In this document: piece by piece, positions 1 through 64,000 of the stretch
How the letters are laid out: each line of letters starts with the position of its first letter
Numbering within the stretch: position 1 is the first letter of the stretch
Assembly (NCBI GenBank): GCA_937870915.1
Contig: CALMZQ010000003.1
Location: 1 to 64,000 of the forward strand
Reading direction: 5' to 3'
From: an uncultured Ignavibacteria bacterium
GTDB taxonomy: Bacteria > Bacteroidota > Ignavibacteria > Kapaibacteriales > Kapaibacteriaceae
Length of the DNA stretch: 64,000 bases
Notes under the pieces: generated by a model
Told to the model about the DNA's origin: nothing
The model's database searches: none
The model's input: only the letters and a program-made list of their open reading frames with translations
Made by a program: the position numbers and the translations under genes

Positions 1-39
1 TGCCATTTCGCCACTTCCGCAGAACGGCAAAGATAACAG

Positions 40-81
40 CGATTAGCGAATAGTGAATAGCGAATAGAGAATAGAGATTCG
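40..81. repeat. heptamer array NGAATAG (6 units)
   Basis: Six consecutive 7-bp units of the type CGAATAG/TGAATAG/AGAATAG, starting with CGATTAG and ending with AGATTCG. It lies 12 bp beyond the csaA stop codon and is the same repeat family as the arrays at 13673-13735 and 53461-53566. No gene is seen in positions 1-93. Confidence 0.85.
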
Positions 82-93
82 TTTTTGTGTCAC

Positions 94-423
94 CTACTTT
101 AGGGGGGTGCCGTTGGGGACGGGCTGATCCGGGACGCAGAGGGCCACCGAGCCATCGGAACGGTGGAAGCCGGAAACAAGGATCTCAGAGAGAAAGGGGC
201 CGATCTGTTTGGGCGGAAACCCGCAGACGCACACAACCTGTTTGCCAATAAGGACTTCCGGCGCGTACAGGTCAGTTATCTGAGCGCTGGATTTGCGCAC
301 TTCGCCCCCTCCAAGGTCCACCCAGAGCTTGTATGCCGGCTTTCTTGCCTCGCTGAACACCTCGGCACGGACGATAGTGCCGACGCGGATGTCTAGACGC
401 TCGAAGTCTGACCAAGCAATCAT
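94..423 (-). CDS. csaA: CsaA-like tRNA-binding domain protein
   Basis: A 109-residue protein consisting of one OB-fold tRNA-binding domain of the CsaA/EMAP-II type. Seen in the sequence: an N-terminal stretch reading FERLDIRVGTIVRAE, then a KSSAQIT segment and a VVCVCGFPPKQIGPF segment, all typical of CsaA. The family is a dimeric cytoplasmic protein with reported export-chaperone activity and a tRNA-binding fold. I start it at the ATG at 423 rather than 48 bp upstream, because the extra 16 codons are encoded by the heptamer repeat array at 430-471 and the shorter form matches the usual length of about 110 residues. It is divergent from hpnE. Confidence 0.85.
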   Translation of the reverse strand: MIAWSDFERLDIRVGTIVRAEVFSEARKPAYKLWVDLGGGEVRKSSAQITDLYAPEVLIGKQVVCVCGFPPKQIGPFLSEILVSGFHRSDGSVALCVPDQPVPNGTPLK

Positions 424-429
424 GTGAAA

Positions 430-471
430 ATGACAGATGACTAATGACAAATTACTGATGACGGATGGCAA
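430..471. repeat. heptamer array ATGACNN (6 units)
   Basis: Six 7-bp units read ATGACAG, ATGACTA, ATGACAA, ATTACTG, ATGACGG, ATGGCAA. Read in the direction of csaA the units are NNGTCAT, and they end 7 bp before its start codon. With the array at 515-577, which has the opposite orientation, it forms a long imperfect inverted repeat around a 43-bp centre in the csaA/hpnE divergent intergenic region. Confidence 0.85.
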
Positions 472-514
472 GATATGTATGGATGTCGTCTGCGAGTAGT
501 TGAGCCAACACGAA

Positions 515-577
515 GTAATTTGTCATTAGTCATTTGTCATCAGTCATCAGTCATCAGTCATTTGTCATTGCTCATTT
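515..577. repeat. heptamer array GTCATNN (9 units) abutting hpnE start
   Basis: Nine 7-bp units (GTAATTT, GTCATTA, GTCATTT, three GTCATCA, GTCATTT, GTCATTG, CTCATTT) run without a break into the hpnE start codon. The GTG start at 578 is the first codon of a tenth, degenerate unit, GTGATTG. No separate Shine-Dalgarno sequence lies between the array and the start. Confidence 0.85.
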
Positions 578-1900
578 GTGATTGTGCTTGTAATTGGCGG
601 CGGTTGGTCTGGCATCGCAGCAGCGATGGGGCTTGCTGCGGGCGGATGCGAGGTGGTGGTGGTAGAAGAGCGACCATATCTAGGTGGTCGGGCTCGGTCG
701 TTTATTGACCGAGAAAGTGGAGACGAGATCGATAACGGTCAGCATGTGATGATGGGGTGTTACCACGATGTGCTCCGAATGGTGCGAGAGCTGGGAACGG
801 AGCACCTCTTGGAGAGACAGAGAGCACTGAGGGTGGCATTCGTAGATACCGCTGGCAGACATGATGTGCTAGATGCCTCACGTTTGCCCGGCAGGGCCGG
901 AGTAGCCGCAGGTTTGTTGGGTTTGCGAGGGATCGGGTTTCGATCTCGATTAGCCGGACTGCGTCTCGCATTAAGGATTTCGCGGGGAACGGCCACGGGA
1001 AAGGGGCTGACCTGCGCCGACTTTCTCAGACACCACGACCAGCCACATGATATCGTTACAAGGTTTTGGGAGCCGATCGTACTTGCAACACTAAATGCCC
1101 CTTTAGAACAGGCTTCTGCAGACTTGTTGATAGAAGTGATGCGCCTCGCCTTTCTCGGCACTACGGAAGACTCCCAGTTACTGATTCCAACGGCCGGACT
1201 TAGTGCTTTATTGGCACCTTTCAATGAGTGGATTGGCGGCAAGGGGGGTAGCGTACAAATAAGCACCTCTATTGATAACCTCCTTATTCGTAATGGTGTT
1301 GTTGAATCTGCCCTGCTCTCCAACGGTACGGAGTTACCTGTGGATGCCGTAGTGAGTACCATCCCACTACGAGCACTTGAAAGGTTGCTTCGCGCTTCAG
1401 GTTATGGTGAGAGTGCACCGCCCCCTTCAGATATGAGTCCGATCGTTAGCGTCTACTTATGGTACAAGCGGCAATGGATGCCCTATGACTTTGCAGCAGC
1501 CCTGGGCACCACCGTTCAGTGGGTCTTTGATAAGCGCAGGATCAGACCGGGATTGGTTGCACTCACCGTTAGTGCAGGATATGGCATCGTAACCGAACGT
1601 TCGGATGACATCATCTCCATGTGTGATAGAGACTTACGTGCCATGTTTCCCGAACTCAGCGGAATTGAACTCCACCGTGGCGTGGTGATCAAGGAGAAGA
1701 TGGCAACACCACTTCTATCGCCCCAGGCGGATGCACTGCGTGTGGGTTGTAAAACCACAATTGCTCGGAATCTCTTTTTTGCCGGAGACTGGACGCAAAC
1801 AAGACTTCCTGCTACACTCGAAGGGGCTGCCCGAAGTGGTTTCAACGCCGCAGACGCTGTGCTGCGGCTAGGAAGAGGAAGCCGGCACACGCACCAATAA
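578..1900 (+). CDS. hpnE: hydroxysqualene dehydroxylase-like FAD flavoprotein (HpnE)
   Basis: A 440-residue FAD-dependent amine-oxidase/desaturase of the squalene-associated HpnE type. The Rossmann dinucleotide motif GGGWSG lies at the very N-terminus, followed by a GGRARSF segment and, near residue 45, the DNGQHVMMG stretch characteristic of HpnE. The C-terminal FAD motif LFFAGDWTQTRLPATLEGA lies around residue 395. Known role: conversion of hydroxysqualene to squalene in hopanoid precursor synthesis. No hpnC/hpnD partner is visible in the window. The start is taken as GTG at 578, with a second in-frame GTG at 584; neither has a convincing ribosome-binding site because the heptamer array runs directly into the gene. 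Its 3' end overlaps the convergent PAP2 gene by 59 bp. Confidence 0.8.
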   Translation: MIVLVIGGGWSGIAAAMGLAAGGCEVVVVEERPYLGGRARSFIDRESGDEIDNGQHVMMGCYHDVLRMVRELGTEHLLERQRALRVAFVDTAGRHDVLDASRLPGRAGVAAGLLGLRGIGFRSRLAGLRLALRISRGTATGKGLTCADFLRHHDQPHDIVTRFWEPIVLATLNAPLEQASADLLIEVMRLAFLGTTEDSQLLIPTAGLSALLAPFNEWIGGKGGSVQISTSIDNLLIRNGVVESALLSNGTELPVDAVVSTIPLRALERLLRASGYGESAPPPSDMSPIVSVYLWYKRQWMPYDFAAALGTTVQWVFDKRRIRPGLVALTVSAGYGIVTERSDDIISMCDRDLRAMFPELSGIELHRGVVIKEKMATPLLSPQADALRVGCKTTIARNLFFAGDWTQTRLPATLEGAARSGFNAADAVLRLGRGSRHTHQ

Positions 1901-2399
1901 CGGCTCCGCCCAAGACATCGCTCGGATAATGTACCCCGCAGTAAACTCGGGAAAAGGCAATCGTTGCCGCTATGCTCCAGAAGATCCACCACTGCCTGGG
2001 GAAGAATCTGGACAGAATCACTGCTGCCGCTGCATTGTTCATGGCGTGGTTACTTGGGAAGGAGCCCCCTCCGGAACCAACGAGGTGGTAGACATCACCC
2101 AGAACCAGATATGGTCGGGGCCTGCTGATGACCTCCTTCAGAAGTCGATGACTTGCTTGGTCTAACACCGCTACGGAAAGCAACAACAATGCCACACACC
2201 ATAGCAGATTTTTTCCGTCAACTGTGCTACGTTGTTGCCATCCCCGAACAAGAAGGTAGCCGATGCCAAGAACATACACCGGATACCACCATCGTGTAGT
2301 GGTGATAAGGGGCAGGAGCAGGTCGAACACCGGGTTTGAAAGCCCGTGGTTGACGGCGTAGAACAGCCACACGTCTACGGAAAACAGTGCATCAATCAT
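1842..2399 (-). CDS. PAP2-family membrane phosphatase
   Basis: A membrane phosphatase of 185 residues from the PAP2 (type 2 phosphatidic acid phosphatase) superfamily. The three family motifs are visible: KEVISRPRP near residue 90, FPSNHAMNN near 115 (PSNH instead of the commoner PSGH), and SRVYCGVHYPSDVLGG near 155. Four to five hydrophobic segments place the active site at the periplasmic face. Likely substrates are undecaprenyl pyrophosphate or another lipid phosphate; which one cannot be told from sequence. The ATG at 2399 is preferred over the upstream TTG at 2408. It overlaps hpnE convergently. Confidence 0.8.
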   Translation of the reverse strand: MIDALFSVDVWLFYAVNHGLSNPVFDLLLPLITTTRWWYPVYVLGIGYLLVRGWQQRSTVDGKNLLWCVALLLLSVAVLDQASHRLLKEVISRPRPYLVLGDVYHLVGSGGGSFPSNHAMNNAAAAVILSRFFPRQWWIFWSIAATIAFSRVYCGVHYPSDVLGGAVIGACAGFLFLAAAQRLRR

Positions 2400-2475
2400 A
2401 GGCCGCAACCTAGGATTTTTCTTTTCGCTGAGCCCTGTATGACATGTTGAGAAGTGGTTCGGTTTCGCCCATTAA

Positions 2476-2522
2476 CACCTATAGTTTTCCACACGGACTG
2501 ATGTGCGTTGACGACATAGGTG
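2476..2522. promoter_or_regulatory. operator-like inverted repeat with DnaA-box-like site upstream of nrdJ
   Basis: CACCTAT at 2476-2482 and ATAGGTG at 2516-2522 are perfect 7-bp inverted arms. Between them lies TTTTCCACA (2485-2493), which fits the DnaA box consensus TTWTNCACA. The right arm begins 2 bp after the predicted -35 hexamer. An unknown repressor or DnaA acting here is inference. Confidence 0.4.
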
Positions 2523-2536
2523 AGTAGCACTATTTT
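2508..2536 (+). promoter_or_regulatory. predicted sigma-70-type promoter of nrdJ
   Basis: TTGACG (2508-2513) and TATTTT (2531-2536) are separated by exactly 17 bp. The expected transcription start near 2541-2544 coincides with the first strand of the 9-bp helix described in the next entry, which supports the assignment independently. Confidence 0.55.
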
Positions 2537-2540
2537 GCCC

Positions 2541-2792
2541 CTCGTTGTCTCCAAAACGTAGCAGCACGGAGAGGAAGAACAACAGCTAAGCACCTGTGCT
2601 TACGACTCGCGTCGTAGAGACAACGTCCTGCCTTTTCGATCCCACAACCCATCACCTGATACGACCCTTCAACGGACGGACACTACCCGCACCGCGGCGG
2701 TAGCGTCTTCTTGAATCGGTGCCAGGCTGAGCGATCGTTAGGTGTTTTTGCCCGAGGGGGGTAGAACCACATTGCTCATTTGGAGGGACTGC
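2541..2792 (+). ncRNA. structured 5' leader of nrdJ (candidate cis-regulatory RNA)
   Basis: About 250 nt of untranslated leader. CGTTGTCTC (2543-2551) pairs perfectly with GAGACAACG (2617-2625). Inside are two adjacent hairpins, AAGCA/TGCTT (2588-2592 with 2597-2601) and ACGAC/GTCGT (2602-2606 with 2611-2615), the second ending one base before the closing strand. A second domain can form from CACCT plus CGA (2653-2664) with TCG plus AGGTG (2735-2744), enclosing a CTACC/GGTAG hairpin (2683-2703). No cobalamin-riboswitch B12 box is seen. No open frame in it looks like a gene. Together with the promoter region it explains the gap 2400-2792. Confidence 0.5.
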
Positions 2793-5700
2793 ATGAATAT
2801 TTCGCGCCGGTTTACCACGTCGGGGACAAGCCCGTACGATATGTTCCGGTATATGGAGAGGGACTCTGTCCTTCGCAATCAAAGTGGTAAAGAAATCTTT
2901 CGGATGGATAAGGTTGAAGTGCCCGACGCATGGTCACAAGTAGCAACCGACATCCTTGTGCAGAAGTATTTCCGCAAGGCGGGAGTACCGCAGCTCGACG
3001 CAAACGGTCAACCAATACTTGATGAATCCGGAAAGCCCGTTACAGGCCCGGAAACATCTGTACGCCAAGTTGTACATCGTATGGCGGGATGCTGGCGTTG
3101 GTGGGGTGAGAAGTATGGATACTTTGACACCGCCGAGGACGCGCAGGCATTCTACGACGAGATATCCTACATGCTCCTCAAGCAGATGGCCGCACCAAAT
3201 TCGCCGCAGTGGTTCAACACGGGTTTGAATTTTGCGTACGGGATCACGGGTAGCGCGCAGGGACACTACTTTGTGGACCCAGACACCAAGAAGCTCACAC
3301 GTTCTGGTGATGCCTACACCCACCCACAGCCCCATGCTTGCTTCATTCAATCGGTAGAAGATGATCTTGTGAACGAAGGCGGGATCTTCGATCTGGCCAC
3401 GCGTGAGGCTCGCATCTTCAAATACGGATCGGGTACGGGCTCCAACTTCTCCAATCTCCGCGGCGAGCAAGAACGTTTGTCGGGAGGGGGCGTTTCCAGC
3501 GGTCTGATGTCGTTCCTAAAGATCTTCGACCGTGCAGCCGGTGCCATCAAAAGTGGTGGTACTACGCGCCGTGCGGCAAAGATGGTGATCGTTAACGTAG
3601 ACCACCCGGATATCGAGAAGTTCATTGAGTGGAAGGCAAAGGAAGAAGAGAAGGTTGCCGCCCTCGTAGCCGGTTCAAAGATTGCATCAACCTTCCTTGA
3701 AGCCATTGTTGAAACAGCCGTAGAGAGTGGAGCGGATGAGGCAAACAACGAACGTTTGCGCATACTGATCCAACGTGCTCTTAACCGTGGTGTGCCGTAC
3801 AACATCATCAAGCGTACGCTTGCATTGGTGAAGCAGGGTATTACAACGTTGGACTTCTCTTCGTACGATACCCACTACGAAGGTGAAGCGTATCAAACGG
3901 TTTCCGGTCAGAACTCCAACAACTCTGTTCGCGTAACAAATGAGTTCATGGAAGCCGTGATGACAGATGGATCATGGGATCTCGTTTGGCGCACCAACAG
4001 CGAGAAGCGCACTACGGTGAGCGCCCGCATGTTGTGGGAAAAGATCAATCTTAGCTCATGGAAGAGTGCCGATCCGGGACTCCAATTCGATACCACCATC
4101 AATGAATGGCACACCTGCCCGAATGATGGCCGTATTAATGGATCGAACCCATGTTCAGAGTACATGTTCCTCGACGATACTGCATGTAACCTGGCATCGA
4201 TGAACCTTGCGCACTTCTATGATGAAGAAACGCAAACGATGAAGGTTGACGATTATCGCCACGCCGTCCGTCTCTGGACAATCGTGCTCGAGATATCTGT
4301 ACTCATGGCCCAGTTCCCTTCTAAGGAAGTGGCCCAGAAGAGTTACGACTTCCGCACGCTCGGTCTAGGGTATGCAAATCTTGGCACTGTCCTCATGATG
4401 ATGGGCATTCCGTATGACTCGCCAAAGGCACTTGCCTTCTGCGGAGCGCTTACGTCCATCATGACCGGTGAGTCATATGCTACAAGTGCTGAGATGGCTC
4501 GCGACGTTAAGCCGTTTCCGAAGTTCAAGAATAACCGCGACGCGATGCTCCGCGTCATCCGAAATCACAGGCGTGCAGCATACAACGCATTGGAAGCGGA
4601 ATACGAAGGTCTTACGATCAAACCACAGGGAATCGATCCAAACTACTGTCAGGAAGAGCTCCTCAGCGCAGCTCGTCTGGCCTGGGATCGTGCACTGTCT
4701 CTTGGGGAAGAGTTCGGTTATCGTAATGCTCAGTCCACAGTGATCGCACCAACTGGTACGATCGGCCTAGTGATGGATTGCGATACAACAGGGATCGAGC
4801 CGGACTTTGCCATCGTGAAGTACAAGAAGCTCTCGGGGGGCGGATACTTCAAGATTGTGAACCAATCTGTACACAAGGCCCTCACGAAGCTCGGATATAA
4901 CGATCAGCAGATCGATGATATCGAGAAGTACTGCACAGGCCATGGCTCTATCGCAGGATGTCCGCACATCAACCGCCAGTCACTCAAGGCTCTCAACTTC
5001 ACGGATGCAGCCCTCGAAGCGGTGGGTAAGCAGCTTAAGGATACCTTCGACATTCGGTTCACGTTCAATCGCTACACTCTTGGCGATGAGCTATGCCATG
5101 CCCTTGGCTTCACTGATGCACAGCTAGACGATCCAGGCTTTGACCTTCTTACCGGCCTTGGCTTCTCGGCCAAGCAAGTGGAGGAAGCCAATGACTATGT
5201 CTGTGGAACCATGATGATCGAAGGGGCTCCACATATCAAGGACGAGCACCTTCCTATCTTCGACTGCGCCAATAAGTGCGGTCGCCGTGGCGAGCGTTAC
5301 ATCGACTACATGGCTCACGTCCGTATGATGGCAGCGGCACAGCCGTTCATCAGTGGCGCTATCTCCAAGACCATCAATATGCCCGCAGAAGCCTCTGTGG
5401 ACAATGTGGGTGACGTACACTTGGCTTCGTGGCGTTTGATGCTCAAGGCTATCGCACTCTATCGCGATGGATCCAAGCTCTCTCAGCCCCTTAATGCCAG
5501 CAATGATCATTTTGACGAGCTGGTACTTCTTGGCGACAAAGATGACTGGGATGAAACGGTTGACAACAAGGCCCTGCAAAAGGTCATCGTTGAGCGCGTA
5601 TACCAGATCGCAGAACGCCGCCGTCTACCAAAGCGCCGTCACGGCTACGTTCGCGAGGCCACAGTAGGTGGTCATAAGGTCTACCTCCGCACTGGTGAGT

Positions 5701-6317
5701 TTGACGATGGGCAGCTCGGCGAGATATTCATCGATATGTACAAGGAAGGTGCATCGTTTAAGGGGCTCCTTAATTGCTTTGCCGTTTTAGCCTCAAAAGC
5801 GCTTCAGTACGGAGTGCCACTGGACGAGCTTGTGGACACCTTTACGTTCACCCGATTTGAACCGGCTGGATTCGTTGATGGCCACGAAGCGATCAAGAAC
5901 GCTACATCCATCGTGGACTACATCTTCCGCACACTTGGTTATGATTATCTGAAACGGACTGACTTCGTGCATGTCAATGCCGTTGACCAGCCCACTCTGC
6001 CAAAGGGAGACCAAGGCACACCGGGCGGTCAGCCAGCCGGAGATGCACCCACTGACATCCGTGGTACAACGGACGAATCAACATCCAGCGAGCCCCCTGC
6101 CACTTTTGATGACGTAATGGAGGCCGTGAGCGGTAATGGAGATTCGCAGTCTTTGGCGGACGGTACGGACCCAAAGAAGTTCGATGCTACCAAGTTCGAC
6201 CCAAAGAAGATGGGATATACTGGGGAATCTTGCTCGAAGTGCCAATCCACACAAGTAGTTCGGAACGGGGCTTGCACAATGTGTCTTAACTGTGGAACTA
6301 CAACGGGTTGCAGTTAG
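2793..6317 (+). CDS. nrdJ: adenosylcobalamin-dependent (class II) ribonucleotide reductase
   Basis: A 1174-residue long-form class II RNR that makes deoxyribonucleotides with a B12 coenzyme and no oxygen requirement. Seen: HACFIQ (first redox Cys) near residue 180; the radical-site signature NPCSEYM with the thiyl Cys at about 454; [12 protein letters not shown] with the second redox Cys just after; APTGTIG in the barrel; and a C-terminal zinc-ribbon tail with CSKC and CTMCLNC pairs and a final Cys that can re-reduce the active site. The start is fixed by GGAGG at 2782-2786, 6 nt before ATG 2793. It is monocistronic, with a leader RNA in front and a strong terminator behind. No intein motifs were found despite the length. 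A TonB-dependent receptor of BtuB size at 57862 could supply cobalamin (inference). Confidence 0.95.
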
Positions 6318-6341
6318 TAGTCATACCGAGAATCTCAATGC

Positions 6342-6380
6342 CGATCCCATTCTGAGACTCAGAATGGGATCGTTTTTTTT
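6342..6380 (+). terminator. intrinsic terminator of nrdJ
   Basis: Perfectly complementary arms CGATCCCATTCTGAG (6342-6356) and CTCAGAATGGGATCG (6358-6372), followed by eight T residues. Confidence 0.95.
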
Positions 6381-6514
6381 CCAAGAAGGGTCTACAATCA
6401 CAATATGACTGCTCTTGGCACGGAAATTCCTTTGGAGAACAGGCAGTTACGGCCTATTTTTCGAGCCGTGTGAATAAAAGACAACGTAATTCAACATCGA
6501 TACAGGAGTTCGGC

Positions 6515-6868
6515 ATGAAGATCCGCATGATCGCGATGACGGCAATTGTTGCCGCCGCATCCTTCGCCGTAGCAACAGCTGGTGTGAAGTGCGACGAGAA
6601 GGCATCTGCAAAGAAGGCAAAATCGTCCTCATCATGCTGCAGCAGCACAACAGCAGCCGCCAAGAAGGTATCTGCCAAAGAAGACCATTGCTCTACAACG
6701 GCAGTGAAGGCAACGGAAAGCGCTACGTGCTCAACCACCAGCGTTAAGGCAAAGAAGGTCAGCAACTCATCGTCGTGCTGCTCAATGAAGGCTAAGGACG
6801 TGAAGTCCGCAGCCGTTACGCCATCCACCGAAGCAGCAGTTGTTACGCCGTCCACATCAGAAAAGTGA
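6515..6868 (+). CDS. small secreted Cys/Lys/Ser-rich protein, unknown function
   Basis: A 117-residue product with a clear signal peptide (residues 1 to about 22, ending ATAG) and a mature part made almost entirely of Lys, Ala, Ser, Thr and Cys. Internal duplications are visible: SSSSCCS and SSSCCS, two copies of a CSTT[AS]VKA segment, and two VTPST segments at the C-terminus. There are seven cysteines, four of them in two CC pairs. I do not recognise a family. Metal binding or a disulfide-linked matrix are guesses from composition only. ATG 6515 is chosen because of AGGAG at 6504-6508. It precedes the GldM-like cluster, separated from it by a hairpin. Confidence 0.7.
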   Translation: MKIRMIAMTAIVAAASFAVATAGVKCDEKASAKKAKSSSSCCSSTTAAAKKVSAKEDHCSTTAVKATESATCSTTSVKAKKVSNSSSCCSMKAKDVKSAAVTPSTEAAVVTPSTSEK

Positions 6869-6890
6869 CGATATTGACGAAGTGAGACAC

Positions 6891-6926
6891 ACGGGAATCC
6901 TGCTAAAGTAGTAGGCTTCCCGTTGT
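6891..6926 (+). terminator. terminator or attenuator hairpin before the GldM-like gene
   Basis: ACGGGAA-T-CCTGCTA pairs with TAGTAGG-C-TTCCCGT around an AAG loop (6891-6923) and is followed by the imperfect T-tract TTGTTGT. It probably ends the small Cys-rich gene, with partial readthrough possible. Confidence 0.6.
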
Positions 6927-6972
6927 TGTCCTGAACGGAGGGATCTGTTCACCCATTACCTAGAGGAACGCC

Positions 6973-9120
6973 ATGTCCAAGGGCGGAGCTGGCAAAGTTT
7001 ACTTTGTATTGTATCTAGCTGTTATTCTCGAGCTCCTGATCATCATCGTGGAGCGAGATGAAGCCGAAGAGCACCTTATTGCTAAGCAGAAAGAGTCGAT
7101 GCGCATCGTCGAATCGATCCTTTCTCAGTTGCAGGTTGGTGCCGGATCCGAAGGTATCAATACAAGACCTCAGGATCAGATCACCATTCCCCCTCCTGGC
7201 GTAAACGTGAAGGAGGCCATTGGTGCTGATATCAAACCTGAACGCAAGTACCTCGTTGAGGTTGGGATCACTGACGTTTCATCTGCCTTGAAGATGACGG
7301 AAGTTGAAGAGCCCGAAGAATATCTCGACCGTATCAAGCGATTCCTTCGCTTGTCAAACGTATCGGATATCAAATACGAGATCCTCTATAACAACGATCA
7401 AACTGACGAGCAGGTACCTCAAGACCCTGCTACGTGGCAGCCGAAGATTGTCCAAGATCTGAAACTGAATTATCAGGAAATGGAAGGTCAAGTTGAAGCA
7501 CTTTACGAGCGCAACAAGACCAATCCACAAGCATTTACGGACGGTATGTTGGCCGTACTTACGGCGGCATCGTACAACGTTCCGCAAACATCGATGTTCA
7601 AGCCAGGTCGCGTAACGGAACCGGAATTCTATTATTCCAAGGATGAAACCGTTAAGCTTGGTCCCGTAGTCTCCAAAAAGAAGCGTTCCTTTGTTGTGAA
7701 CTTCGAGCCAAAGGAAGCCGGCTGGTACAAACTCCGCTTCTCGTCGCGCACAAATAAGATCCTTGGTGTCTCCATCAAGGAAGGTGCAGGGTTCGAGATC
7801 GACCCGGAAGAAAAGGTGAACATCGGTACAGTTCAGCTCAAAGTAAAGGATCTGCTCAAGGTTCGCGATCAGCTTGTGAAGCATACCGAAAATCTGCCAA
7901 GTCTCGAACTTGCCAGAACGGACCTCGATGCATTCGATCAAAAGCTTGATGAGCTAACAAACGGTACGGATGACATCAATGAAAAGAGTCGAATCGGACT
8001 TTATGGTGCCATCATCAAGCTTACAACTCCAGGCATAAAGACAGAAAATGCCTTTAAGCAGAATCAAGGCGAGATCGAATTCAACATTCGTGTTCTCAAG
8101 CCTGCTCCTCAGATCACAGATCCAAAAATCGCCGATCTGAAAACCGTAGTTCGCGTCTTCGACAAGCTTGCGTCGCTCAAGCTTCCAATGTCTGTTACGC
8201 CATCCAATGGCCAAACCGTCTTCCTGAAGAACCCGGGTAATGCCCAAGTGGTTGGTGGAACCGCCACTGCCTCCGCATCCGGTGGTGGTACAAAGTGGGT
8301 CAACAAGGATCTAAGCATTACGGTGGCTGGTAATCTTACAGCGCGGGATGAGCCGTACGTGTTTGAGCTTCAACAGAAGAATGCATCAAAGGCATCTGAA
8401 GCGGTTCAATGCTCTGTGTATGTTTATAGCTCTGGCCTCTCCAATGCGGAAGAGGTGAAGAGCGCCCTTGAAGCATCATGGGGCGATGCGCTTGAACTTG
8501 TTGCGTCCCCAAATTCAGGGAATACCATCAAGCCGGATGAGTTCATTATGAACTTCAATCTTGGTGCTGGTACGCAGACGCCGCCAATACGCAAACTTTC
8601 AATCGGTCAATCTGACAATGTCAAGGTACCTGCGGGAACGGATAAAGTCCAATTGACGATTTCTTGGAAGGATCCGAACTCCGGAGACGTGGTTGAACTC
8701 TTCAATGGAAGTGGTGATGTTGGACTGAAGAAACCACTTGTCCTCACCCAAGACATCAAGATCGATCCGATCATGAATAACAGTGATCCTGAATTCAAGG
8801 TGCGTGGAATTATGGTGAAACCACCACAGATTTCAGACGCTGAGCGCGCTGAAGTAGGCGATGTTGAAGTTCAAGTATCAAATTCAAATGTTCGAGATCT
8901 CAAGACCAATACTACCTACAAGGTTGTTGTGGTAGGGAAAGCGCGTAAGATCTCAGGGAATGAATACGAGGTAACATTGAAGCTTACTGGTGGAAAGTTG
9001 CCATTGACCAAGGGACAGGTCAAAGGAAACATTCAGCTGTCGATCTCCGCAACGGCACGTTCGCAAGGTGCAACGTCCAAGCCACGTATCAAGACACAGC
9101 CGATACAAGTGGCGAACTAA
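6973..9120 (+). CDS. GldM/PorM-like single-pass envelope protein
   Basis: A 715-residue protein with one N-terminal transmembrane helix (about residues 9-26), a helical stretch, then a long periplasmic part that reads as several beta-rich Ig-like domains. This layout, and the wording of the N-terminal and C-terminal parts, resemble GldM/PorM, the periplasm-spanning shaft of the T9SS/gliding motor. Similarity is architectural; I cannot confirm homology. Glu20 sits inside the membrane helix, followed by Glu27 and Arg28 at its end. A charged residue there would suit a proton-driven motor, but the GldL-type partner is absent from this neighbourhood. ATG 6973 has a GAGGA ribosome-binding site. First gene of a run with two barrels and an OmpA-VWA protein. 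Confidence 0.55.
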   Translation: MSKGGAGKVYFVLYLAVILELLIIIVERDEAEEHLIAKQKESMRIVESILSQLQVGAGSEGINTRPQDQITIPPPGVNVKEAIGADIKPERKYLVEVGITDVSSALKMTEVEEPEEYLDRIKRFLRLSNVSDIKYEILYNNDQTDEQVPQDPATWQPKIVQDLKLNYQEMEGQVEALYERNKTNPQAFTDGMLAVLTAASYNVPQTSMFKPGRVTEPEFYYSKDETVKLGPVVSKKKRSFVVNFEPKEAGWYKLRFSSRTNKILGVSIKEGAGFEIDPEEKVNIGTVQLKVKDLLKVRDQLVKHTENLPSLELARTDLDAFDQKLDELTNGTDDINEKSRIGLYGAIIKLTTPGIKTENAFKQNQGEIEFNIRVLKPAPQITDPKIADLKTVVRVFDKLASLKLPMSVTPSNGQTVFLKNPGNAQVVGGTATASASGGGTKWVNKDLSITVAGNLTARDEPYVFELQQKNASKASEAVQCSVYVYSSGLSNAEEVKSALEASWGDALELVASPNSGNTIKPDEFIMNFNLGAGTQTPPIRKLSIGQSDNVKVPAGTDKVQLTISWKDPNSGDVVELFNGSGDVGLKKPLVLTQDIKIDPIMNNSDPEFKVRGIMVKPPQISDAERAEVGDVEVQVSNSNVRDLKTNTTYKVVVVGKARKISGNEYEVTLKLTGGKLPLTKGQVKGNIQLSISATARSQGATSKPRIKTQPIQVAN

Positions 9121-9159
9121 AAAACGAATTTGAAGATTCGAAGCATGTCAAGGAACACC

Positions 9160-10809
9160 ATGACTTCCACGAGGATAATTATCTGCTCACTTCTGTTTGC
9201 TACCATCGCTGTGGGGACGATGCAAGCGCAACAGAATTCGCAGGTGTCCAGTATTCTGGACAAATACAAAAACTGGCGGTACGGAATGATTTCCGTGTTT
9301 CGTGTGAACGAAGAAGATGGCACGGTCAACAAGCTCAACATGCTTCTTGGCCCTCCGGAACCCGTCATTCCTGAAGAAGCTAAGCTGTGCAACAAGAAGG
9401 ACGAGATCGAAGAATACGTCCTTTCCGGCGGAGAAGGTGCAGATGAAAAGGAATACCAGAAATGGATGCGTGCCGCAGGGTGCAAGGCTTACGAGCGGTA
9501 TTTTTCTCAGCGTATTGCGTGGGAAAAAGCCCAGTTCAAGAAGGCCTTCGTTGTTACCACAAGGTATCAACCCGGTGAGCCGTTTCGTGTGATCGCACTT
9601 CTTGTGCAAAAGAACACAGAGAGCTTCTACGGGCTACGCCAAGATCTCGATCCACCAAGTGGCAAGTATCTGGCTAATGAACTTGAAGCAAAACAACTTG
9701 ATGAGCAGATCTTGGTTAGTGGTGTTGCGAAGAAGGGTAGCGAGATCCTCGAAACAACAACCGCTACTCTATACCAGTATCTGACAAATCAGGTTGTTCA
9801 GGGTAATCTCGAAAACGTAACACCAGAAGCGCAAGGTATTGGCGAAGAGGGTATTCGATTCGTCAAGAAGAAGTATGGCACAACAGAAGGCATCAACGAA
9901 GATTCGTCGCCTCTCTACATGCGCATCACAGAAGGCCTTCCGCAGAATTATCAGAACAACAACGAAATCATTGTGAGTGCGCTCGACGGTATTTCATACC
10001 GCCGATTCGAACGCCCAGTGATCAATGACGGAGAAATTGATTCTGCTGTACCAACTAATGCCTACCTCCCTAAGTATGGGGTAGAATTGAAGTACGGCCT
10101 TGAGGACATTAACTATCCGTCGATCTGGTCGGAACGCCTCACGCTGAACGCCGTATGGGGTGCATCACACCTGGGTGTTGTACTTCCAACGAATGGCTGG
10201 TCCAATATCTCAAAGGATCTTGGAGCAACGCAGCGCATGACAACTGGCGGTATGGGTATCAACGGTGCCTTTGACTTCCCGATCCGGGTGATCTCTGAGT
10301 CCGGCGTGTTCCACGTTGGAGGTAGTTATGTATTCTCTGATGCTGTTAAGACAGACCATCAAGTGTACAACATTCAGTCGAACTTGAACGAAGACTACCT
10401 CGTGCGATTCCACGCTACGATGCAATACACCTTTGCAATACGGATCGACGAATCCTTCATGTTCCGGATGCGCCTCGGCGGTACGATTTATAACATGGAG
10501 TCTTGGGCTACAACTGCCGGACAAGATCTCGACACGGCCGTTATCTATCGTAAGGTGGACAATCAGACAGTTGGCGGACTCTCTGGAGCCGTTGACTTCA
10601 TGGCAACCGCATGGTCGACTCCGGTCGGCTTTACATTGTCGTACTTCGACGAAACGATTCTCGGTAAGGCATGGCTACAAGTGCCTATCATGGATCAATT
10701 TGCCGTACGCTTCGATGCGCGCATCTTCGCTCCGGTGTTCCGCGACCCACGTCAGTGGGAAAACGACGCTGTAGTGATGCCTGCCGTGAACTTCATCTTC
10801 AACTTCTGA
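9160..10809 (+). CDS. outer-membrane beta-barrel protein with N-terminal periplasmic domain
   Basis: A 549-residue protein with a signal peptide (cleavage probably after the MQA near residue 24), a soluble alpha/beta region to about residue 290, then alternating amphipathic beta-strands to a C-terminal Phe, as expected for a BAM-inserted barrel. I do not recognise the N-terminal domain. ATG 9160 is chosen over the upstream TTG and ATG codons because AAGGA lies 5 nt before it and because it gives a proper signal peptide. It starts 39 bp after the GldM-like gene and is surely cotranscribed. A role as its outer-membrane partner is inferred from gene order only. Confidence 0.7.
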   Translation: MTSTRIIICSLLFATIAVGTMQAQQNSQVSSILDKYKNWRYGMISVFRVNEEDGTVNKLNMLLGPPEPVIPEEAKLCNKKDEIEEYVLSGGEGADEKEYQKWMRAAGCKAYERYFSQRIAWEKAQFKKAFVVTTRYQPGEPFRVIALLVQKNTESFYGLRQDLDPPSGKYLANELEAKQLDEQILVSGVAKKGSEILETTTATLYQYLTNQVVQGNLENVTPEAQGIGEEGIRFVKKKYGTTEGINEDSSPLYMRITEGLPQNYQNNNEIIVSALDGISYRRFERPVINDGEIDSAVPTNAYLPKYGVELKYGLEDINYPSIWSERLTLNAVWGASHLGVVLPTNGWSNISKDLGATQRMTTGGMGINGAFDFPIRVISESGVFHVGGSYVFSDAVKTDHQVYNIQSNLNEDYLVRFHATMQYTFAIRIDESFMFRMRLGGTIYNMESWATTAGQDLDTAVIYRKVDNQTVGGLSGAVDFMATAWSTPVGFTLSYFDETILGKAWLQVPIMDQFAVRFDARIFAPVFRDPRQWENDAVVMPAVNFIFNF

Positions 10810-10837
10810 CCCAACGCGCAACGAAGGAAATAGCTTT

Positions 10838-12238
10838 ATGCAGATCATGTACCGTTTGACCCTAAGCGTCGTTGTTGCGTTCGCATGTGTAGCCGTTCCG
10901 GCCCACACACAGACGTTCGCCGATACGGCACTTACGGCACTGAAGACGATCGACCCGGAGATCCTCCAGTATTTTCCTCGCTGGAGAATTTGTGAACCGG
11001 ACCTACAAGTTCAGATCAAGCAATCGTTTGCCCTCATGGGGTATACGAAGGCAAATCTTGATGACAAATCCATTGTTGTGACCGCTGCACCCGTAAAGGA
11101 AGGCGAGCAAGGACAAGACTTTGAGCTCATTCTTATTGAGTGTGGCTCAGAGCGAATGGTAGCCTCTGAGATCTCGTCGAATATGAAGCGGCTTGCAATG
11201 CGCCTCGCAGATGGCAAGCGCCCATATTGCTACAACGAAATCCCACCATCGGCTCCACCATCTGCACCACAGATTGCGGAGATCATCAGCTACATGGAGC
11301 CAACAAATGTGACACATTCGTTTACGCTCTCTGCATTTGAACAGTCTCTGAAGATCGGTACGTCGGGCTTTTGGCTTAAGGCTTCCTTGGGTACGGACCA
11401 AGTTGGTTATACGTTTTGGTCATCCGGCGAAGGCCGTGTGTTTCTGCAACGCCCCCTATATGAGAATTCGGATCCTGACACACGTAAACCGATCCCGTAT
11501 CTCATCAATGCGAGACTCGGATTTGGATATCGTATGACGGGTAATCTGGATGGTCAGAGTCGTTTGCTCGACTTTATCCCGGGTCGCAAGCTCAACGGTT
11601 CTGCCGGTGGCAAAATCGTTGGTGGACTCGACTTCCATATGCCATTCCATCCGCAGTTTGGTCTCGGATTGAACGTAGAGCTACCATTGCAAAGCATTGA
11701 TCCAACGAATACGATCGACGTTACATCCTACTACATCTTCGACATTGGAAGCCGTAGAGTAACAGCGCCATCGTTTGATATCGATCCGTATGCAACAACA
11801 GCGGTTATGCGTTCTACTGGACAGGCAACGTTGTTCTACAACCTGTGGCTCAACCGTAAGATCCCGGAAAACTTCTTCCGCTTCGATGTTGGTATCAGCT
11901 ATGCAGAAGTTCAAGAAGCAGCTGTGTTCCTCGACACACTCGACGGCAAGAATGAGCAATTCCTTGGTCGAGATGGTGTAAATGGACTCATCACATGGAA
12001 GCCAAACGAAGCTCTCGATTGGATCTATGCCAAGGTGGAGTATCGCAATCAAGCGGCATTCCCATTCGGCATCAGCCTCCAGTATTCGAATCAGATCCTT
12101 TTGGCCCGTGCCTATATTCCTGTATTCGGAGATTGGTTCTATCTCGAAGGTCGCTATTCAACGCCATTGCGTGATGCACGCCCATTCGAAGTTGAGAACT
12201 TCTTTATGTTCTCGCCCGTTCTCCGACTCAACTTCTAA
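10838..12238 (+). CDS. second outer-membrane beta-barrel protein of the GldM-like cluster
   Basis: A protein of 466 residues with a signal peptide (about residues 1-24), a soluble domain of roughly 120 residues containing three cysteines, a short Pro-Ser-Ala linker near residue 135, then a barrel region ending in LNF. The domain plan is the same as the preceding gene, so the two may be distant paralogues or fill two places in one complex. AAGGA lies 9 nt before the ATG. No family recognised. The downstream hairpin at 12254-12297 ends the transcript. Confidence 0.7.
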   Translation: MQIMYRLTLSVVVAFACVAVPAHTQTFADTALTALKTIDPEILQYFPRWRICEPDLQVQIKQSFALMGYTKANLDDKSIVVTAAPVKEGEQGQDFELILIECGSERMVASEISSNMKRLAMRLADGKRPYCYNEIPPSAPPSAPQIAEIISYMEPTNVTHSFTLSAFEQSLKIGTSGFWLKASLGTDQVGYTFWSSGEGRVFLQRPLYENSDPDTRKPIPYLINARLGFGYRMTGNLDGQSRLLDFIPGRKLNGSAGGKIVGGLDFHMPFHPQFGLGLNVELPLQSIDPTNTIDVTSYYIFDIGSRRVTAPSFDIDPYATTAVMRSTGQATLFYNLWLNRKIPENFFRFDVGISYAEVQEAAVFLDTLDGKNEQFLGRDGVNGLITWKPNEALDWIYAKVEYRNQAAFPFGISLQYSNQILLARAYIPVFGDWFYLEGRYSTPLRDARPFEVENFFMFSPVLRLNF

Positions 12239-12253
12239 CGATATATCATGATC

Positions 12254-12297
12254 GACAAAAGCCCCTTTCATGTGGATTGAAGGGGCTTTGTCGTTTT
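12254..12297 (+). terminator. intrinsic terminator built from inverted AAGGGGCT octamers
   Basis: The arms AAAGCCCCTTTCA and TGAAGGGGCTTT pair around the loop TGTGGAT, extended by GAC/GTC at the base and followed by GTTTTC. Both arms contain the over-represented octamer AAGGGGCT in opposite orientation. Confidence 0.85.
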
Positions 12298-12302
12298 CAG
12301 CA

Positions 12303-13628
12303 ATGAGCAAACGTCTACCATACTTCACAATCTTGGTCCTTGCGTTCTTCGCAATGTCGAGCGTTCTCGTGTCTGGACAGGACTCCCTCGATAAAGCACG
12401 CAAGGTTGCCGAAGACGCACGCGTGAAGTCGTCCCTGGATGGTGTGCGGATGACCATTCAAAACGTAGATATCACTCGGTTTCCTACTATCAAGTTGATC
12501 GTAGAAGTTCTCGACGATAGTGCGCGCGTCATGGATACGATCGATCCGAAGACGCTAACAGTTGTAGAGAATGGCGTCCAGAAGCCGGTGATAAACGTTG
12601 AGAAGGTTACGATCCAAGAACGCATACCTGTTGATTTTATGTTCCTCGTTGACATCACGGGCACGATGCAGGCTCACATCAATGGGGTGAAGGATAATAT
12701 CGAGGGATTCGTAGAAGCGCTAAGGAACAGAGGGATTGAATACCGCCTGGGATTGGTGCTTTTCAGCGACTTTGTTGAACGGTCCTACCAACCCACTTCC
12801 GACGTTAAAGAATTCCTGTCATGGATGGCTAAGGTCTATGCAAGTGGTGGTTTCGATGAAAAGGAAAATGCCCTAGAGGCCATCAAGGACGTGGCCCGTA
12901 CGAAGTGGGTGCCTGCTGCCAACCGTGTTGCTGTGGTCATCACTGACGCCCCCTATCACCAATTTGGCGAGAAGGGCAACGGCAGAACGTATATGACAAC
13001 GGAGACCATTGTCCCATTGCTCAAGGACAACAACGTCCGACTTTTTGCTATCGTACCACCTCAGCTCGAAGAATACAAGCTTATCGCTGAAGCAACGCGT
13101 GGAGCTGTGTTCGATATCAAACAACCATTCTCGCGTATCCTCGATCAATATTCAACCCAGCTCACGAATCTCTATGCCGTAACGTATCGCAGTGACTCAA
13201 AGATGGTGCGCGATTCTATCAACGTTGCCATTCTTGACGAACGAAAGAGAGAGCTCGTAAAGCAGATCATCCCAATCGTGGAGATCGGCCGAAAGTTCAT
13301 CATCGAGAACCTGCTCTTCCCAACAAGCAGTGCAACGCTGCCAACGAGGGTGGAAGAGCTCGAAGTACTCATGGAGTTCATGAAGAGCCGTCCGGCTGTG
13401 CAGGTACGCATCGAAGGCCACACAGACAACACAGGCTCATTGCGCGCTAACAAAGCGCTATCCTTGGCCCGCGCAGAAACTGTGAAGGCCTACCTCGTTC
13501 AACGCGGTATAGACCAACGACGCATTCAAACAGTTGGCCACGGCCCATCACGCCCTATCGCCGACAACACAACTGAATTTGGTAGGGGGCTTAACCGCCG
13601 CACAGAGATCGTCATCATCGCCAAATAA
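12303..13628 (+). CDS. VWA-OmpA fusion protein
   Basis: A 441-residue periplasmic or outer-membrane-associated protein. It has a signal peptide (residues 1 to about 25), then a von Willebrand A domain (about 110-290) with a MIDAS-like DITGT motif, then a C-terminal OmpA peptidoglycan-binding domain (about 330-441) with the EGHTDNTGS and GRGLNRRTEI signatures. OmpA domains anchor complexes to the cell wall; VWA domains bind ligands through a metal. In T9SS, an OmpA-domain protein (PorE) plays the anchoring role, so an equivalent job beside the GldM-like gene is plausible but inferred. There is no ribosome-binding site at ATG 12303; an in-frame ATG at 12270 lies inside the preceding terminator. 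Confidence 0.85.
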   Translation: MSKRLPYFTILVLAFFAMSSVLVSGQDSLDKARKVAEDARVKSSLDGVRMTIQNVDITRFPTIKLIVEVLDDSARVMDTIDPKTLTVVENGVQKPVINVEKVTIQERIPVDFMFLVDITGTMQAHINGVKDNIEGFVEALRNRGIEYRLGLVLFSDFVERSYQPTSDVKEFLSWMAKVYASGGFDEKENALEAIKDVARTKWVPAANRVAVVITDAPYHQFGEKGNGRTYMTTETIVPLLKDNNVRLFAIVPPQLEEYKLIAEATRGAVFDIKQPFSRILDQYSTQLTNLYAVTYRSDSKMVRDSINVAILDERKRELVKQIIPIVEIGRKFIIENLLFPTSSATLPTRVEELEVLMEFMKSRPAVQVRIEGHTDNTGSLRANKALSLARAETVKAYLVQRGIDQRRIQTVGHGPSRPIADNTTEFGRGLNRRTEIVIIAK

Positions 13629-13647
13629 ACATCCGCTATCCATGGTT

Positions 13648-13664
13648 CCATGACTTCGTCATGG
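13648..13664. other. short hairpin in convergent intergenic region
   Basis: CCATGAC and GTCATGG form a perfect 7-bp stem with a TTC loop, 20 bp after the VWA-OmpA stop. No T-run follows, so termination would be weak; the adjacent heptamer array may contribute. Confidence 0.4.
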
Positions 13665-13672
13665 GCTACAAA

Positions 13673-13735
13673 CTATTCACCATTCGCTATTCACTATTCG
13701 CTATTCACTATTCGCTATTCACGCTTCGCTGTTCA
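13673..13735. repeat. heptamer array CTATTCN (9 units) entering a coding 3' end
   Basis: Nine 7-bp units (CTATTCA and CTATTCG alternating, with CCATTCG, CGCTTCG and CTGTTCA variants). The right part lies inside the minus-strand gene ending at 13708 and supplies its last codons (SVNSE) and its TAG stop. Confidence 0.9.
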
Positions 13736-14364
13736 AACGGGAACCCCTTCTCTTCAAACAGCCGTGCGTATCCCTTATTTGCCGCCGCGTCTGCCGGCCA
13801 TAGGTATGAGATAACTGAAACGGGTCCCATGATGTTTGAACGCAACTCAATGGCAGCTACGGTCTTGGCAGTACGCTGTGCAATGGGTCCTACATCTTCG
13901 CCGTTGATGCGTCCAACCAAATAGACTCGTGCAGGTAGTTCGTTCTTTGTTAAGAGACCTGCAACCATGGATACAACAACGGACTGTTTGCCGATTGGAA
14001 GGTCTTTCGTTTCCGTCATTGCCTTACGGAGGTTGCGCTTGTACTCGCTAATTGAGGCACACCATGGATCTGTTACCGGTGACCCAATAATGAGATCGGC
14101 CGTTGATGTATCAGCACCCAGATCCCGCACGATTTCGCTGATGATGTGCTCTGTCTGTGCAGCGTCGATTTTGCTGAACACGATGGTGTACACAACACGA
14201 GTTGCAGCCTTCCGCTGTGCCTTGCGGATCACCTCACCGGGTTTCGTGCTATCTCGGTACACCAAGGATAACACAAGCCCCGTAACAGCCAGAAGTCCAA
14301 TCAGGGCAAAAACGATCTTCCACCCATTCCGTGAGGAAGGGGGCAACATTGATTCTTCACTCAT
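13708..14364 (-). CDS. unknown single-pass membrane protein
   Basis: A 218-residue protein with a short cytoplasmic N-terminus, one transmembrane helix (about residues 15-35) and a soluble periplasmic part of about 180 residues. I recognise no family. It starts 3 bp after the purF stop and must be translated from the same transcript. Its C-terminus ends in VNSE, encoded by the CTATTCN heptamer array, which also gives the stop codon, so the original C-terminus may have been replaced. Confidence 0.65.
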   Translation of the reverse strand: MSEESMLPPSSRNGWKIVFALIGLLAVTGLVLSLVYRDSTKPGEVIRKAQRKAATRVVYTIVFSKIDAAQTEHIISEIVRDLGADTSTADLIIGSPVTDPWCASISEYKRNLRKAMTETKDLPIGKQSVVVSMVAGLLTKNELPARVYLVGRINGEDVGPIAQRTAKTVAAIELRSNIMGPVSVISYLWPADAAANKGYARLFEEKGFPFEQRSVNSE

Positions 14365-14367
14365 TAC

Positions 14368-15825
14368 TCATTCTTCCGTAGCGAGTTTTGTAGAGGCAAG
14401 ATCCACCTTTACTGGGTATGAGCCCGTGAAGCAGGCCGTGCAGTATCCAATGCCCGGACCTTGCGGAACGGCGTCCATTAATCCTTCTACGCTGAGATAA
14501 CGGAGCGAGTCTGCGCCGAGTTCCTTGGCGATGGCCTCTTCTGAATCATAGTGATTCGCAATAAGCTCCTCACTACTTGGGAAGTCCATCCCATACATAC
14601 AAGGGTGTTTCACAGGGGGCGATGTGATCCGTACATGCACTTCACGTGGTTTCGCTTCGCGAATGAGATTGACCAGAGATTTGGACGTTGTACCGCGAAC
14701 GATTGAATCGTCAACAACAACAACCTTGTTGCCTTCCAACACTCCACGTACAACGTTGAATTTTGTCTTTACCTTGAACTCGCGCTTGTCCTGTCCGGGA
14801 GCAATGAAAGTACGTCCAACATAGTGCGATCGAATAAGTCCGATCTCGTACCGCGAAGGATACTTCTTCTCGTTCACACGAGCATAGCCAAGTGTTGCGG
14901 TATTGCCTGAGTCCGGGACAGCTATGACGACCACTTTGTCGTCCTCGGACCCTTCTACCGGACTCTCTTCAGCAAGATTCTTTCCGAGCTTACGCCGAAC
15001 CTTATCGACAGGTGTACCAAAGATGCGTGAATCCGGGCGCGAGAAGTACACGTATTCAAAAATGCAATTGCGTGCTTCGGTCATCGACTCGTTGATGTAG
15101 TACGATGTAAACTCGCCCGTATCAACGGTCTTTTGATCGATGACGAGGATCTCGTTGTGCTCAACATCACGGATGTATTCTGCACTAATGATGTCTAGAG
15201 CGCACGTCTCGGATGCCACTACATATGCATAGCCGCCCTCGTGTTTGATACGACCAACACAGAGTGGTCTAAATCCGTGCGGATCGCGAGAAGCATAGAG
15301 TGCATTCTCGGACAACATCACGAGTGAATAAGCCCCCTGCGCGGTTTGTACAGCCTCTCGGATCTGTTCGATCTGCGTCTTCTGTTTGCTACGCGCGATA
15401 AGGTGGAGAAAGAGTTCACTGTCTGTTGTTGTTTGGAAGATCGCTCCATCTTCCTTCATCTTAGCTCGGAGGGAGCGGGTATTCGTCAGATTGCCATTAT
15501 GAGCGAGAGCAAAGTTTCCGCCCGTATAGTTGAAGTGGAATGGCTGGATGTTCGCCAATGAATTGCTACCCGTAGTGGAATAGCGGTTGTGACCAATGGC
15601 TGCCTCACCTCGCAACGTCTTTGTGAACACATCATGTTCAGAAAAAACATCGAGGACCAGACCTTCACCCTTATGAACGCCGAAACGTTTCTTGTCCTTT
15701 ACACCATCGTGATACATTGTAACGATGCCTGATGCTTCCTGACCTCTGTGTTGCAATGCATGAAGGGCATAGTAGGAGAGGACCGCAGCCTGCGGGTGGT
15801 TAAAGACGCCAACGATACCGCACAT
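14368..15825 (-). CDS. purF: amidophosphoribosyltransferase
   Basis: A 485-residue PurF that catalyses the first committed step of purine synthesis, transfer of glutamine amide nitrogen to PRPP. The protein begins MCGIVGV, so the nucleophilic Cys is residue 2 and there is no propeptide. HNRYSTTG and the HNGNLTN segment belong to the N-terminal glutaminase. The PRPP motif VVVDDSIVRGTTSK lies near residue 370. Its start codon overlaps the YebC stop by 1 bp, so the four minus-strand genes from 17666 down to 13708 form one operon. Confidence 0.95.
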   Translation of the reverse strand: MCGIVGVFNHPQAAVLSYYALHALQHRGQEASGIVTMYHDGVKDKKRFGVHKGEGLVLDVFSEHDVFTKTLRGEAAIGHNRYSTTGSNSLANIQPFHFNYTGGNFALAHNGNLTNTRSLRAKMKEDGAIFQTTTDSELFLHLIARSKQKTQIEQIREAVQTAQGAYSLVMLSENALYASRDPHGFRPLCVGRIKHEGGYAYVVASETCALDIISAEYIRDVEHNEILVIDQKTVDTGEFTSYYINESMTEARNCIFEYVYFSRPDSRIFGTPVDKVRRKLGKNLAEESPVEGSEDDKVVVIAVPDSGNTATLGYARVNEKKYPSRYEIGLIRSHYVGRTFIAPGQDKREFKVKTKFNVVRGVLEGNKVVVVDDSIVRGTTSKSLVNLIREAKPREVHVRITSPPVKHPCMYGMDFPSSEELIANHYDSEEAIAKELGADSLRYLSVEGLMDAVPQGPGIGYCTACFTGSYPVKVDLASTKLATEE

Positions 15826-16541
15826 TATTCGCTTTCATTCATATTGTGGAAGACGTTCTGAACATCGTCGTCTTCTTCAAGTTTGTCGATGAGTTTGATG
15901 ATGTCTTCTGCCTGTTCATCCGTGAGCGTGACGAGGTTGTTTGGGATTCTTCGAAGTTCGGCGCTTGTTACAGCAATGCCTGCCGTTTCCAGCGCTCTCT
16001 GCATCGTGATGAAGTCTTGGAAAGATGTGTAGGCGATGATGTCATCGTCTAGCTCCTGAATGTCCTCTGCACCATTCTCAATGAGCGTCATCTCCAATTC
16101 ATCTCGTTCGATACCGGCAGCAGGGATTGTGAACACACCCTTACGATCGAAGATGAATTCTAGGGAGCCCGACGTACCGAGCTGACCGTTCACTTTGTTG
16201 AAGTAAGAGCGAACATTAGCAACTGTACGGGTTGGGTTATCTGTGGCAGTTTCCACCCATACGGCAACGCCGTGTGGACCATAACCCTCATAGTTTGATT
16301 CCTCGAGCGTAGCTGCGTCTTTGGCAGACGCCTTCTTGATGGCGTTCTCAACATTATCCTTTGGCATGTTGGCAGCCTTGGCGTTCTGGATGATCACGCG
16401 TAGGCGAGGGTTCAACTCTGGATCCGGTCCGCCCTGTTTAACAGCAACGGATATTTCCTTCCCAAGTTTGGTGAAGGTTTTCGACATGTTCGCCCAGCGC
16501 TTTTCTTTGCGTGCCCGGCGGAATTCAAAAGCTCTGCCCAT
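15825..16541 (-). CDS. yebC: YebC/PmpR-family protein
   Basis: A 238-residue YebC-family protein beginning MGRAFEFRRARKEKRWANMSK, which closely follows the family N-terminus and fixes the start. The segment PKDNVENAIKKA and the acidic C-terminal region are also typical. Members were named as transcriptional regulators; more recent work ties the family to ribosomes stalled on difficult sequences such as polyproline. That would be relevant here because this genome encodes Pro-rich repeats (48206-49138). The start lies directly against the stop of the acyltransferase-like gene. Confidence 0.93.
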   Translation of the reverse strand: MGRAFEFRRARKEKRWANMSKTFTKLGKEISVAVKQGGPDPELNPRLRVIIQNAKAANMPKDNVENAIKKASAKDAATLEESNYEGYGPHGVAVWVETATDNPTRTVANVRSYFNKVNGQLGTSGSLEFIFDRKGVFTIPAAGIERDELEMTLIENGAEDIQELDDDIIAYTSFQDFITMQRALETAGIAVTSAELRRIPNNLVTLTDEQAEDIIKLIDKLEEDDDVQNVFHNMNESE

Positions 16542-17666
16542 TTATAAGTCCTTGTCGTAGAGTCTGTAGGTGCGGTAGCGCTCACCATTCATTGTTGAGG
16601 TAAGCCCCTTATTCATCATTTCGTTGCTTTCGAGGATCCAACTTGCTTCTCCGAGCATGATGCCACGCTTCTTAGCACGTTCTCCGATTTCCATGTAGAT
16701 AGCAGCATCAATACCGGTGTTGCGGAACTCCGGCAATACACCGAGGACGATGATGCGGCAGAGATCGATCTTCTTGCTCTTGGTGAGAAGGTGGTATACG
16801 CCGGGCAGAAGACTGCCCTTTTTGTTATGGATGAGCGCTTGGTTCACATCAGGAAGAGCGAGGCAAAAGCCTGCTGTCCGCCCCTTACTTTCTACGATGA
16901 AGACGAGATTGGGATCTGCAATCTGTTTGAGGTCGGCTGCCAAGAAGTCGAACTCTTCATCCGTGAACTTCACAAAGCCCCAGTTCTTCTCCCATGCTTC
17001 GTTGTAGATGAATTTCAACGTTTCTACATCGCGTTTGAACTTATGCTTGTCCTTGAAGTCGAGGCCGCGGAAGACAAGCTCGTTGCGCTTCACGATTACG
17101 TCAAAGAGGCGCGTCATTTTGTCAGATGCGTAGTTGGAGTTCCGAAGGAGGTAGGCGTAGAGATCTTGCGACTTCTCGTATCCGGCATCTTCGATGAGCT
17201 GTGCGTAGTAGGGCGGATTATAGGTCATGAGGATCACGGGTGGACCATCAAAACCATTGACTAGAAGTCCGCACTCATCGTTCATCGACGGATTCACCGG
17301 ACCACGGATGATTTCCATACCTCTATCTCGCAGCCATTGTTCTGCTGCAGTAAAGAGTGACGTTGCAACACCTTGGTCTTGGATACATTCAAAGAATCCA
17401 AAGAAGCCAACCTTGTCCTTGTGTTCAGCGTTGTGGTTGTTGTTGGTGATAGCTGCGATCCGCCCCACAACCTTCCCATCACGCTCAGCCAAGAAGAGCT
17501 GTATCTGTGCGTGTTTGTAGAACGGATTCTTGTCTACATTCAGCAGCTTCTTCCGATCCATGAGCATCGGTGGTACCCAATACGGGTCGTCTTTATAGAA
17601 CAGCCACTGGGCCTTAATGAACTTCAGCGTTTCGCTTTTTTTCAGGGCACGGATGGTTAGGCTCAT
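16542..17666 (-). CDS. GNAT-like acyltransferase, unknown substrate
   Basis: A 374-residue soluble protein. The first half has a GNAT-like core: strands ending in VVGRIAAI, the segment GFFECIQDQGVATSLFTAAEQWLRDRG, then a GPVNPSMNDECG motif. The second half holds another acetyltransferase-like stretch with VLGVLPEFRNTGIDAAIY. This double-GNAT plan occurs in uncharacterised proteins of many Bacteroidota and Chlorobi. The ATG at 17666 is chosen rather than the upstream start at 17741, which would run into the opposite gene's leader. First gene of the YebC-purF operon. Confidence 0.7.
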   Translation of the reverse strand: MSLTIRALKKSETLKFIKAQWLFYKDDPYWVPPMLMDRKKLLNVDKNPFYKHAQIQLFLAERDGKVVGRIAAITNNNHNAEHKDKVGFFGFFECIQDQGVATSLFTAAEQWLRDRGMEIIRGPVNPSMNDECGLLVNGFDGPPVILMTYNPPYYAQLIEDAGYEKSQDLYAYLLRNSNYASDKMTRLFDVIVKRNELVFRGLDFKDKHKFKRDVETLKFIYNEAWEKNWGFVKFTDEEFDFLAADLKQIADPNLVFIVESKGRTAGFCLALPDVNQALIHNKKGSLLPGVYHLLTKSKKIDLCRIIVLGVLPEFRNTGIDAAIYMEIGERAKKRGIMLGEASWILESNEMMNKGLTSTMNGERYRTYRLYDKDL

Positions 17667-17734
17667 ATGCAAAGATACCAACCGTTCACCGTCGTATCTT
17701 TTCGTTCCTACGAAACCCTCATTTGGAGCCCCCA

Positions 17735-19108
17735 ATGTCACTCCGTCGTTCCGTCATCTCGTCATTCCGTCATCTCGTCATTCCGTCATTCCGTCATTTT
17801 GTCATATCCACCATATCCGTCCTATCCGTGTTTGCCGGAGAAGGGGCTGAGCGGTTCCAAAAGGACGCAGATCGAATGTTGGCATGGACAAAGGCCGATA
17901 ACGGCCTATATCCGCTTCTTGCCGACTTCACAGACCACTATCCAAGGCGAATCAGCGGCTCGGATGTTCTGGAAAAGGGGCTAGACTGGATCATCGCGTC
18001 AATGCGTGCCGACGGATGGGATGTTCGGACGCAACCGATCATGGTCCCGAATTGGAAACGTGGGAATGAGTCCCTGAGCATGACGAAGCCCCTCAAGCGC
18101 ACCATGCCATTCTGCGGACTTGGGGGCAGCGTGGGCACACAAAACAGGCCTGTGGCGGCTCCTGTGCTTGTTGTGGGGTCTATGGCCGAGCTTCGCCAGC
18201 GGTCGGCGGAAGCCAAGGGCAAGATCGTCGTTTACAACGTGCCCTTCACCACCTACGGTGAAACCGTGGCCTATCGATACAATGGTGCCTCGGAAGCGGC
18301 ACGCTATGGCGCTGTGGCCGCTCTGGTGCGAAGCGTTGGACCTTTTGGCATCCAAACGGTCCATACGGGCGCAATGGGCTACAACGATTCACTTCCCAAG
18401 ATCCCAACAGGCGCTATCACGTTAGAAGATGCCCTGCTCCTAAAGCGTATGCAGGACCGCGGCGAAACGGTGGAACTGCAATTGTCCATGGAGGCAAAAT
18501 GGATGCCCGACGCCCCCTCCAGAAATATCATCATCGAGATCAAGGGTTCTGAACTGCCGAATGAAGTGGTTGTGATGGGTGGACACATAGACTCATGGGA
18601 TTTGGGTACAGGAGCCATGGATGATGCTGGCGGGTGCTTTGTTACCTGGCGCGCATTACACATGATGCGTCAGCTCGGACTTCGTCCAAAACGGACCATC
18701 CGAGTGTGTTTCTGGACGAATGAAGAGAATGGTCTACGTGGTGGCAAAGGATATGCCGATCAGACCAAGGGCGAGAAACACGTTCTCGCAATGGAAAGTG
18801 ATGCTGGGGTTTTTGCACCCACAGGGTTTACATGTAGCGATACAGGGATGGTTAGGAAAAAGATCGAGGATATCGCTAGGCTCCTTACCCCCATCCATGC
18901 TACACACATCGAAACGGGCGAAGGCGGGGCAGATACCAGTCCGCTCCTGCCACTCGGTGTTCCAACGGTAGAGCTGATGGTTCAGGGAGAGAGGTATTTC
19001 TGGTATCATCATACCGAGGGAGATACCATCGACAAGCTCAAAGAGAACGAATTGAATGACTGTGTCTATGCCATGGCCGTTATGGCCTGGTGTTATGCTA
19101 ACTGGTAA
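17735..19108 (+). CDS. M28-family exported zinc peptidase (carboxypeptidase Q type)
   Basis: A 457-residue metallopeptidase. Zinc ligands of clan MH are visible: GGHIDSWD, then MDDAGG, WTNEENG (catalytic Glu and ligand), ESDAG, and the final His in WYHHTEGDT. A PA-like insert precedes the catalytic half. GGAG at 17725-17728 sets the start at ATG 17735. Oddly, residues 2-23, which form most of the signal peptide, are encoded by eight 8-bp repeats of the type GTCATTCC; the peptide is Arg/His/Ser-rich before its hydrophobic core. The 3' end overlaps the convergent GT9 gene by 11 bp. The likely role is periplasmic or secreted peptide degradation. Confidence 0.88.
   Translation: MSLRRSVISSFRHLVIPSFRHFVISTISVLSVFAGEGAERFQKDADRMLAWTKADNGLYPLLADFTDHYPRRISGSDVLEKGLDWIIASMRADGWDVRTQPIMVPNWKRGNESLSMTKPLKRTMPFCGLGGSVGTQNRPVAAPVLVVGSMAELRQRSAEAKGKIVVYNVPFTTYGETVAYRYNGASEAARYGAVAALVRSVGPFGIQTVHTGAMGYNDSLPKIPTGAITLEDALLLKRMQDRGETVELQLSMEAKWMPDAPSRNIIIEIKGSELPNEVVVMGGHIDSWDLGTGAMDDAGGCFVTWRALHMMRQLGLRPKRTIRVCFWTNEENGLRGGKGYADQTKGEKHVLAMESDAGVFAPTGFTCSDTGMVRKKIEDIARLLTPIHATHIETGEGGADTSPLLPLGVPTVELMVQGERYFWYHHTEGDTIDKLKENELNDCVYAMAVMAWCYANW
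17737..17800. repeat. octamer array GTCATTCC (8 units) inside a signal-peptide coding region
   Basis: Eight 8-bp units: GTCACTCC, GTCGTTCC, GTCATCTC, GTCATTCC, GTCATCTC, GTCATTCC, GTCATTCC, GTCATTTT. The first unit begins with the G of the ATG start. An 8-bp unit is open in all frames, so it is translated. Related units precede purK at 44699-44722. Confidence 0.9.
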
Positions 19109-20081
19109 GGGGCATCACTCGCCCTATTGCCTCGCATACCTCATCCACGGTAACCAAGAGAATGCACGGTCCCTCTGAGCGTGTACACGTGATCTGGTCA
19201 CACGGATTGCAAGGTAGGACGTGATGTACGGTGGTGCTGTGCTCTCCGATTGGATCGAACACTCCGGGAACGCCAGGACCAAATATTCCCACAAGGGGCA
19301 GGCCGAACGTTGAGGCGATATGCATGGGGCCGCTATCATTACCTACGAACAGTGACGCACGTTCACAGAGTGCCGCTAGATGGAGTAATGTGAAGTCTGC
19401 CGGAGAAGCTATTGCCATTGGTGCGCTGAGACAGAGGCTGTCCATCAAAGCTCGGTCTTCTGGGCCACCGGTGATCACCGTGCGAAGACCATACTTCTCG
19501 TGGATGAATTGAATGACGGTTGAAAATCTTTCTGGAGGCCATTGCTTAAGTGGACGTCTGGCCCCAGGGTGTATCACAGCAAAGCGATCTAGGTTGTGAG
19601 AACGAAGAAAGACTCCAACCGTCTCTCGATCGGCAGGTGAAACCTCGATCTTTGGTAGGAGGGGTATCGTAGAACGCAGCAGTGGTTCCACGATGCTGAT
19701 GTTTGCTCGTGAGTCGTGAGGGATGTGTCCTGTTGCTTTGTTGCGAGCGCGTACACGAGCACGTGTGAAGAAGCGTAGCGGTGGATGAGTAAGGATCCAT
19801 CGAAGAGATGGCCACGAACCTCGAAGGTCCACTACTACGTCATATCGCTCTGGTCCAAGATCCTTGATGCCGATCACACGATCCACGGAAGGGTGAGCGG
19901 CAACGATCCCGGCAACAAAAGGTTTGCATAAGATCGTTAACGTGACGTGCGGATTATCACGTTTGATCATTTCAAACGTATGCATCGCAAGAACCATGTC
20001 TCCAATCTCGTCCAGCTTGATAACAAGAATTGACTGTGGGTCACGAAACGGGCGCAAACGAAGAATCGAATCCACGATCAT
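19098..20081 (-). CDS. glycosyltransferase family 9 (heptosyltransferase-like)
   Basis: A 327-residue GT9 protein. The N-terminal domain opens with SILVIKLDEIGDMVLAM, and the C-terminal nucleotide-sugar domain has IHPGARRPLKQWP and the family signature FVGNDSGPMHIAS. GT9 enzymes such as WaaC/WaaF add heptose to the lipopolysaccharide inner core, so a lipopolysaccharide or other surface glycan role is likely; the sugar is unknown. I start it at ATG 20081. The frame stays open to 20174, but that would overlap the upstream peptidase gene by 47 bp and add a tail not usual for the family. A CNPC-x5-C motif near the C-terminus could bind metal. Confidence 0.85.
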   Translation of the reverse strand: MIVDSILRLRPFRDPQSILVIKLDEIGDMVLAMHTFEMIKRDNPHVTLTILCKPFVAGIVAAHPSVDRVIGIKDLGPERYDVVVDLRGSWPSLRWILTHPPLRFFTRARVRARNKATGHIPHDSRANISIVEPLLRSTIPLLPKIEVSPADRETVGVFLRSHNLDRFAVIHPGARRPLKQWPPERFSTVIQFIHEKYGLRTVITGGPEDRALMDSLCLSAPMAIASPADFTLLHLAALCERASLFVGNDSGPMHIASTFGLPLVGIFGPGVPGVFDPIGEHSTTVHHVLPCNPCDQITCTRSEGPCILLVTVDEVCEAIGRVMPLTS

Positions 20082-20127
20082 CGATGTGATGAGGTAGAGT
20101 CGTTCATATGCATTTGCGATGGCGTGA

Positions 20128-21957
20128 CTACTTCCCAACAAATTCGACCCTCTTCGTAAGCGTCTTACCGTCACGGATGAATTGCACTTCAGCTACATCA
20201 CCGGGTTTAAATGTTCCGAGTGCCGTCATGAGATCGTAGATGTTCTTGATCTGCGTGTTGCCAAGTTTCGTCATGATGTCGTCACCCGTTAGACCGGCCT
20301 TCTCTGCGGGTGAACCGGGCTTCACACCCGTGAGGCGCAATCCTTGCGGATCATCTGAATAGTCCGGAATAACTCCAAGAGTTACCTTAAGTGCAATACT
20401 GCTTGACTGGTTAGCTGCGGGCTTGTCAGCCCCTTTTGTGAAGTCTGGTCGTGTTGGAGCGTCGGTGATCAGACGCAGTGACCGTTCGACCATGGTCAGG
20501 ACAAGTGCCTCTCCATCGGCGTTCACCTTATCCCAGGTGTCGGATGGCCGGTGATAGTCACTGTGCAGTCCTGTGAAGTAGAACAGCACTGGAATGCCCT
20601 TGCCGGTGAACGACGAGTGGTCGCTTGGACCAAAACCATCAGCGGTGGTACTCACAACAAGGGGCAGATCTTTCTTTGCAGAATCAATGATTGCTGGCCA
20701 CATGGACGATGTGCCGAGTCCCTGAACGTTGAGTTTCCCGTCCTTAAGTCTACCGATCATATCCATGTTTATCATCGCAACGATGGATGTGAGTGGGATT
20801 GTGGGATTTGAGACCCAGTGTTTAGAGCCCAGGAGCCCCTTTTCTTCTCCACTAAACGTCATGAAGATCACGGATCGTTTACCCGGGTTACGCGAAAGAC
20901 GTCCAGCCAGTTCAATCACCCCTGCAGTGCCTGAGGCATTATCATCAGCGCCATAGTGGATGCTCGGCGTAGAGGACGCGGCAAGGGAGTTTTCATCACC
21001 CATGCCGAGGTGGTCATAGTGAGCACCAATAACTACGTATTCTCCGGCCAAGCTTGGATCGGTACCACGAACAACACCAACAATGTTCTGCGTAACACCC
21101 TCTTCAAAGGCAAGCGAGGTTACAACCGTTGCCCGTGTATTGGCGAATACAAATGACTGCGGTTTTTTTGTCTGTTCGATGGTGGTCTCTGCGGTAAAGA
21201 GAGACATTCCTTTAGGTGGAAAGATCTTTGAGCACGGTGTGCGCCGAACTTGCAAAGCAACAATTCCGGAGTTCTTGCCAAGCCGGTCAAGACCAAACCG
21301 AGCAAGCACGTCCGCAGAATCACCTCGTTCATTCACAAATGCAACAGCCAATGCACCTTTATCTCGGGCAAGAGTTGCCTTGGCGCGGAGAGAAGCAGAC
21401 TGCTTCAAGGCTTCGTCCTTTTCGGCCCATTTTGGAAGTCCACGGAGTACAATAACGATCTTGTCCTTGACGTTGATGTCCTTATAGTCGTCGTAGTTGG
21501 CCGAAGAGATGCCGTATCCTACAAAGGCAACTTCACCCGTTACCGTGCCCGATTCACTGAACCCCCAGGGTTGATAGTCTGACCCTAACTTCCAACCAAG
21601 CTTTGTGGGTTTTGTTTTGTCAAGGGGCACTCCGGGACGCTCAATCACAACCTCAAACACAACGGAGTTCTGGGCTCCGAGCTTTACACCTGTAGTAAGA
21701 CTGAAGGTATCTGCATAGGCCACACGTCCTGCAGGTTGAAGCCCGTACTCCGCAAAGTGCTTTGAGATATAGGTTGCTGCCTTCTCAATGCCCATCGTGG
21801 CCGGACCTCTCCCCCCACAACTATCGGAGGCAAGAACGCGCACATGGTCTGCAATGCGCATACCTTCCGGAGTAGTGGGCTGCTGAGCAACAGCAGAAGA
21901 TTGGGCAAGAATGAGGATGACGAGAATGCGACGGAGGTAGGGCATAGTGCTCTGCAT
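20128..21957 (-). CDS. M28-family exported aminopeptidase with PA and PDZ domains
   Basis: A 609-residue exported metallopeptidase. It has a signal peptide (about 1-24), then a PA (protease-associated) domain around residues 120-260. The M28 catalytic domain has GAHYDHLG, YGADDNASG, SGEEKGLLGS, NMDMIGR and the last ligand in DYHRPSDT. A C-terminal PDZ domain (about 525-605) contains LTGVKPGSPAEKAGLTGDD. PA and PDZ domains usually steer substrate access. It is cotranscribed with the GT9 gene. A nearer ATG at 21945 is possible; both starts keep the signal peptide. Confidence 0.9.
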   Translation of the reverse strand: MQSTMPYLRRILVILILAQSSAVAQQPTTPEGMRIADHVRVLASDSCGGRGPATMGIEKAATYISKHFAEYGLQPAGRVAYADTFSLTTGVKLGAQNSVVFEVVIERPGVPLDKTKPTKLGWKLGSDYQPWGFSESGTVTGEVAFVGYGISSANYDDYKDINVKDKIVIVLRGLPKWAEKDEALKQSASLRAKATLARDKGALAVAFVNERGDSADVLARFGLDRLGKNSGIVALQVRRTPCSKIFPPKGMSLFTAETTIEQTKKPQSFVFANTRATVVTSLAFEEGVTQNIVGVVRGTDPSLAGEYVVIGAHYDHLGMGDENSLAASSTPSIHYGADDNASGTAGVIELAGRLSRNPGKRSVIFMTFSGEEKGLLGSKHWVSNPTIPLTSIVAMINMDMIGRLKDGKLNVQGLGTSSMWPAIIDSAKKDLPLVVSTTADGFGPSDHSSFTGKGIPVLFYFTGLHSDYHRPSDTWDKVNADGEALVLTMVERSLRLITDAPTRPDFTKGADKPAANQSSSIALKVTLGVIPDYSDDPQGLRLTGVKPGSPAEKAGLTGDDIMTKLGNTQIKNIYDLMTALGTFKPGDVAEVQFIRDGKTLTKRVEFVGK

Positions 21958-22013
21958 ATGTTTGTAGGCTCACAATTTACGTCCCCCCGGGGGCGCGCAC
22001 CAACGAATAGCTC

Positions 22014-23489
22014 ATGCAGTCGAAGATCCGGTCCCTGGCATCCGATACTATCGTCTACGGTGTTTCCACCGTTTTGGGGCGTTTCCTCTCGTTTCTCCTT
22101 ACACCACTCTATACGAACTTCCTCTCAGCGTCGGAGATTGGAGACGTCACGGCCATATATGCCATGATCGCCTTTGTGAACATCGTCTATTCACTTGGCA
22201 TGGAGCCGGCCTTCATGCGTTTCTGGGAACGGTCAGACAGCGAATCAAATGCGCGGGTGTTTTCTGTTGCCGTTCTTGCCGTTGTTGCCGTCAGCATCGT
22301 TGTCACAGGTGTAACGGTCATTCTGGCAACTCCCATCGCTGGATCTACCTTCTTGCAGTTGAGTAGTGAAGGGGCTACGTATGTGGCCATTGCATCGCTG
22401 ATACCGCTCCTGGACGCGATGGTGCTCATCCCATTTGCTCAATTACGGATGCAGCAGAAGCCCCGTACGTTTGCCGCGCTCCGATTACTTTCAATCGTTG
22501 TTACTGTTGCCCTGAACATCCTGTTCGTTGTTGTCCTTGGTATGAAGATCGAAGGAGTCTTGTGGGCAGGAGTTCTTGGCAGTGCCGCTACCTTCCTATA
22601 CTTCCTCCCCTCTATGGTGGGGGTTGTCAGCAGGGTACGCGAAAATCTCCCGGCAGCAAAGGAATTGTTTGGAAACATGCTGCGTTTTGGACTTCCCACG
22701 GTGCCATCGAATTTCTCGGCGATCATGGTCCAGGTTGCAGACCGACCAATCATGCTGATGCTTACCGGGAGTGCAATGGTGGGTATGTACCAAACCAATT
22801 TCCGCCTAGCCATTCCAATGATGATGTTCGTAACAATGTTCGAGTATGCGTGGAAGCCATTCTATCTGCATCATCGTGATGATCCGGAAGCAAAGGGGCT
22901 CTTTGCACGGGTTTTCACACTGTTCAGTATCGTCTGCGGAGCACTGTTCCTCGTAACGTCGCTCTTCATGCCCTATGTGGTTCAGCTTCCGTTTATTGGT
23001 GGACGATTCATAAACCCTGCGTATTGGTCCGGTTTGAGTATTGTTCCGGTTGTGATGTTCGCCTATTTCTTCAATGGCGTGTTCATCAACATGTCCGCAG
23101 GATTTCATATCCAGAAGCGGACATCGCTCTTTCCAATTGCAACAGGTGTGGCCGCAGTGGTCAGCGTTGCGGCTACATGGTTCCTTGTTCCTCATTTTGG
23201 CATCATGGGTGCCGCATGGGCAAAGGTAGCGGCATATGTAGCAAGTGCCGTGATTCTCTATGTAGTGCAACTGCGTGTTTATCCGGTTCACTATGATCTA
23301 GTTCGAGTTGGGCTTGTGCTCGTTATCACTGCAGGCATCTACGGTGTTGTGATGATGTTGCCAACAGATGATACAACTCAACTTCTTGCACGATCTGCAG
23401 CTCTTCCAGTCTATCTGCTCCTACTCGTTGTAACACAGGTGCTCGGCGCATCCACACTTCGTACTCTCCTTCGATTGGTCAAACGATGA
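22014..23489 (+). CDS. oligosaccharide flippase (MOP superfamily, Wzx-like)
   Basis: A 491-residue integral membrane protein with about 12-14 hydrophobic helices and the N-terminal segment typical of polysaccharide-biosynthesis flippases (SDTIVYGVSTVLGRFLSFLLTPLYT in part). It would move lipid-linked sugars or related lipids across the inner membrane. No glycan cluster surrounds it apart from the GT9 gene on the other strand, so the substrate is unknown. No ribosome-binding site is clear before ATG 22014. Its stop overlaps the start of the BNR-repeat lipoprotein gene by 4 bp (ATGA), implying coupled translation. Confidence 0.87.
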   Translation: MQSKIRSLASDTIVYGVSTVLGRFLSFLLTPLYTNFLSASEIGDVTAIYAMIAFVNIVYSLGMEPAFMRFWERSDSESNARVFSVAVLAVVAVSIVVTGVTVILATPIAGSTFLQLSSEGATYVAIASLIPLLDAMVLIPFAQLRMQQKPRTFAALRLLSIVVTVALNILFVVVLGMKIEGVLWAGVLGSAATFLYFLPSMVGVVSRVRENLPAAKELFGNMLRFGLPTVPSNFSAIMVQVADRPIMLMLTGSAMVGMYQTNFRLAIPMMMFVTMFEYAWKPFYLHHRDDPEAKGLFARVFTLFSIVCGALFLVTSLFMPYVVQLPFIGGRFINPAYWSGLSIVPVVMFAYFFNGVFINMSAGFHIQKRTSLFPIATGVAAVVSVAATWFLVPHFGIMGAAWAKVAAYVASAVILYVVQLRVYPVHYDLVRVGLVLVITAGIYGVVMMLPTDDTTQLLARSAALPVYLLLLVVTQVLGASTLRTLLRLVKR

Positions 23490-26400
23490 ATATTGTTCGT
23501 ATGCTTGTCCTTGTGAGCACTGCCATAACACTTCTGTTGTCCGGATGTGCTTCGCATGATTCTAGTAACGGGCCATCAGCCCAAGGCCGACGAGAATTTG
23601 AACTCCTCAAGTATCGAGACCCGGCAACAGGTACGTTTCCGCCTAACATACGTGCACGTGAACTCGAGTTCGCAGGAACACTCCCTGGCACGCTCCAACG
23701 TAAGGACCATGGTGAGCGAACACAGGATCTTGGCGAATGGAGACATCGCGGACCGTGGAACATTGGAGGCAGAACACGCGCCATTGCCTTTGATGCAGGC
23801 GATGACCAAACACTACTTGCCGGTGCTGTTTCCGGCGGGATGTGGAAGTCAACCGACAATGGGGCAACGTGGTCACTCACAACCAAGCCCGATCAGTTAC
23901 ACAGTGTAACAACCATCGCACAAGATAGGCGCCCCCTCCATCAAAACGTATGGTATTACGGAACGGGTGAGATATACGGCAACTCTGCACAGATCTCTGG
24001 TAATGGTATTTGGAAGTCCACCGATAATGGGGCTTCGTGGTTCGTATTGCCATCAACAACATCAGCGAACACACCGGCAACTCATCAATTCGCTTATACG
24101 TGGAGGATTGTTACGCATCCGTTGCGTGACAGTAGCGAGCTCTATGTAGCAACCGGACGGTCCGGACTTCAACGTTCAACCAACGGAGGCACCACGTGGA
24201 CTGGTGTGGCCGGAAGTAATGCATTGTTTAGCGATGTCGCGATTACACCAAACGGCACCTTGTACGCTGCCTTCAGCGCTTTTACCGGACAGGTAGGAAG
24301 TATTGCTTCACGATGGGGCGTCTTTCGTTCAACAGATGGTGTCACATGGGTGAACATCACTCCACCTGAAATCAACAATCAAACACGTCGCATTGTTCTC
24401 GCCCCCGTGCCACAAAGTCAGGATCAGATCTATGTCTTGGCCGAAACCCCCGGTGTTGGCGCACAAGGTTCTACCACCTATAGAGGTGAATTGCAGTACG
24501 AATGGCACAGCTTGTTCAAGTATACTTATGTGAGTGGAGATGGAACGGCAAGCGGTGGAGTGTGGGATGTGCGCAGTGCGAATATCCCACTGACCGACGC
24601 AAAGCGTGGAGATTTTTACTCACAAGGTGGATATGATCTGCTTCTACGCGTCTCGCCCTTCGATTCAAATTGTGTTGTGATCGGAGGAACCAACCTCTAT
24701 TGTTCAACTGACGGATTCACAACAACTGTCAACAATACCTGGATAGGCGGATATGATAAGGAAGACCCGTATTGGGACAAATATTCGCTCTATCCCAATC
24801 ATCATCCAGATCAGCACGACGTAGTTTTTCATCCAACGCAGCCAGACGTGCTCATCAGTGTAAATGATGGTGGTATTCAGCGAACAGACAATGTGCGAGC
24901 ATCACGAGTGAGTTGGACCGACCTCAATAGAGGATACCTAACAACACAGTTTTACACTGTGGACCAAGAAGCTGCTGACGGAAGTGCAAAGTTGATAGGT
25001 GGAATGCAGGATAATGCAACCTGGGCAACAGATAGCTCATCGGGCACAGCATTCTGGAGAAGACTTGGTGGTGGAGATGGGGCGTATTGCTACTTCGCCG
25101 ATAGTGGACGGACTGAGTATTATTCTTCACAACAAGGCCGCATGTTCCGTATCCGCCGTGATGCCGTAGGCAACGAAATCGATCGTTCACGAATTGATCC
25201 GCGAGGAGGTAAAGACTATCTCTTCATCAATCCCTATGTGCTACACCCTGCGGATCAACACGTGATGTATTTAGCAGGGGGCTCGGTGTTGTGGAGAAAC
25301 AACAACCTCCGCGATATACCTGCAGGTGTAAATGATTCAACGTCGGTAAACTGGGATTCACTGACTACAACGAACGTAGCGCCAAATGTGATCTCCTCGG
25401 TCTGTGCTACATCTACGCTCGACAAAGCACATCACGTGGTGTATTATGGCACGGGTAATGGCAAGGTGTTCAAAATTGAAAATGCAGAGGTTGGTGTACC
25501 AACACCGGAAGACATAACATCGCCTGCTATGCCTCGCGGTGCCTACATCAACAGTATTAGTGTTGATCCAAGAAATAGCGAGCACCTCATATTGTGCTTC
25601 TCGAACTATGGCGTTGTTAGTATCTGGGAGTCAGAAGATGCCGGCACAACATGGAGTGCCATCTCCGGTAACCTTGAAGAGAAGTCCAATGGTTCAGGTA
25701 ATGGTCCTGCAGTGAACTGGGTCGGAATAGCCCCCTATGATGATGAAACTACCGTGCTTGTGGCTGCAACATCCACCGGACTGTATGTAGCATCAAAAAC
25801 GTTCGGCATGTCAACAGTGTGGACGCAGACAGCCGCAGACGTTATCGGAAATGTACCGTGTGATATGGCTATCGGCCGTGCCTCAGATGGTCAGGTTGCT
25901 ATCGCAACACATGGTCGTGGCGCGTATACGGGGCGCATAACATCGTTACCTTCCAAACCCGGCATTCCAACCCTTGTCTCGCCCAACAACGGCACACGTG
26001 GTGTCTATCGTGATACTGTTTTGACATGGAACGCCGTAGCAGACGCTTCGAGTTATGCTGTTCGAGTGTGGGACCAAGCAACGCCGAACACCATTCGCAC
26101 GTTTGCCGGTATCAATGAACCACAACTCGCCATCGATGACCTCGTGCAGGGCCCTGTGACCTACAACTGGAACGTAGAGGCATTTGGTGGAGGTGGAGGA
26201 AGTACACCTTCGGAAACGTGGTCATTCACGACGGCAGTCCGGCCACCCGCACTTTACTCTCCGGCTGCTGGAGCCACGGGTATCGTCCAAGCACAACTCG
26301 TCTGGGAACGCGTACAACAAGCAACCACCTACGGTATTGAGGTATCACCTAATGCTGCTTTTAATCCTATTGCGTCAAAAACCGACGGGTATGCAGACAC

Positions 26401-26785
26401 ATCGATCCTCGTTCGCGGACTCGAGAACAACAAACGTTATTTCTGGCGCGTTCGATCAGCAAATGCAGATGCCGTTGGACTTTTCTCTGATCGCCAGTCA
26501 TTTGTAACGGGGCTCCTGTCTTCGATCAATGAAACAAAAGCAAACCACGGCACTCTCCGTCTAGAACCCAATCCCGCAACCACAACCGTTCGTGTCTGTG
26601 TACCAAACAACGGCATCAGCACGGCACGCGTTGACGTGTCGGACCTAGAGGGCAGGGTTGTGCTTACGTCAGTTGTTGATGAATGCACAAACCTTACCCT
26701 AACAACTCTTCCAAGCGGAACCTATACGGTTACGGTTTTCTCGGGCACAAAGACCGCTTCATCGAGTCTTGTGATCAAACGTTGA
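23486..26785 (+). CDS. large BNR/sortilin-like repeat lipoprotein with T9SS sorting domain
   Basis: An 1099-residue surface protein. The N-terminus carries a lipobox, LLLSGC, with Cys21 as the likely lipidation site. The body (about 80-810) holds many BNR/sortilin-type beta-propeller repeats (for example GMWKSTDNGATW and GIWKSTDNGASW). Two fibronectin-III-like modules follow (about 830-1010). The last 80 residues are a type A T9SS sorting domain with LEPNPATTTVRV, the LEGRVV segment and a final LVIKR. A lipobox together with a T9SS tail is uncommon. No catalytic motif of a glycosidase is obvious, so carbohydrate or protein binding is as likely as catalysis. Confidence 0.85.
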   Translation: MNIVRMLVLVSTAITLLLSGCASHDSSNGPSAQGRREFELLKYRDPATGTFPPNIRARELEFAGTLPGTLQRKDHGERTQDLGEWRHRGPWNIGGRTRAIAFDAGDDQTLLAGAVSGGMWKSTDNGATWSLTTKPDQLHSVTTIAQDRRPLHQNVWYYGTGEIYGNSAQISGNGIWKSTDNGASWFVLPSTTSANTPATHQFAYTWRIVTHPLRDSSELYVATGRSGLQRSTNGGTTWTGVAGSNALFSDVAITPNGTLYAAFSAFTGQVGSIASRWGVFRSTDGVTWVNITPPEINNQTRRIVLAPVPQSQDQIYVLAETPGVGAQGSTTYRGELQYEWHSLFKYTYVSGDGTASGGVWDVRSANIPLTDAKRGDFYSQGGYDLLLRVSPFDSNCVVIGGTNLYCSTDGFTTTVNNTWIGGYDKEDPYWDKYSLYPNHHPDQHDVVFHPTQPDVLISVNDGGIQRTDNVRASRVSWTDLNRGYLTTQFYTVDQEAADGSAKLIGGMQDNATWATDSSSGTAFWRRLGGGDGAYCYFADSGRTEYYSSQQGRMFRIRRDAVGNEIDRSRIDPRGGKDYLFINPYVLHPADQHVMYLAGGSVLWRNNNLRDIPAGVNDSTSVNWDSLTTTNVAPNVISSVCATSTLDKAHHVVYYGTGNGKVFKIENAEVGVPTPEDITSPAMPRGAYINSISVDPRNSEHLILCFSNYGVVSIWESEDAGTTWSAISGNLEEKSNGSGNGPAVNWVGIAPYDDETTVLVAATSTGLYVASKTFGMSTVWTQTAADVIGNVPCDMAIGRASDGQVAIATHGRGAYTGRITSLPSKPGIPTLVSPNNGTRGVYRDTVLTWNAVADASSYAVRVWDQATPNTIRTFAGINEPQLAIDDLVQGPVTYNWNVEAFGGGGGSTPSETWSFTTAVRPPALYSPAAGATGIVQAQLVWERVQQATTYGIEVSPNAAFNPIASKTDGYADTSILVRGLENNKRYFWRVRSANADAVGLFSDRQSFVTGLLSSINETKANHGTLRLEPNPATTTVRVCVPNNGISTARVDVSDLEGRVVLTSVVDECTNLTLTTLPSGTYTVTVFSGTKTASSSLVIKR

Positions 26786-26788
26786 TTG

Positions 26789-28297
26789 TTATGGCGTATA
26801 GAAAGCGCTCACGCCAGGACCAAGAGGGATACCGGCGTAGAGCCAGATCAGCATGAAGATCGTCCAAGCAATGGCTATGAATATGGAGTAGGGCAACATC
26901 AGCGAGAGCAACGTGCCCAACGTAGAGTCCTTCACATAGCGTCTCATCGCAACGAGAATGAGAGGAATGTAGCTCAACAGTGGAGCGATCATATTGGTGG
27001 ATGAATCTCCGATGCGATATGCAGCCTGTGTTGCCTCAGGTGATATTCCCATCAAGATGAACATCGGCACAAATACCGGTGCCATAATTGCCCACTTTGC
27101 CGACGCACTTGCGATGAGAAGATTGATGATCATGGCTACTACAACAAAGGCAACAAGCAGCACAGGACCCTGGAGGCTCATGGATTTGAGTAGTTCAGCA
27201 CCTGAAACTGCCGTTACAACGCCAAGATTGGACCAGCCGAAGTAGGCAATAAATTGGGCCATCACAAAGGACAAAACGATATAGCCCCCAAGCGTTGCCA
27301 TGCCCTCGCCTGCCATGTCGGCAACATCCTTGTCACTACGAATGGACCCAGTGACCTTTCCGTACACCAAACCCATTGCAAAGAACAGTACCATCAGGAT
27401 CACTACAATGCTTTTCTCCAAAGGCTTCATTCCGCCGTGCTCGTCGCGAAGAATGGATCCTTCGGGAATGCTTATGAGTGCAACGACAGATGCCATCAGT
27501 ACGAATGTTACACCCGCCCACAGAAGCCCCTTCTTTTCCGTTGCGGAGAGTTTTGACATATCATCTGCTTGGCTGGAAGTAGTAGACCACGGACCCAATC
27601 TCGGTTCGATGATGCGATCACATACCCACGTGCCAACAATCGTTAGGAGAAAGGTGGATGCTATCATGAAATACCAGTTTGCAGCGGCACTCACTACATA
27701 TGTTGGATCAATAAGCTGAGCTGCCGACTGCGTAAGTCCGCCAAGAAGCGGGTCGAGTGAGGTGATAGAAAGGTTCGCACTGAACCCACCGGCAACACCG
27801 GCAAAGGTTGCTGAGAGTCCGGCCAATGGATGTCTTCCTACCGCTGCGAAGATCACAGCACCAAGAGGGATAAGCACAACATACCCTGCATCGGCTACTA
27901 GGCTAGAGTTTACACCAGCAAAGACCAATGACGCTGTGAGTAGGGGGCGAGGTACGTTATGAACAGAGACGCGAAGAAGCGCAGTGATGAATCCACCACG
28001 CTCGGCAATCGCTATGCCGATCATTGTTACCAGCACAAGACCTAATGGCGGGAATGCCGTGAAGTTCGCAACCGCATCCGTGAACATTCTCCTGATGTTT
28101 TCTGGAGCGAGAAGATTCACAACGGCAACGGACTTTCCTGTTCCGGGATGAACAACGGATACTCCCATGTACGAGGCTAGCCAGGAGCCCCCTATCACCA
28201 AGAGTGCGGCGATGGCAAAGAGAGAAATTGGGTCCGGCAGACGATTGCCAAGTCTCTCAACAAGATCGAGCGAGCGGAGAAAGATGTTTTTCTTCAT
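26789..28297 (-). CDS. AbgT-family transporter
   Basis: A 502-residue integral membrane protein with the AbgT pattern: RLPDPISLFAI near the start, GLVLVTMIGIAIAERGG, NSSLVADAGYVVLIP and, near the C-terminus, SASAKWAIMAPVFVPM and YRIGDSSTNMIAPL. Characterised members import p-aminobenzoyl-glutamate or export sulfonamide-type drugs with the proton gradient; which applies here is not decidable. ATG 28297 is preferred over one 18 bp upstream. Convergent with the BNR lipoprotein (3-bp gap) and divergent from yggS (35-bp gap). Confidence 0.9.
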   Translation of the reverse strand: MKKNIFLRSLDLVERLGNRLPDPISLFAIAALLVIGGSWLASYMGVSVVHPGTGKSVAVVNLLAPENIRRMFTDAVANFTAFPPLGLVLVTMIGIAIAERGGFITALLRVSVHNVPRPLLTASLVFAGVNSSLVADAGYVVLIPLGAVIFAAVGRHPLAGLSATFAGVAGGFSANLSITSLDPLLGGLTQSAAQLIDPTYVVSAAANWYFMIASTFLLTIVGTWVCDRIIEPRLGPWSTTSSQADDMSKLSATEKKGLLWAGVTFVLMASVVALISIPEGSILRDEHGGMKPLEKSIVVILMVLFFAMGLVYGKVTGSIRSDKDVADMAGEGMATLGGYIVLSFVMAQFIAYFGWSNLGVVTAVSGAELLKSMSLQGPVLLVAFVVVAMIINLLIASASAKWAIMAPVFVPMFILMGISPEATQAAYRIGDSSTNMIAPLLSYIPLILVAMRRYVKDSTLGTLLSLMLPYSIFIAIAWTIFMLIWLYAGIPLGPGVSAFYTP

Positions 28298-28332
28298 GGC
28301 GCGAAAGCTAGGCAATCCGATAGATTTGTCCT

Positions 28333-29016
28333 ATGCACACTCTTGCCGAACGACTTCATTCTATTCATGAGCGTATTGCCGATGCCTCATTGAGAGCCGG
28401 ACGAGACTCCTCGATGGTACGTCTCATGTTGGCCACAAAGACCCAAGACGTTGCAACCCTGCGCCGGACGTTTGCGCTTGGTGAGACCTTGTTTGGAGAA
28501 AATCGCGTACAGGAACTCGTCCCCAAAACCGAGGCACTGGCAGATCTTCCTATAACGTGGCAGTTCATAGGACATCTTCAGTCCAATAAAGTGCGGGATG
28601 TCATAGGCAGGGTTTCATGCATACAATCGATCGATAGAGCCTCGATCATCGAGGCAGTGGATGCCGAATGTTTGAAGCGCAACACTTCGGTTGACGTTAT
28701 GATCGAGGTGAATACGTCCGGCGAAGCTAGTAAACACGGGACGCCGTTCAGCGATGTGCAGCGAGTAATCGATGAAGTACTGATACGTACAACAATGCGA
28801 ATCACCGGCTTTATGACCATTGGTGCTCTCAGCGAGCACGAAGTAGTAGTTCGCCGGTGTTTTCAGCAATTGCGCATTCTTCGCGATAGCTTTGATGCAC
28901 AACACGGGACAACATCACAGCTATCGATGGGAATGTCCGACGATCTTGAGTGGGCAATCGCAGAAGGCTCAACGATGGTCCGTGTTGGGACAGCAGTTTT
29001 TGGTGATCGACAATGA
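28333..29016 (+). CDS. yggS: YggS-family PLP-binding protein (PLP homeostasis)
   Basis: A 227-residue single-domain PLP protein. The cofactor lysine is in LMLATKTQDV (Lys36). FGENRVQEL, WQFIGHLQSNK, the HGTPFSDV region and the phosphate-binding end SMGMSDDLEWAIAEGSTMVRVGTAVFG all match the YggS/PROSC family. The family buffers pyridoxal phosphate and affects amino-acid pools; no catalytic reaction is established. Followed after 12 bp by the antiporter gene. Confidence 0.93.
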   Translation: MHTLAERLHSIHERIADASLRAGRDSSMVRLMLATKTQDVATLRRTFALGETLFGENRVQELVPKTEALADLPITWQFIGHLQSNKVRDVIGRVSCIQSIDRASIIEAVDAECLKRNTSVDVMIEVNTSGEASKHGTPFSDVQRVIDEVLIRTTMRITGFMTIGALSEHEVVVRRCFQQLRILRDSFDAQHGTTSQLSMGMSDDLEWAIAEGSTMVRVGTAVFGDRQ

Positions 29017-29028
29017 TCTGGGGGTACA

Positions 29029-30804
29029 ATGCACGGTTTTGAGTTTCTAGACGAGATCGTACTCCTGTGTTTTGCCGGTCTGGCTGTGATTTTGGTGTTT
29101 CAGCGATTTAGACTGCCTCCGATCATTGGACTCATCACAGCAGGACTCCTCATCGGACCCAGCGGCTTTGGACTAGTTCGGGAAGGGGCTGTGATCACGG
29201 CGATCTCTGAGCTAGGTGTGGTGATGCTCCTTTTCACGATTGGATTAGAGTTCTCCCTCGAAGACCTGAAGCGCCTGCGAAAGATCGTTCTTGTGGGAGG
29301 TCCACTTCAGGTAACTCTGTCGACAATAGTGATCGGTTGTGGTGCCCTTATCGCAGCGTCTCTTACCGGCCTTCCTATTAGTTTGAATGGGGCTATCCTA
29401 ATCGGCATGTCCATGGCCCTGAGTTCAACGGCCATCTGCATCAAGATGCTGAAGGACAGACGAGAGCTTGGTATGCCCCATGGAAGGGCTGTGATGGGCA
29501 TCTTGATCTTTCAGGATATTGCCGTTGTTCCAATGATGATCATTGTTACGCTGCTCTCATCAGACAGTTCCATAGACACTTCGGATGTTGTCCTTCGCAT
29601 TTCAACTCTGATAGGTGTTACTGTTGGTCTTGTTGTAGGTCTGCGTTTTATCCTCCCAAGGCTCGTTCCCTTCGTAACACGTGTCTCCGCACCAGAGGTT
29701 TTGATCCTCGGTGGACTAGCCTTGTGTTTCGGTGCTGCGTGGATCACGTCAACAGCCGGGATCTCCATGGCTCTTGGTGCCTTTATTGCCGGTGTAGCCA
29801 TTGCAGGTAGTGAAGAAGGCCATGCCATCGGTAAGGTGATGGAGCCAATGCGCGATGCATTCACGAGTGTGTTTTTCCTCTCCGTAGGCCTACTTGTTCA
29901 AGTATCGTGGACGTGGCTGCCGGTGAATATTCTCACAGCCATGTTGGTGCTTATTGCGAATGCAATCGTAGTGATGATCATTCTTGCTAGTATTCGTGTG
30001 AACCTTCGAACAGCAGTGATGGCTGGCGTGATCCTAGCACAGGTAGGTGAGTTCTCGTTTGTTCTTGCTACGGTTGGTGTGGAGTACGGAGTGATCACCA
30101 CTACGGACTTCCAGAATATGCTGGTCTCGATCATCTTTACGATGATCGTCACACCCACCCTGGTAACACTCGCACCGGTCATTGCCGAGCGCATTACACC
30201 CCTCACGCGCTTCTTTCCGCGCTTTCGGAAATGGGATATAGATGAAAAGAATGGGGCTTTCCGGCTCGGAACTCTTGCAGAGAAGGACTACGATGGGCCA
30301 ACAGTTATGATCGTCGGTGCTGGCGTCTTGGGAAGAAATGTTGCAACAGTGCTTCGTGAGACAGGAATCAGCTATCGAATCCTAGAGCTCGACCGCGAGA
30401 ATGTTACTGCGTTGAGGACCGAAGACGAACCTGTTATTGCGGGAGATATCACGGATGAACATGCCCTGGCATTGGCCGGCGTAAATACAGCTTCTGTTGT
30501 GATCATTGCGATCAGTGATCAAACAGCGATCGCACATGGTGTGCAGCTTGTGCGCCGGATTCGTCCAGACGTCTTGATTATCGTTCGTTCTAGGTATGCG
30601 CGTGACAGCGAATCTGCCCTTCAACGAGGGGCAGATGAAGTTGTGGTAGAAGAATTCGAATCGAGTATCAAGGTCTTCACAGCTGTGCTGAGTCACCTTG
30701 GTGTAGACGCCACCATGATCGAACAACAAGAGCGTACGATGCGAGAAGACATGCAGCTGCGGTCCGATCGCTCTTTCAGTGACGCACCACGAAGGATGAT
30801 GTGA
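29029..30804 (+). CDS. Kef-type (CPA2) cation:proton antiporter with RCK domain
   Basis: A 591-residue protein. About 12 hydrophobic helices fill residues 1-385, with PPIIGLITAGLLIGPSGFG and FTIGLEFSLEDLKRLRK typical of KefB/C and related CPA2 exchangers. A TrkA-N/RCK domain follows (about 420-545) with the nucleotide motif VGAGVLGRNVATVL. It likely exchanges K+ or Na+ for protons at the inner membrane, gated by nucleotide or another ligand on the RCK domain. The 3' end overlaps the convergent T9SS gene by 29 bp. Confidence 0.9.
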   Translation: MHGFEFLDEIVLLCFAGLAVILVFQRFRLPPIIGLITAGLLIGPSGFGLVREGAVITAISELGVVMLLFTIGLEFSLEDLKRLRKIVLVGGPLQVTLSTIVIGCGALIAASLTGLPISLNGAILIGMSMALSSTAICIKMLKDRRELGMPHGRAVMGILIFQDIAVVPMMIIVTLLSSDSSIDTSDVVLRISTLIGVTVGLVVGLRFILPRLVPFVTRVSAPEVLILGGLALCFGAAWITSTAGISMALGAFIAGVAIAGSEEGHAIGKVMEPMRDAFTSVFFLSVGLLVQVSWTWLPVNILTAMLVLIANAIVVMIILASIRVNLRTAVMAGVILAQVGEFSFVLATVGVEYGVITTTDFQNMLVSIIFTMIVTPTLVTLAPVIAERITPLTRFFPRFRKWDIDEKNGAFRLGTLAEKDYDGPTVMIVGAGVLGRNVATVLRETGISYRILELDRENVTALRTEDEPVIAGDITDEHALALAGVNTASVVIIAISDQTAIAHGVQLVRRIRPDVLIIVRSRYARDSESALQRGADEVVVEEFESSIKVFTAVLSHLGVDATMIEQQERTMREDMQLRSDRSFSDAPRRMM

Positions 30805-32347
30805 GCGAGGTGTGATCTCCTGTAAGGCGAACGATATAGCCTCCGGAGGATAGCGCTCTTGTGTCTACGGAGATCACATTCATTCCTGCATCCATCACAC
30901 GAGACTGGGATTCTGTACGCACAACGTTGCCGGACGCATCAACGATCTCGAGCCAATATCGAGCTGAGGATGAAAGTTCCAAGGATATGTTCACGCGCTC
31001 AGCTGATGGGTTGGGATACACTGACAGGTGTGGTATGAATGTGTTCGTGCTTTCAGAGACCGATGTTGGAATAGTTGTTTCCATGTCCATTGCCTCATCA
31101 CCTGGTAGATAAACGACCCAATGGAAATAGCAGAGCAACATCTCATCTGTTGTGCTCTCTCCCCATCGTACCGTTTTTGGCGGAGAATTTGGATTCTCGA
31201 TATTATTGATCGTGTTATCGTACTCAGCGGTGTAATACAGAGTTGAACCCCGAGGGACTCTCACCGGATTGCGATATGCATAGCCCCCTTGCCAATGAAA
31301 ATCCCAATCATTGATTTTCACAAGATTGATCGTGTCACTTTGTGGCGTGACTGCATACGCACGGGCGTTCTTGCCCAGCAGGTGCATATGTGGAGCAACA
31401 CCTATGATACTTACATCAAGGGGAACCGTAAACCGGGTGGTAAAACTCCTCGTGGTATTTGCCGGAATCACAAAATTTTGACCGGGCACTAGATTTATGG
31501 GGTTGAGTGAGAACTCTTGGACCAATCGGGTTACCGGATTCTTGTGGAAGAAGATGTTCACATGCGATCGATCGGTCTGGGTCTCCTCCGATGGTGCATA
31601 GTGTACTTGAATAACGAGGTCTGAATTTTTGTGGAATCGGACGCCGATTTCGGGCGGGTAGAATCGCATTTGAGCGCCGGGGACCCATCCGAGGAACGAG
31701 GCTGCAGATTCAAAACCGGGGTCGCCAAATCCTGAATAGCCCGGTAGTGGGTCGGCCAGATCCTTCGCCCGCGCCGTACCCGTAGTATCGAGGTAATACA
31801 ACACATGATGAACCACCTTTGTATTGCCCGGGCGGAATTCGATGGCAGAAATGTATGTGTCTTCTGGTAACGACGTTGGCAGGACAAAGTATCTATAGAC
31901 ATCCTTGCTGTTGCCTTGAACCTGCCAGGTCTCTTGCATTTCGAGAACCAGATCCGGAGTGCCCAGTTGAGATCCTGAGGGAAAGGTAGGGGACTTCGGT
32001 GCTTGTGATAGGTCACCGGCAGGAGCACCAGCATCAACCCATGCCGAAATCTTGGCGATCTCATCCTCTGACAGGGATCGATTTCCCATAAAGGTCCCGT
32101 GTCCGGCAGCAGGTGGCCATGGTGGCATCTCCCGTGTTTGCACCGCGTGTTTGATTGACCCCGCAAAGGCCGCGGCCTCGTCATAAGAAGACAGTCCAAA
32201 CGGTGCGATCTCGCCCGTGCGGTGGCATGGAGTACACTTGGCGTAGACCACAGAGGCTATATCCGATGACCACGTAGGGGGTTGGCCGGAAGCAACGACA
32301 GTTGCTGAAAGGACTGAGATGGCGAGAATTGTCGCGCGAAGTGTCAT
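30776..32347 (-). CDS. cytochrome c / copper monooxygenase-like protein with T9SS sorting domain
   Basis: A 523-residue secreted protein: signal peptide (about 1-22), then a c-type heme motif CTPCH near residue 40 with a PPWPP segment downstream (the SHK-free cytochrome module seen before PHM-like proteins). Next comes a two-part region resembling Cu type II ascorbate-dependent monooxygenase (peptidylglycine hydroxylase fold), with His pairs VVHHVLYY, IQVHYAP and APHMHLLG. The C-terminus (about 440-523) is a T9SS domain, VYPNPSAERVNI ending FVVRH. ATG 32347 is chosen because AGG lies 7 nt before it, whereas ATG 32353 would be only 1 nt from it. The substrate is unknown. Confidence 0.85.
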   Translation of the reverse strand: MTLRATILAISVLSATVVASGQPPTWSSDIASVVYAKCTPCHRTGEIAPFGLSSYDEAAAFAGSIKHAVQTREMPPWPPAAGHGTFMGNRSLSEDEIAKISAWVDAGAPAGDLSQAPKSPTFPSGSQLGTPDLVLEMQETWQVQGNSKDVYRYFVLPTSLPEDTYISAIEFRPGNTKVVHHVLYYLDTTGTARAKDLADPLPGYSGFGDPGFESAASFLGWVPGAQMRFYPPEIGVRFHKNSDLVIQVHYAPSEETQTDRSHVNIFFHKNPVTRLVQEFSLNPINLVPGQNFVIPANTTRSFTTRFTVPLDVSIIGVAPHMHLLGKNARAYAVTPQSDTINLVKINDWDFHWQGGYAYRNPVRVPRGSTLYYTAEYDNTINNIENPNSPPKTVRWGESTTDEMLLCYFHWVVYLPGDEAMDMETTIPTSVSESTNTFIPHLSVYPNPSAERVNISLELSSSARYWLEIVDASGNVVRTESQSRVMDAGMNVISVDTRALSSGGYIVRLTGDHTSLTSSFVVRH

Positions 32348-32359
32348 GTACATACCTGT

Positions 32360-32427
32360 AAAAAAAACGGGTGCCACCCAAAGATGGCACCCGAGATGTT
32401 TCCAAAGCAAAAAGGTTTAACCTTTTT
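32360..32427 (-). terminator. tandem terminators after the small barrel gene
   Basis: On the minus strand, a palindrome AAAAAGGTT/AACCTTTTT (32409-32427) is followed by a strong hairpin, CGGGTGCCA (32385-32393) with its complement (32368-32376), and an 8-T tract (32360-32367). It ends the barrel transcript before the T9SS monooxygenase-like gene. Confidence 0.9.
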
Positions 32428-32435
32428 CTTGCGTC

Positions 32436-33065
32436 TTAGTTGAAATAGAAACCAAGGACGAATTGTATGGTGCTAAGACCGAGGTTGATCGTTGTTGTTG
32501 ACGGCGAGTCAACCTCAGTGCCATTGGTGCCTTGCTTTGACTTGCCACTCTCTGTGGAGAAGCCAAGGCCATACTCCAAACCAAGCGAAACGTTGTTCCA
32601 TGGGAACCACTCAGCGCCTGCAAATGCGCCAACACCAAGCATGGTGCTGGAATTTGATTCTGTTTCTTCACCTGCAACCTTTGTTGCTCCAGACGTCATA
32701 CCAAAAGCAACTTGACCGCCAACGTACATAGCGATGTTGTTGTTGCGGGCAAGGTTGAAGCGAATGCCCGGGGCGATCGCAAACGACGTGCTGCTCTCTA
32801 CCGACTCTGTGCTTTCAGACGTCGGCTTTGTTGTTTCCGACGAATTGGAAAAACCGATCCCTGCACGAAGTGCTACGTCATCGCCCAGGAAGTGATTGAA
32901 TCCAACACCACCCATGAAGTCGCTGGCACCGATTTCGCCAAGACCCGTGAGAGTGAACAGAAGAGCTGTGGAGCCGGCTGTGCGGCGTACGGTGGATTCG
33001 CCTTGGGCGAACGTAAATGTGCATGCAAGCAGCGCAATGGCTGCAAGAGTTGCTAGTCGTTTCAT
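32436..33065 (-). CDS. small outer-membrane beta-barrel protein
   Basis: A 209-residue protein with a signal peptide cleaved after TFA near residue 20 and a mature part of alternating amphipathic strands ending FVLGFYFN, as in 8-stranded barrels of the OmpX/OmpW type. The loops are Ser/Thr/Glu-rich and probably surface exposed. GGGGAAG precedes ATG 33065. Function unknown. It is a single-gene unit closed by the tandem terminators. Confidence 0.75.
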   Translation of the reverse strand: MKRLATLAAIALLACTFTFAQGESTVRRTAGSTALLFTLTGLGEIGASDFMGGVGFNHFLGDDVALRAGIGFSNSSETTKPTSESTESVESSTSFAIAPGIRFNLARNNNIAMYVGGQVAFGMTSGATKVAGEETESNSSTMLGVGAFAGAEWFPWNNVSLGLEYGLGFSTESGKSKQGTNGTEVDSPSTTTINLGLSTIQFVLGFYFN

Positions 33066-33099
33066 ACGACTTCCCCTAAAAAATGGATGTGAACGATCC

Positions 33100-33129
33100 A
33101 ACCCCCCAATTGCTGCTAGAGGGGTTTTT
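33100..33129 (+). terminator. terminator-like hairpin in divergent intergenic region
   Basis: AACCCC (33100-33105) pairs with GGGGTT (33121-33126) around a 15-nt loop and is followed by T residues on the plus strand. No plus-strand gene ends here, so it may end a short RNA or act as an attenuator of the downstream DUF5686 gene. Confidence 0.4.
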
Positions 33130-33212
33130 CGAACTTACGTAAATAATTACGTAGAAGTTTCGGTGCCATATCATTGTAACACATACAGCATTCCGACCGT
33201 ACCACCTCACCC

Positions 33213-35675
33213 ATGAAACACGTACTCCTTTTTATCGCCCTAGTAATAGGGCTTGCTTCGGCAACGTCCCAACCGTCAACAACGACGATCGCTACTGGTA
33301 CTGTTATCGACAGCTCATCAAAGGAACCGATTGCAGGTGCCTCAATCCGCGTTGAGGGCACAACAACGGGAACCTATACGAGGTCGGGTGGGCGATTCCG
33401 CCTGCCCCTTCCCAAAGGAGCTACTTCTCTCCGTGTTCGAAGCGTTGGATATGCCGAGCGAGTGGTCCGCATAGATCCAGACCAACCAACGATGACAATC
33501 CTCTTGCCATCATCGGCAATGTCACTCTCTGGTGTAAAGGTTATAGGAGACATCACGCCGGAGGAGATCGTTAGACGAGCGGTTGAACGCAAGGAGGAAA
33601 ATGCCAAGAGGATCACGTCCATCGTAAGCACTACGTATTCGAAGCTGAAGGTGAACATCGATATGGGCGGACTCGACGAAGGAAACTCGGGTCCGGAAAA
33701 CAGCATTACAGAGACGTTCTCCAAGATCTACGATAGGAGGAGTCCGGATCCCAAAAAACACGTTCGTATTCTTCAGCGCAGGCAAACAGCCAATGTTCGT
33801 GCTCAGGACAACCTGGCCGTGTTCGATGATTTCTTTGACTTTACGCAGGATGAGATAACCCTTATCAAAACAACGATGGTGACGCCCCTTGGTAAGGATG
33901 CATTAGACGAATACTCATACACTCTCCTAGGTAAGAAACCCCTCGGTGATCAGATGGTATACGAACTAGCATTTGAACCAAAGGCGCGTGTGTTCCCGGG
34001 GTTCGAAGGCACATTGACCATCGTTGAAGGTACATATCAGGTAGTGGCAGCGAAATTCTCACCAACAGACGAAACAGCATTTCCCTTCTTAAAAGACCTC
34101 ACCTATGAGCAACGATATGAGAAGGTGAATGACAGTATCTGGGCTCCAACCTACCAAAACGTAACTGCCGTAGCCAAGATCAGGATCATTGCCGGACTTA
34201 TGGAGATATCTGCCGATGTGGCTGCGCAGACGTATGTGACGGATGTTGCGATTAATGTCCCCATCGAGGACTCCCTCCTCATGCCACCCATCGCAAGCAA
34301 CTCATCATCGAAAACCGAGGCAGGGGGCGCAACAGTCCGCATCGAAAAGCCGAATAGTTCGGTTACTGTAGACGCAGCTGCAGATTCCACTAAACCGGAG
34401 TTCTGGGAGGATCATGCCTTTGCCGAACCCTCGGACGAGGAACGCAGGATCTATCAACGACAAGACAGTATCAAGAAAGAGGGCGGCACGAACAAGGATA
34501 CCACGAGAGCCGGACGTAACGGTGGACGTACCTCAGTGTTGAATGTCTTCAGTGCCGATGGCGTGAGTGTTGGGTTGGATCCCATGCTTGATCGATCTTC
34601 CATCACTGGGATGATCTACGGGGGTACACTCAACGTTACATGGAAACCAATACTGCTCTCCATTGGAGGGGGCTTTGGTGACAAGGATACCAAGGTTGGT
34701 AGCGTAGACCTAGAGGTCGATGTCATCAAGAATGATGCCGTGCACATGAAGCTGTTCGGATCTGCAATGTCTTCGCTGGCAACGGTTCAAGAGTCAAGAA
34801 CAATTGTGAAGCGCCTCGACTTTCTCCATCTTTCAAACCTGCTGTATACGGACAACTTCGACTTCTTCCGTAGAGACGGATGGGAAGCAGGTGCCGTTGT
34901 CAAAACCGACGACATGAACATCGCCCTAAGTGGATCTTGGACACGGCACATCAACATGCCTCTTGTAGAAACTGTGAACCGCGTCTCTATTCCCGCTACA
35001 TCCGGTGACTATCAGATGCTCCAGCTTTCTGGGACGTTCTTGGAGCCGGGCATCTTTGATGCCTTCATGGGTACGGCCTCACCTGTAACTATGCGAGTCA
35101 ATGGACTTCTTGGTCGAGAAACGCAAACCGATGTTGGATTCTGGAGCGTTGATGCTGCCATCGATGCACGCATAGCAACGTTCACTACCGGTTATATGCC
35201 AATGGAGTTGGATGTAACACTTCACGCCGGGGTCCAATCAACGAAGACGCCTACACAGGGCAGGTTTGTAACTACACGACGCTTTCCAATTCTGGGTTCA
35301 AGGCTTGACTTTACTACGGCCAGCATCAACGCCTTTGCTGGGACGGAGTTTGTATCCGTGGTGAGTGAACACAACTTTTCAGATATGTGGTGGCGCCTCA
35401 TTGGTTTGCCAACCTTCTCGTCCGGTCGCGGAGTTGACCTCATTGGTCGTTTCGCAGCGCTCAACGTCACACAACGTGCACAACCTGTTGTTCCCATGCA
35501 GGTTTTCGATTCCACTCCCGGCATTTATATGGAGGCCGGTTTTGCGATCGGACGTATCCCAACATTTGTAAGCGATCTCTTCTGGCTTCGCTTTGATGCA
35601 ATGTGGCCAGTTGGCCCACTAGCTCCACGCGGCTCATTTGGTTGGGCCATCACGCTGTCTTCGCCACTGTTGTAA
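33213..35675 (+). CDS. DUF5686-type outer-membrane protein with carboxypeptidase-like regulatory domain
   Basis: An 820-residue protein. A signal peptide is followed by a CarboxypepD_reg-like beta-sandwich (about 25-105) with TGTVIDSSSKEPIAGASIRV and an SVGYAERVV segment. The DUF5686 region follows, with SLSGVKVIGDITPEEIVRRAV and the TTYSKLKV stretch, then beta-rich segments to the C-terminus that suggest a barrel. Such proteins are common in Bacteroidota outer membranes, and none has a firmly known function. A charged linker at about 410-440 is probably disordered. The gene ends in a hairpin built from the octamer repeat. Confidence 0.8.
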   Translation: MKHVLLFIALVIGLASATSQPSTTTIATGTVIDSSSKEPIAGASIRVEGTTTGTYTRSGGRFRLPLPKGATSLRVRSVGYAERVVRIDPDQPTMTILLPSSAMSLSGVKVIGDITPEEIVRRAVERKEENAKRITSIVSTTYSKLKVNIDMGGLDEGNSGPENSITETFSKIYDRRSPDPKKHVRILQRRQTANVRAQDNLAVFDDFFDFTQDEITLIKTTMVTPLGKDALDEYSYTLLGKKPLGDQMVYELAFEPKARVFPGFEGTLTIVEGTYQVVAAKFSPTDETAFPFLKDLTYEQRYEKVNDSIWAPTYQNVTAVAKIRIIAGLMEISADVAAQTYVTDVAINVPIEDSLLMPPIASNSSSKTEAGGATVRIEKPNSSVTVDAAADSTKPEFWEDHAFAEPSDEERRIYQRQDSIKKEGGTNKDTTRAGRNGGRTSVLNVFSADGVSVGLDPMLDRSSITGMIYGGTLNVTWKPILLSIGGGFGDKDTKVGSVDLEVDVIKNDAVHMKLFGSAMSSLATVQESRTIVKRLDFLHLSNLLYTDNFDFFRRDGWEAGAVVKTDDMNIALSGSWTRHINMPLVETVNRVSIPATSGDYQMLQLSGTFLEPGIFDAFMGTASPVTMRVNGLLGRETQTDVGFWSVDAAIDARIATFTTGYMPMELDVTLHAGVQSTKTPTQGRFVTTRRFPILGSRLDFTTASINAFAGTEFVSVVSEHNFSDMWWRLIGLPTFSSGRGVDLIGRFAALNVTQRAQPVVPMQVFDSTPGIYMEAGFAIGRIPTFVSDLFWLRFDAMWPVGPLAPRGSFGWAITLSSPLL

Positions 35676-35700
35676 GGGGCTAGACTAAGCCCCGTGTTTT
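35675..35700. terminator. terminator from inverted octamers between convergent genes
   Basis: AGGGGCT (35675-35681) and AGCCCC (35688-35693) form a 6-bp GC stem with an AGACTA loop, followed on the plus strand by GTGTTTTT. The left arm overlaps the DUF5686 stop codon, and the hairpin overlaps the last codons of the DUF58 gene. Confidence 0.75.
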
Positions 35701-37014
35701 TAGATCGAGATAGGCATTGATGGATGCGATACTAAGGGACTGTGGTGCAGAGAGAACCGTATAGATGCCTGCCCTGCGCAGTTCGGCGCGGATCTCGTTC
35801 TTCTCCATAAGTGTTGCACGTGCGATGGTCTGACGGTAGATGTCTTCCATTGTTTGTGGCTCTTGGTCAACCGTTGCTCGAATCCCAGTGTTATCAAAAA
35901 AGTTTACAACGAGTACGTGTGAACGCGAGAGTAGTCGAAATGCGGGAAGCCTACGTCTGGCTGCGTCTACGGACTCGATGTTTGTGTATAGCATTAATAA
36001 TGTCCGACTTGGCAGACGCCTTCGAACAAGATCAACCAGACGGTCGTCATCGGATTGTTCAAACTCTGTCTCAATAGCATAGAGCCCCTTCATCACAGCG
36101 GCCAATTGTGCATTGCCTGCATTTGCGGGAAGGATCTTTGCTTCATGAGCTCCATATGTGAGCAGTCCGGCCCGATCCTGCTTCTTGAGTACCACGTTCG
36201 AGAACGCTAGAGATGCATTAATCGCATGGTCTAAAAACGTCATGCCATTGTGTGAAAATCGCATACTTCTGCCGAGATCGATAACGCTATAAATGTCTTG
36301 CGACCGTTCGTCTTGGTATTGATTCACCATCAGTGAATTCCGTCTCGCCGTGGCCTTCCAATTCACAGTGCGTAGGTCATCTCCCGTGGTATAGGTAGAG
36401 ATCTTCTCGAACTCCATCGTGTGCCCGAGCCTACGTTGTTTGTGAATTCCAAGTCGATGTTGCCTATTGCTAAAGGTGGCAATCTCGGCACGACGCATTT
36501 CCATTATCGAGGGATGAACTTCAACGGCGCGTTCTGCATCACGCGTGAATCGGCGTTGAATCAACCCAAGTCTGGTACGAACAAACACATTGATCGCGCC
36601 AAAACGAAGCACTCCCCGAGCTACCGGCCTGATCTCATAGGAGAAGGTGATAGTATCCGTTCCACTATTCATCCAATCAAAGGTGAGTGATCGTTCTTGA
36701 AGTTGAATTGGTACTTCGTCTAGTATCGTGAGTTGCGTTGCAAAAGGGGCTTCTGCCTTTACATGAACAGCGATTGGGTTGAACTCTCCGTTGGAGAGAC
36801 GCTGATCACATTGCCGTTCAGCGGAAACAGAAACGCGACCGGACCACAGGAGCACTGTGTCTATGACGCAGGCTGCAATCGTGCAGAGCGTAACGATGTA
36901 TGCGACCCAAAGGAGCACAGGAAGCCATGTTGAGGCCACCGCGGTCACAACAATCGCAACAATCGCCCACGTGATGCGAAGCGTTGGGAACCAGTTTCGA
37001 AGGAGATCGATCAC
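35680..37014 (-). CDS. DUF58-domain protein
   Basis: A 444-residue protein with two N-terminal membrane helices (about 12-60) and a C-terminal DUF58/VWA-like domain. Signatures: RLGHTMEFEKISTYTTGDDLRTVNWKATARR (in part) around residue 205 and YSVIDLGRSM near 245. DUF58 proteins are regularly encoded beside MoxR AAA ATPases and are thought to be client or adaptor proteins of them. Its start overlaps the moxR stop by 4 bp. Last gene of a six-gene operon running from 41661 to 35680. Confidence 0.88.
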   Translation of the reverse strand: MIDLLRNWFPTLRITWAIVAIVVTAVASTWLPVLLWVAYIVTLCTIAACVIDTVLLWSGRVSVSAERQCDQRLSNGEFNPIAVHVKAEAPFATQLTILDEVPIQLQERSLTFDWMNSGTDTITFSYEIRPVARGVLRFGAINVFVRTRLGLIQRRFTRDAERAVEVHPSIMEMRRAEIATFSNRQHRLGIHKQRRLGHTMEFEKISTYTTGDDLRTVNWKATARRNSLMVNQYQDERSQDIYSVIDLGRSMRFSHNGMTFLDHAINASLAFSNVVLKKQDRAGLLTYGAHEAKILPANAGNAQLAAVMKGLYAIETEFEQSDDDRLVDLVRRRLPSRTLLMLYTNIESVDAARRRLPAFRLLSRSHVLVVNFFDNTGIRATVDQEPQTMEDIYRQTIARATLMEKNEIRAELRRAGIYTVLSAPQSLSIASINAYLDLKTRGLV

Positions 37015-37970
37015 CGAGGGACATCTATGGAATGGAGAATGCCGGATACTACATCGTCCGGAGTCATGCCTTCCATCTCTCTCTCGGGAATAAGTCTGAT
37101 GCGATGTCGGAGGATACTTGGAGCCACACGCTTCACGTCATCTGGAATAATGAAGGACCGACCATCGAGGACAGCGGCAGCCTTGGCGGAATTGAGTAGG
37201 CCGATAGACGCACGAGGAGAGGCTCCTAGATCGAGGAGAGGATGCGAACGCGTCTGTTGCACAATGGTTGCGATGTATCGCATGATGCTATCCTCCACGG
37301 TAACACTGCGTGCCGTTGAACGGAGGTCAAGAAGCTCGTTTGCAGTGACGACCGGTTTGATCGCATCGAGAAGGCCAGCCCCCTTGGAATCATGGTGCAG
37401 ACCAAGGATTAGGATCTCTTCATCCAGAGAAGGATAATCAACGAGGACCTTCATGAGAAATCTATCGAGTTGTGCTTCGGGTAGACGATACGTGCCTTCG
37501 TGTTCGATTGGGTTCTGTGTTGCGAGCACGATGCTGGGCAATGGCATTGGATAGGATACACCGTCGATTGTTGCCTGGGCCTCCTCCATTACTTCGAAGA
37601 GTGCAGACTGTGTCTTTGCCGGCGCACGATTGATCTCATCGGCAAGCACAATGTTGGCAAACACAGGCCCCCTTCGAAAGACAAAGTCTGTGGTTCGCGG
37701 GTCGAACATGTTTGTACCAAGGATGTCTGCCGGCATGAGATCCGGTGTGAATTGGATCCGTGCAAAGGAGCAATCGAGGAGGCGCGCCACTAACCGTGCC
37801 AGGAGTGTCTTTGCAACACCGGGAACGCCTTCGATAAGGACGTGACCGTTGGCAAGCAGGGCGATGAGAACATGATCGAGGAGATCAATCTGACCAACAA
37901 TAACGGTGGCAACCTGCGTTCTCAGCGACTCGAGGAGGGCAGCAGATTCGTTTTCTGTTTGAGTATTCAT
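37011..37970 (-). CDS. MoxR-family AAA+ ATPase
   Basis: A 319-residue ATPase with Walker A in EGVPGVAKT near residue 50, Walker B in LADEINRAPAKTQSALFEVMEE near 110, sensor 1 in VLATQNPIEHEGTY near 150 and the C-terminal lid with SPRASIGLL. MoxR enzymes act as chaperones that mature or remodel protein complexes, usually together with VWA-type partners. The partner here is probably the DUF58 protein immediately downstream. Starts and stops of neighbouring genes overlap by 4 bp on both sides. Confidence 0.95.
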   Translation of the reverse strand: MNTQTENESAALLESLRTQVATVIVGQIDLLDHVLIALLANGHVLIEGVPGVAKTLLARLVARLLDCSFARIQFTPDLMPADILGTNMFDPRTTDFVFRRGPVFANIVLADEINRAPAKTQSALFEVMEEAQATIDGVSYPMPLPSIVLATQNPIEHEGTYRLPEAQLDRFLMKVLVDYPSLDEEILILGLHHDSKGAGLLDAIKPVVTANELLDLRSTARSVTVEDSIMRYIATIVQQTRSHPLLDLGASPRASIGLLNSAKAAAVLDGRSFIIPDDVKRVAPSILRHRIRLIPEREMEGMTPDDVVSGILHSIDVPR

Positions 37971-39121
37971 GGCGGGCTATAAGAGAAGAAGAGAGCGATG
38001 TTGTGATGGAGATCTTTGAGTTGTGATTCCGTGATCGTGGTCGTTGGGCCTACCGCGTCAACCATCACGAGAATCTTTTCAACAACGGGCAGTGGACATC
38101 CGCTGATGCGATGGAGAGCATCGGAATGATCTACATGAAGTTGGCTGGCATGTAAACGGTACCTGTGAACGCAGTGTTGTCGGAACTGGCGGAGAAGTTG
38201 TCTTGCTACAGCTCCATGAGCCTTCCTATTCCAGTAGATCATCGTGATCTGATCCACAAAAGCCACGATATTGTTCTGGTGGGTAGGAAGGACGGGAATG
38301 GGACGCTGTCTTCTGCGAGCATGTACGAGCACTGCGCCAAGACCCGTGAAGATCAGCGTCCAGTAGGCATAGTGCATACCCGGCCAAGAATTGAGTACAG
38401 CAAGAAGTGTCGTGTTTTCGTTCGATTGAGGAATATAGTGCTGATCCCATACGAGTGGGCGAGGCTCCATTCTATTGAAGACCGCCTGTGGTAGCTCATC
38501 CAAATAGAGTTGTACTAAGGCAACATTTGTGAATGCATCCGGTATGGTGGAGACAACCAATCGCCCCCTACCAAATGCTCTGACGGCGGCTAGGACTACG
38601 TCATCCTCATCTTCAAGAAAAGACTCCCATGTACCAAGGAAGTAGTCTCCATCGATAGAGGAATAGGAGTCGATGCTATCCGAACCATACACCTCGTGCC
38701 AACTATCATTGCGTGACTCGTACACAGTGCCGGAGGTGTTGGGGCCAATGATCAGATTAAATGAGTCGCGAACAGATGCAGAAAAGCGCCGGGCCACAAC
38801 TACTACCTGCATGCCATTGCGCAGTGCCGAGCACAGCCGAACAAGACTGGCTGAGTCCGGTTCAAACTCGTCTGTAACAAAAAGCCACGTCTCCCTACTA
38901 CCAACCTGCATTGTATGCGCCAGTCTGTCGGTGTTGATCCTCGACGAACCGGATACGCGGGTGAGGTATTCAAAGACACTTTGCGAAGCATAGGGCGCTG
39001 TTGATGACGTATTATAGGTGCGCACATAGGAATATTGAGGGGGAATGCGCAATGTGATGAGGATAACCACGAAGAGAACAACTGCTACAGAGACCCACGC
39101 CCAAGGGATTCGCTTTATCAT
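37967..39121 (-). CDS. DUF4350-like membrane protein
   Basis: A 384-residue protein with a transmembrane helix at about residues 10-27, a periplasmic-type domain that begins with a YNTSSTAPYASQSVFEYLTR segment, and a second helix near residue 255 followed by a basic cytoplasmic tail. This is the DUF4350 arrangement, found almost only in MoxR/DUF58/DUF4129 operons. The biochemical role is unknown. The 4-bp overlaps with both neighbours show tight translational coupling. Confidence 0.75.
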   Translation of the reverse strand: MIKRIPWAWVSVAVVLFVVILITLRIPPQYSYVRTYNTSSTAPYASQSVFEYLTRVSGSSRINTDRLAHTMQVGSRETWLFVTDEFEPDSASLVRLCSALRNGMQVVVVARRFSASVRDSFNLIIGPNTSGTVYESRNDSWHEVYGSDSIDSYSSIDGDYFLGTWESFLEDEDDVVLAAVRAFGRGRLVVSTIPDAFTNVALVQLYLDELPQAVFNRMEPRPLVWDQHYIPQSNENTTLLAVLNSWPGMHYAYWTLIFTGLGAVLVHARRRQRPIPVLPTHQNNIVAFVDQITMIYWNRKAHGAVARQLLRQFRQHCVHRYRLHASQLHVDHSDALHRISGCPLPVVEKILVMVDAVGPTTTITESQLKDLHHNIALFFSYSPP

Positions 39122-39744
39122 AGCCTGCCACCTACGATCTCATCAAAGAGTTGGCGGGCTTGGAAGTATTCGTCGCGCGAGATCGTTGCTCCACCATACC
39201 ATGTTCTTCGAAACACATCTAGTGCAAGCCGGAAGCGTGAGAAGGATGGGTCGGACCGAAGATCTCTTAGGTAGTCTGAGTCAGTGCGGTGGTGACGGAG
39301 GGCGATACGCCCCATGCTATCAAGTACTGCCAGTGTTCGAAGGTAGGTATATCGAAGAGCAAGAGCATACTCCTGATCTTGTTCTGCTACCCGTGTGAGT
39401 CTGAGAAGATCTATCGATGTAGCGGGCGATCCCGCGGTATTGCGAACGAGTGATGACCCAGCGGAGCTGAACGGTAAAGACACGCCTGTGCGCCGAATGA
39501 GATAAATGAGAACTCCAACGCCGATACTCAGTGCTATCAAGGATGCATAGTCAGCTGTTGAGTTTAGGTTTCCATCGAGGATCTCTGCGATGTAATCACC
39601 TATGAACTCTAGTATGATTGACCAAATCGAGCGACTCTGGCCGGCATGCTGATATTGATAGTCAGGGCTTGACCGCAACGAATCAAGCCACGCAACAGAT
39701 GCCGGCGGGATCTTCTGAAGTATGGTATCGCCAACAACAGTCAT
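39118..39744 (-). CDS. DUF4129-like membrane protein
   Basis: A 208-residue protein with one clear transmembrane helix (about 65-85) and a C-terminal cytoplasmic helical domain reading RLTRVAEQDQEYALALRYTY and FRRTWYGGATISRDEYFQA, which fits DUF4129. In related operons such domains accompany MoxR and DUF58 proteins and sometimes transglutaminase-like proteins. Function unknown. Confidence 0.75.
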   Translation of the reverse strand: MTVVGDTILQKIPPASVAWLDSLRSSPDYQYQHAGQSRSIWSIILEFIGDYIAEILDGNLNSTADYASLIALSIGVGVLIYLIRRTGVSLPFSSAGSSLVRNTAGSPATSIDLLRLTRVAEQDQEYALALRYTYLRTLAVLDSMGRIALRHHRTDSDYLRDLRSDPSFSRFRLALDVFRRTWYGGATISRDEYFQARQLFDEIVGGRL

Positions 39745-40709
39745 GGTTCCGGCTCATCAACGAGATGATTGTCGATCTCGATAGATTCTATACGGTCGAA
39801 GAGGCTCACACCTTCTATCCGTTCACGGTGTGACCAGTAGATATATGTGACGCCCGTAATCGTGATCGTTGAGACATAGATGCCAACAAGACTTGCGAAC
39901 GACCCGAAGATGATGGAGAGAATTTGAACGATAATGTTTGGTTCGCTGGAATCTCCGGAATTGGTCATGAACACCGAGATGCCGGATACTACATAGAAAG
40001 GGAGATTCCCGAGTACGTTGATCGTAGATGAGATCAGCGCTATCATGAAGGCGGTCCCAAGCGTCCACCACCACTTGTTCTTGACAAGTTGTCTGCAACG
40101 CTTTAATGCATCAAAGAACCCACGGTCTTCAAATAGTACCACCGGGTACAATACGATCAGCGGCACAATGATGTAAAGAAAGCCAAGTACAACGATTGGA
40201 ATAGACACAAATGCCGCCTCGGACGAACGCATCAGCAAAACAGCTGCAAGTATTGCGAGACTTATGACGGCAGAGAACAGGAAGGCCACAAAGATGGTTG
40301 TAAGGAGTAGCTTCGACGTTCTCCAACGCATTGCAGCAGCGAGTTCGGCGGCCTCGGGTTCGCGTTCGTTGTTGTCAACAAACTGCAAGTATGAGATAAC
40401 AACATTCGCTACCGTGATCGATGCAAAGGCAACAAGGATCATCCCAATAAACTGTAGAAAATAGTAGGCAGGCTGCGCATCGGCCAACGTCTGCCTCTGC
40501 ATCAGGATATCGGAGAATGAGGCTGAGAGAGTAAATGTCTGCGCTACTGCCAAGAGCACAGAGCCTGTAATTGCGAGTGGACCTGCATGTTTCGTAACCG
40601 CAAAGAAAAGTGGCTTGATGTGTAGCCGGATGGTTTCGATGGTAGCGGAGATTACGTCGCCTAGGTTTCGAACCTTACGCAACGGGTGTACGAGTTCTGG
40701 CATGAGCAT
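39741..40709 (-). CDS. multi-pass membrane protein of the MoxR operon
   Basis: A 322-residue protein with six or more hydrophobic segments and no catalytic motif that I can see. The FEDRGFFDALKRCRQLVKNKWWWTLG stretch (about 190-215, in part) is typical of membrane proteins annotated as glycerophosphodiester phosphodiesterase membrane-domain-like or DUF7544-like. In this operon type it may be the membrane core with SpoIIM. Its start lies 35 bp inside the 3' end of the SpoIIM gene; an ATG at 40703 is an alternative. Confidence 0.65.
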   Translation of the reverse strand: MLMPELVHPLRKVRNLGDVISATIETIRLHIKPLFFAVTKHAGPLAITGSVLLAVAQTFTLSASFSDILMQRQTLADAQPAYYFLQFIGMILVAFASITVANVVISYLQFVDNNEREPEAAELAAAMRWRTSKLLLTTIFVAFLFSAVISLAILAAVLLMRSSEAAFVSIPIVVLGFLYIIVPLIVLYPVVLFEDRGFFDALKRCRQLVKNKWWWTLGTAFMIALISSTINVLGNLPFYVVSGISVFMTNSGDSSEPNIIVQILSIIFGSFASLVGIYVSTITITGVTYIYWSHRERIEGVSLFDRIESIEIDNHLVDEPEP

Positions 40710-41661
40710 GGGCCTTCTTAATGAGGAAAGTGGGTAGGATGGAGACGTATCCCCAGATTAGAACAAAGGACCCAACGATGATAATGAGGTTGAGGGGAAG
40801 GGGCATATCAGACCATCGTGTAACAAAGCTCTCTAGTATTGCCGCAGCGACAATAAAGGGGATCATTCCGATGGCGATAGTAGTGCTCCGTTTTGCGGCC
40901 TGAATGAAGGCAGTCTGCCGTGGAAGTGTGCCCGGGTTCACATAGGACATGCCTACATGAAGTCCGGCAGCAGCTGTTACAACAAGGCACGATAACTCGA
41001 TTGTGCCGTGAACGAATACTGCTAGAAAACTTGTCTCAAGAATGTTGTGGTTGGCAAACAAAGCAAAAAACGAACCGATCATCAGTCCGTGGTAGACTAC
41101 ACTGCCCATCACACCGATGATCGGAATCAAACCGAGCGCTACAACTCGCAGCATCACAAAAAGGTTATTAATGGCAATTCTGAAGAACATCTCCCACTCA
41201 TTCTGCGATGCATATACATTCATCGGGTGGCCTGCCTCGATGTTTGAGATTGTGATGTCTACATAGGCGTTGCCAAGGATCAGTCGAATAAAGGACTCGT
41301 CTGTGATTCCGGCAAGAAAACCTACAGCAGCCATGAACAGGAGACCACCGAGCGATATTAGAATGTCTCGTCGAATGGCCAGGAAAGACATTGGAACGGT
41401 GAATAGCCAATACGTAGCAGTTCCTCGCACATGGGCTCTCCGATTTCTTGCAAGCGCAGAGTGGGCCAAGGCTGCCAGTTGATTGAGGTAGTCAGTTGTG
41501 AGGCTGGCAGGGTACTGAGCCCGGGCATAGGCAAGGTCATCGATCACGGACACATAGTCTGATGCAAGAACATCAGGGTCAACCGATGAGGTTCTCCCAA
41601 GGCGACCTTCGATGGACCTCCAGCGGTCTTCATGGCGTTCTATAAAGACGATCTCACGCAC
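40675..41661 (-). CDS. SpoIIM-like membrane protein
   Basis: A 328-residue protein. A cytoplasmic helical N-terminal region (about 1-95) is followed by about six membrane helices of the stage II sporulation protein M family, including IGVMGSVVYHGLMIGSFFALF and FVHGTIELSCLVVTAAAGLHVG. In non-sporulating bacteria SpoIIM-like proteins occur with RDD, MoxR and DUF58 genes and have no defined role. I use the GTG at 41661: the purine-rich GGAGGAGG lies just before it, leaving the TTG at 41664 too close to be used. Confidence 0.8.
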   Translation of the reverse strand: MREIVFIERHEDRWRSIEGRLGRTSSVDPDVLASDYVSVIDDLAYARAQYPASLTTDYLNQLAALAHSALARNRRAHVRGTATYWLFTVPMSFLAIRRDILISLGGLLFMAAVGFLAGITDESFIRLILGNAYVDITISNIEAGHPMNVYASQNEWEMFFRIAINNLFVMLRVVALGLIPIIGVMGSVVYHGLMIGSFFALFANHNILETSFLAVFVHGTIELSCLVVTAAAGLHVGMSYVNPGTLPRQTAFIQAAKRSTTIAIGMIPFIVAAAILESFVTRWSDMPLPLNLIIIVGSFVLIWGYVSILPTFLIKKAHAHARTRTPVA

Positions 41662-41722
41662 CAACCTCCTCCACTTGAATTTCTAACGCTGTATCTTCGG
41701 TAACTCTTCTCTGGCCGAATAT

Positions 41723-42463
41723 ATGTCGACTATACCTATTGCCACCACACATCATGTAGACATCGCATTCGAGGCTGCTCCGGTCTCCTCGAGAATGGTG
41801 GCTACGCTGATTGACTACGTTCTGTTCTTTGCTGGCATGGCCTTGATGTATGCCATCTTGGATATCTTTAAATCTGCAAGCGAGGGCTCACCAATTCTTA
41901 GTTATGTGCTTGCGGCAATCTATCTCCTCCTTATTGCCGGACTTATACTCGCCCCACTCATTCAAGAGGCGTTTCTCGACGGCCAAACTATCGGTAAAAG
42001 AATGCTCGGGATCCGTGTAATAGCATTGGATGGTTCTTCGCCATCAATGGGAGCTTTCTTTACTCGATGGTTAATGGGCCTTATTGAGTTAGTTGGATCT
42101 GTAGGTGTGATTGGGCTGGTTAGTGTGGTTTTGACGAAGTACTCGCAACGATTAGGCGACCTTGTGGCAGGAACCGTTGTTGTAAAGGTTCCCAAGGGTG
42201 TAAACGTCCGTTCCCTCCGAGTGGATGCTGCTCCCAACCATGTTGTGATGTTCCCAGGCGTCCGTTTGTTAACAGACGAGGACGTTCGTGTGATTCGCGA
42301 TGTGCTACACTCCACAAGTGCTGGGATCTCCCAAAACGCATCAATCGCCATCATTGATAAAACAGCGTTACGTGTGGCTGCCAAGATCCGGGCTACACAT
42401 GAATTCACGTCGAGGGATTTCCTTCTTCGTGTCCTGGCAGACTTTGCATCCGTGATGACGTAG
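41723..42463 (+). CDS. RDD-family membrane protein
   Basis: A 246-residue protein with the RDD domain in the first 160 residues: an Arg in helix 1 (SRMVATLIDYVLFF, with the family Arg-Asp pair), QEAFLDGQTIGKRMLGIRV and the conserved ALDGSSPS turn. About 80 residues of soluble C-terminal region follow. RDD proteins are small multi-pass membrane proteins, some implicated in ion exchange. It is divergent from the SpoIIM gene and belongs by context to the same MoxR/DUF58 system; 61 bp separate the two starts, so they may share a control region. Confidence 0.85.
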   Translation: MSTIPIATTHHVDIAFEAAPVSSRMVATLIDYVLFFAGMALMYAILDIFKSASEGSPILSYVLAAIYLLLIAGLILAPLIQEAFLDGQTIGKRMLGIRVIALDGSSPSMGAFFTRWLMGLIELVGSVGVIGLVSVVLTKYSQRLGDLVAGTVVVKVPKGVNVRSLRVDAAPNHVVMFPGVRLLTDEDVRVIRDVLHSTSAGISQNASIAIIDKTALRVAAKIRATHEFTSRDFLLRVLADFASVMT

Positions 42464-42512
42464 CGATCCCGCAGGGGTCGGGTGAAGTGTGATACAAAAC
42501 GTATCTTTGTGG

Positions 42513-43623
42513 ATGTTCGAACCACAAAAAGCCCTCATCTCTGAACTCCGCGACCGCGTGGACCAACTTCGGAGGTTCCTTTGACATCGATCGTAAGCGC
42601 GACGAGATAGCCGAACGTGAGATGTTGTCCCAGTCACCTGATTTCTGGGACGATGCCCAAAAAGCCCAAAAGACGATGCAAGAAACGTCCACTCTCAAGG
42701 ACTGGGTGGCAACGTGGGAATCCGCGCAACGTTCCGTTGGTGATGTTGAAGCACTTATAGAGCTTGCCGAGGAGGTTAAAGACGAGTCAATGGAACAGGA
42801 CATCGTTGGCGAGCTTCAACGTAGTCAGAAAGCAGTTGACGATCTGGAACTTCGTAAGATCCTTGCGGGCCCCGATGATAATCGCAATGCCATTCTCACC
42901 ATCAATGCCGGCGCTGGCGGAACAGAAGCTCAGGACTGGGCTGAGATGCTCATGCGCATGTATACGCGTTGGGCAGAGAAGCACGAATACGAGGTTTATC
43001 TAGCTGACGAACAAGCGGGTGAAGCAGCAGGGATCAAGAGCTGTACGTTAGAGATTCGTGGCCCATTTGCGTATGGATATCTCAAGGCTGAGAATGGTGT
43101 ACACAGATTGGTTCGCATCAGTCCGTACGATTCCAATGCCCGACGTCATACCTCGTTTTCATCGGTCTATGTCTATCCCGAAGTTGACGATGAGGTTGAG
43201 ATCGTTGTAAATCCTGCTGATGTAGAAATGGACACCTTTCGCTCTGGCGGTAAGGGCGGACAGAACGTGAATAAGGTAGAAACTGCCGTCCGCCTTCGCC
43301 ACATTCCATCAGGCATCGTTGTAGCTTGCCAACAGGAACGCTCACAGCTTCTCAATCGCGAACACGCAATGAAGATGCTCAAGAGCAGACTCTACCAAAA
43401 ACGCCGCGAAGAAGAAGAAGCCGCCAAAGCAGCAATCGAAGGCACCAAGAAAAAGATCGAATGGGGCTCCCAGATCCGCAGCTACGTCTTTCAACCCTAT
43501 ACCATGGTCAACGACCACCGCACCGAAACCAAGATCACAGATGTTCAGTCCGTGATGGACGGCGATCTGGATGAATTGATCAAGGCGTATTTGTTGTTGG
43601 AGGATGAGATGACTAATGACTAA
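42513..43623 (+). CDS. prfB: peptide chain release factor 2, programmed +1 frameshift
   Basis: RF2 is made from two frames. ATG 42513 opens 23 codons ending in an in-frame TGA at 42582-42584. A +1 shift at CTT then continues from 42583 to the TAA at 43621, giving 369 residues. GGAGG (42571-42575) precedes CTT-TGA-C in the classical arrangement. RF2 marks: the SGGKGGQ peptidyl-hydrolysis motif and the codon-recognition loop, which reads SPY (about residue 201) instead of the usual SPF. RF2 ends translation at UGA/UAA, and the shift autoregulates it. The last four residues (MTND) and the stop codon come from the ATGACTA heptamer array. The gene starts 49 bp after the RDD gene. Confidence 0.95.
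42571..42585 (+). promoter_or_regulatory. prfB: prfB programmed +1 frameshift site
   Basis: Internal Shine-Dalgarno GGAGG, a 3-nt spacer (TTC), the slippery codon CTT and the in-frame stop TGA followed by C, which is the canonical RF2 autoregulatory cassette. Confidence 0.95.
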
Positions 43624-43706
43624 TGACTAATGACTAATGACTAATGACTAGTTACTAGTTACTAGTTACGAGTTACTAGTTACTAGTTATGAGTTACAAG
43701 TGACGC
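43609..43706. repeat. heptamer array ATGACTA then GTTACTA (14 units)
   Basis: Six perfect ATGACTA units (43609-43650) pass directly into eight GTTACTA-type units (43651-43706; variants GTTACGA, GTTATGA, GTTACAA, GTGACGC). The first two units are the end of prfB and encode its stop. Because 7 is not a multiple of 3, the ATGACTA part contains stops in every frame of the plus strand. Confidence 0.95.
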
Positions 43707-43707
43707 T

Positions 43708-43795
43708 AGCATACTAGCACATTAGCATACTAGCACATTAGCATACTAGCACATTAGCATACTAGCACATTAGCATACTAGCACATTAGCACACT
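43708..43795. repeat. alternating octamer array AGCATACT/AGCACATT upstream of acpS
   Basis: Eleven 8-bp units alternate to make a 16-bp repeat, AGCATACT-AGCACATT, copied five times, and end in AGCACACT. The array stops 3 bp before the acpS ATG, so there is no room for a normal ribosome-binding site. Nothing else lies in the 43624-43798 gap. Confidence 0.95.
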
Positions 43796-43798
43796 ACC

Positions 43799-44176
43799 AT
43801 GATTCACGGCATTGGCACTGACATTGTAGACGTACCGCGAATCAAACATTCGTTTGATGAGTACGGGGAGCGCTTTCTCAAGCGCGTGTTTACGGAGACG
43901 GAGATCGAGTACTGTGAACGTTTTGGTGAGACGCGGTTCTTGCACTATGCAGCAAGGTTTGCGGCAAAGGAAGCGTTTTCGAAGGCTATTAAGACAGGAA
44001 TGCGCGACGGTATGTCCTTTAAGCAAGTAGGGATACGGAACATGCCTTCGGGTGAGCCGATAATCGAACTTTTTGGTGAGATGGCAGAACGTTGGGGCAA
44101 GCACACTATTCTTGTAACACTTTCACATACAGGCACCATCGGACTAGCCGTTGTTGTCATTGAGGAGCCAGCATAA
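43799..44176 (+). CDS. acpS: holo-[acyl-carrier-protein] synthase
   Basis: A 125-residue AcpS-type phosphopantetheinyl transferase that attaches 4'-phosphopantetheine from CoA to acyl carrier protein. Both signature parts are present: GIGTDIVDVPRI at the N-terminus (Mg-binding Asp) and RFAAKEAFSKAI around residue 60, with a VTLSHTG segment near the end. It normally forms a trimer. No Shine-Dalgarno is present: the upstream 88 bp are the 16-bp repeat array, so expression may depend on repeat number (inference). Its stop shares one base with the next start. Confidence 0.95.
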   Translation: MIHGIGTDIVDVPRIKHSFDEYGERFLKRVFTETEIEYCERFGETRFLHYAARFAAKEAFSKAIKTGMRDGMSFKQVGIRNMPSGEPIIELFGEMAERWGKHTILVTLSHTGTIGLAVVVIEEPA

Positions 44177-44667
44177 TGTTTAGTTCACTTGCCGATTTCT
44201 TCTCCACGTGGAAGTATGAATCAGATTCAACGATCAAGATCTTTGAGCATCTCACTGATGAAAGTCTGTCGGCAAAGATCGACCCAGATGGCCGCACTCT
44301 AGGTAGGCTTGCCAATCACCTCATCGAAACACTCACGGAAATGCCTCACAAGCTGGGCCTGCCCCTTGAAGAAGTATTCCCCACACATACAACAGTTGTC
44401 GATCTGGTTGCTGATTATCGCAAGAAGTCGGATGAGCTGGTAGCTGCAATCCACGCAACGTGGACCGATGCCAACCTCTCCGATATGCGCGATATGTATG
44501 GCGAGCAATGGAGTGTTGGTATGGGGCTCCATGCTCTCATTCTCCATCAAGTGCATCACCGTGGTCAAATGACGGCTATGATGCGCCATCAAGGACTCAC
44601 CGTCACCGGCATTTACGGCCCCGCACGTGAAGAATGGGCCCTCATGGGTATGCAACCACTGCCGTAA
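44176..44667 (+). CDS. DinB/YfiT-like putative metalloenzyme
   Basis: A 163-residue four-helix-bundle protein of the DinB family. Three metal-ligand histidines are in place: LANHLIE (about residue 48) and HQVHHRGQM (about 130-138). The family includes thiol-dependent transferases and many uncharacterised members. Translationally coupled to acpS (ATG overlaps the TAA by one base). Confidence 0.85.
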   Translation: MFSSLADFFSTWKYESDSTIKIFEHLTDESLSAKIDPDGRTLGRLANHLIETLTEMPHKLGLPLEEVFPTHTTVVDLVADYRKKSDELVAAIHATWTDANLSDMRDMYGEQWSVGMGLHALILHQVHHRGQMTAMMRHQGLTVTGIYGPAREEWALMGMQPLP

Positions 44668-44698
44668 CGTAGGGCTAAAGCCCGATGCTACATGTACC

Positions 44699-44722
44699 GT
44701 CATTCCGTCATATCGTCATTTC
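44699..44722. repeat. octamer array GTCATTCC (3 units) before purK
   Basis: GTCATTCC, GTCATATC and GTCATTTC lie just upstream of CCCCCAATG, the purK start. The same units, and the same CCCCCAATG around the start codon, occur at the M28 peptidase gene at 17731-17800. Confidence 0.8.
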
Positions 44723-44727
44723 CCCCA

Positions 44728-45891
44728 ATGCTTCCTTCAATCTACAACCCCTCTGAACCGTTTACAATTGGCCTTCTTGGCGGTGGACAGCTTGCCAAGA
44801 TGACCGCGCAGGCTGCCTATCGCATGGGGCTTCGGGTTGCAGTGATCGAACATGGCGAGAACTCACCGGCCGGTGTGATGACCAAGCTCGAGTTTCCCGC
44901 TGGTTGGAAAGATCCGGAGGAACTTGAGAAGTTCATACAAGCGTCGGATATCATCACGCTGGAAAATGAGTTCATCGATCCCGAGATCCTAGATCACATC
45001 GCAGAGCGCAGGTATGTGTTTCCTACAGCGGATACGATGCGATTGGTCCAGGATAAGTACGTCCAAAAACAAACCTTTGCGGCGGTTGGAGTACCAACTC
45101 CGGCGTTTGCAGTCATCGAAACAAAACAGGATCTCCTCAACTTTGGCGAAAAACACGGATACCCGTTTGTTGCAAAGACAAGGCGTTTCGGATATGATGG
45201 ATATGGGAATGCTACCATCAAGCGCGACACGGAGATCGACATGGTTTGGCGCAGGTTCATGGAAGGTGAAGAGCCCCGTCCATTACTTGCAGAGTCGTTT
45301 GTGACCTTTACCAAGGAACTGGCAGTGATGGTGGCACGGAACAAGCGCGGTGAAGTTGCCGTCTATCCGTGTGTGCAGACCATTCAACAAGGACACATTT
45401 GCGTAACGGTGCTTGCTCCGGCTCCGATCGAAGAACAATTGCAGAAACGTGCGCAAGAGATTGCCTTAACCTGTGTCGAAACGATTAATGGTGTTGGTGT
45501 CTTTGGCGTGGAGATGTTTCTCACAACAGACAACGAGATCCTCTTCAACGAGATCGCACCCAGACCGCACAACAGCGGACACTATACCATCGAAGCATGT
45601 GTTACTTCGCAGTATGAGAACTGTGTGCGTGCCGTAACGAACATGCCTCTGGGCTCGCCCGCCATGCGCGTCCCCGCTGCATGTATGATCAATCTTCTCG
45701 GAGAACGCACCGGAAGTGGAATTCCTGACAGTGTTGTGGAGATGCTCAAGATCGATGATGTAGCACTCCATCTCTACGGTAAGAAGGACGTGCGTATGGG
45801 GCGCAAGATGGGTCACCTTACCGCCACGGGCGCTTCCATAGATGAAGCATTCGCACGCGCTAACCAAGCGCTTGAGCGTTTCATATGGTAG
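44728..45891 (+). CDS. purK: 5-(carboxyamino)imidazole ribonucleotide synthase
   Basis: A 387-residue ATP-grasp enzyme of purine synthesis that carboxylates AIR to N5-CAIR. Seen: TIGLLGGGQLAKM at the N-terminus, the ATP-grasp segment YPFVAKTRRFGYDGYGN near residue 150 and NEIAPRPHNSGHYTIEAC near 285. It would work with PurE, which is not in the window. ATG 44728 is preferred. The frame is open to another ATG at 44692, but that extension is encoded by the GTCATTCC repeat units and adds a non-family tail. The 3' end overlaps the next gene by 7 bp. Confidence 0.93.
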   Translation: MLPSIYNPSEPFTIGLLGGGQLAKMTAQAAYRMGLRVAVIEHGENSPAGVMTKLEFPAGWKDPEELEKFIQASDIITLENEFIDPEILDHIAERRYVFPTADTMRLVQDKYVQKQTFAAVGVPTPAFAVIETKQDLLNFGEKHGYPFVAKTRRFGYDGYGNATIKRDTEIDMVWRRFMEGEEPRPLLAESFVTFTKELAVMVARNKRGEVAVYPCVQTIQQGHICVTVLAPAPIEEQLQKRAQEIALTCVETINGVGVFGVEMFLTTDNEILFNEIAPRPHNSGHYTIEACVTSQYENCVRAVTNMPLGSPAMRVPAACMINLLGERTGSGIPDSVVEMLKIDDVALHLYGKKDVRMGRKMGHLTATGASIDEAFARANQALERFIW

Positions 45892-46874
45892 TTGTTGCCC
45901 TTTTGCTTCTGCTTTCCTGCTGTTCGGCGTTGGCCAACGACAGTTCCTTTGAAGCGTCGGGCAGTACGTTATTACCGCTGCGCGACAGTTCCATACGTAT
46001 GGCTCGCGAAGATCTCAAGATCACTATACGGGGTAAGGAAGCACGGATCGATGTGGATTACATCTTTGTCAATGATGGTCCCAAGAAGACCATTACTGTT
46101 GGGTTTGTAACGCCCCCTTCCTTTGGCGATGTATCTGAAAAGCTCCAAAGCAAACCACAGATCAAGAACTTCATGGTTCTCGTGAATGGCAAGAAGCTAG
46201 CGTGGAAGATCCGAAAGGTAGACCCCTCTGAACGTTCACAGAACCAACATCTCTATGCTGGTGACTTTGTCTACCTTTTCCAAGCAACATTCCCACCAGG
46301 GAAGACCAGGGTAAAACACACGTATCGATTCAAAGCCGGAAGCAATGTAGATGCACCGATACACGTGCCATATCGACTCACAACGGGTACGCACTGGCAA
46401 GGTGGTTCTATTGATACATTTCGGTTGACGGTAGATGGTGGTAAGGGGCGACTCATTGGCGTACCCACCACGTTTGTTGGCGATACTGTCACCGCGTTGC
46501 CGTGGAAGGTCAATGGTAAGGCAACACGAGCAGACAGCGTTGGCTATGATCGATATGATGACGACGAGGTGCGTCAGCCCGAAATGGTGTGGTCTGTGGA
46601 GAGTGGCACTCTCACGCTCGTACAACTGAATTTTTCGCCGAAACAGGATCTCATGGTGACTGTTCATAGCGGCCTTTCGCTCTATGAACGCGCAATGGTG
46701 TCTGCCGACACGTCATGGATCGTAGTTCTATCGTGTACGGAGATGAAAGAACTTCGTGCTTGGCTTGAAATGACGTTGACGTTTGCGAACGGAAGCGATG
46801 ATCGTGAATATGACAGAGACCGGCAACTGCTGCAGCTTGTCAAGCAATCACAGGCACTGAGTCACTGTCGCTGA
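45885..46874 (+). CDS. DUF4424-like secreted protein
   Basis: A 329-residue exported protein. The N-terminus is a signal peptide with a Leu-rich core ending SALA; an LLLSCCS segment within it could alternatively act as a lipobox. The mature part opens NDSSFEASGSTLLPLRDSSIRMAREDLKI (in part) and has a repeated beta-rich body. This fits DUF4424, a periplasmic family of unknown role. It overlaps purK by 7 bp and the convergent LptF/G gene by 13 bp. Confidence 0.65.
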   Translation: MVVVALLLLLSCCSALANDSSFEASGSTLLPLRDSSIRMAREDLKITIRGKEARIDVDYIFVNDGPKKTITVGFVTPPSFGDVSEKLQSKPQIKNFMVLVNGKKLAWKIRKVDPSERSQNQHLYAGDFVYLFQATFPPGKTRVKHTYRFKAGSNVDAPIHVPYRLTTGTHWQGGSIDTFRLTVDGGKGRLIGVPTTFVGDTVTALPWKVNGKATRADSVGYDRYDDDEVRQPEMVWSVESGTLTLVQLNFSPKQDLMVTVHSGLSLYERAMVSADTSWIVVLSCTEMKELRAWLEMTLTFANGSDDREYDRDRQLLQLVKQSQALSHCR

Positions 46875-48202
46875 AACCGTCTTCTAAACCAAAGTAGAGC
46901 CGCTTTGACCGGAGTTGTTTCGTAGTTGACCTTTATAGCCACTACGATGCCTATGATACCGATGAGTATGTTGCCGGACCACATCGCGATGGCCGGACTA
47001 AGGATATTCCTATCCGCGAGCTTCTCTCCGCCGATAAGCGTAGCCCAATACAGGATATAGAAGCCGAGCGAAACCATTGCACTGATACCGAAGTTGCCAC
47101 CCTTTGTTACCACACCTAGGGGACATCCAACAAGCACAAAGATCACGCAGGCAAAGGGTATCGAGTACTTCTTGTATATCTCAACGAGGTACTTGTTTGC
47201 TACTTCGTGTTCACTGCTGGCACGGTAGGCTTGACCCTCCAGAGTAGACCGGACACTGGAGATCGTAGCCGAAGCTCGGTCCAGCACCTCGCGTTGAGTT
47301 GGTTGATACGTGGGAATTGAGCTTGGTTCGAAGAGATAGGAAAGGTGTGTTGTAAGGACGGAGTCAAACTCTCGATTGGCCAACACTTCTTCTGACCGGG
47401 CTCGGTTGACAATGACGAACATGTCGTCGATATTCATTTCGCGATCACTACGCGAGGAGCCGGATACATCGGATTCCTCGTAGAAGAACCGATCTGCCTG
47501 CATAGCCATTTGATGTCGGTCAAAGCGGATTACGCGATAATCGTTGGGTTGCCGCACAGACGTTTGGTGAATCTCGCCATGGAAGAGGTGTACGATTAGT
47601 CGTGTTAGTGACGGGGAAAATGCCATACGCCCGGTATCAGCTGATACAACAGTTCTCCGGTCACTATTCGAGCGGTCGTAAATCGTTACTCCGGTCATCA
47701 AACCCATGGAATCAACATTGCGTGCAAGGATCGTGAAGCCTTCTATGTGTGTGGTGAACTGTCCGCTCTCCAACGCAAACGTTGGCTTCGTTCGCGTGAT
47801 GTCTCGCATCATCCCACTCAATCGAAGATTGGTATTCGGCAATACTTGATCCGTGTACCAAAATGAGAAGCCCCATAACAACAATCCTACGATCATTGTA
47901 GGAACCATCATGCGAAAGAGGCCCATTCCACTGGCCTTCATCACCGTTATCTCATGCGCCGATGACAATGCACCAAAGGCCATGAGTGTGCTAAAGAGTA
48001 CACCGATCGGGATCGCTAGGACAACAATCCACGATAGATTCAAAAGCAGAAACTCGCCGATAGTTGGAACATCAAGCCCCTTACTCGTAAGCTGATCCAC
48101 CCACCGCATGATGTATTGCAGCAGGAACAAGGCCATAATCACCGATGTCCCAAAGATGAAGGGGGCGATGTGAGTGCGAAGGATGTACCGAAAGAGAATC
48201 AT
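46862..48202 (-). CDS. LptF/LptG-family permease
   Basis: A 446-residue YjgP/YjgQ protein. Six membrane helices are arranged three before and three after a periplasmic beta-jellyroll (about residues 110-310). ALSSAHEITVMKASGMGLFRMM is the conserved coupling region. LptF and LptG are the membrane subunits of the LPS exporter that works with LptB. Only one such gene is here, so which of the two it is, or whether it pairs with a distant one, is unknown. Last gene of the tatC operon. Confidence 0.92.
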   Translation of the reverse strand: MILFRYILRTHIAPFIFGTSVIMALFLLQYIMRWVDQLTSKGLDVPTIGEFLLLNLSWIVVLAIPIGVLFSTLMAFGALSSAHEITVMKASGMGLFRMMVPTMIVGLLLWGFSFWYTDQVLPNTNLRLSGMMRDITRTKPTFALESGQFTTHIEGFTILARNVDSMGLMTGVTIYDRSNSDRRTVVSADTGRMAFSPSLTRLIVHLFHGEIHQTSVRQPNDYRVIRFDRHQMAMQADRFFYEESDVSGSSRSDREMNIDDMFVIVNRARSEEVLANREFDSVLTTHLSYLFEPSSIPTYQPTQREVLDRASATISSVRSTLEGQAYRASSEHEVANKYLVEIYKKYSIPFACVIFVLVGCPLGVVTKGGNFGISAMVSLGFYILYWATLIGGEKLADRNILSPAIAMWSGNILIGIIGIVVAIKVNYETTPVKAALLWFRRRFQRQ

Positions 48203-48205
48203 TGG

Positions 48206-49138
48206 TCAGGTACGCGCACGCTCACACTCGGCAATAAGCTGCTCGAAATGTGTGTGCTTCTCCGGCTTTGCTGTCTGCAACGTGCGGAATGCCTCTATGG
48301 CCCGCTCGTAATTGCCTTGTTGCATGTAAATACGAGCAATGGTCTCGGTAACCACAGTTGGACCACTCCCGGGTTGTGGAGCAGGCGCAGACGACTGTAC
48401 CACGTCAGCAGCCTGGCGAGGCATGCGTGCCTTTTCGAGTCGGTGCGCCAGTTCTTCGAGTGAAACAGCTCGCCTTTGTTCTTTTGGCTGCTCCACTGGT
48501 CGTGTTGTGCGCCGCATCGTATGGAACTCACGAAACGCCGGTGGTTCACTTAAATGTGCGATCTCCCTGCGCCCACGAGAACGCATTCCCTCAAATCGTA
48601 ACGTTGTGTACTCAAGCCCCGGTATCAATCGAACGCTCGAACTCTTGATGATCCGCTGGTCATTGGAATGCGGAACAGAATCGATCAACACCAAGAGCGG
48701 AACCACAGCAGGTGCCGGCACAGGCGCTGGCACAGTCTCTGCAACAGTCTCTGCGACAGTCTCTGCAACAGGCGCTGGCACAGCCACTGGAACAGCCACT
48801 GGAACCACCTCTGCAACAGGCGTTGCAACAGGCGCTGGCACAGTCTCTGCAACAGGCGCTGGCACAGGCGCTGGAACAGCCACTGGAACAGCCACTGGAA
48901 CAGCCTCTGCCACAGCCGTTACATACGTAAATCGCCGTGATGCTTCGTTGCGAATAAGGCGTGCATCATTTGGCTGACCAAGAACGTCGTATGCCTTCGC
49001 AAGTAGGATATAACCGCCGGCATAATCCGGATAATACTGGAGTCCGCTGGCACAAAGCCGTGCAGCGTCAACGGCGCGATCATCGCGGAGCAAGGATGCA
49101 GCAGTGACCGCAAAAGATGGTGCCGGACGTTCGGACAT
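48206..49138 (-). CDS. TPR-like protein with a Val-Pro-Ala tandem-repeat linker
   Basis: A 310-residue protein with two TPR-like parts: residues 1-70, and 265-305 (IARIYMQQGNYERAIEAFRTLQ). Between them lies a low-complexity linker (about 74-144) built of a 4-residue repeat, PVAV/PVAE/PAPV, encoded by a 12-bp minisatellite. A Pro/Ala-rich segment of this kind is extended and may span part of the envelope or hold partners apart. No signal peptide is seen. It lies 3 bp upstream of the LptF/G gene, suggesting a link to that machine (inference). Repeat-number changes would keep the frame. Confidence 0.75.
   Translation of the reverse strand: MSERPAPSFAVTAASLLRDDRAVDAARLCASGLQYYPDYAGGYILLAKAYDVLGQPNDARLIRNEASRRFTYVTAVAEAVPVAVPVAVPAPVPAPVAETVPAPVATPVAEVVPVAVPVAVPAPVAETVAETVAETVPAPVPAPAVVPLLVLIDSVPHSNDQRIIKSSSVRLIPGLEYTTLRFEGMRSRGRREIAHLSEPPAFREFHTMRRTTRPVEQPKEQRRAVSLEELAHRLEKARMPRQAADVVQSSAPAPQPGSGPTVVTETIARIYMQQGNYERAIEAFRTLQTAKPEKHTHFEQLIAECERART
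48707..48919. repeat. 12-bp minisatellite ACAGNNNCTGNN inside the TPR gene
   Basis: About 17 tandem 12-bp units of the forms ACAGGCGCTGGC, ACAGTCTCTGCA and ACAGCCACTGGA, all in frame. The identical neighbouring units indicate recent slippage or duplication. The strong repeat also leaves the opposite strand open, which gives spurious frames there. Confidence 0.9.
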
Positions 49139-49159
49139 TGTCTGTAAGGGGCTTTGTGG

Positions 49160-49861
49160 CTATTTGCGCCCGCCTAGCAGGCGAAGCAGGAACAGGAAGA
49201 GGTTCACAAAGTTCAGGTAGAGTGACAGTGCGCCAACGATAGCTCGCTTCTGAGCCAAACCTTCACCGGCGAACATCACGATAGCCTGATCCTTCATCCG
49301 ATTCATGTCATAGGCAGTAAGGCCGGTGAAGATGCCTACACCAATGAGGCTAACGGCAAACTCAAGTGCTGAACTATCGAGGAAGATGTTCACAACGGAG
49401 GCGATGATCACACCGATAAGCCCCATGAACAGAAAAGAGCCAATACCGCGGAGGTCGCGTTTTGTGAAGAAGCCATAGGCAGCTGCGGCACCGTACATAC
49501 CGGCAGCGATCACGAACACTTGGAAGATGCTTCCAAGTTCGTAGACCAGGAAGAGGATGCTGAAAGAGAGTCCGTTGGTTAGCGCGTAGGCGATGAAGAC
49601 ACTAGCCGCCGTACTCGGCTTCATGGTGTCGATCTTAGCCGACAAGAAGAAGACAAATCCCAACGGGGCAAACAACACGAGCCAATAGAGTGGTGTGCCA
49701 AAGATGGCGTTGAGGATCGTAGGTGATTGTGAGACTGTAAAGGCCGTTACACCTGTAAGGAGCAAACCGCCCGTCATCCAAGCGTAGACGCGTTGGACGT
49801 AGGCACGTACGACATCGGTGGAGACAACTCCGCCAAAGGATTGTGAGGATGGCATGTTCAT
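49160..49861 (-). CDS. Bax inhibitor-1/YccA family membrane protein
   Basis: A 233-residue protein with seven predicted membrane helices of the BI-1/YbhL type. It opens VRAYVQRVYAWMTGGLLLTG and carries GLTAYDMNRMK near residue 190. The family includes pH-sensitive calcium leak channels and an FtsH modulator. GAGG lies 7 nt before ATG 49861, which is preferred over ATG 49855 and the upstream in-frame start that would overlap the prenyl synthase gene. Confidence 0.9.
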   Translation of the reverse strand: MNMPSSQSFGGVVSTDVVRAYVQRVYAWMTGGLLLTGVTAFTVSQSPTILNAIFGTPLYWLVLFAPLGFVFFLSAKIDTMKPSTAASVFIAYALTNGLSFSILFLVYELGSIFQVFVIAAGMYGAAAAYGFFTKRDLRGIGSFLFMGLIGVIIASVVNIFLDSSALEFAVSLIGVGIFTGLTAYDMNRMKDQAIVMFAGEGLAQKRAIVGALSLYLNFVNLFLFLLRLLGGRK

Positions 49862-49883
49862 GAGGTCGCCTCGAAAAGTTTGG

Positions 49884-50867
49884 TCACGACGTTCGCGTGA
49901 CAACAAAGTTAGCAAAGTCAATGAGGGCCGTCTTGTAGACGGAATCAGGCACTATGACGAGTGAGGCGATGGCCTGTTGTTGCAGCTCCATGGCCTTTTC
50001 TTGGGCAAGTTTGGTACCATCGTAGGTAAGGACGAACTTCTGCACTGCCTCGATATCCTTCCGATTACCGCGTTTTGACTTTACGATTTTGATGGCATCC
50101 TTGGTTTCTGCCCTTGGAGCGCTTTTGGCTGCGTAGAGCAGTGGGAGTGTGATCTTGCCTTCGCGAATGTCATTTCCAACTGGTTTGCCAAGGATACTGC
50201 TACGGCTGGTGTAGTCCAACACGTCGTCGCGGATCTGAAAAGCCAACCCTACAAGCTCGCCGAACTGTGCCAAGGCATTGCGTACAGCAGGATCTGTGGA
50301 CGAGGCAATGGCTCCAATCTCGCAACATGTAGAGATCAGAGATGCCGTTTTGTCTGAGATGATCTTGAAGTACGTCTCTTCGTCGAGAGTTTTTTGTCGA
50401 CTCTTCTGAATCTGAAGTAGTTCACCTTCACTCATTCTCCGTACTGCTTCACTCGTTACGCGGAGATAGTCGTATTCGCCATGATGAACAGCGATCAGGA
50501 GCCCCTTGGATAAGAGAAAGTCTCCAACCAGCACGGCAACCTTGTTCTTCCATACAGCGTTGATGGAGGCCATGCCTCGGCGTTCATCTGCTTGGTCCAC
50601 TACATCGTCATGAACAAGAGTTGCCGTATGCAGAAGCTCAACCATTGCCGCACCCACATAGGCGCGGTCTGAGATGCCACCACATGCACCAGCTGCTAGG
50701 AAAACCAAGGCCGGGCGAACACGTTTTCCGCGTTGGCGAAGAATGTAGCGGATAACGGTATCGAGTAGAGCTGCACGCGAGCGCATCTGTTCGCGCAGAT
50801 ACACGTCGAACTGTTCGAGCTCTGACGCTACGGAAGCACTGATTTCTTTGATCGACGTAGCGTTCAT
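49884..50867 (-). CDS. trans-polyprenyl diphosphate synthase
   Basis: A 327-residue all-helical prenyltransferase with the first Asp-rich motif in HDDVVDQADERRG (about residue 85), the second in FQIRDDVLDYT (about 215), and RQRGKRVRPAL near 50 for substrate phosphate. It elongates isoprenoid diphosphates. The chain length is probably that of the quinone tail (octaprenyl or heptaprenyl), judged by family only. Its start overlaps the tatC stop by 4 bp. Confidence 0.93.
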   Translation of the reverse strand: MNATSIKEISASVASELEQFDVYLREQMRSRAALLDTVIRYILRQRGKRVRPALVFLAAGACGGISDRAYVGAAMVELLHTATLVHDDVVDQADERRGMASINAVWKNKVAVLVGDFLLSKGLLIAVHHGEYDYLRVTSEAVRRMSEGELLQIQKSRQKTLDEETYFKIISDKTASLISTCCEIGAIASSTDPAVRNALAQFGELVGLAFQIRDDVLDYTSRSSILGKPVGNDIREGKITLPLLYAAKSAPRAETKDAIKIVKSKRGNRKDIEAVQKFVLTYDGTKLAQEKAMELQQQAIASLVIVPDSVYKTALIDFANFVVTRTS

Positions 50868-51613
50868 GCTTTGGTCTTCGGATTTGCAAAACGCGCTATC
50901 ACAACGCTGATCTCGAACAAGATCCAGAGTGGAACGGCTACCATGAGCTGTGAAACAGGATCGGGAGAGGGAGTGATAACAGCGGCCAGTATCAGGATAA
51001 CGACGATCGAATGTCTGCGATACGTAGACATGAGTTTCGCCGAGACTACGCCCACACGTGCAAGTACAAAGGTGACCATCGGTAACTCAAAGATCAGTCC
51101 GGATGCAAGCAGCATATTCACAAGGAAGCTGAAATAATTACCAACGGCAATGTTGTTCTCGATGTTCGGGTTCGCGAATTGCGATACGTAGGACATCATG
51201 CTTGGCACCAGGAGGAAGTAGCCAAAGGCAACACCGGCAAGGAAGCAGAGAGACGTTATCACCGTTATCCGTCCGGCCCACTTCCGTTCCGTCATGTAAA
51301 GTCCGGGAGCCACAAAGCCCCATACCTGATACAACACCCACGGAAAAGCCAAAATGATGCCACAGAGGAAGATCACTTTGAAGTAGAGGAAAGCTTGGCC
51401 AAACGGCTCGATGTTCTGGAGCTTCACATGTGCATCTAGAGCTGGTCGCAGAAGAATGACGTTCATAACCTCATCGCCATAGAACCCAACGATCACACAG
51501 CCGATGAGGATTCCCACTACAGCTTTGAACAAACGCGAACGCAGTTCCTCGAGGTGATCGAGAAATCCCATTTCGTGTCCAACCTTTGCGTTCGGTTCTG
51601 CCGTTTCTGACAT
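50864..51613 (-). CDS. tatC: Sec-independent protein translocase TatC
   Basis: A 249-residue protein with six membrane helices. GFLDHLEELRSRL near residue 12 is the TatC signature that recognises the twin-arginine signal, and a PWVLYQVWGFVAPGLY segment follows near 85. TatC exports folded, often cofactor-containing, proteins. No tatA/B is in the window. ATG 51613 is chosen over the frame's upstream start at 51679. First gene of a five-gene operon down to LptF/G; divergent from dnaA. Confidence 0.95.
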   Translation of the reverse strand: MSETAEPNAKVGHEMGFLDHLEELRSRLFKAVVGILIGCVIVGFYGDEVMNVILLRPALDAHVKLQNIEPFGQAFLYFKVIFLCGIILAFPWVLYQVWGFVAPGLYMTERKWAGRITVITSLCFLAGVAFGYFLLVPSMMSYVSQFANPNIENNIAVGNYFSFLVNMLLASGLIFELPMVTFVLARVGVVSAKLMSTYRRHSIVVILILAAVITPSPDPVSQLMVAVPLWILFEISVVIARFANPKTKA

Positions 51614-51672
51614 ATTGTTGTGCTGAGTTCGGTGAAGAGACGAAGATACGCACGACGCGAACTCATTTTGGG

Positions 51673-51819
51673 TTTGCACGAGTGCAAATGGCGTGCCGAA
51701 CGACTAAAGGGCTAGTGTTTGCATCCACTTAACGCATTACTCACAAATGCAAGGGAAAAAAGTTCACATCGACCAACTTTTTCCCTTGTAGCGATGGCCT
51801 CCGGCGTTCAAATTTGCAC
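51673..51819. promoter_or_regulatory. cluster of TTTGCAY motifs in the tatC-dnaA intergenic region
   Basis: TTTGCAC at 51673, its inverted partner GTGCAAA at 51682 (a palindrome with a 2-bp centre), TTTGCAT at 51718, ATGCAA at 51747 (inverted) and TTTGCAC at 51813. Five copies in 150 bp on both strands suggest binding sites for a regulator or an initiation factor. The 51614-51948 gap holds this, a hairpin and a DnaA-box-like site, and no other gene. Confidence 0.4.
51750..51788. repeat. long inverted repeat upstream of dnaA
   Basis: CAAGGGAAAAAAGTT (51750-51764) and AACTTTTTCCCTTG (51775-51788) are complementary over 14 bp with one bulged A, around the 10-nt centre CACATCGACC. It may be a hairpin in the dnaA leader or a protein site. 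There is no T-run, so I do not call it a terminator. Confidence 0.65.
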
Positions 51820-51841
51820 CCCCTCGGAAAAGGGACGGCGG

Positions 51842-51850
51842 TGTGGAAAA
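51842..51850 (-). promoter_or_regulatory. DnaA-box-like site upstream of dnaA
   Basis: TTTTCCACA on the minus strand fits TTWTNCACA. A single box is too little to call oriC but would suit dnaA autoregulation. Confidence 0.4.
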
Positions 51851-51948
51851 GCCAAATAGTCTACGGCCAATCTGGTCTGAAACGGGGCGGGCCACATCGC
51901 CGCAACAAAGTGTTCATTAAGCGCATGTTGCGGTGGAGGGAATGTTGG

Positions 51949-53457
51949 GTGAAAAAAACAGAGACGCTAAACTTGTTTGCGGCAGATGCGTCTGCCGGTG
52001 ATACGTCGACAATTGTAGGTACCAAGGGGATGGGCCGGAGCACTGCACACCTCGGCGCGTCGGATGCAGAAGGACTCTGGTCTCAATGCCTAGGCATCAT
52101 ACGCGATAATGTTTCCGATCAGGTCTTCAAGACATGGTTCGAGAAAATGCGCCCTATCAAATGGGACGGTGGGCAACTTACTCTGGAGCTTCCGAGCCAT
52201 TTCTTCTACGAATGGATCGAGCAGCATTATGCCTCGCTTCTCCAGAAGACCGTTCAAAAGGTTCTTGGTCCAAAGGCAAAACTGCAATTTGAAGTTGTAG
52301 TAGATGAAGGAGCTACTACGCCGGATAAGCGCACGGTGAAACTCCCGGGCCTGCGTGGTGCAAGCCAGCCCTCGCTACCGTTCTCGGAGTCAAAGGCCAC
52401 TCAGCCAAAGTCTGGACCAACGGCGCATTATCCTACATACTTCAATCCTCGATATACATTCGAGAACTTCATTCGCGGTGAGAATAACCAGCTTGCAACA
52501 TCTGCCGCCATTGCTGTGGCGGACAACCCAGGCGGCACGAAGTTCAACCCGTTGGTGATCTACGGCCCTACAGGCCTGGGAAAGACACACCTTGTGCAGG
52601 CCATTGGCAATCGTGTCCTGCAGCGCAACCCCAATGCACGTGTACTCTACACGAACTCCGAAAAGTTCACCATGGAGTACATCAATGCCATTCAAACAAA
52701 CAAGATCCCAGACTTCACGAATTTCTACCGTGGTGTAGATGTACTGATCGTTGACGATATCCAGTTCCTTGGTGGTAAGGAAAAAACGCAGGATATGTTC
52801 TTCCATACGTTCAATGCCCTGCACCAAGATGGACGTCAACTCATTCTTACCAGCGATAAACAACCAAAAGATCTTGCTGATCTTGACGAACGTCTGATTT
52901 CCCGTTTCCAGTGGGGTCTTACAACAGACATCCAGCCCCCTGACCTTGAAACTCGTATTGCCATCCTTCAGCAGAAGAGTATGGAAGAGGGTATGGATCT
53001 ACCGGGAGATATTCTCGAATATGTAGGCCGCCACGTTACGTCGAGTGTACGCGAACTCGAAGGTTGCCTCATCTCACTTCTGGCTAAGGTCTCGCTCGAC
53101 AATCGTGAACTCACCATCGAGCTGGCAAAGGAAGTTGTTCGAGGTGTGTCAAACTCAGCATCGTCTCGCACAATGACGATTGACGACATCAAGAAGGAAG
53201 TGTCTGCGTACTACAATCTTGATCAAGCGCTTCTTTCTGCAAAGACCCGTAAACACGAGATCGTTCTTGCACGCCAGATGTGTATGTATCTCTCCAAGCA
53301 GCTCACACAAACGTCGCTCAAGAGCATAGGCATGCACTTTGGCGGACGAGACCACACAACGGTCCTGCACTCATGCCAACAGATTCTCAATTACATCGAC
53401 ACGGATAAGAAGGTCCGCCAAGATGTAGAGTTCTTGAAGAAGGCGCTGCGGGGTTAA
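51949..53457 (+). CDS. dnaA: chromosomal replication initiator DnaA
   Basis: A DnaA of 502 residues from the GTG at 51949, chosen because GGAGG (51935-51939) stands 9 nt before it. Longer forms from ATG 51925 or upstream read poorly. Domain I opens LWSQCLGIIRDNVSDQVFKTWF. The AAA+ domain III has YTFENFIRGENNQLA, Walker A GPTGLGKTH and Walker B VLIVDDIQFLGGKE. Domain IV has the DnaA-box-binding signature GGRDHTTVLHSC. A Ser/Pro-rich linker is domain II. dnaN does not follow, unlike the common dnaA-dnaN order. The gene ends against an inverted pair of heptamer arrays. Confidence 0.97.
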   Translation: MKKTETLNLFAADASAGDTSTIVGTKGMGRSTAHLGASDAEGLWSQCLGIIRDNVSDQVFKTWFEKMRPIKWDGGQLTLELPSHFFYEWIEQHYASLLQKTVQKVLGPKAKLQFEVVVDEGATTPDKRTVKLPGLRGASQPSLPFSESKATQPKSGPTAHYPTYFNPRYTFENFIRGENNQLATSAAIAVADNPGGTKFNPLVIYGPTGLGKTHLVQAIGNRVLQRNPNARVLYTNSEKFTMEYINAIQTNKIPDFTNFYRGVDVLIVDDIQFLGGKEKTQDMFFHTFNALHQDGRQLILTSDKQPKDLADLDERLISRFQWGLTTDIQPPDLETRIAILQQKSMEEGMDLPGDILEYVGRHVTSSVRELEGCLISLLAKVSLDNRELTIELAKEVVRGVSNSASSRTMTIDDIKKEVSAYYNLDQALLSAKTRKHEIVLARQMCMYLSKQLTQTSLKSIGMHFGGRDHTTVLHSCQQILNYIDTDKKVRQDVEFLKKALRG

Positions 53458-53460
53458 CAG

Positions 53461-53566
53461 CGAATAGTGAATAGCGAATAGCGAATAGCGAATAGCGAAT
53501 CAAGAAATGTAGATTCACTATTCGCTATTCGCTATTCGCTATTCGCTATTCGCTGTTCGCTATTAA
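53461..53566. repeat. inverted pair of heptamer arrays between dnaA and the EVE gene
   Basis: CGAATAG-type units (6 units, 53461-53502) face CTATTCG-type units (7 units, 53518-53566) across a 15-bp centre. The arms are complementary over about 40 bp, so transcripts from either side can fold into a long hairpin. The array begins 3 bp after the dnaA stop and forms the last codons and TAG stop (53546-53548) of the opposite gene. Confidence 0.95.
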
Positions 53567-53947
53567 CTCAAACTCCTTCTTCGTTAACTGTACCACGCTC
53601 AATCGTCCTTGTTTTACGAGGGCGATGTTCTCGAATCCTTTCGTGGATTTGATGGTGGCTAGGGTGACGGGGGATTTGAGGGGGCGAATGGGTTTGAGAT
53701 CCACAACAACCCATGCGTCTTCGTCTGTTGTAGGATCTTGATAGGCTGTTGTTACAACTTCGGCTATGCCTACGGCGGCGCGTTCATCTCCGGAATGATA
53801 GAAGATCACGTGATCTCCTTTTTCCATCTCGCGCATGTTGTTACGCGCCTGATAATTCCGAACTCCATCCCAGTATGTCTTCTTGTCCTTCACGAACTGA
53901 TCCCAAGAGTAAACCTCCGGTTCAGATTTCACAAGCCAATACTTCAT
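53546..53947 (-). CDS. EVE-domain protein
   Basis: A 133-residue single-domain protein of the EVE (PUA-like) family: it opens MKYWLVKSEPEVYSWDQF, then WDGVRNYQARNNMREMEKGD and VIFYHSGDERAAVGIAEV. EVE domains bind modified bases in DNA or RNA and occur both as housekeeping proteins and next to modification or defence systems; there is no such system here. The last six residues, LIANSE, and the stop codon are encoded by the heptamer array. The start overlaps the upstream gene by 4 bp. Confidence 0.92.
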   Translation of the reverse strand: MKYWLVKSEPEVYSWDQFVKDKKTYWDGVRNYQARNNMREMEKGDHVIFYHSGDERAAVGIAEVVTTAYQDPTTDEDAWVVVDLKPIRPLKSPVTLATIKSTKGFENIALVKQGRLSVVQLTKKEFELIANSE

Positions 53948-54336
53948 CGTTTCTCCTTGGGTAGGCGCACAACAACCCGGTAGCCGGATGGTGAGCCAGA
54001 ACCGGTATGAGTGATCGTATAGTCAACGTAGTTCACAGAGTCTGTGAAATGTCCGGCGTTGATCGCAAGGTAGATCTTGCCGGGGATGCTATCGAACATC
54101 ACCGGACGTTGCACGGATGCGTTAGCGCAGGCGCACGACCCCTTGACGCCTGTTATACGAATGCTGTCTCCGGCAATACTGTAGATGTTTACCATCGCTT
54201 GAACAAAGCCCGTTGAGTCGCGCTCAACACTGATCACAGGAGGTTCAAATCGAACGGATACTTTTGGCGTTGGATGCTGCTGGAGTGATCCCAGGGAGAC
54301 AAGAAGAGCAAGGATCATGGAGGAGGGGGCAATCAT
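53944..54336 (-). CDS. small exported protein, DUF1573-like
   Basis: A 130-residue protein with an N-terminal hydrophobic signal and one beta-sandwich-like domain. The segment GVKGSCACANASVQRPVMFD resembles the Cys-containing turn of DUF1573 proteins, which are Ig-like and common in Bacteroidota; the resemblance is limited. ATG 54336 overlaps the dapB stop by 4 bp, favouring it over the inner ATG at 54318. The coupling with dapB and the EVE gene looks like operon packing rather than shared function. Confidence 0.6.
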   Translation of the reverse strand: MIAPSSMILALLVSLGSLQQHPTPKVSVRFEPPVISVERDSTGFVQAMVNIYSIAGDSIRITGVKGSCACANASVQRPVMFDSIPGKIYLAINAGHFTDSVNYVDYTITHTGSGSPSGYRVVVRLPKEKR

Positions 54337-55073
54337 TGCGTTGGTTCCGAGATCTCAGGGAATACGTCCGAGAAATTGTAGAAACCCTGTCGCCGGGCAA
54401 TCCACGAGGCTGCGATCAGCGAGCCGTGTGCAAAACCGCTTCTATTCTTGGCGTTGTGAGTGATCTCTATGGAGTCAAAAACACTGTCGAGCGTAACCAC
54501 GTGTTTACCCACTACCTCACCGCCACGTGTTGATGTGACGTGTAATGCAGATGGGTTGATCTGTCCGTGTTGCGTTTCGTTCACGATGTGGTCCTTTCGC
54601 GACATTTCATCGAGAATGACGTTCGCAACAGAAAGGGCAGTGCCACTCGGGCTGTCCTTCTTGCGGCGGTGATGCCATTCGTGTACCATAACGTCATACG
54701 AGGGCTCATCGTGTGCCATGATGGCTGCTGCTCGCACGATGCGCAAGAACATTTGCACACCTACGCTGAAATTCGAGCCCCAGATGCAGCCGATTCGGGC
54801 GGTTTCAACGAGCCCCCTAACCTCTTGCATGTGGTCATACCAGCCTGTTGTACCTATAACAACGGACTTCTTCATGGCGCAAAGTGTACGAACATTCCCG
54901 ATCACGGCGTCGGGCTGAGTGAAATCGATTGCAACGTCAAACTCGTCCGGTCCACCTACATGGAGCGGACGGTCCTCATTGAAGATTCTCGTAACGTCAC
55001 AATCAAGGGAGGGGGCGAGCCGTTCGATCTCGTGGCCCATTGCACCATATCCAATGAGGGCGATACGCGTCAT
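54333..55073 (-). CDS. dapB: 4-hydroxy-tetrahydrodipicolinate reductase
   Basis: A 246-residue DapB that reduces the dihydrodipicolinate precursor with NAD(P)H in lysine and diaminopimelate synthesis. Seen: the dinucleotide motif GYGAMG at residue 8, the GTTGW segment near 75, EWHHRRKKDSPSGTAL near 132-147 (catalytic His and Lys), and a shorter than usual middle region, giving a length at the low end of the family. The start overlaps the stop of the ABC ATPase gene by 4 bp. Confidence 0.93.
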   Translation of the reverse strand: MTRIALIGYGAMGHEIERLAPSLDCDVTRIFNEDRPLHVGGPDEFDVAIDFTQPDAVIGNVRTLCAMKKSVVIGTTGWYDHMQEVRGLVETARIGCIWGSNFSVGVQMFLRIVRAAAIMAHDEPSYDVMVHEWHHRRKKDSPSGTALSVANVILDEMSRKDHIVNETQHGQINPSALHVTSTRGGEVVGKHVVTLDSVFDSIEITHNAKNRSGFAHGSLIAASWIARRQGFYNFSDVFPEISEPTQ

Positions 55074-55756
55074 GAGGTTGTTTCCTTCTTTTGCGCTTCA
55101 TGTACAGTAAGGATTCCATCGTTGATTGTGCAGACCGTTGCTTCGGGGAAGGCTGTAACAAGTCCGCTGCTGTGCGTGGAGATCACAAGTGCCATTCCGT
55201 TCTCAACACATGTGCGGAGAGTGCGAGCAACACTAGCGCTCGTTACATCGTCGAGCGTGCCTGTTGGTTCATCGGCGATCAGGATCTCGGGCTTTATAGC
55301 AATGGCCCGTGCAAGAGCAACGAGATGGCGTTCTCCGCCGGATAGCTGGTGAGGAAACTTGTGGCGAACGTAGCTGATGTTCATATCTGCGAGAAGTCCG
55401 AGACATTCCCGCGTTGCTTCTGCCTTTGTACGTCCGGCAAGTGCATAGGGCATGAGAACGTTGTCGAACACCGAGTAGTCTGACACGAGCTTGCAGTTCT
55501 GCTGCACGATACCTTGGCGTCTGCGTATAGCACGCTTTTGAGACGGACGGAGCGTTGATGTTGCTACTTCGTCAATATGAACGGTCCCCTGTGTTGGTAG
55601 GAGGTCTCCATACAACAGACGTAATAGTGTTGTTTTGCCCGCACCGGTAGGCCCCGTGAGCATCACAACTCCGGTTCCGTCAATGGTCAATGAGGCATTG
55701 TTCAATGCCGGTATGCCATCGTAGGAAACGGTCACATCGCGGACTTCAATTCGCAT
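55070..55756 (-). CDS. ABC transporter ATP-binding protein, FtsE/LolD-like
   Basis: A 228-residue ATPase with Walker A GPTGAGKTT, Q-loop in IVQQNCKLVSDYSVFDNVLMP, signature LSGGERHLVALARAI and Walker B ILIADEPTG, followed by the STHSSGLV switch. FtsE is the best match by size and wording. FtsE needs the membrane partner FtsX, which is not adjacent; the neighbours are dapB and an AI-2E-family gene. LolD is the alternative. Confidence 0.85.
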   Translation of the reverse strand: MRIEVRDVTVSYDGIPALNNASLTIDGTGVVMLTGPTGAGKTTLLRLLYGDLLPTQGTVHIDEVATSTLRPSQKRAIRRRQGIVQQNCKLVSDYSVFDNVLMPYALAGRTKAEATRECLGLLADMNISYVRHKFPHQLSGGERHLVALARAIAIKPEILIADEPTGTLDDVTSASVARTLRTCVENGMALVISTHSSGLVTAFPEATVCTINDGILTVHEAQKKETTS

Positions 55757-55765
55757 CCGGCAAAG

Positions 55766-56842
55766 TTACGGTGCCGGAGGTGTAACGGTGGCCGGTGGTG
55801 CACCAGACCCCATAAGGATCGCAATGGGCCTTGTAGATGGAATGGTCTCTAACAATGCTTTGAGCGCCGACATGATCGGAATGGAGAGGATCATTCCAAC
55901 AATACCCCACATCCACCCCCAAAAAAGGAGGGAGAAGAGAACAACAACCGGACTGAGCTCAAGCCGATCTCCCATTACCTTGGGCTCGATCACGTTACCG
56001 ATGATATTCTGAATCACAACCAGGATCAGGGCAAGCACCAAGGCTTGTGGAACACTACCTGTTTGCAGCAAATACACAAATGCTGGGAGGATGGTGGTGA
56101 ACAGTGAGCCAATGTTTGGAATGTAGTGGAAGAGAAAGGTGAGTAGGGCTATTAAAGGGGCAAAATCAACGTCAAAGGCAAGAAGGATGAAATAAGCAAC
56201 CACGGCGTTGACGAGGTTGAACACCGTCTTCATCACCAGGTAGGTTCGAACGCGTGTATTGAGCGTTTGAAAAAGCTGGAGCACAACCGTCGCTCGTCCA
56301 CCGCTAAACGCGGAGGATATCTTACCGGGAAATGCCTCACTGGCACCGAGCATAAAGAGGAGATACAACAGTACCATTACTCCGTCACTGATGATCGTAA
56401 GCAGGGTACCTACCTGCCCGGTGGCAAAATTTGTAGCAGATTCTGGAGAGAGGAGACTGCCGAGCTTAAAGGTTCCTTTGCCCCCTACCGCTCTCATGAG
56501 GGATCCAACCGAACGCTCCACATCGGAAGTAACGGTTTTTAGCTGCTGCACGTAGTAGTCAGATGTTGATGCGAATTGATCAACGCCGAGCGAAATGATG
56601 AGGTAGATGAGCCACAGTGCTCCGGCGGAGATCAACATCACGGTGATCAACACAACAGGGAAAGGGATCTTCCAGGCTCGCATCTTGTGAACGAGCGGTT
56701 TGAAGACCATGGACAAAAATCCGGCTAACACAAACGGCAAAAGAATGCCGCCCAATGTGTGCAGGATGAATCCTCCGGCAACAACGGCAAGCAGGAGAGA
56801 AGAAAAGGCAACAAGCCGTTGCCAGGGTTGAACGATGTCCAT
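55766..56842 (-). CDS. AI-2E/PerM family transporter
   Basis: A 358-residue protein with about eight membrane helices in the AI-2E (PerM/YdiK) arrangement, including the conserved C-terminal block VIQNIIGNVIEPKVMGDRLELSPVVVLFSLLFWGW (in part). Members export autoinducer-2 or act as Na+/H+ exchangers; the substrate here is not known. A Pro/Ala-rich tail ends the protein. ATG 56842 is preferred over an upstream GTG. First gene of the five-gene minus-strand operon that ends with the EVE gene. Confidence 0.88.
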   Translation of the reverse strand: MDIVQPWQRLVAFSSLLLAVVAGGFILHTLGGILLPFVLAGFLSMVFKPLVHKMRAWKIPFPVVLITVMLISAGALWLIYLIISLGVDQFASTSDYYVQQLKTVTSDVERSVGSLMRAVGGKGTFKLGSLLSPESATNFATGQVGTLLTIISDGVMVLLYLLFMLGASEAFPGKISSAFSGGRATVVLQLFQTLNTRVRTYLVMKTVFNLVNAVVAYFILLAFDVDFAPLIALLTFLFHYIPNIGSLFTTILPAFVYLLQTGSVPQALVLALILVVIQNIIGNVIEPKVMGDRLELSPVVVLFSLLFWGWMWGIVGMILSIPIMSALKALLETIPSTRPIAILMGSGAPPATVTPPAP

Positions 56843-56886
56843 GTAGTCAATATACCTAGTTTTGCACGCCACTTTTGGAGACCACT

Positions 56887-57861
56887 ATGCAACGCGGACC
56901 AATTTCACAGTTCATTGAAAAGAACTACTTACACTTCAACGCCGCAGCCTTGGTAGATGCGGCTAAAGGCTACGAAACTCATTTGGCTGAAGGCGGAAAA
57001 ATGATGGTGACACTTGCCGGAGCCATGAGCACGGCCGAGTTAGGCATCTCCCTTGCCGAAATGATCAGACAGGATAAGGTGCAGATCATCTCCTGTACGG
57101 GGGCTAATCTCGAAGAAGACATCATGAATCTTGTAGCCCATTCGCACTACAAACGGGTTCCTAACTATCGAGATCTCTCTCCGCAAGATGAATGGAACCT
57201 CCTCGAAGGGGGCTTCAATCGCGTAACTGATACATGTATCCCGGAAGAAGAAGCATTCCGACGTATCCAGAAGCACATTGTTAAGCAATGGAAGATGGCT
57301 CAGGACGCTGGTGAACGATATCTCCCTCATGAATACATGTACAAGATGCTTCTGAGCAAGGAAATGGAGCAGTACTACGAGATTGATCCAAAGAACTCAT
57401 GGATGTTGGCCGCAGCTGAGAAAAACCTCCCGATTATCTGTCCGGGATGGGAAGACTCCACAATGGGCAACATCTTTGCCTCCTACTGCATCAAGGGTGA
57501 GCTTGTTTCGACCACCATGAAAAGTGGTATCGACTACATGATGTGGCTCACAGAATGGTATCGTGCAAACTCCTCGGGTAAGGGTGTTGGATTCTTCCAG
57601 ATCGGCGGAGGTATCGCAGGTGACTTCCCGATCTGTGTTGTACCGATGATGTATCAGGACCTCGAATGGCATGATGTGCCGTTTTGGTCGTATTTCTGCC
57701 AAATCTCTGACAGCACCACGTCCTATGGCTCATATTCAGGGGCTGTTCCTAATGAAAAGATCACATGGGGCAAACTCGATATCAATACACCGAAGTTCAT
57801 CATTGAGTCCGATGCAACCATCGTAGCTCCGTTGATCTTCGCTTGGCTGTTGGGACAATAA
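56887..57861 (+). CDS. deoxyhypusine synthase-like polyamine transferase
   Basis: A 324-residue protein of the deoxyhypusine synthase family. The NAD-binding part has MMVTLAGAMSTAELG and ISCTGANLEEDI. The C-terminal block SGAVPNEKITWGKLDINTPKFIIESDA (in part) aligns with the eukaryotic active site, and the Lys of WGK corresponds to its catalytic lysine, so the enzyme is probably active. Bacteria lack eIF5A; bacterial relatives make polyamines such as homospermidine from spermidine or putrescine, so this is the likelier role. GGAG precedes ATG 56887 by 6 nt. Its stop directly abuts the TonB receptor start. Confidence 0.88.
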   Translation: MQRGPISQFIEKNYLHFNAAALVDAAKGYETHLAEGGKMMVTLAGAMSTAELGISLAEMIRQDKVQIISCTGANLEEDIMNLVAHSHYKRVPNYRDLSPQDEWNLLEGGFNRVTDTCIPEEEAFRRIQKHIVKQWKMAQDAGERYLPHEYMYKMLLSKEMEQYYEIDPKNSWMLAAAEKNLPIICPGWEDSTMGNIFASYCIKGELVSTTMKSGIDYMMWLTEWYRANSSGKGVGFFQIGGGIAGDFPICVVPMMYQDLEWHDVPFWSYFCQISDSTTSYGSYSGAVPNEKITWGKLDINTPKFIIESDATIVAPLIFAWLLGQ

Positions 57862-59700
57862 ATGCGCAGACCTTCACCACTTCTCGCGCTTGTCTTTCTC
57901 TTGTCTGTATCCGTGTGTTCTGCCCTTGTTGATGATTCAACAATGGTAGACACCATTCCAACCCGTCCCACAGTGATTGTCACTGCCTCGCGTGTTCCGC
58001 TTGAACTCAGCAGCGTAGCGCGTACCGTGGATGTGATGCAGGCTCATGATCTTCAGCGACTTCCGGTGCGAAGCATCCAGGACGCTCTGGTTTTCGTCCC
58101 AGGAGTAGACTTGCGAACTCGCGGCCCATACGGAGCGCAATCCGATGTTTCCATTCGTGGTGGCTCATACGAGCAAACAACGGTGCTGCTTAACGGCATG
58201 CGTCTTACCGATCCGCAAACGGGACATCACCAATTGAATCTTCCGCTTGCCCCCTTGGATATCGACCGTATAGAGGTGGTGAAAGGGGGCGCATCACGAC
58301 TCTTTGGACCGGGCGCGATGGATGGTGTAGTGAACATCATTCCTCGCGTTCCAACGGCTTCTTCATCCACGGCTTCATTGCTTGGCGGAGACTTTGGCTA
58401 TATCGAAGGTCGAGCAAATGCGGCACTCCTCACGGGTGAAGTTCATAACGTGCTCTCCGGACAATACGTTCAACACAATGGCTACCGTCAGTCTACCGAC
58501 CTTAAACTTGGTTCTGCCTTTTTGAGCGGTGGTCTTACCAGCAACGCAACAACCGTAAGCTGGCTGGGTGGTATCGTAGACAAAACATTTGGCGCAGGAT
58601 TGTTCTATTCGCCTCGTTTCCCGGATGCATGGGAGCACACGCTTACGTGGCTGGCTGGTGCACGTATTGCAACACCACTTACGGAAACATGGTCGATGAG
58701 TGTGGCGGGACTCTACCGGACAAACACTGATGAGTTTTTGCTCAAGAGAGACGACCCGGCGTTTTATCGCAACACGCACACCACACATTCAGCCACCGTT
58801 ACAGCGCTGGCAACAGGAACCTATTCATTCGCTACCTTCACGTTAGGTGCAGAAGGTGGTGCCGATAATATCGTTAGTTCAAATCTTGGCGACCATGATC
58901 GCCTCCGTGGTGGTGTCTCTGCGGAAATTCGCGCACCATTGACGTCTAACGTGTTTGCAACGGTTGGAGCAAACATCACGGGCTTCACGGATCGCGCGCC
59001 AGGCATTGGGTATGGTGCCGATCTGCAATGGCGTCCATCAGATGACCTGCGCGTGTTTGGAACAGTCAATCGATCCTTCCGCATTCCAACGTATACAGAA
59101 CTCTACTACAAAGACCCCACAACTCGTGGTAATGCAGGACTCCTTCCAGAGAATGCGATCACGGCTGAAGTTGGCGGTAGCTTGCGAATTGAGAATGTTG
59201 AGTTCCGTGCATCGGGATTCATTCGCAATGGGCGAGACCTCATCGACTACGTTTTGGATACGGGCAATGTGTACGTTGCAGAAAACATCGAGTCTGTGAA
59301 CATCCAAGGGATCGAGGGTGTTGTGATAATTCCCGTGCAACGTTTATGGAATGCATCGCCCCTTACCATGGTTCAGTGGACCGTGAACTTTGCGTCGGTG
59401 GAATCAACGGCAAATGCGCAGACGCGATATACACGCGACCAACTTCGGTGGCAGAGCATTATTCGGGCAGACGTTACACTCCCACTGGATGTGATGTGTA
59501 CGTTCACAGTTCGAATCGTAGAGCGATACACGGATGGTGTAATGCGCAGCATAGGAGATCTCCGACTCCAGCGTTCATTCGGAATGTTTCGAATACTTGC
59601 TGAAGCATCCAACCTGTGGAACACCAACATGATCGAGGCTGGTTGGGTGCCTATTGCACCGCGCTGGTTCCGAGCAGGTATCGAAGCATCGATCTACTAA
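57862..59700 (+). CDS. TonB-dependent outer-membrane receptor, BtuB-sized
   Basis: A 612-residue receptor: signal peptide (about 1-23), then the TonB-box/plug region with PTVIVTASRVP, RSIQDALVFVPGVDLRTRG, VSIRGGSYEQTTVLLNG and IEVVKGGASRLFGPGAMDGVVNII, then a 22-strand barrel ending IEASIY. The length and plug wording are those of BtuB-like receptors, so cobalamin or a related chelate is a reasonable substrate and would suit the B12-dependent NrdJ at 2793. That link is inference. There is no spacer from the deoxyhypusine-synthase-like gene, so the two are cotranscribed. It overlaps the convergent gene by 4 bp. Confidence 0.9.
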   Translation: MRRPSPLLALVFLLSVSVCSALVDDSTMVDTIPTRPTVIVTASRVPLELSSVARTVDVMQAHDLQRLPVRSIQDALVFVPGVDLRTRGPYGAQSDVSIRGGSYEQTTVLLNGMRLTDPQTGHHQLNLPLAPLDIDRIEVVKGGASRLFGPGAMDGVVNIIPRVPTASSSTASLLGGDFGYIEGRANAALLTGEVHNVLSGQYVQHNGYRQSTDLKLGSAFLSGGLTSNATTVSWLGGIVDKTFGAGLFYSPRFPDAWEHTLTWLAGARIATPLTETWSMSVAGLYRTNTDEFLLKRDDPAFYRNTHTTHSATVTALATGTYSFATFTLGAEGGADNIVSSNLGDHDRLRGGVSAEIRAPLTSNVFATVGANITGFTDRAPGIGYGADLQWRPSDDLRVFGTVNRSFRIPTYTELYYKDPTTRGNAGLLPENAITAEVGGSLRIENVEFRASGFIRNGRDLIDYVLDTGNVYVAENIESVNIQGIEGVVIIPVQRLWNASPLTMVQWTVNFASVESTANAQTRYTRDQLRWQSIIRADVTLPLDVMCTFTVRIVERYTDGVMRSIGDLRLQRSFGMFRILAEASNLWNTNMIEAGWVPIAPRWFRAGIEASIY

Positions 59701-60869
59701 CGCGTTACGGCAAATCGAATTTGCGTATGCGGTCCGGTAAGGGAATACACTCCACTTGCCAAAGACGATAACATGATCCGTTGCTCATCCGAGTGAGCCG
59801 TAATCGTTGCCACAAGGCCACCATTTGTTGTATACACTCGGTATTGTTCCCCGAGCTGCATTCCTGAGATCTTCAGATAGGGGGCTTCCCATGTTGCAAC
59901 CAGTGCTGGTTGCTGCATGTCATCCACACCTGCCTGAACATCGCCAAGAATCACATCCACGTACGTTGGCAGGTGATCAGAGGCGCACTTGAGAGCAGCG
60001 GCCATTTCTGAGCTGACCAAGATGTTTTTTGGATCGTCGATAGACTCATTGAGTCGGGGAAGTCCATCGTTTCCAAAAGCCGTGTACGTCTGGGGGAGTA
60101 TGCGCGAGCTGAGTTCTTGGCTGGCAAGGAGGAGGTCAAATCGGTCGTCAACACCTCCATCAACGCCCCCACCGCAGGCTCCTAGATTGGACTTGCGTGT
60201 ACATTGTGTATAGATCTTCGCGAATGATGCATCGTTGCGACGCCATACTCCTCCAAGAGGGTCAACAAATCGGCGCGTAGCCGAGGGTCCAACGAGAGCA
60301 GTGTAGGCAGATTCGGTAGGACCATAAATGTTGAAGTCTCCGCATATCATCACGTGAGGCCTACTCGATATCGTGCTGATCAATGAGTTAATCTCGCGCA
60401 ACCGCTGTGCGGCTTCTGCAGAACCATCCGAGGCTTTGAGGTGGACAGAGTAGAGAACTATGGTGTCGGCCAAGGTTTGATCATGTGGGCGCAATGCAAG
60501 GATCACCTCTTGAATATTGCGTAGCTCCGTTGGGATGACGCGTGTGCTCACTAGATCGAACAGTGACTGGTCATAAAAGACCATGTGATCTGTGTCTGGA
60601 CCATCAATAAAGGGGATGGCAGCAAAGGGTGCCCATGTGAACACCTCTGACACAAAACGAGGTCCAGCAGTATTGTCTGCCACTTCCTGGCTCAGCATGA
60701 TATGCGGTCGTATACTATCAAGAACTCTCTTGAACTGAGGCATTCTCCCGTCAACATTATCCTCTGAAAACTTCAGGATGTTGTATGTACATATCCGAAC
60801 AGTATCAACAGCACGAGCCGGAAGTGCAATGACTAACCCAAAGGCGAGAACGAGAAGTATACGTTTCAT
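59697..60869 (-). CDS. secreted endonuclease/exonuclease/phosphatase-family protein with T9SS-like tail
   Basis: A 390-residue secreted protein. After a signal peptide (about 1-20) comes an EEP domain (DNase I-like fold, about 25-310) with RICTYNILKF, LSQEV, VLYSVHLKAS, MICGDFNIYGP and a final SDHLPTYVDV, covering the metal and catalytic residues. The C-terminal 75 residues form a short beta-sandwich ending IRFAVTR that resembles a T9SS sorting domain. It could hydrolyse extracellular nucleic acid or phosphodiesters. It follows the di-heme peroxidase gene by 21 bp. Confidence 0.85.
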   Translation of the reverse strand: MKRILLVLAFGLVIALPARAVDTVRICTYNILKFSEDNVDGRMPQFKRVLDSIRPHIMLSQEVADNTAGPRFVSEVFTWAPFAAIPFIDGPDTDHMVFYDQSLFDLVSTRVIPTELRNIQEVILALRPHDQTLADTIVLYSVHLKASDGSAEAAQRLREINSLISTISSRPHVMICGDFNIYGPTESAYTALVGPSATRRFVDPLGGVWRRNDASFAKIYTQCTRKSNLGACGGGVDGGVDDRFDLLLASQELSSRILPQTYTAFGNDGLPRLNESIDDPKNILVSSEMAAALKCASDHLPTYVDVILGDVQAGVDDMQQPALVATWEAPYLKISGMQLGEQYRVYTTNGGLVATITAHSDEQRIMLSSLASGVYSLTGPHTQIRFAVTR

Positions 60870-60890
60870 GATCCAAGATAATGAGAACGA

Positions 60891-62834
60891 TCAGTACTCT
60901 CCACCAATCACCCGCTTCTGGAAAACACGAGTCGACATGCGAGGAAGTTGTGACGGGCGACGTGTGAGACCTACTGTGTCTGTGAGTGCCTTCATAAAGG
61001 CAACGAGATCATCTCTGTCTTGTACACTGAGGTTGAGATTATCAAACGGGAGAGTTTGATACGGAACACTGAGACCAATCCCGCGTCCACCGCCTCGAGC
61101 GTAGAAATCAACAACACCTTCAAGAGTCATATATGCACCGTTATGGAAGTAGGGGGCTGTTAAAGCGATGTTTCTGACGGTAGGAGTCTTGAACGAACCA
61201 CTATAGATCACAGAATTCTCCCGGTCGATACCGCCGGCACGTCCCGGATCTGGATCGGCCGTGGCGTTGATCGTGTCCTGGCGCAAAGGAACACCAATGA
61301 TCTCGGACTCGCTGTCTGTGAACGATGGTGGAACGTACCCTGCATACGTAGGAGGGAAGTGACACGACGCACACGCAGCTCGGCCCATGAAGAGTGAAAA
61401 CCCTCGGCGCTCCGCTTCGGAGATAGACACCGATTCACCTCGCAGATATCGGTCGAACCGCGAATTGAAGGACACCAGTGTTGTGAGATAGGCACCAATG
61501 GCGATTCCAACATTGGTAGCATCTACAGACTCAGGACCGTTACCACCGAATGCTTGTGAGAAGAGTGTGATGTATTCGTTTGATGAGCGGAGTCTACCCA
61601 CCATTTCAAGAAGCGTTGAATTGAATTCATTCTCGTTAGTAACTACATGGGCGATCACATCGCGAACACGCATGGCACGCAGGTCTGAGAAGAATCGCCG
61701 AGCATGTACAGCATTGATTAAGGTAGGGGCGTTGCGGTCGAGACTGCCTCCTCTTCCCAGGGCTATGCTGGTGGTACGTCCATCTGTGAATCCGCGAGAC
61801 GGATCGTGGCAAGATGCACAGGCTCGTTCACCTGTTGATGAAAGTATGGGATCGAAGAATAACGTTCTGCCAAGTTCAACAAGGATAGGAGAAATGGAAA
61901 CGCGCGTTATGCCACTTGCTGCCGACGGATAGAGGACATCTGTTTGAAACATGCTACGTGCGGTTGGATTGACGATCACTTCCGAAGGACCGATCTCCGT
62001 TGATACCTCAATCTCGAGCGCTAACTGGATATCGGCACATCGTCCATAGAGCGGGTCAAGTGCGGTACGGATAAGAGTAGCACGATCGATGTTGTTGAAC
62101 GAAGAACCATTCATCAACGATGCAGCGGTATCCGCCAGACTCATGGCGTTGTTCAGGAGAGCCCCTTTCCCTCGAGATGTGAGTGCCGGACCGAAGAGTT
62201 CTAGCGAGCGCTTGATTGTTTTTAGAGCAGGGATGTCGTCTGTGATGTGCGGTTCTGATGCAGGACGGTCGAAGCCGGTGATACCCATGGCTGTAATGCG
62301 TAGCACACCGGAACGAGCTGCCTCGATAATCATTCTGTCGGTCCATGGGGCGGAGATCATCACCCCGGATATTGCCTGCATTGATGTGCGTAGGCTTGAA
62401 GAAAGGGCGCGCAGTTGGAGTAGGTCTTCGTTCGAGAGTGAGTCATCGTTATAGAGCACCTCATCAATGACCTGGAGGCCCTGTGGTTCGATGATGTCAA
62501 CGAACTGCGACTTTACATCAAGTTTCGGAAGGGGCGAACCATTGATGTAGGTTGATACAGCACTTGGATCGATGTATTCAACAAGGGGCTCCATGGACTT
62601 GTATACCGATCGAAGTTCCTCATACGAACGACGTATCTGTGTGAGATCTACCGTCGTACTCGCGTTGATACATGTATCGTCGAATGCAGAACTCTGTGCT
62701 CGAACGTTTGAGGATATCTCAGCGATCATTGCTCGAAATGACTCTCTGCGCCTGACATGTTCATCCGGAACAAGCCACGCAATGACGAACGGAATGCTGG
62801 CGATAGCGAGGAACGCAAGTAATGTGTGCTTCAT
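60891..62834 (-). CDS. di-heme cytochrome c peroxidase-like protein (MauG/CcpA family) with long N-terminal extension
   Basis: A 647-residue periplasmic protein: signal anchor at residues 1-20, an unfamiliar helical region of about 290 residues, then the di-heme peroxidase domain with two CxxCH sites, CASCHDPSRGFTDGR near 345 and CASCHFPP near 490. ELGRTLFFDPILSS precedes the first heme. The family reduces hydrogen peroxide with electrons from small cytochromes or does long-range oxidation (MauG). The N-terminal part resembles the helical extensions seen in imelysin-associated peroxidases; that is uncertain. It lies downstream of a strong terminator. Confidence 0.88.
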   Translation of the reverse strand: MKHTLLAFLAIASIPFVIAWLVPDEHVRRRESFRAMIAEISSNVRAQSSAFDDTCINASTTVDLTQIRRSYEELRSVYKSMEPLVEYIDPSAVSTYINGSPLPKLDVKSQFVDIIEPQGLQVIDEVLYNDDSLSNEDLLQLRALSSSLRTSMQAISGVMISAPWTDRMIIEAARSGVLRITAMGITGFDRPASEPHITDDIPALKTIKRSLELFGPALTSRGKGALLNNAMSLADTAASLMNGSSFNNIDRATLIRTALDPLYGRCADIQLALEIEVSTEIGPSEVIVNPTARSMFQTDVLYPSAASGITRVSISPILVELGRTLFFDPILSSTGERACASCHDPSRGFTDGRTTSIALGRGGSLDRNAPTLINAVHARRFFSDLRAMRVRDVIAHVVTNENEFNSTLLEMVGRLRSSNEYITLFSQAFGGNGPESVDATNVGIAIGAYLTTLVSFNSRFDRYLRGESVSISEAERRGFSLFMGRAACASCHFPPTYAGYVPPSFTDSESEIIGVPLRQDTINATADPDPGRAGGIDRENSVIYSGSFKTPTVRNIALTAPYFHNGAYMTLEGVVDFYARGGGRGIGLSVPYQTLPFDNLNLSVQDRDDLVAFMKALTDTVGLTRRPSQLPRMSTRVFQKRVIGGEY

Positions 62835-62865
62835 GAGGTTGATCGGTAGGGTCTATCTGAAAAGA

Positions 62866-62897
62866 CGGGACCGATGGTCATATGACCATCGGTCCCG
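62866..62897 (-). terminator. palindromic terminator after the PhoX-like gene
   Basis: A perfect 32-bp palindrome with arms CGGGACCGATGGTCAT and its complement, followed on the minus strand by TCTTTTC. It separates the PhoX-like gene from the peroxidase gene. Confidence 0.85.
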
Positions 62898-62924
62898 CAC
62901 TCTTCAACGAAAGAAACGTGAGGC

Positions 62925-64000
62925 TTAGCGCTGAATCACAACCAGTTGTGTTGCTCCGTCGGCTGTTCGGATGTAGTACACACCCGAGGCTAGGTCCGCG
63001 ATGTCCACCGTGGTAGCGCTACGAACAACACGCACACGAGCTCCGGAGGCATCGTAGAGTGCAGCGTCTGTTGGCTCAGAGAAGTTGAGTTGTGAAGATG
63101 TTGGATTTGGGTACACCATAACAACACCTTGAGGGCGATCCTCTTGGTCCTTGTCTATGCTGCTAACGAGTTGCTTCATGCCCGTGATGGCAAAGGTGAG
63201 TGAGTTCTTTGCAGCTGCATCTCCAATGGTTGCATTGTCTGGGTGTTGGGAGTTGATAAGTACCGTGTTGCCATCGTCGAAGGAGGCAAAGCCTGTGATT
63301 TCAGACCCATAAGGGGAGATAGCAAGGCGATAGAGGTTATCGAAAGTTGGTGCCTTGGACATATCAAGCAACCATGCCTCGCAGTTCGTTCCGCGCATAC
63401 CCGTGTTTGGCATACGTCCAAAGTTTGTGCCGTTCAGATCTTCTTCGATGACCATGAAGGTCTTGCCGTTCACATAGAGGAACCCTATGCCATCGGGATT
63501 CGAAAGATGTTTCTCCGGATATAGTCCCGGAACTGCTTGTGCATCGGTGATATATGGTCCGCCCTCAATGTATGACTTCACGGAGTTGTCTGTTGGATCG
63601 AAGACAAGAACGCGACCATAATAGTCCCAGTATGCAGAGCTATCTACAGCGAATCCTTGAGCGGCTGCACGATCATACGTGTGCTTTGGGAGGGTCCAGC
63701 CTTCTGCCAATGCGCTCTTGTAACGGCTTCCTGGCTTGTCGTTGCCAGTCTCGGTAATGTAGATCTTGCCGTCAGTCTTGTTGATCTGGCCCCACTCAAG
63801 GCGCGTGAAACCGGTGATGCCTTGTGTTTTTGCCCATGCGTGCGGAGCAACGAGGATGTTCCAATCCGTTGCAGGGTTGTTGGGAACCTTTACCCATGTG
63901 CCCGTAAACTGTCCGGCATCCTGCTTGTAGAAGTAGAGATCACCCTTTGTGAAGTCACCCGGTGTTTCTGCAACAAACTTCGAAAGAAGGGACTTCCCTG
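62925..64000 (-). CDS. PhoX/DUF839-like secreted phosphatase with T9SS domain (5' truncated by window)
   Basis: The frame is open from the stop at 62925 to the end of the window, so at least 358 residues are seen and the start lies outside. Segments such as GFTRLEWGQINKTDGKIYITETGND resemble the PhoX (DUF839) beta-propeller alkaline phosphatases, and DPTDNSVKSYIEGGP follows. The last 85 residues are a T9SS type A sorting domain: VYPNPTSSQLNFSEP, LYDASGARVRVV, LASGVYYIRT and a terminal VVIQR. It probably releases phosphate outside the cell. The TTG at 63710 is not a real start, since coding similarity continues upstream. Confidence 0.8.
   Translation of the reverse strand, partial: GKSLLSKFVAETPGDFTKGDLYFYKQDAGQFTGTWVKVPNNPATDWNILVAPHAWAKTQGITGFTRLEWGQINKTDGKIYITETGNDKPGSRYKSALAEGWTLPKHTYDRAAAQGFAVDSSAYWDYYGRVLVFDPTDNSVKSYIEGGPYITDAQAVPGLYPEKHLSNPDGIGFLYVNGKTFMVIEEDLNGTNFGRMPNTGMRGTNCEAWLLDMSKAPTFDNLYRLAISPYGSEITGFASFDDGNTVLINSQHPDNATIGDAAAKNSLTFAITGMKQLVSSIDKDQEDRPQGVVMVYPNPTSSQLNFSEPTDAALYDASGARVRVVRSATTVDIADLASGVYYIRTADGATQLVVIQR

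Follow-up and report, generated by a model that had tools for sequence, protein, structure and literature searches.

Four consecutive genes on the plus strand of the window (the whole stretch of DNA analysed, bases 1–64,000 of one contig from a genome of 3.3 Mb) form a block that is real and under selection. This block may supply the axle and the outer-membrane side of a divergent GldLM-type motor that is driven by the proton motive force and serves the type IX secretion system (T9SS) of the Kapabacteriales, a reading whose chances we put close to, but not quite at, even. The order is called Kapabacteriales here because close matches of the block are labelled, for example, Candidatus Kapaibacterium or Ignavibacteria bacterium. 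The block starts with a GldM-like protein (6973..9120, 715 aa) that has an N-terminal transmembrane helix and a long periplasmic part and is the proposed axle or shaft. It is followed by barrel A (9130..10809), consisting of a signal peptide, a soluble N-terminal domain of approximately 270 residues, and a C-terminal outer-membrane beta-barrel, and by barrel B (10838..12238), which has a signal peptide, an N-terminal domain of approximately 120 residues, and a C-terminal barrel. The last gene (12270..13628) encodes a VWA-OmpA protein with a signal sequence, a VWA domain, and a C-terminal OmpA domain, the proposed cell-wall anchor. All four ORFs are co-directional and spaced by 9, 28, and 31 bases, in agreement with a preliminary description of the window in which this four-gene run had been pointed out.

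The order GldM-like, barrel A, barrel B, VWA-OmpA was found in 55 of the 64 Kapabacteriales loci with room downstream, and the flanks vary between loci while the block stays (20 fetched loci of 20 kb each, then 80 loci from a second genome collection in which some genomes of the first 20 loci recur). Because the order recurs across the Kapabacteriales among unrelated flanks, it lies far beyond chance. None of the three partners is present in 4 of the 64 loci, all of which have a GldL-like gene directly upstream instead. Homologues of the GldM-like protein occur in 114 of 119 relatives, and equivalents of the axle and barrel A are adjacent in sister families as well. The gene order is thus kept throughout the Kapabacteriales with an equivalent operon in sister families, so that the loss of gene order in relatives, which would have spoken against the preliminary interpretation, did not occur. 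The earlier proposal of a GldM-based complex specific to this lineage was too narrow.

A small Cys-rich secreted protein (6470..6868, plus strand) had also been counted as part of the cluster. The ORF exists, but it is found upstream of the block in 4 of 72 loci only and is separated from it by 104 bases, and it was therefore rejected as a component and treated as a neighbour outside the unit. Also upstream of the block, a strong terminator-like hairpin (6342-6372, 14 pairs and eight T) directly follows a large ribonucleotide-reductase-like gene. Elsewhere in the window, six genes run in one direction on the minus strand (35680-41664), one of them with similarity to VWA-type chelatases (37014-37970), and this run may be a Bat-like aerotolerance operon.

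The single-pass topology of the GldM-like protein was confirmed by its hydrophobicity, which peaks at residues 9-27, and by an AlphaFold model (pLDDT 77, pTM 0.43) consisting of one long helix (residues 5-55), a mixed alpha-beta region, and chained beta domains. Residues 4-33 are nearly invariant across a set of 21 proteins, the most distant of which is 29% identical to the window protein. Conservation of this degree would fit a membrane helix enclosed by another complex or by a channel. Glu20 lies inside the helix, whose pattern YF.LY....ELL...ERD reaches the sister families, with replacement of Glu20 by Gln or Asn in three sequences. An acidic residue is also present in the axle helix of MotB and ExbD. 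The periplasmic part, previously described as long and Ig-like, does contain chained beta domains, but its first domain is mixed alpha-beta rather than Ig-like. In crystal structures of GldM, a five-helix D1 domain precedes the beta domains D2–D4 (PMC5790014), whereas the first periplasmic domain of the GldM-like model lacks this five-helix form. A Foldseek search with the model returned generic Ig and cadherin chains. Structure prediction, which had been suggested as a check for a GldM-like fold, thus recovered the transmembrane helix and the beta-domain chain but neither D1 nor any GldM among the top 50 Foldseek matches. Two further proteins of the same genome, approximately 250-300 aa long, resemble the GldM-like protein in its C-terminal beta domains only (L116:5272-6156 and L117:5461-6204; G000:C46 and G000:C129).

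A candidate partner is found in the sister families: in 11 of 14 loci there, a two-helix protein is encoded immediately upstream of a shorter protein that has the membrane helix of the GldM-like protein. This two-helix protein carries an invariant Glu in its second membrane helix, as does GldL, in which the strictly conserved Glu49 of helix 2 is required for secretion (PMC8986121). The invariant Glu of the GldL-like proteins was observed in 27 sequences. With the sister-family profile, relatives were detected in all 60 Kapabacteriales genomes searched, the window's own included, with two to four paralogues per genome. These are GldL-A (approximately 450 aa), the commonest type, and GldL-B (approximately 340 aa), both with four predicted helices, the last two of which follow a large cytoplasmic stretch, and GldL-C (approximately 285 aa), which shares the two-helix form with the sister-family proteins. 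The window's genome holds three GldL-like paralogues outside the window, including GldL-A and GldL-B (L099:8365-9717 and L098:8996-10021, respectively); GldL-B is encoded on the same contig as the window, at 143 kb. Within the window's family, the operon of the GldM-like protein does not contain the gene for the GldL-like wheel. Direct adjacency of the two genes is absent in the window's genome; apart from the sister families, it is present in family f7, where a second GldM-like gene without barrels lies directly downstream of a GldL-like gene (L045, L210, L211, L213, L216, L217, and L221). In a tree of the conserved hairpin, GldL-A and the GldL copies adjacent to GldM-like genes form one group (moderate support, 91/89). 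Describing the sister-family operon plainly as a 'split GldM' was rejected, since no similarity could be detected between the secreted protein that follows its GldM-like gene and the C-terminus of the GldM-like protein.

At the sequence level, the GldM-like protein and barrels A and B gave no meaningful Pfam or NCBIfam match. The GldM model TIGR03517 has no match in the window's genome and thus does not place the protein in the GldM family. Profile comparison with true GldM from other genomes of the phylum gave a non-significant probability of 1.5%, and column-shuffled controls equalled the observed score in 2.5-11.5% of trials. The comparison of the GldL-like proteins with true GldL was likewise non-significant (P 0.0007 to 0.6 depending on the set), with shuffled controls equalling the observed score in 9-13% of trials. 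Measured against these controls, neither profile comparison reaches significance as a sign of homology. The GldL model TIGR03513 was over cut-off in 0 of 40 genomes, none of the NCBIfam models for the GldL family matches the sister-family proteins, and the GldL-like wheel matches no MotA/ExbB Pfam model. When the profiles of the GldM-like protein, the GldL-like protein, and both barrels were compared with the sequences of solved structures, nothing relevant was found.

On the outer-membrane side, two barrels with soluble N-terminal domains had been described. For barrel A this is borne out by its model, whose nearest solved structures are outer-membrane barrels; for barrel B it is suggested by profile likeness, as the C-terminal barrel is common to both (profile probability 96.5%). 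A clear counterpart of barrel A occurs in the sister families (profile P 2e-5), and barrel B has a weak match there (profile P 0.006). In some sister-family loci (L064-L077), barrels A and B are present as two tandem pairs, and the short GldM-like gene is followed by an additional secreted protein of approximately 366 aa. In the N-terminal domain of barrel B, Cys 52, 102, and 131 are kept in 17 of 18 sequences, and because this number is odd, one Cys may be left free for an intermolecular disulfide. This would recall SprF and PorG, which are disulfide-linked to GldK (PMC12635249). Like PorP/SprF and PorG, barrels A and B are outer-membrane barrels encoded beside a motor gene and one of them has conserved Cys residues, but they differ by their large soluble N-terminal domains.

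The VWA and OmpA domains of the last protein are both above their Pfam cut-offs, as the preliminary description had anticipated. The VWA domain contains a DxTxT MIDAS-like motif, while GHTD, Arg, and NRR, the conserved positions of the OmpA domain, are all retained. As OmpA-type C-terminal domains of this kind bind peptidoglycan, the protein is likely a peptidoglycan anchor. In being secreted and ending in such a domain it resembles PorE, but it carries a VWA domain in place of the other domains of PorE, and its score against the PorE model (57.7 bits versus a cut-off of 600) comes from the OmpA part only.

The T9SS is the most likely client of the block. SprA is present in the window's genome and in 39 of 40 relatives and scores over cut-off in 117 of 119 genomes of the class, and PorV is over cut-off in all 24 relatives, the window's genome included. 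Furthermore, GldL-A directly precedes a PorU-like C25 peptidase in 20 of 27 genomes (6 of the first 7 loci and 14 of 20 more). The catalytic part of this putative sortase matches PorU models below their curated cut-offs (193-224 bits versus 420 and 450), and its His/Cys dyad is conserved. While this translocon side is present, the canonical motor is not detectable. Standard GldM was over cut-off in 0 of 20 genomes of the class versus 18 of 60 genomes elsewhere in the phylum, and a weak GldM-model match in one class genome (G176) proved on inspection not to be a GldM-like protein. The GldN model was over cut-off in 0 of 24 genomes, in a search run without a positive control, and matches to the GldK model are patchy and all below cut-off. 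The earlier suggestion to look for canonical gldKLMN and sprA elsewhere in the genome thus led to sprA, but to no GldM, GldL, or GldN over cut-off. For Ignavibacterium and Melioribacter, a published survey lists SprA, PorV, and Plug as the sole T9SS proteins (PMC11705866). GldL-like proteins were found in 54 of the 119 class genomes, compared with 117 for SprA, and either the translocon does not need a GldL-type motor everywhere, with the motor not being tied to the T9SS there, or more divergent versions were missed. In the sprA surroundings of twelve class genomes without GldL-like proteins, none of five profiles matched. The window had also been credited with at least four T9SS cargo proteins, but among approximately 20 further window proteins scanned, T9SS sorting domains were verified in two (23486-26782 and 30779-32410).

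From these observations we infer a complex that would convert proton flow into movement across the envelope. The gene for the GldL-like wheel would lie at a different locus, chiefly the gldL-A/porU-like operon. Protons would pass the invariant Glu in the last helix of the wheel, and perhaps also Glu20 of the axle, and their flow would turn or bend a GldM-like dimer. The far domains of this dimer would press against the periplasmic domains of the two barrels, which would replace the GldK/GldN ring, while the VWA-OmpA protein would fix the assembly to the peptidoglycan. The resulting force could drive the release of cargo from the SprA/PorV translocon or the movement of surface proteins.

This proposed machine shares with GldLM a single-pass axle with an N-terminal helix and a long periplasmic shaft of beta domains, a partner that ends in two helices, the final one with an invariant Glu, the adjacency of both genes in part of the group, and a genomic background of SprA, PorV, and PorU-like proteins. 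On the other hand, the proteins have no significant sequence match to either GldLM model, the first periplasmic domain of the axle is not a helical D1, the axle helix also has an acidic residue, and the wheel is often a four-helix protein encoded elsewhere. Moreover, GldN is undetected here (the search mentioned above having no positive control) and GldK is below cut-off, whereas two barrels and a VWA-OmpA protein lie beside the axle. The earlier interpretation, a divergent T9SS module or a separate GldM-based complex, is partly supported. In its favour are a GldL-like partner whose genes are linked to GldM-like genes and to a PorU-like sortase, and a T9SS translocon that lacks a detectable canonical motor, while neither the GldM model nor the predicted fold places the axle in the GldM family.

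It is possible, although doubtful, that these differences mark a distinct family of ion-driven trans-envelope motors, with a GldL-like wheel that often has four helices as MotA does, a long GldM-like axle that itself has an acidic residue in the membrane, two new barrels, and a VWA-OmpA anchor, which would power the T9SS without a GldK/GldN ring and bridge MotAB/ExbBD and GldLM. The likeness to MotA lies in the four predicted helices of GldL-A and GldL-B, the final pair of which is preceded by a large cytoplasmic loop, whereas the axle, with 715 aa and chained beta domains, differs from the 5:2 motors MotAB, ExbBD, and TolQR. A separate proton-driven envelope machine, built on the GldLM-like pair and not dedicated to the T9SS, is unlikely; it might move surface adhesins or perform Tol/Ton-like work, and the PorU link would concern one of several GldL paralogues only. 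Such a machine would fit three observations: about half of the class carries SprA but yielded no GldL-like protein, the number of paralogues per genome suggests several motors, and none of the loci examined has SprA, PorV, or PorU genes next to the block. Against it, the GldL copies adjacent to GldM-like genes are most closely related to GldL-A, the PorU-linked form. We consider it distinctly improbable that the block is a passive trans-envelope scaffold without a motor, in which a single-pass tether with Ig-like domains would connect the inner membrane to the outer-membrane barrels and, through the VWA-OmpA protein, to the peptidoglycan. Such a scaffold would agree with the missing GldL-like gene in the window, the lack of significant GldM homology, and the presence of an OmpA domain and barrels as typical structural parts; a plain tether would, however, not be expected to have an invariant membrane helix in which an acidic residue is conserved, or to be found repeatedly next to a two-helix protein that bears a Glu. 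That functionally unrelated envelope genes are co-conserved through shared regulation is very improbable, for although the evidence for the block consists of genomic association, it persists in 55 of 64 loci with changing flanks and its axle and barrel A equivalents remain adjacent in sister families.

The block and its GldL-like partners are thus concrete candidates for the missing T9SS motor in the Kapabacteriales and part of the sister families. If the lack of a detectable GldN is true, the ring would be replaceable, and the four-helix GldL-like proteins could bear on the question of how 5:2 motors evolved.
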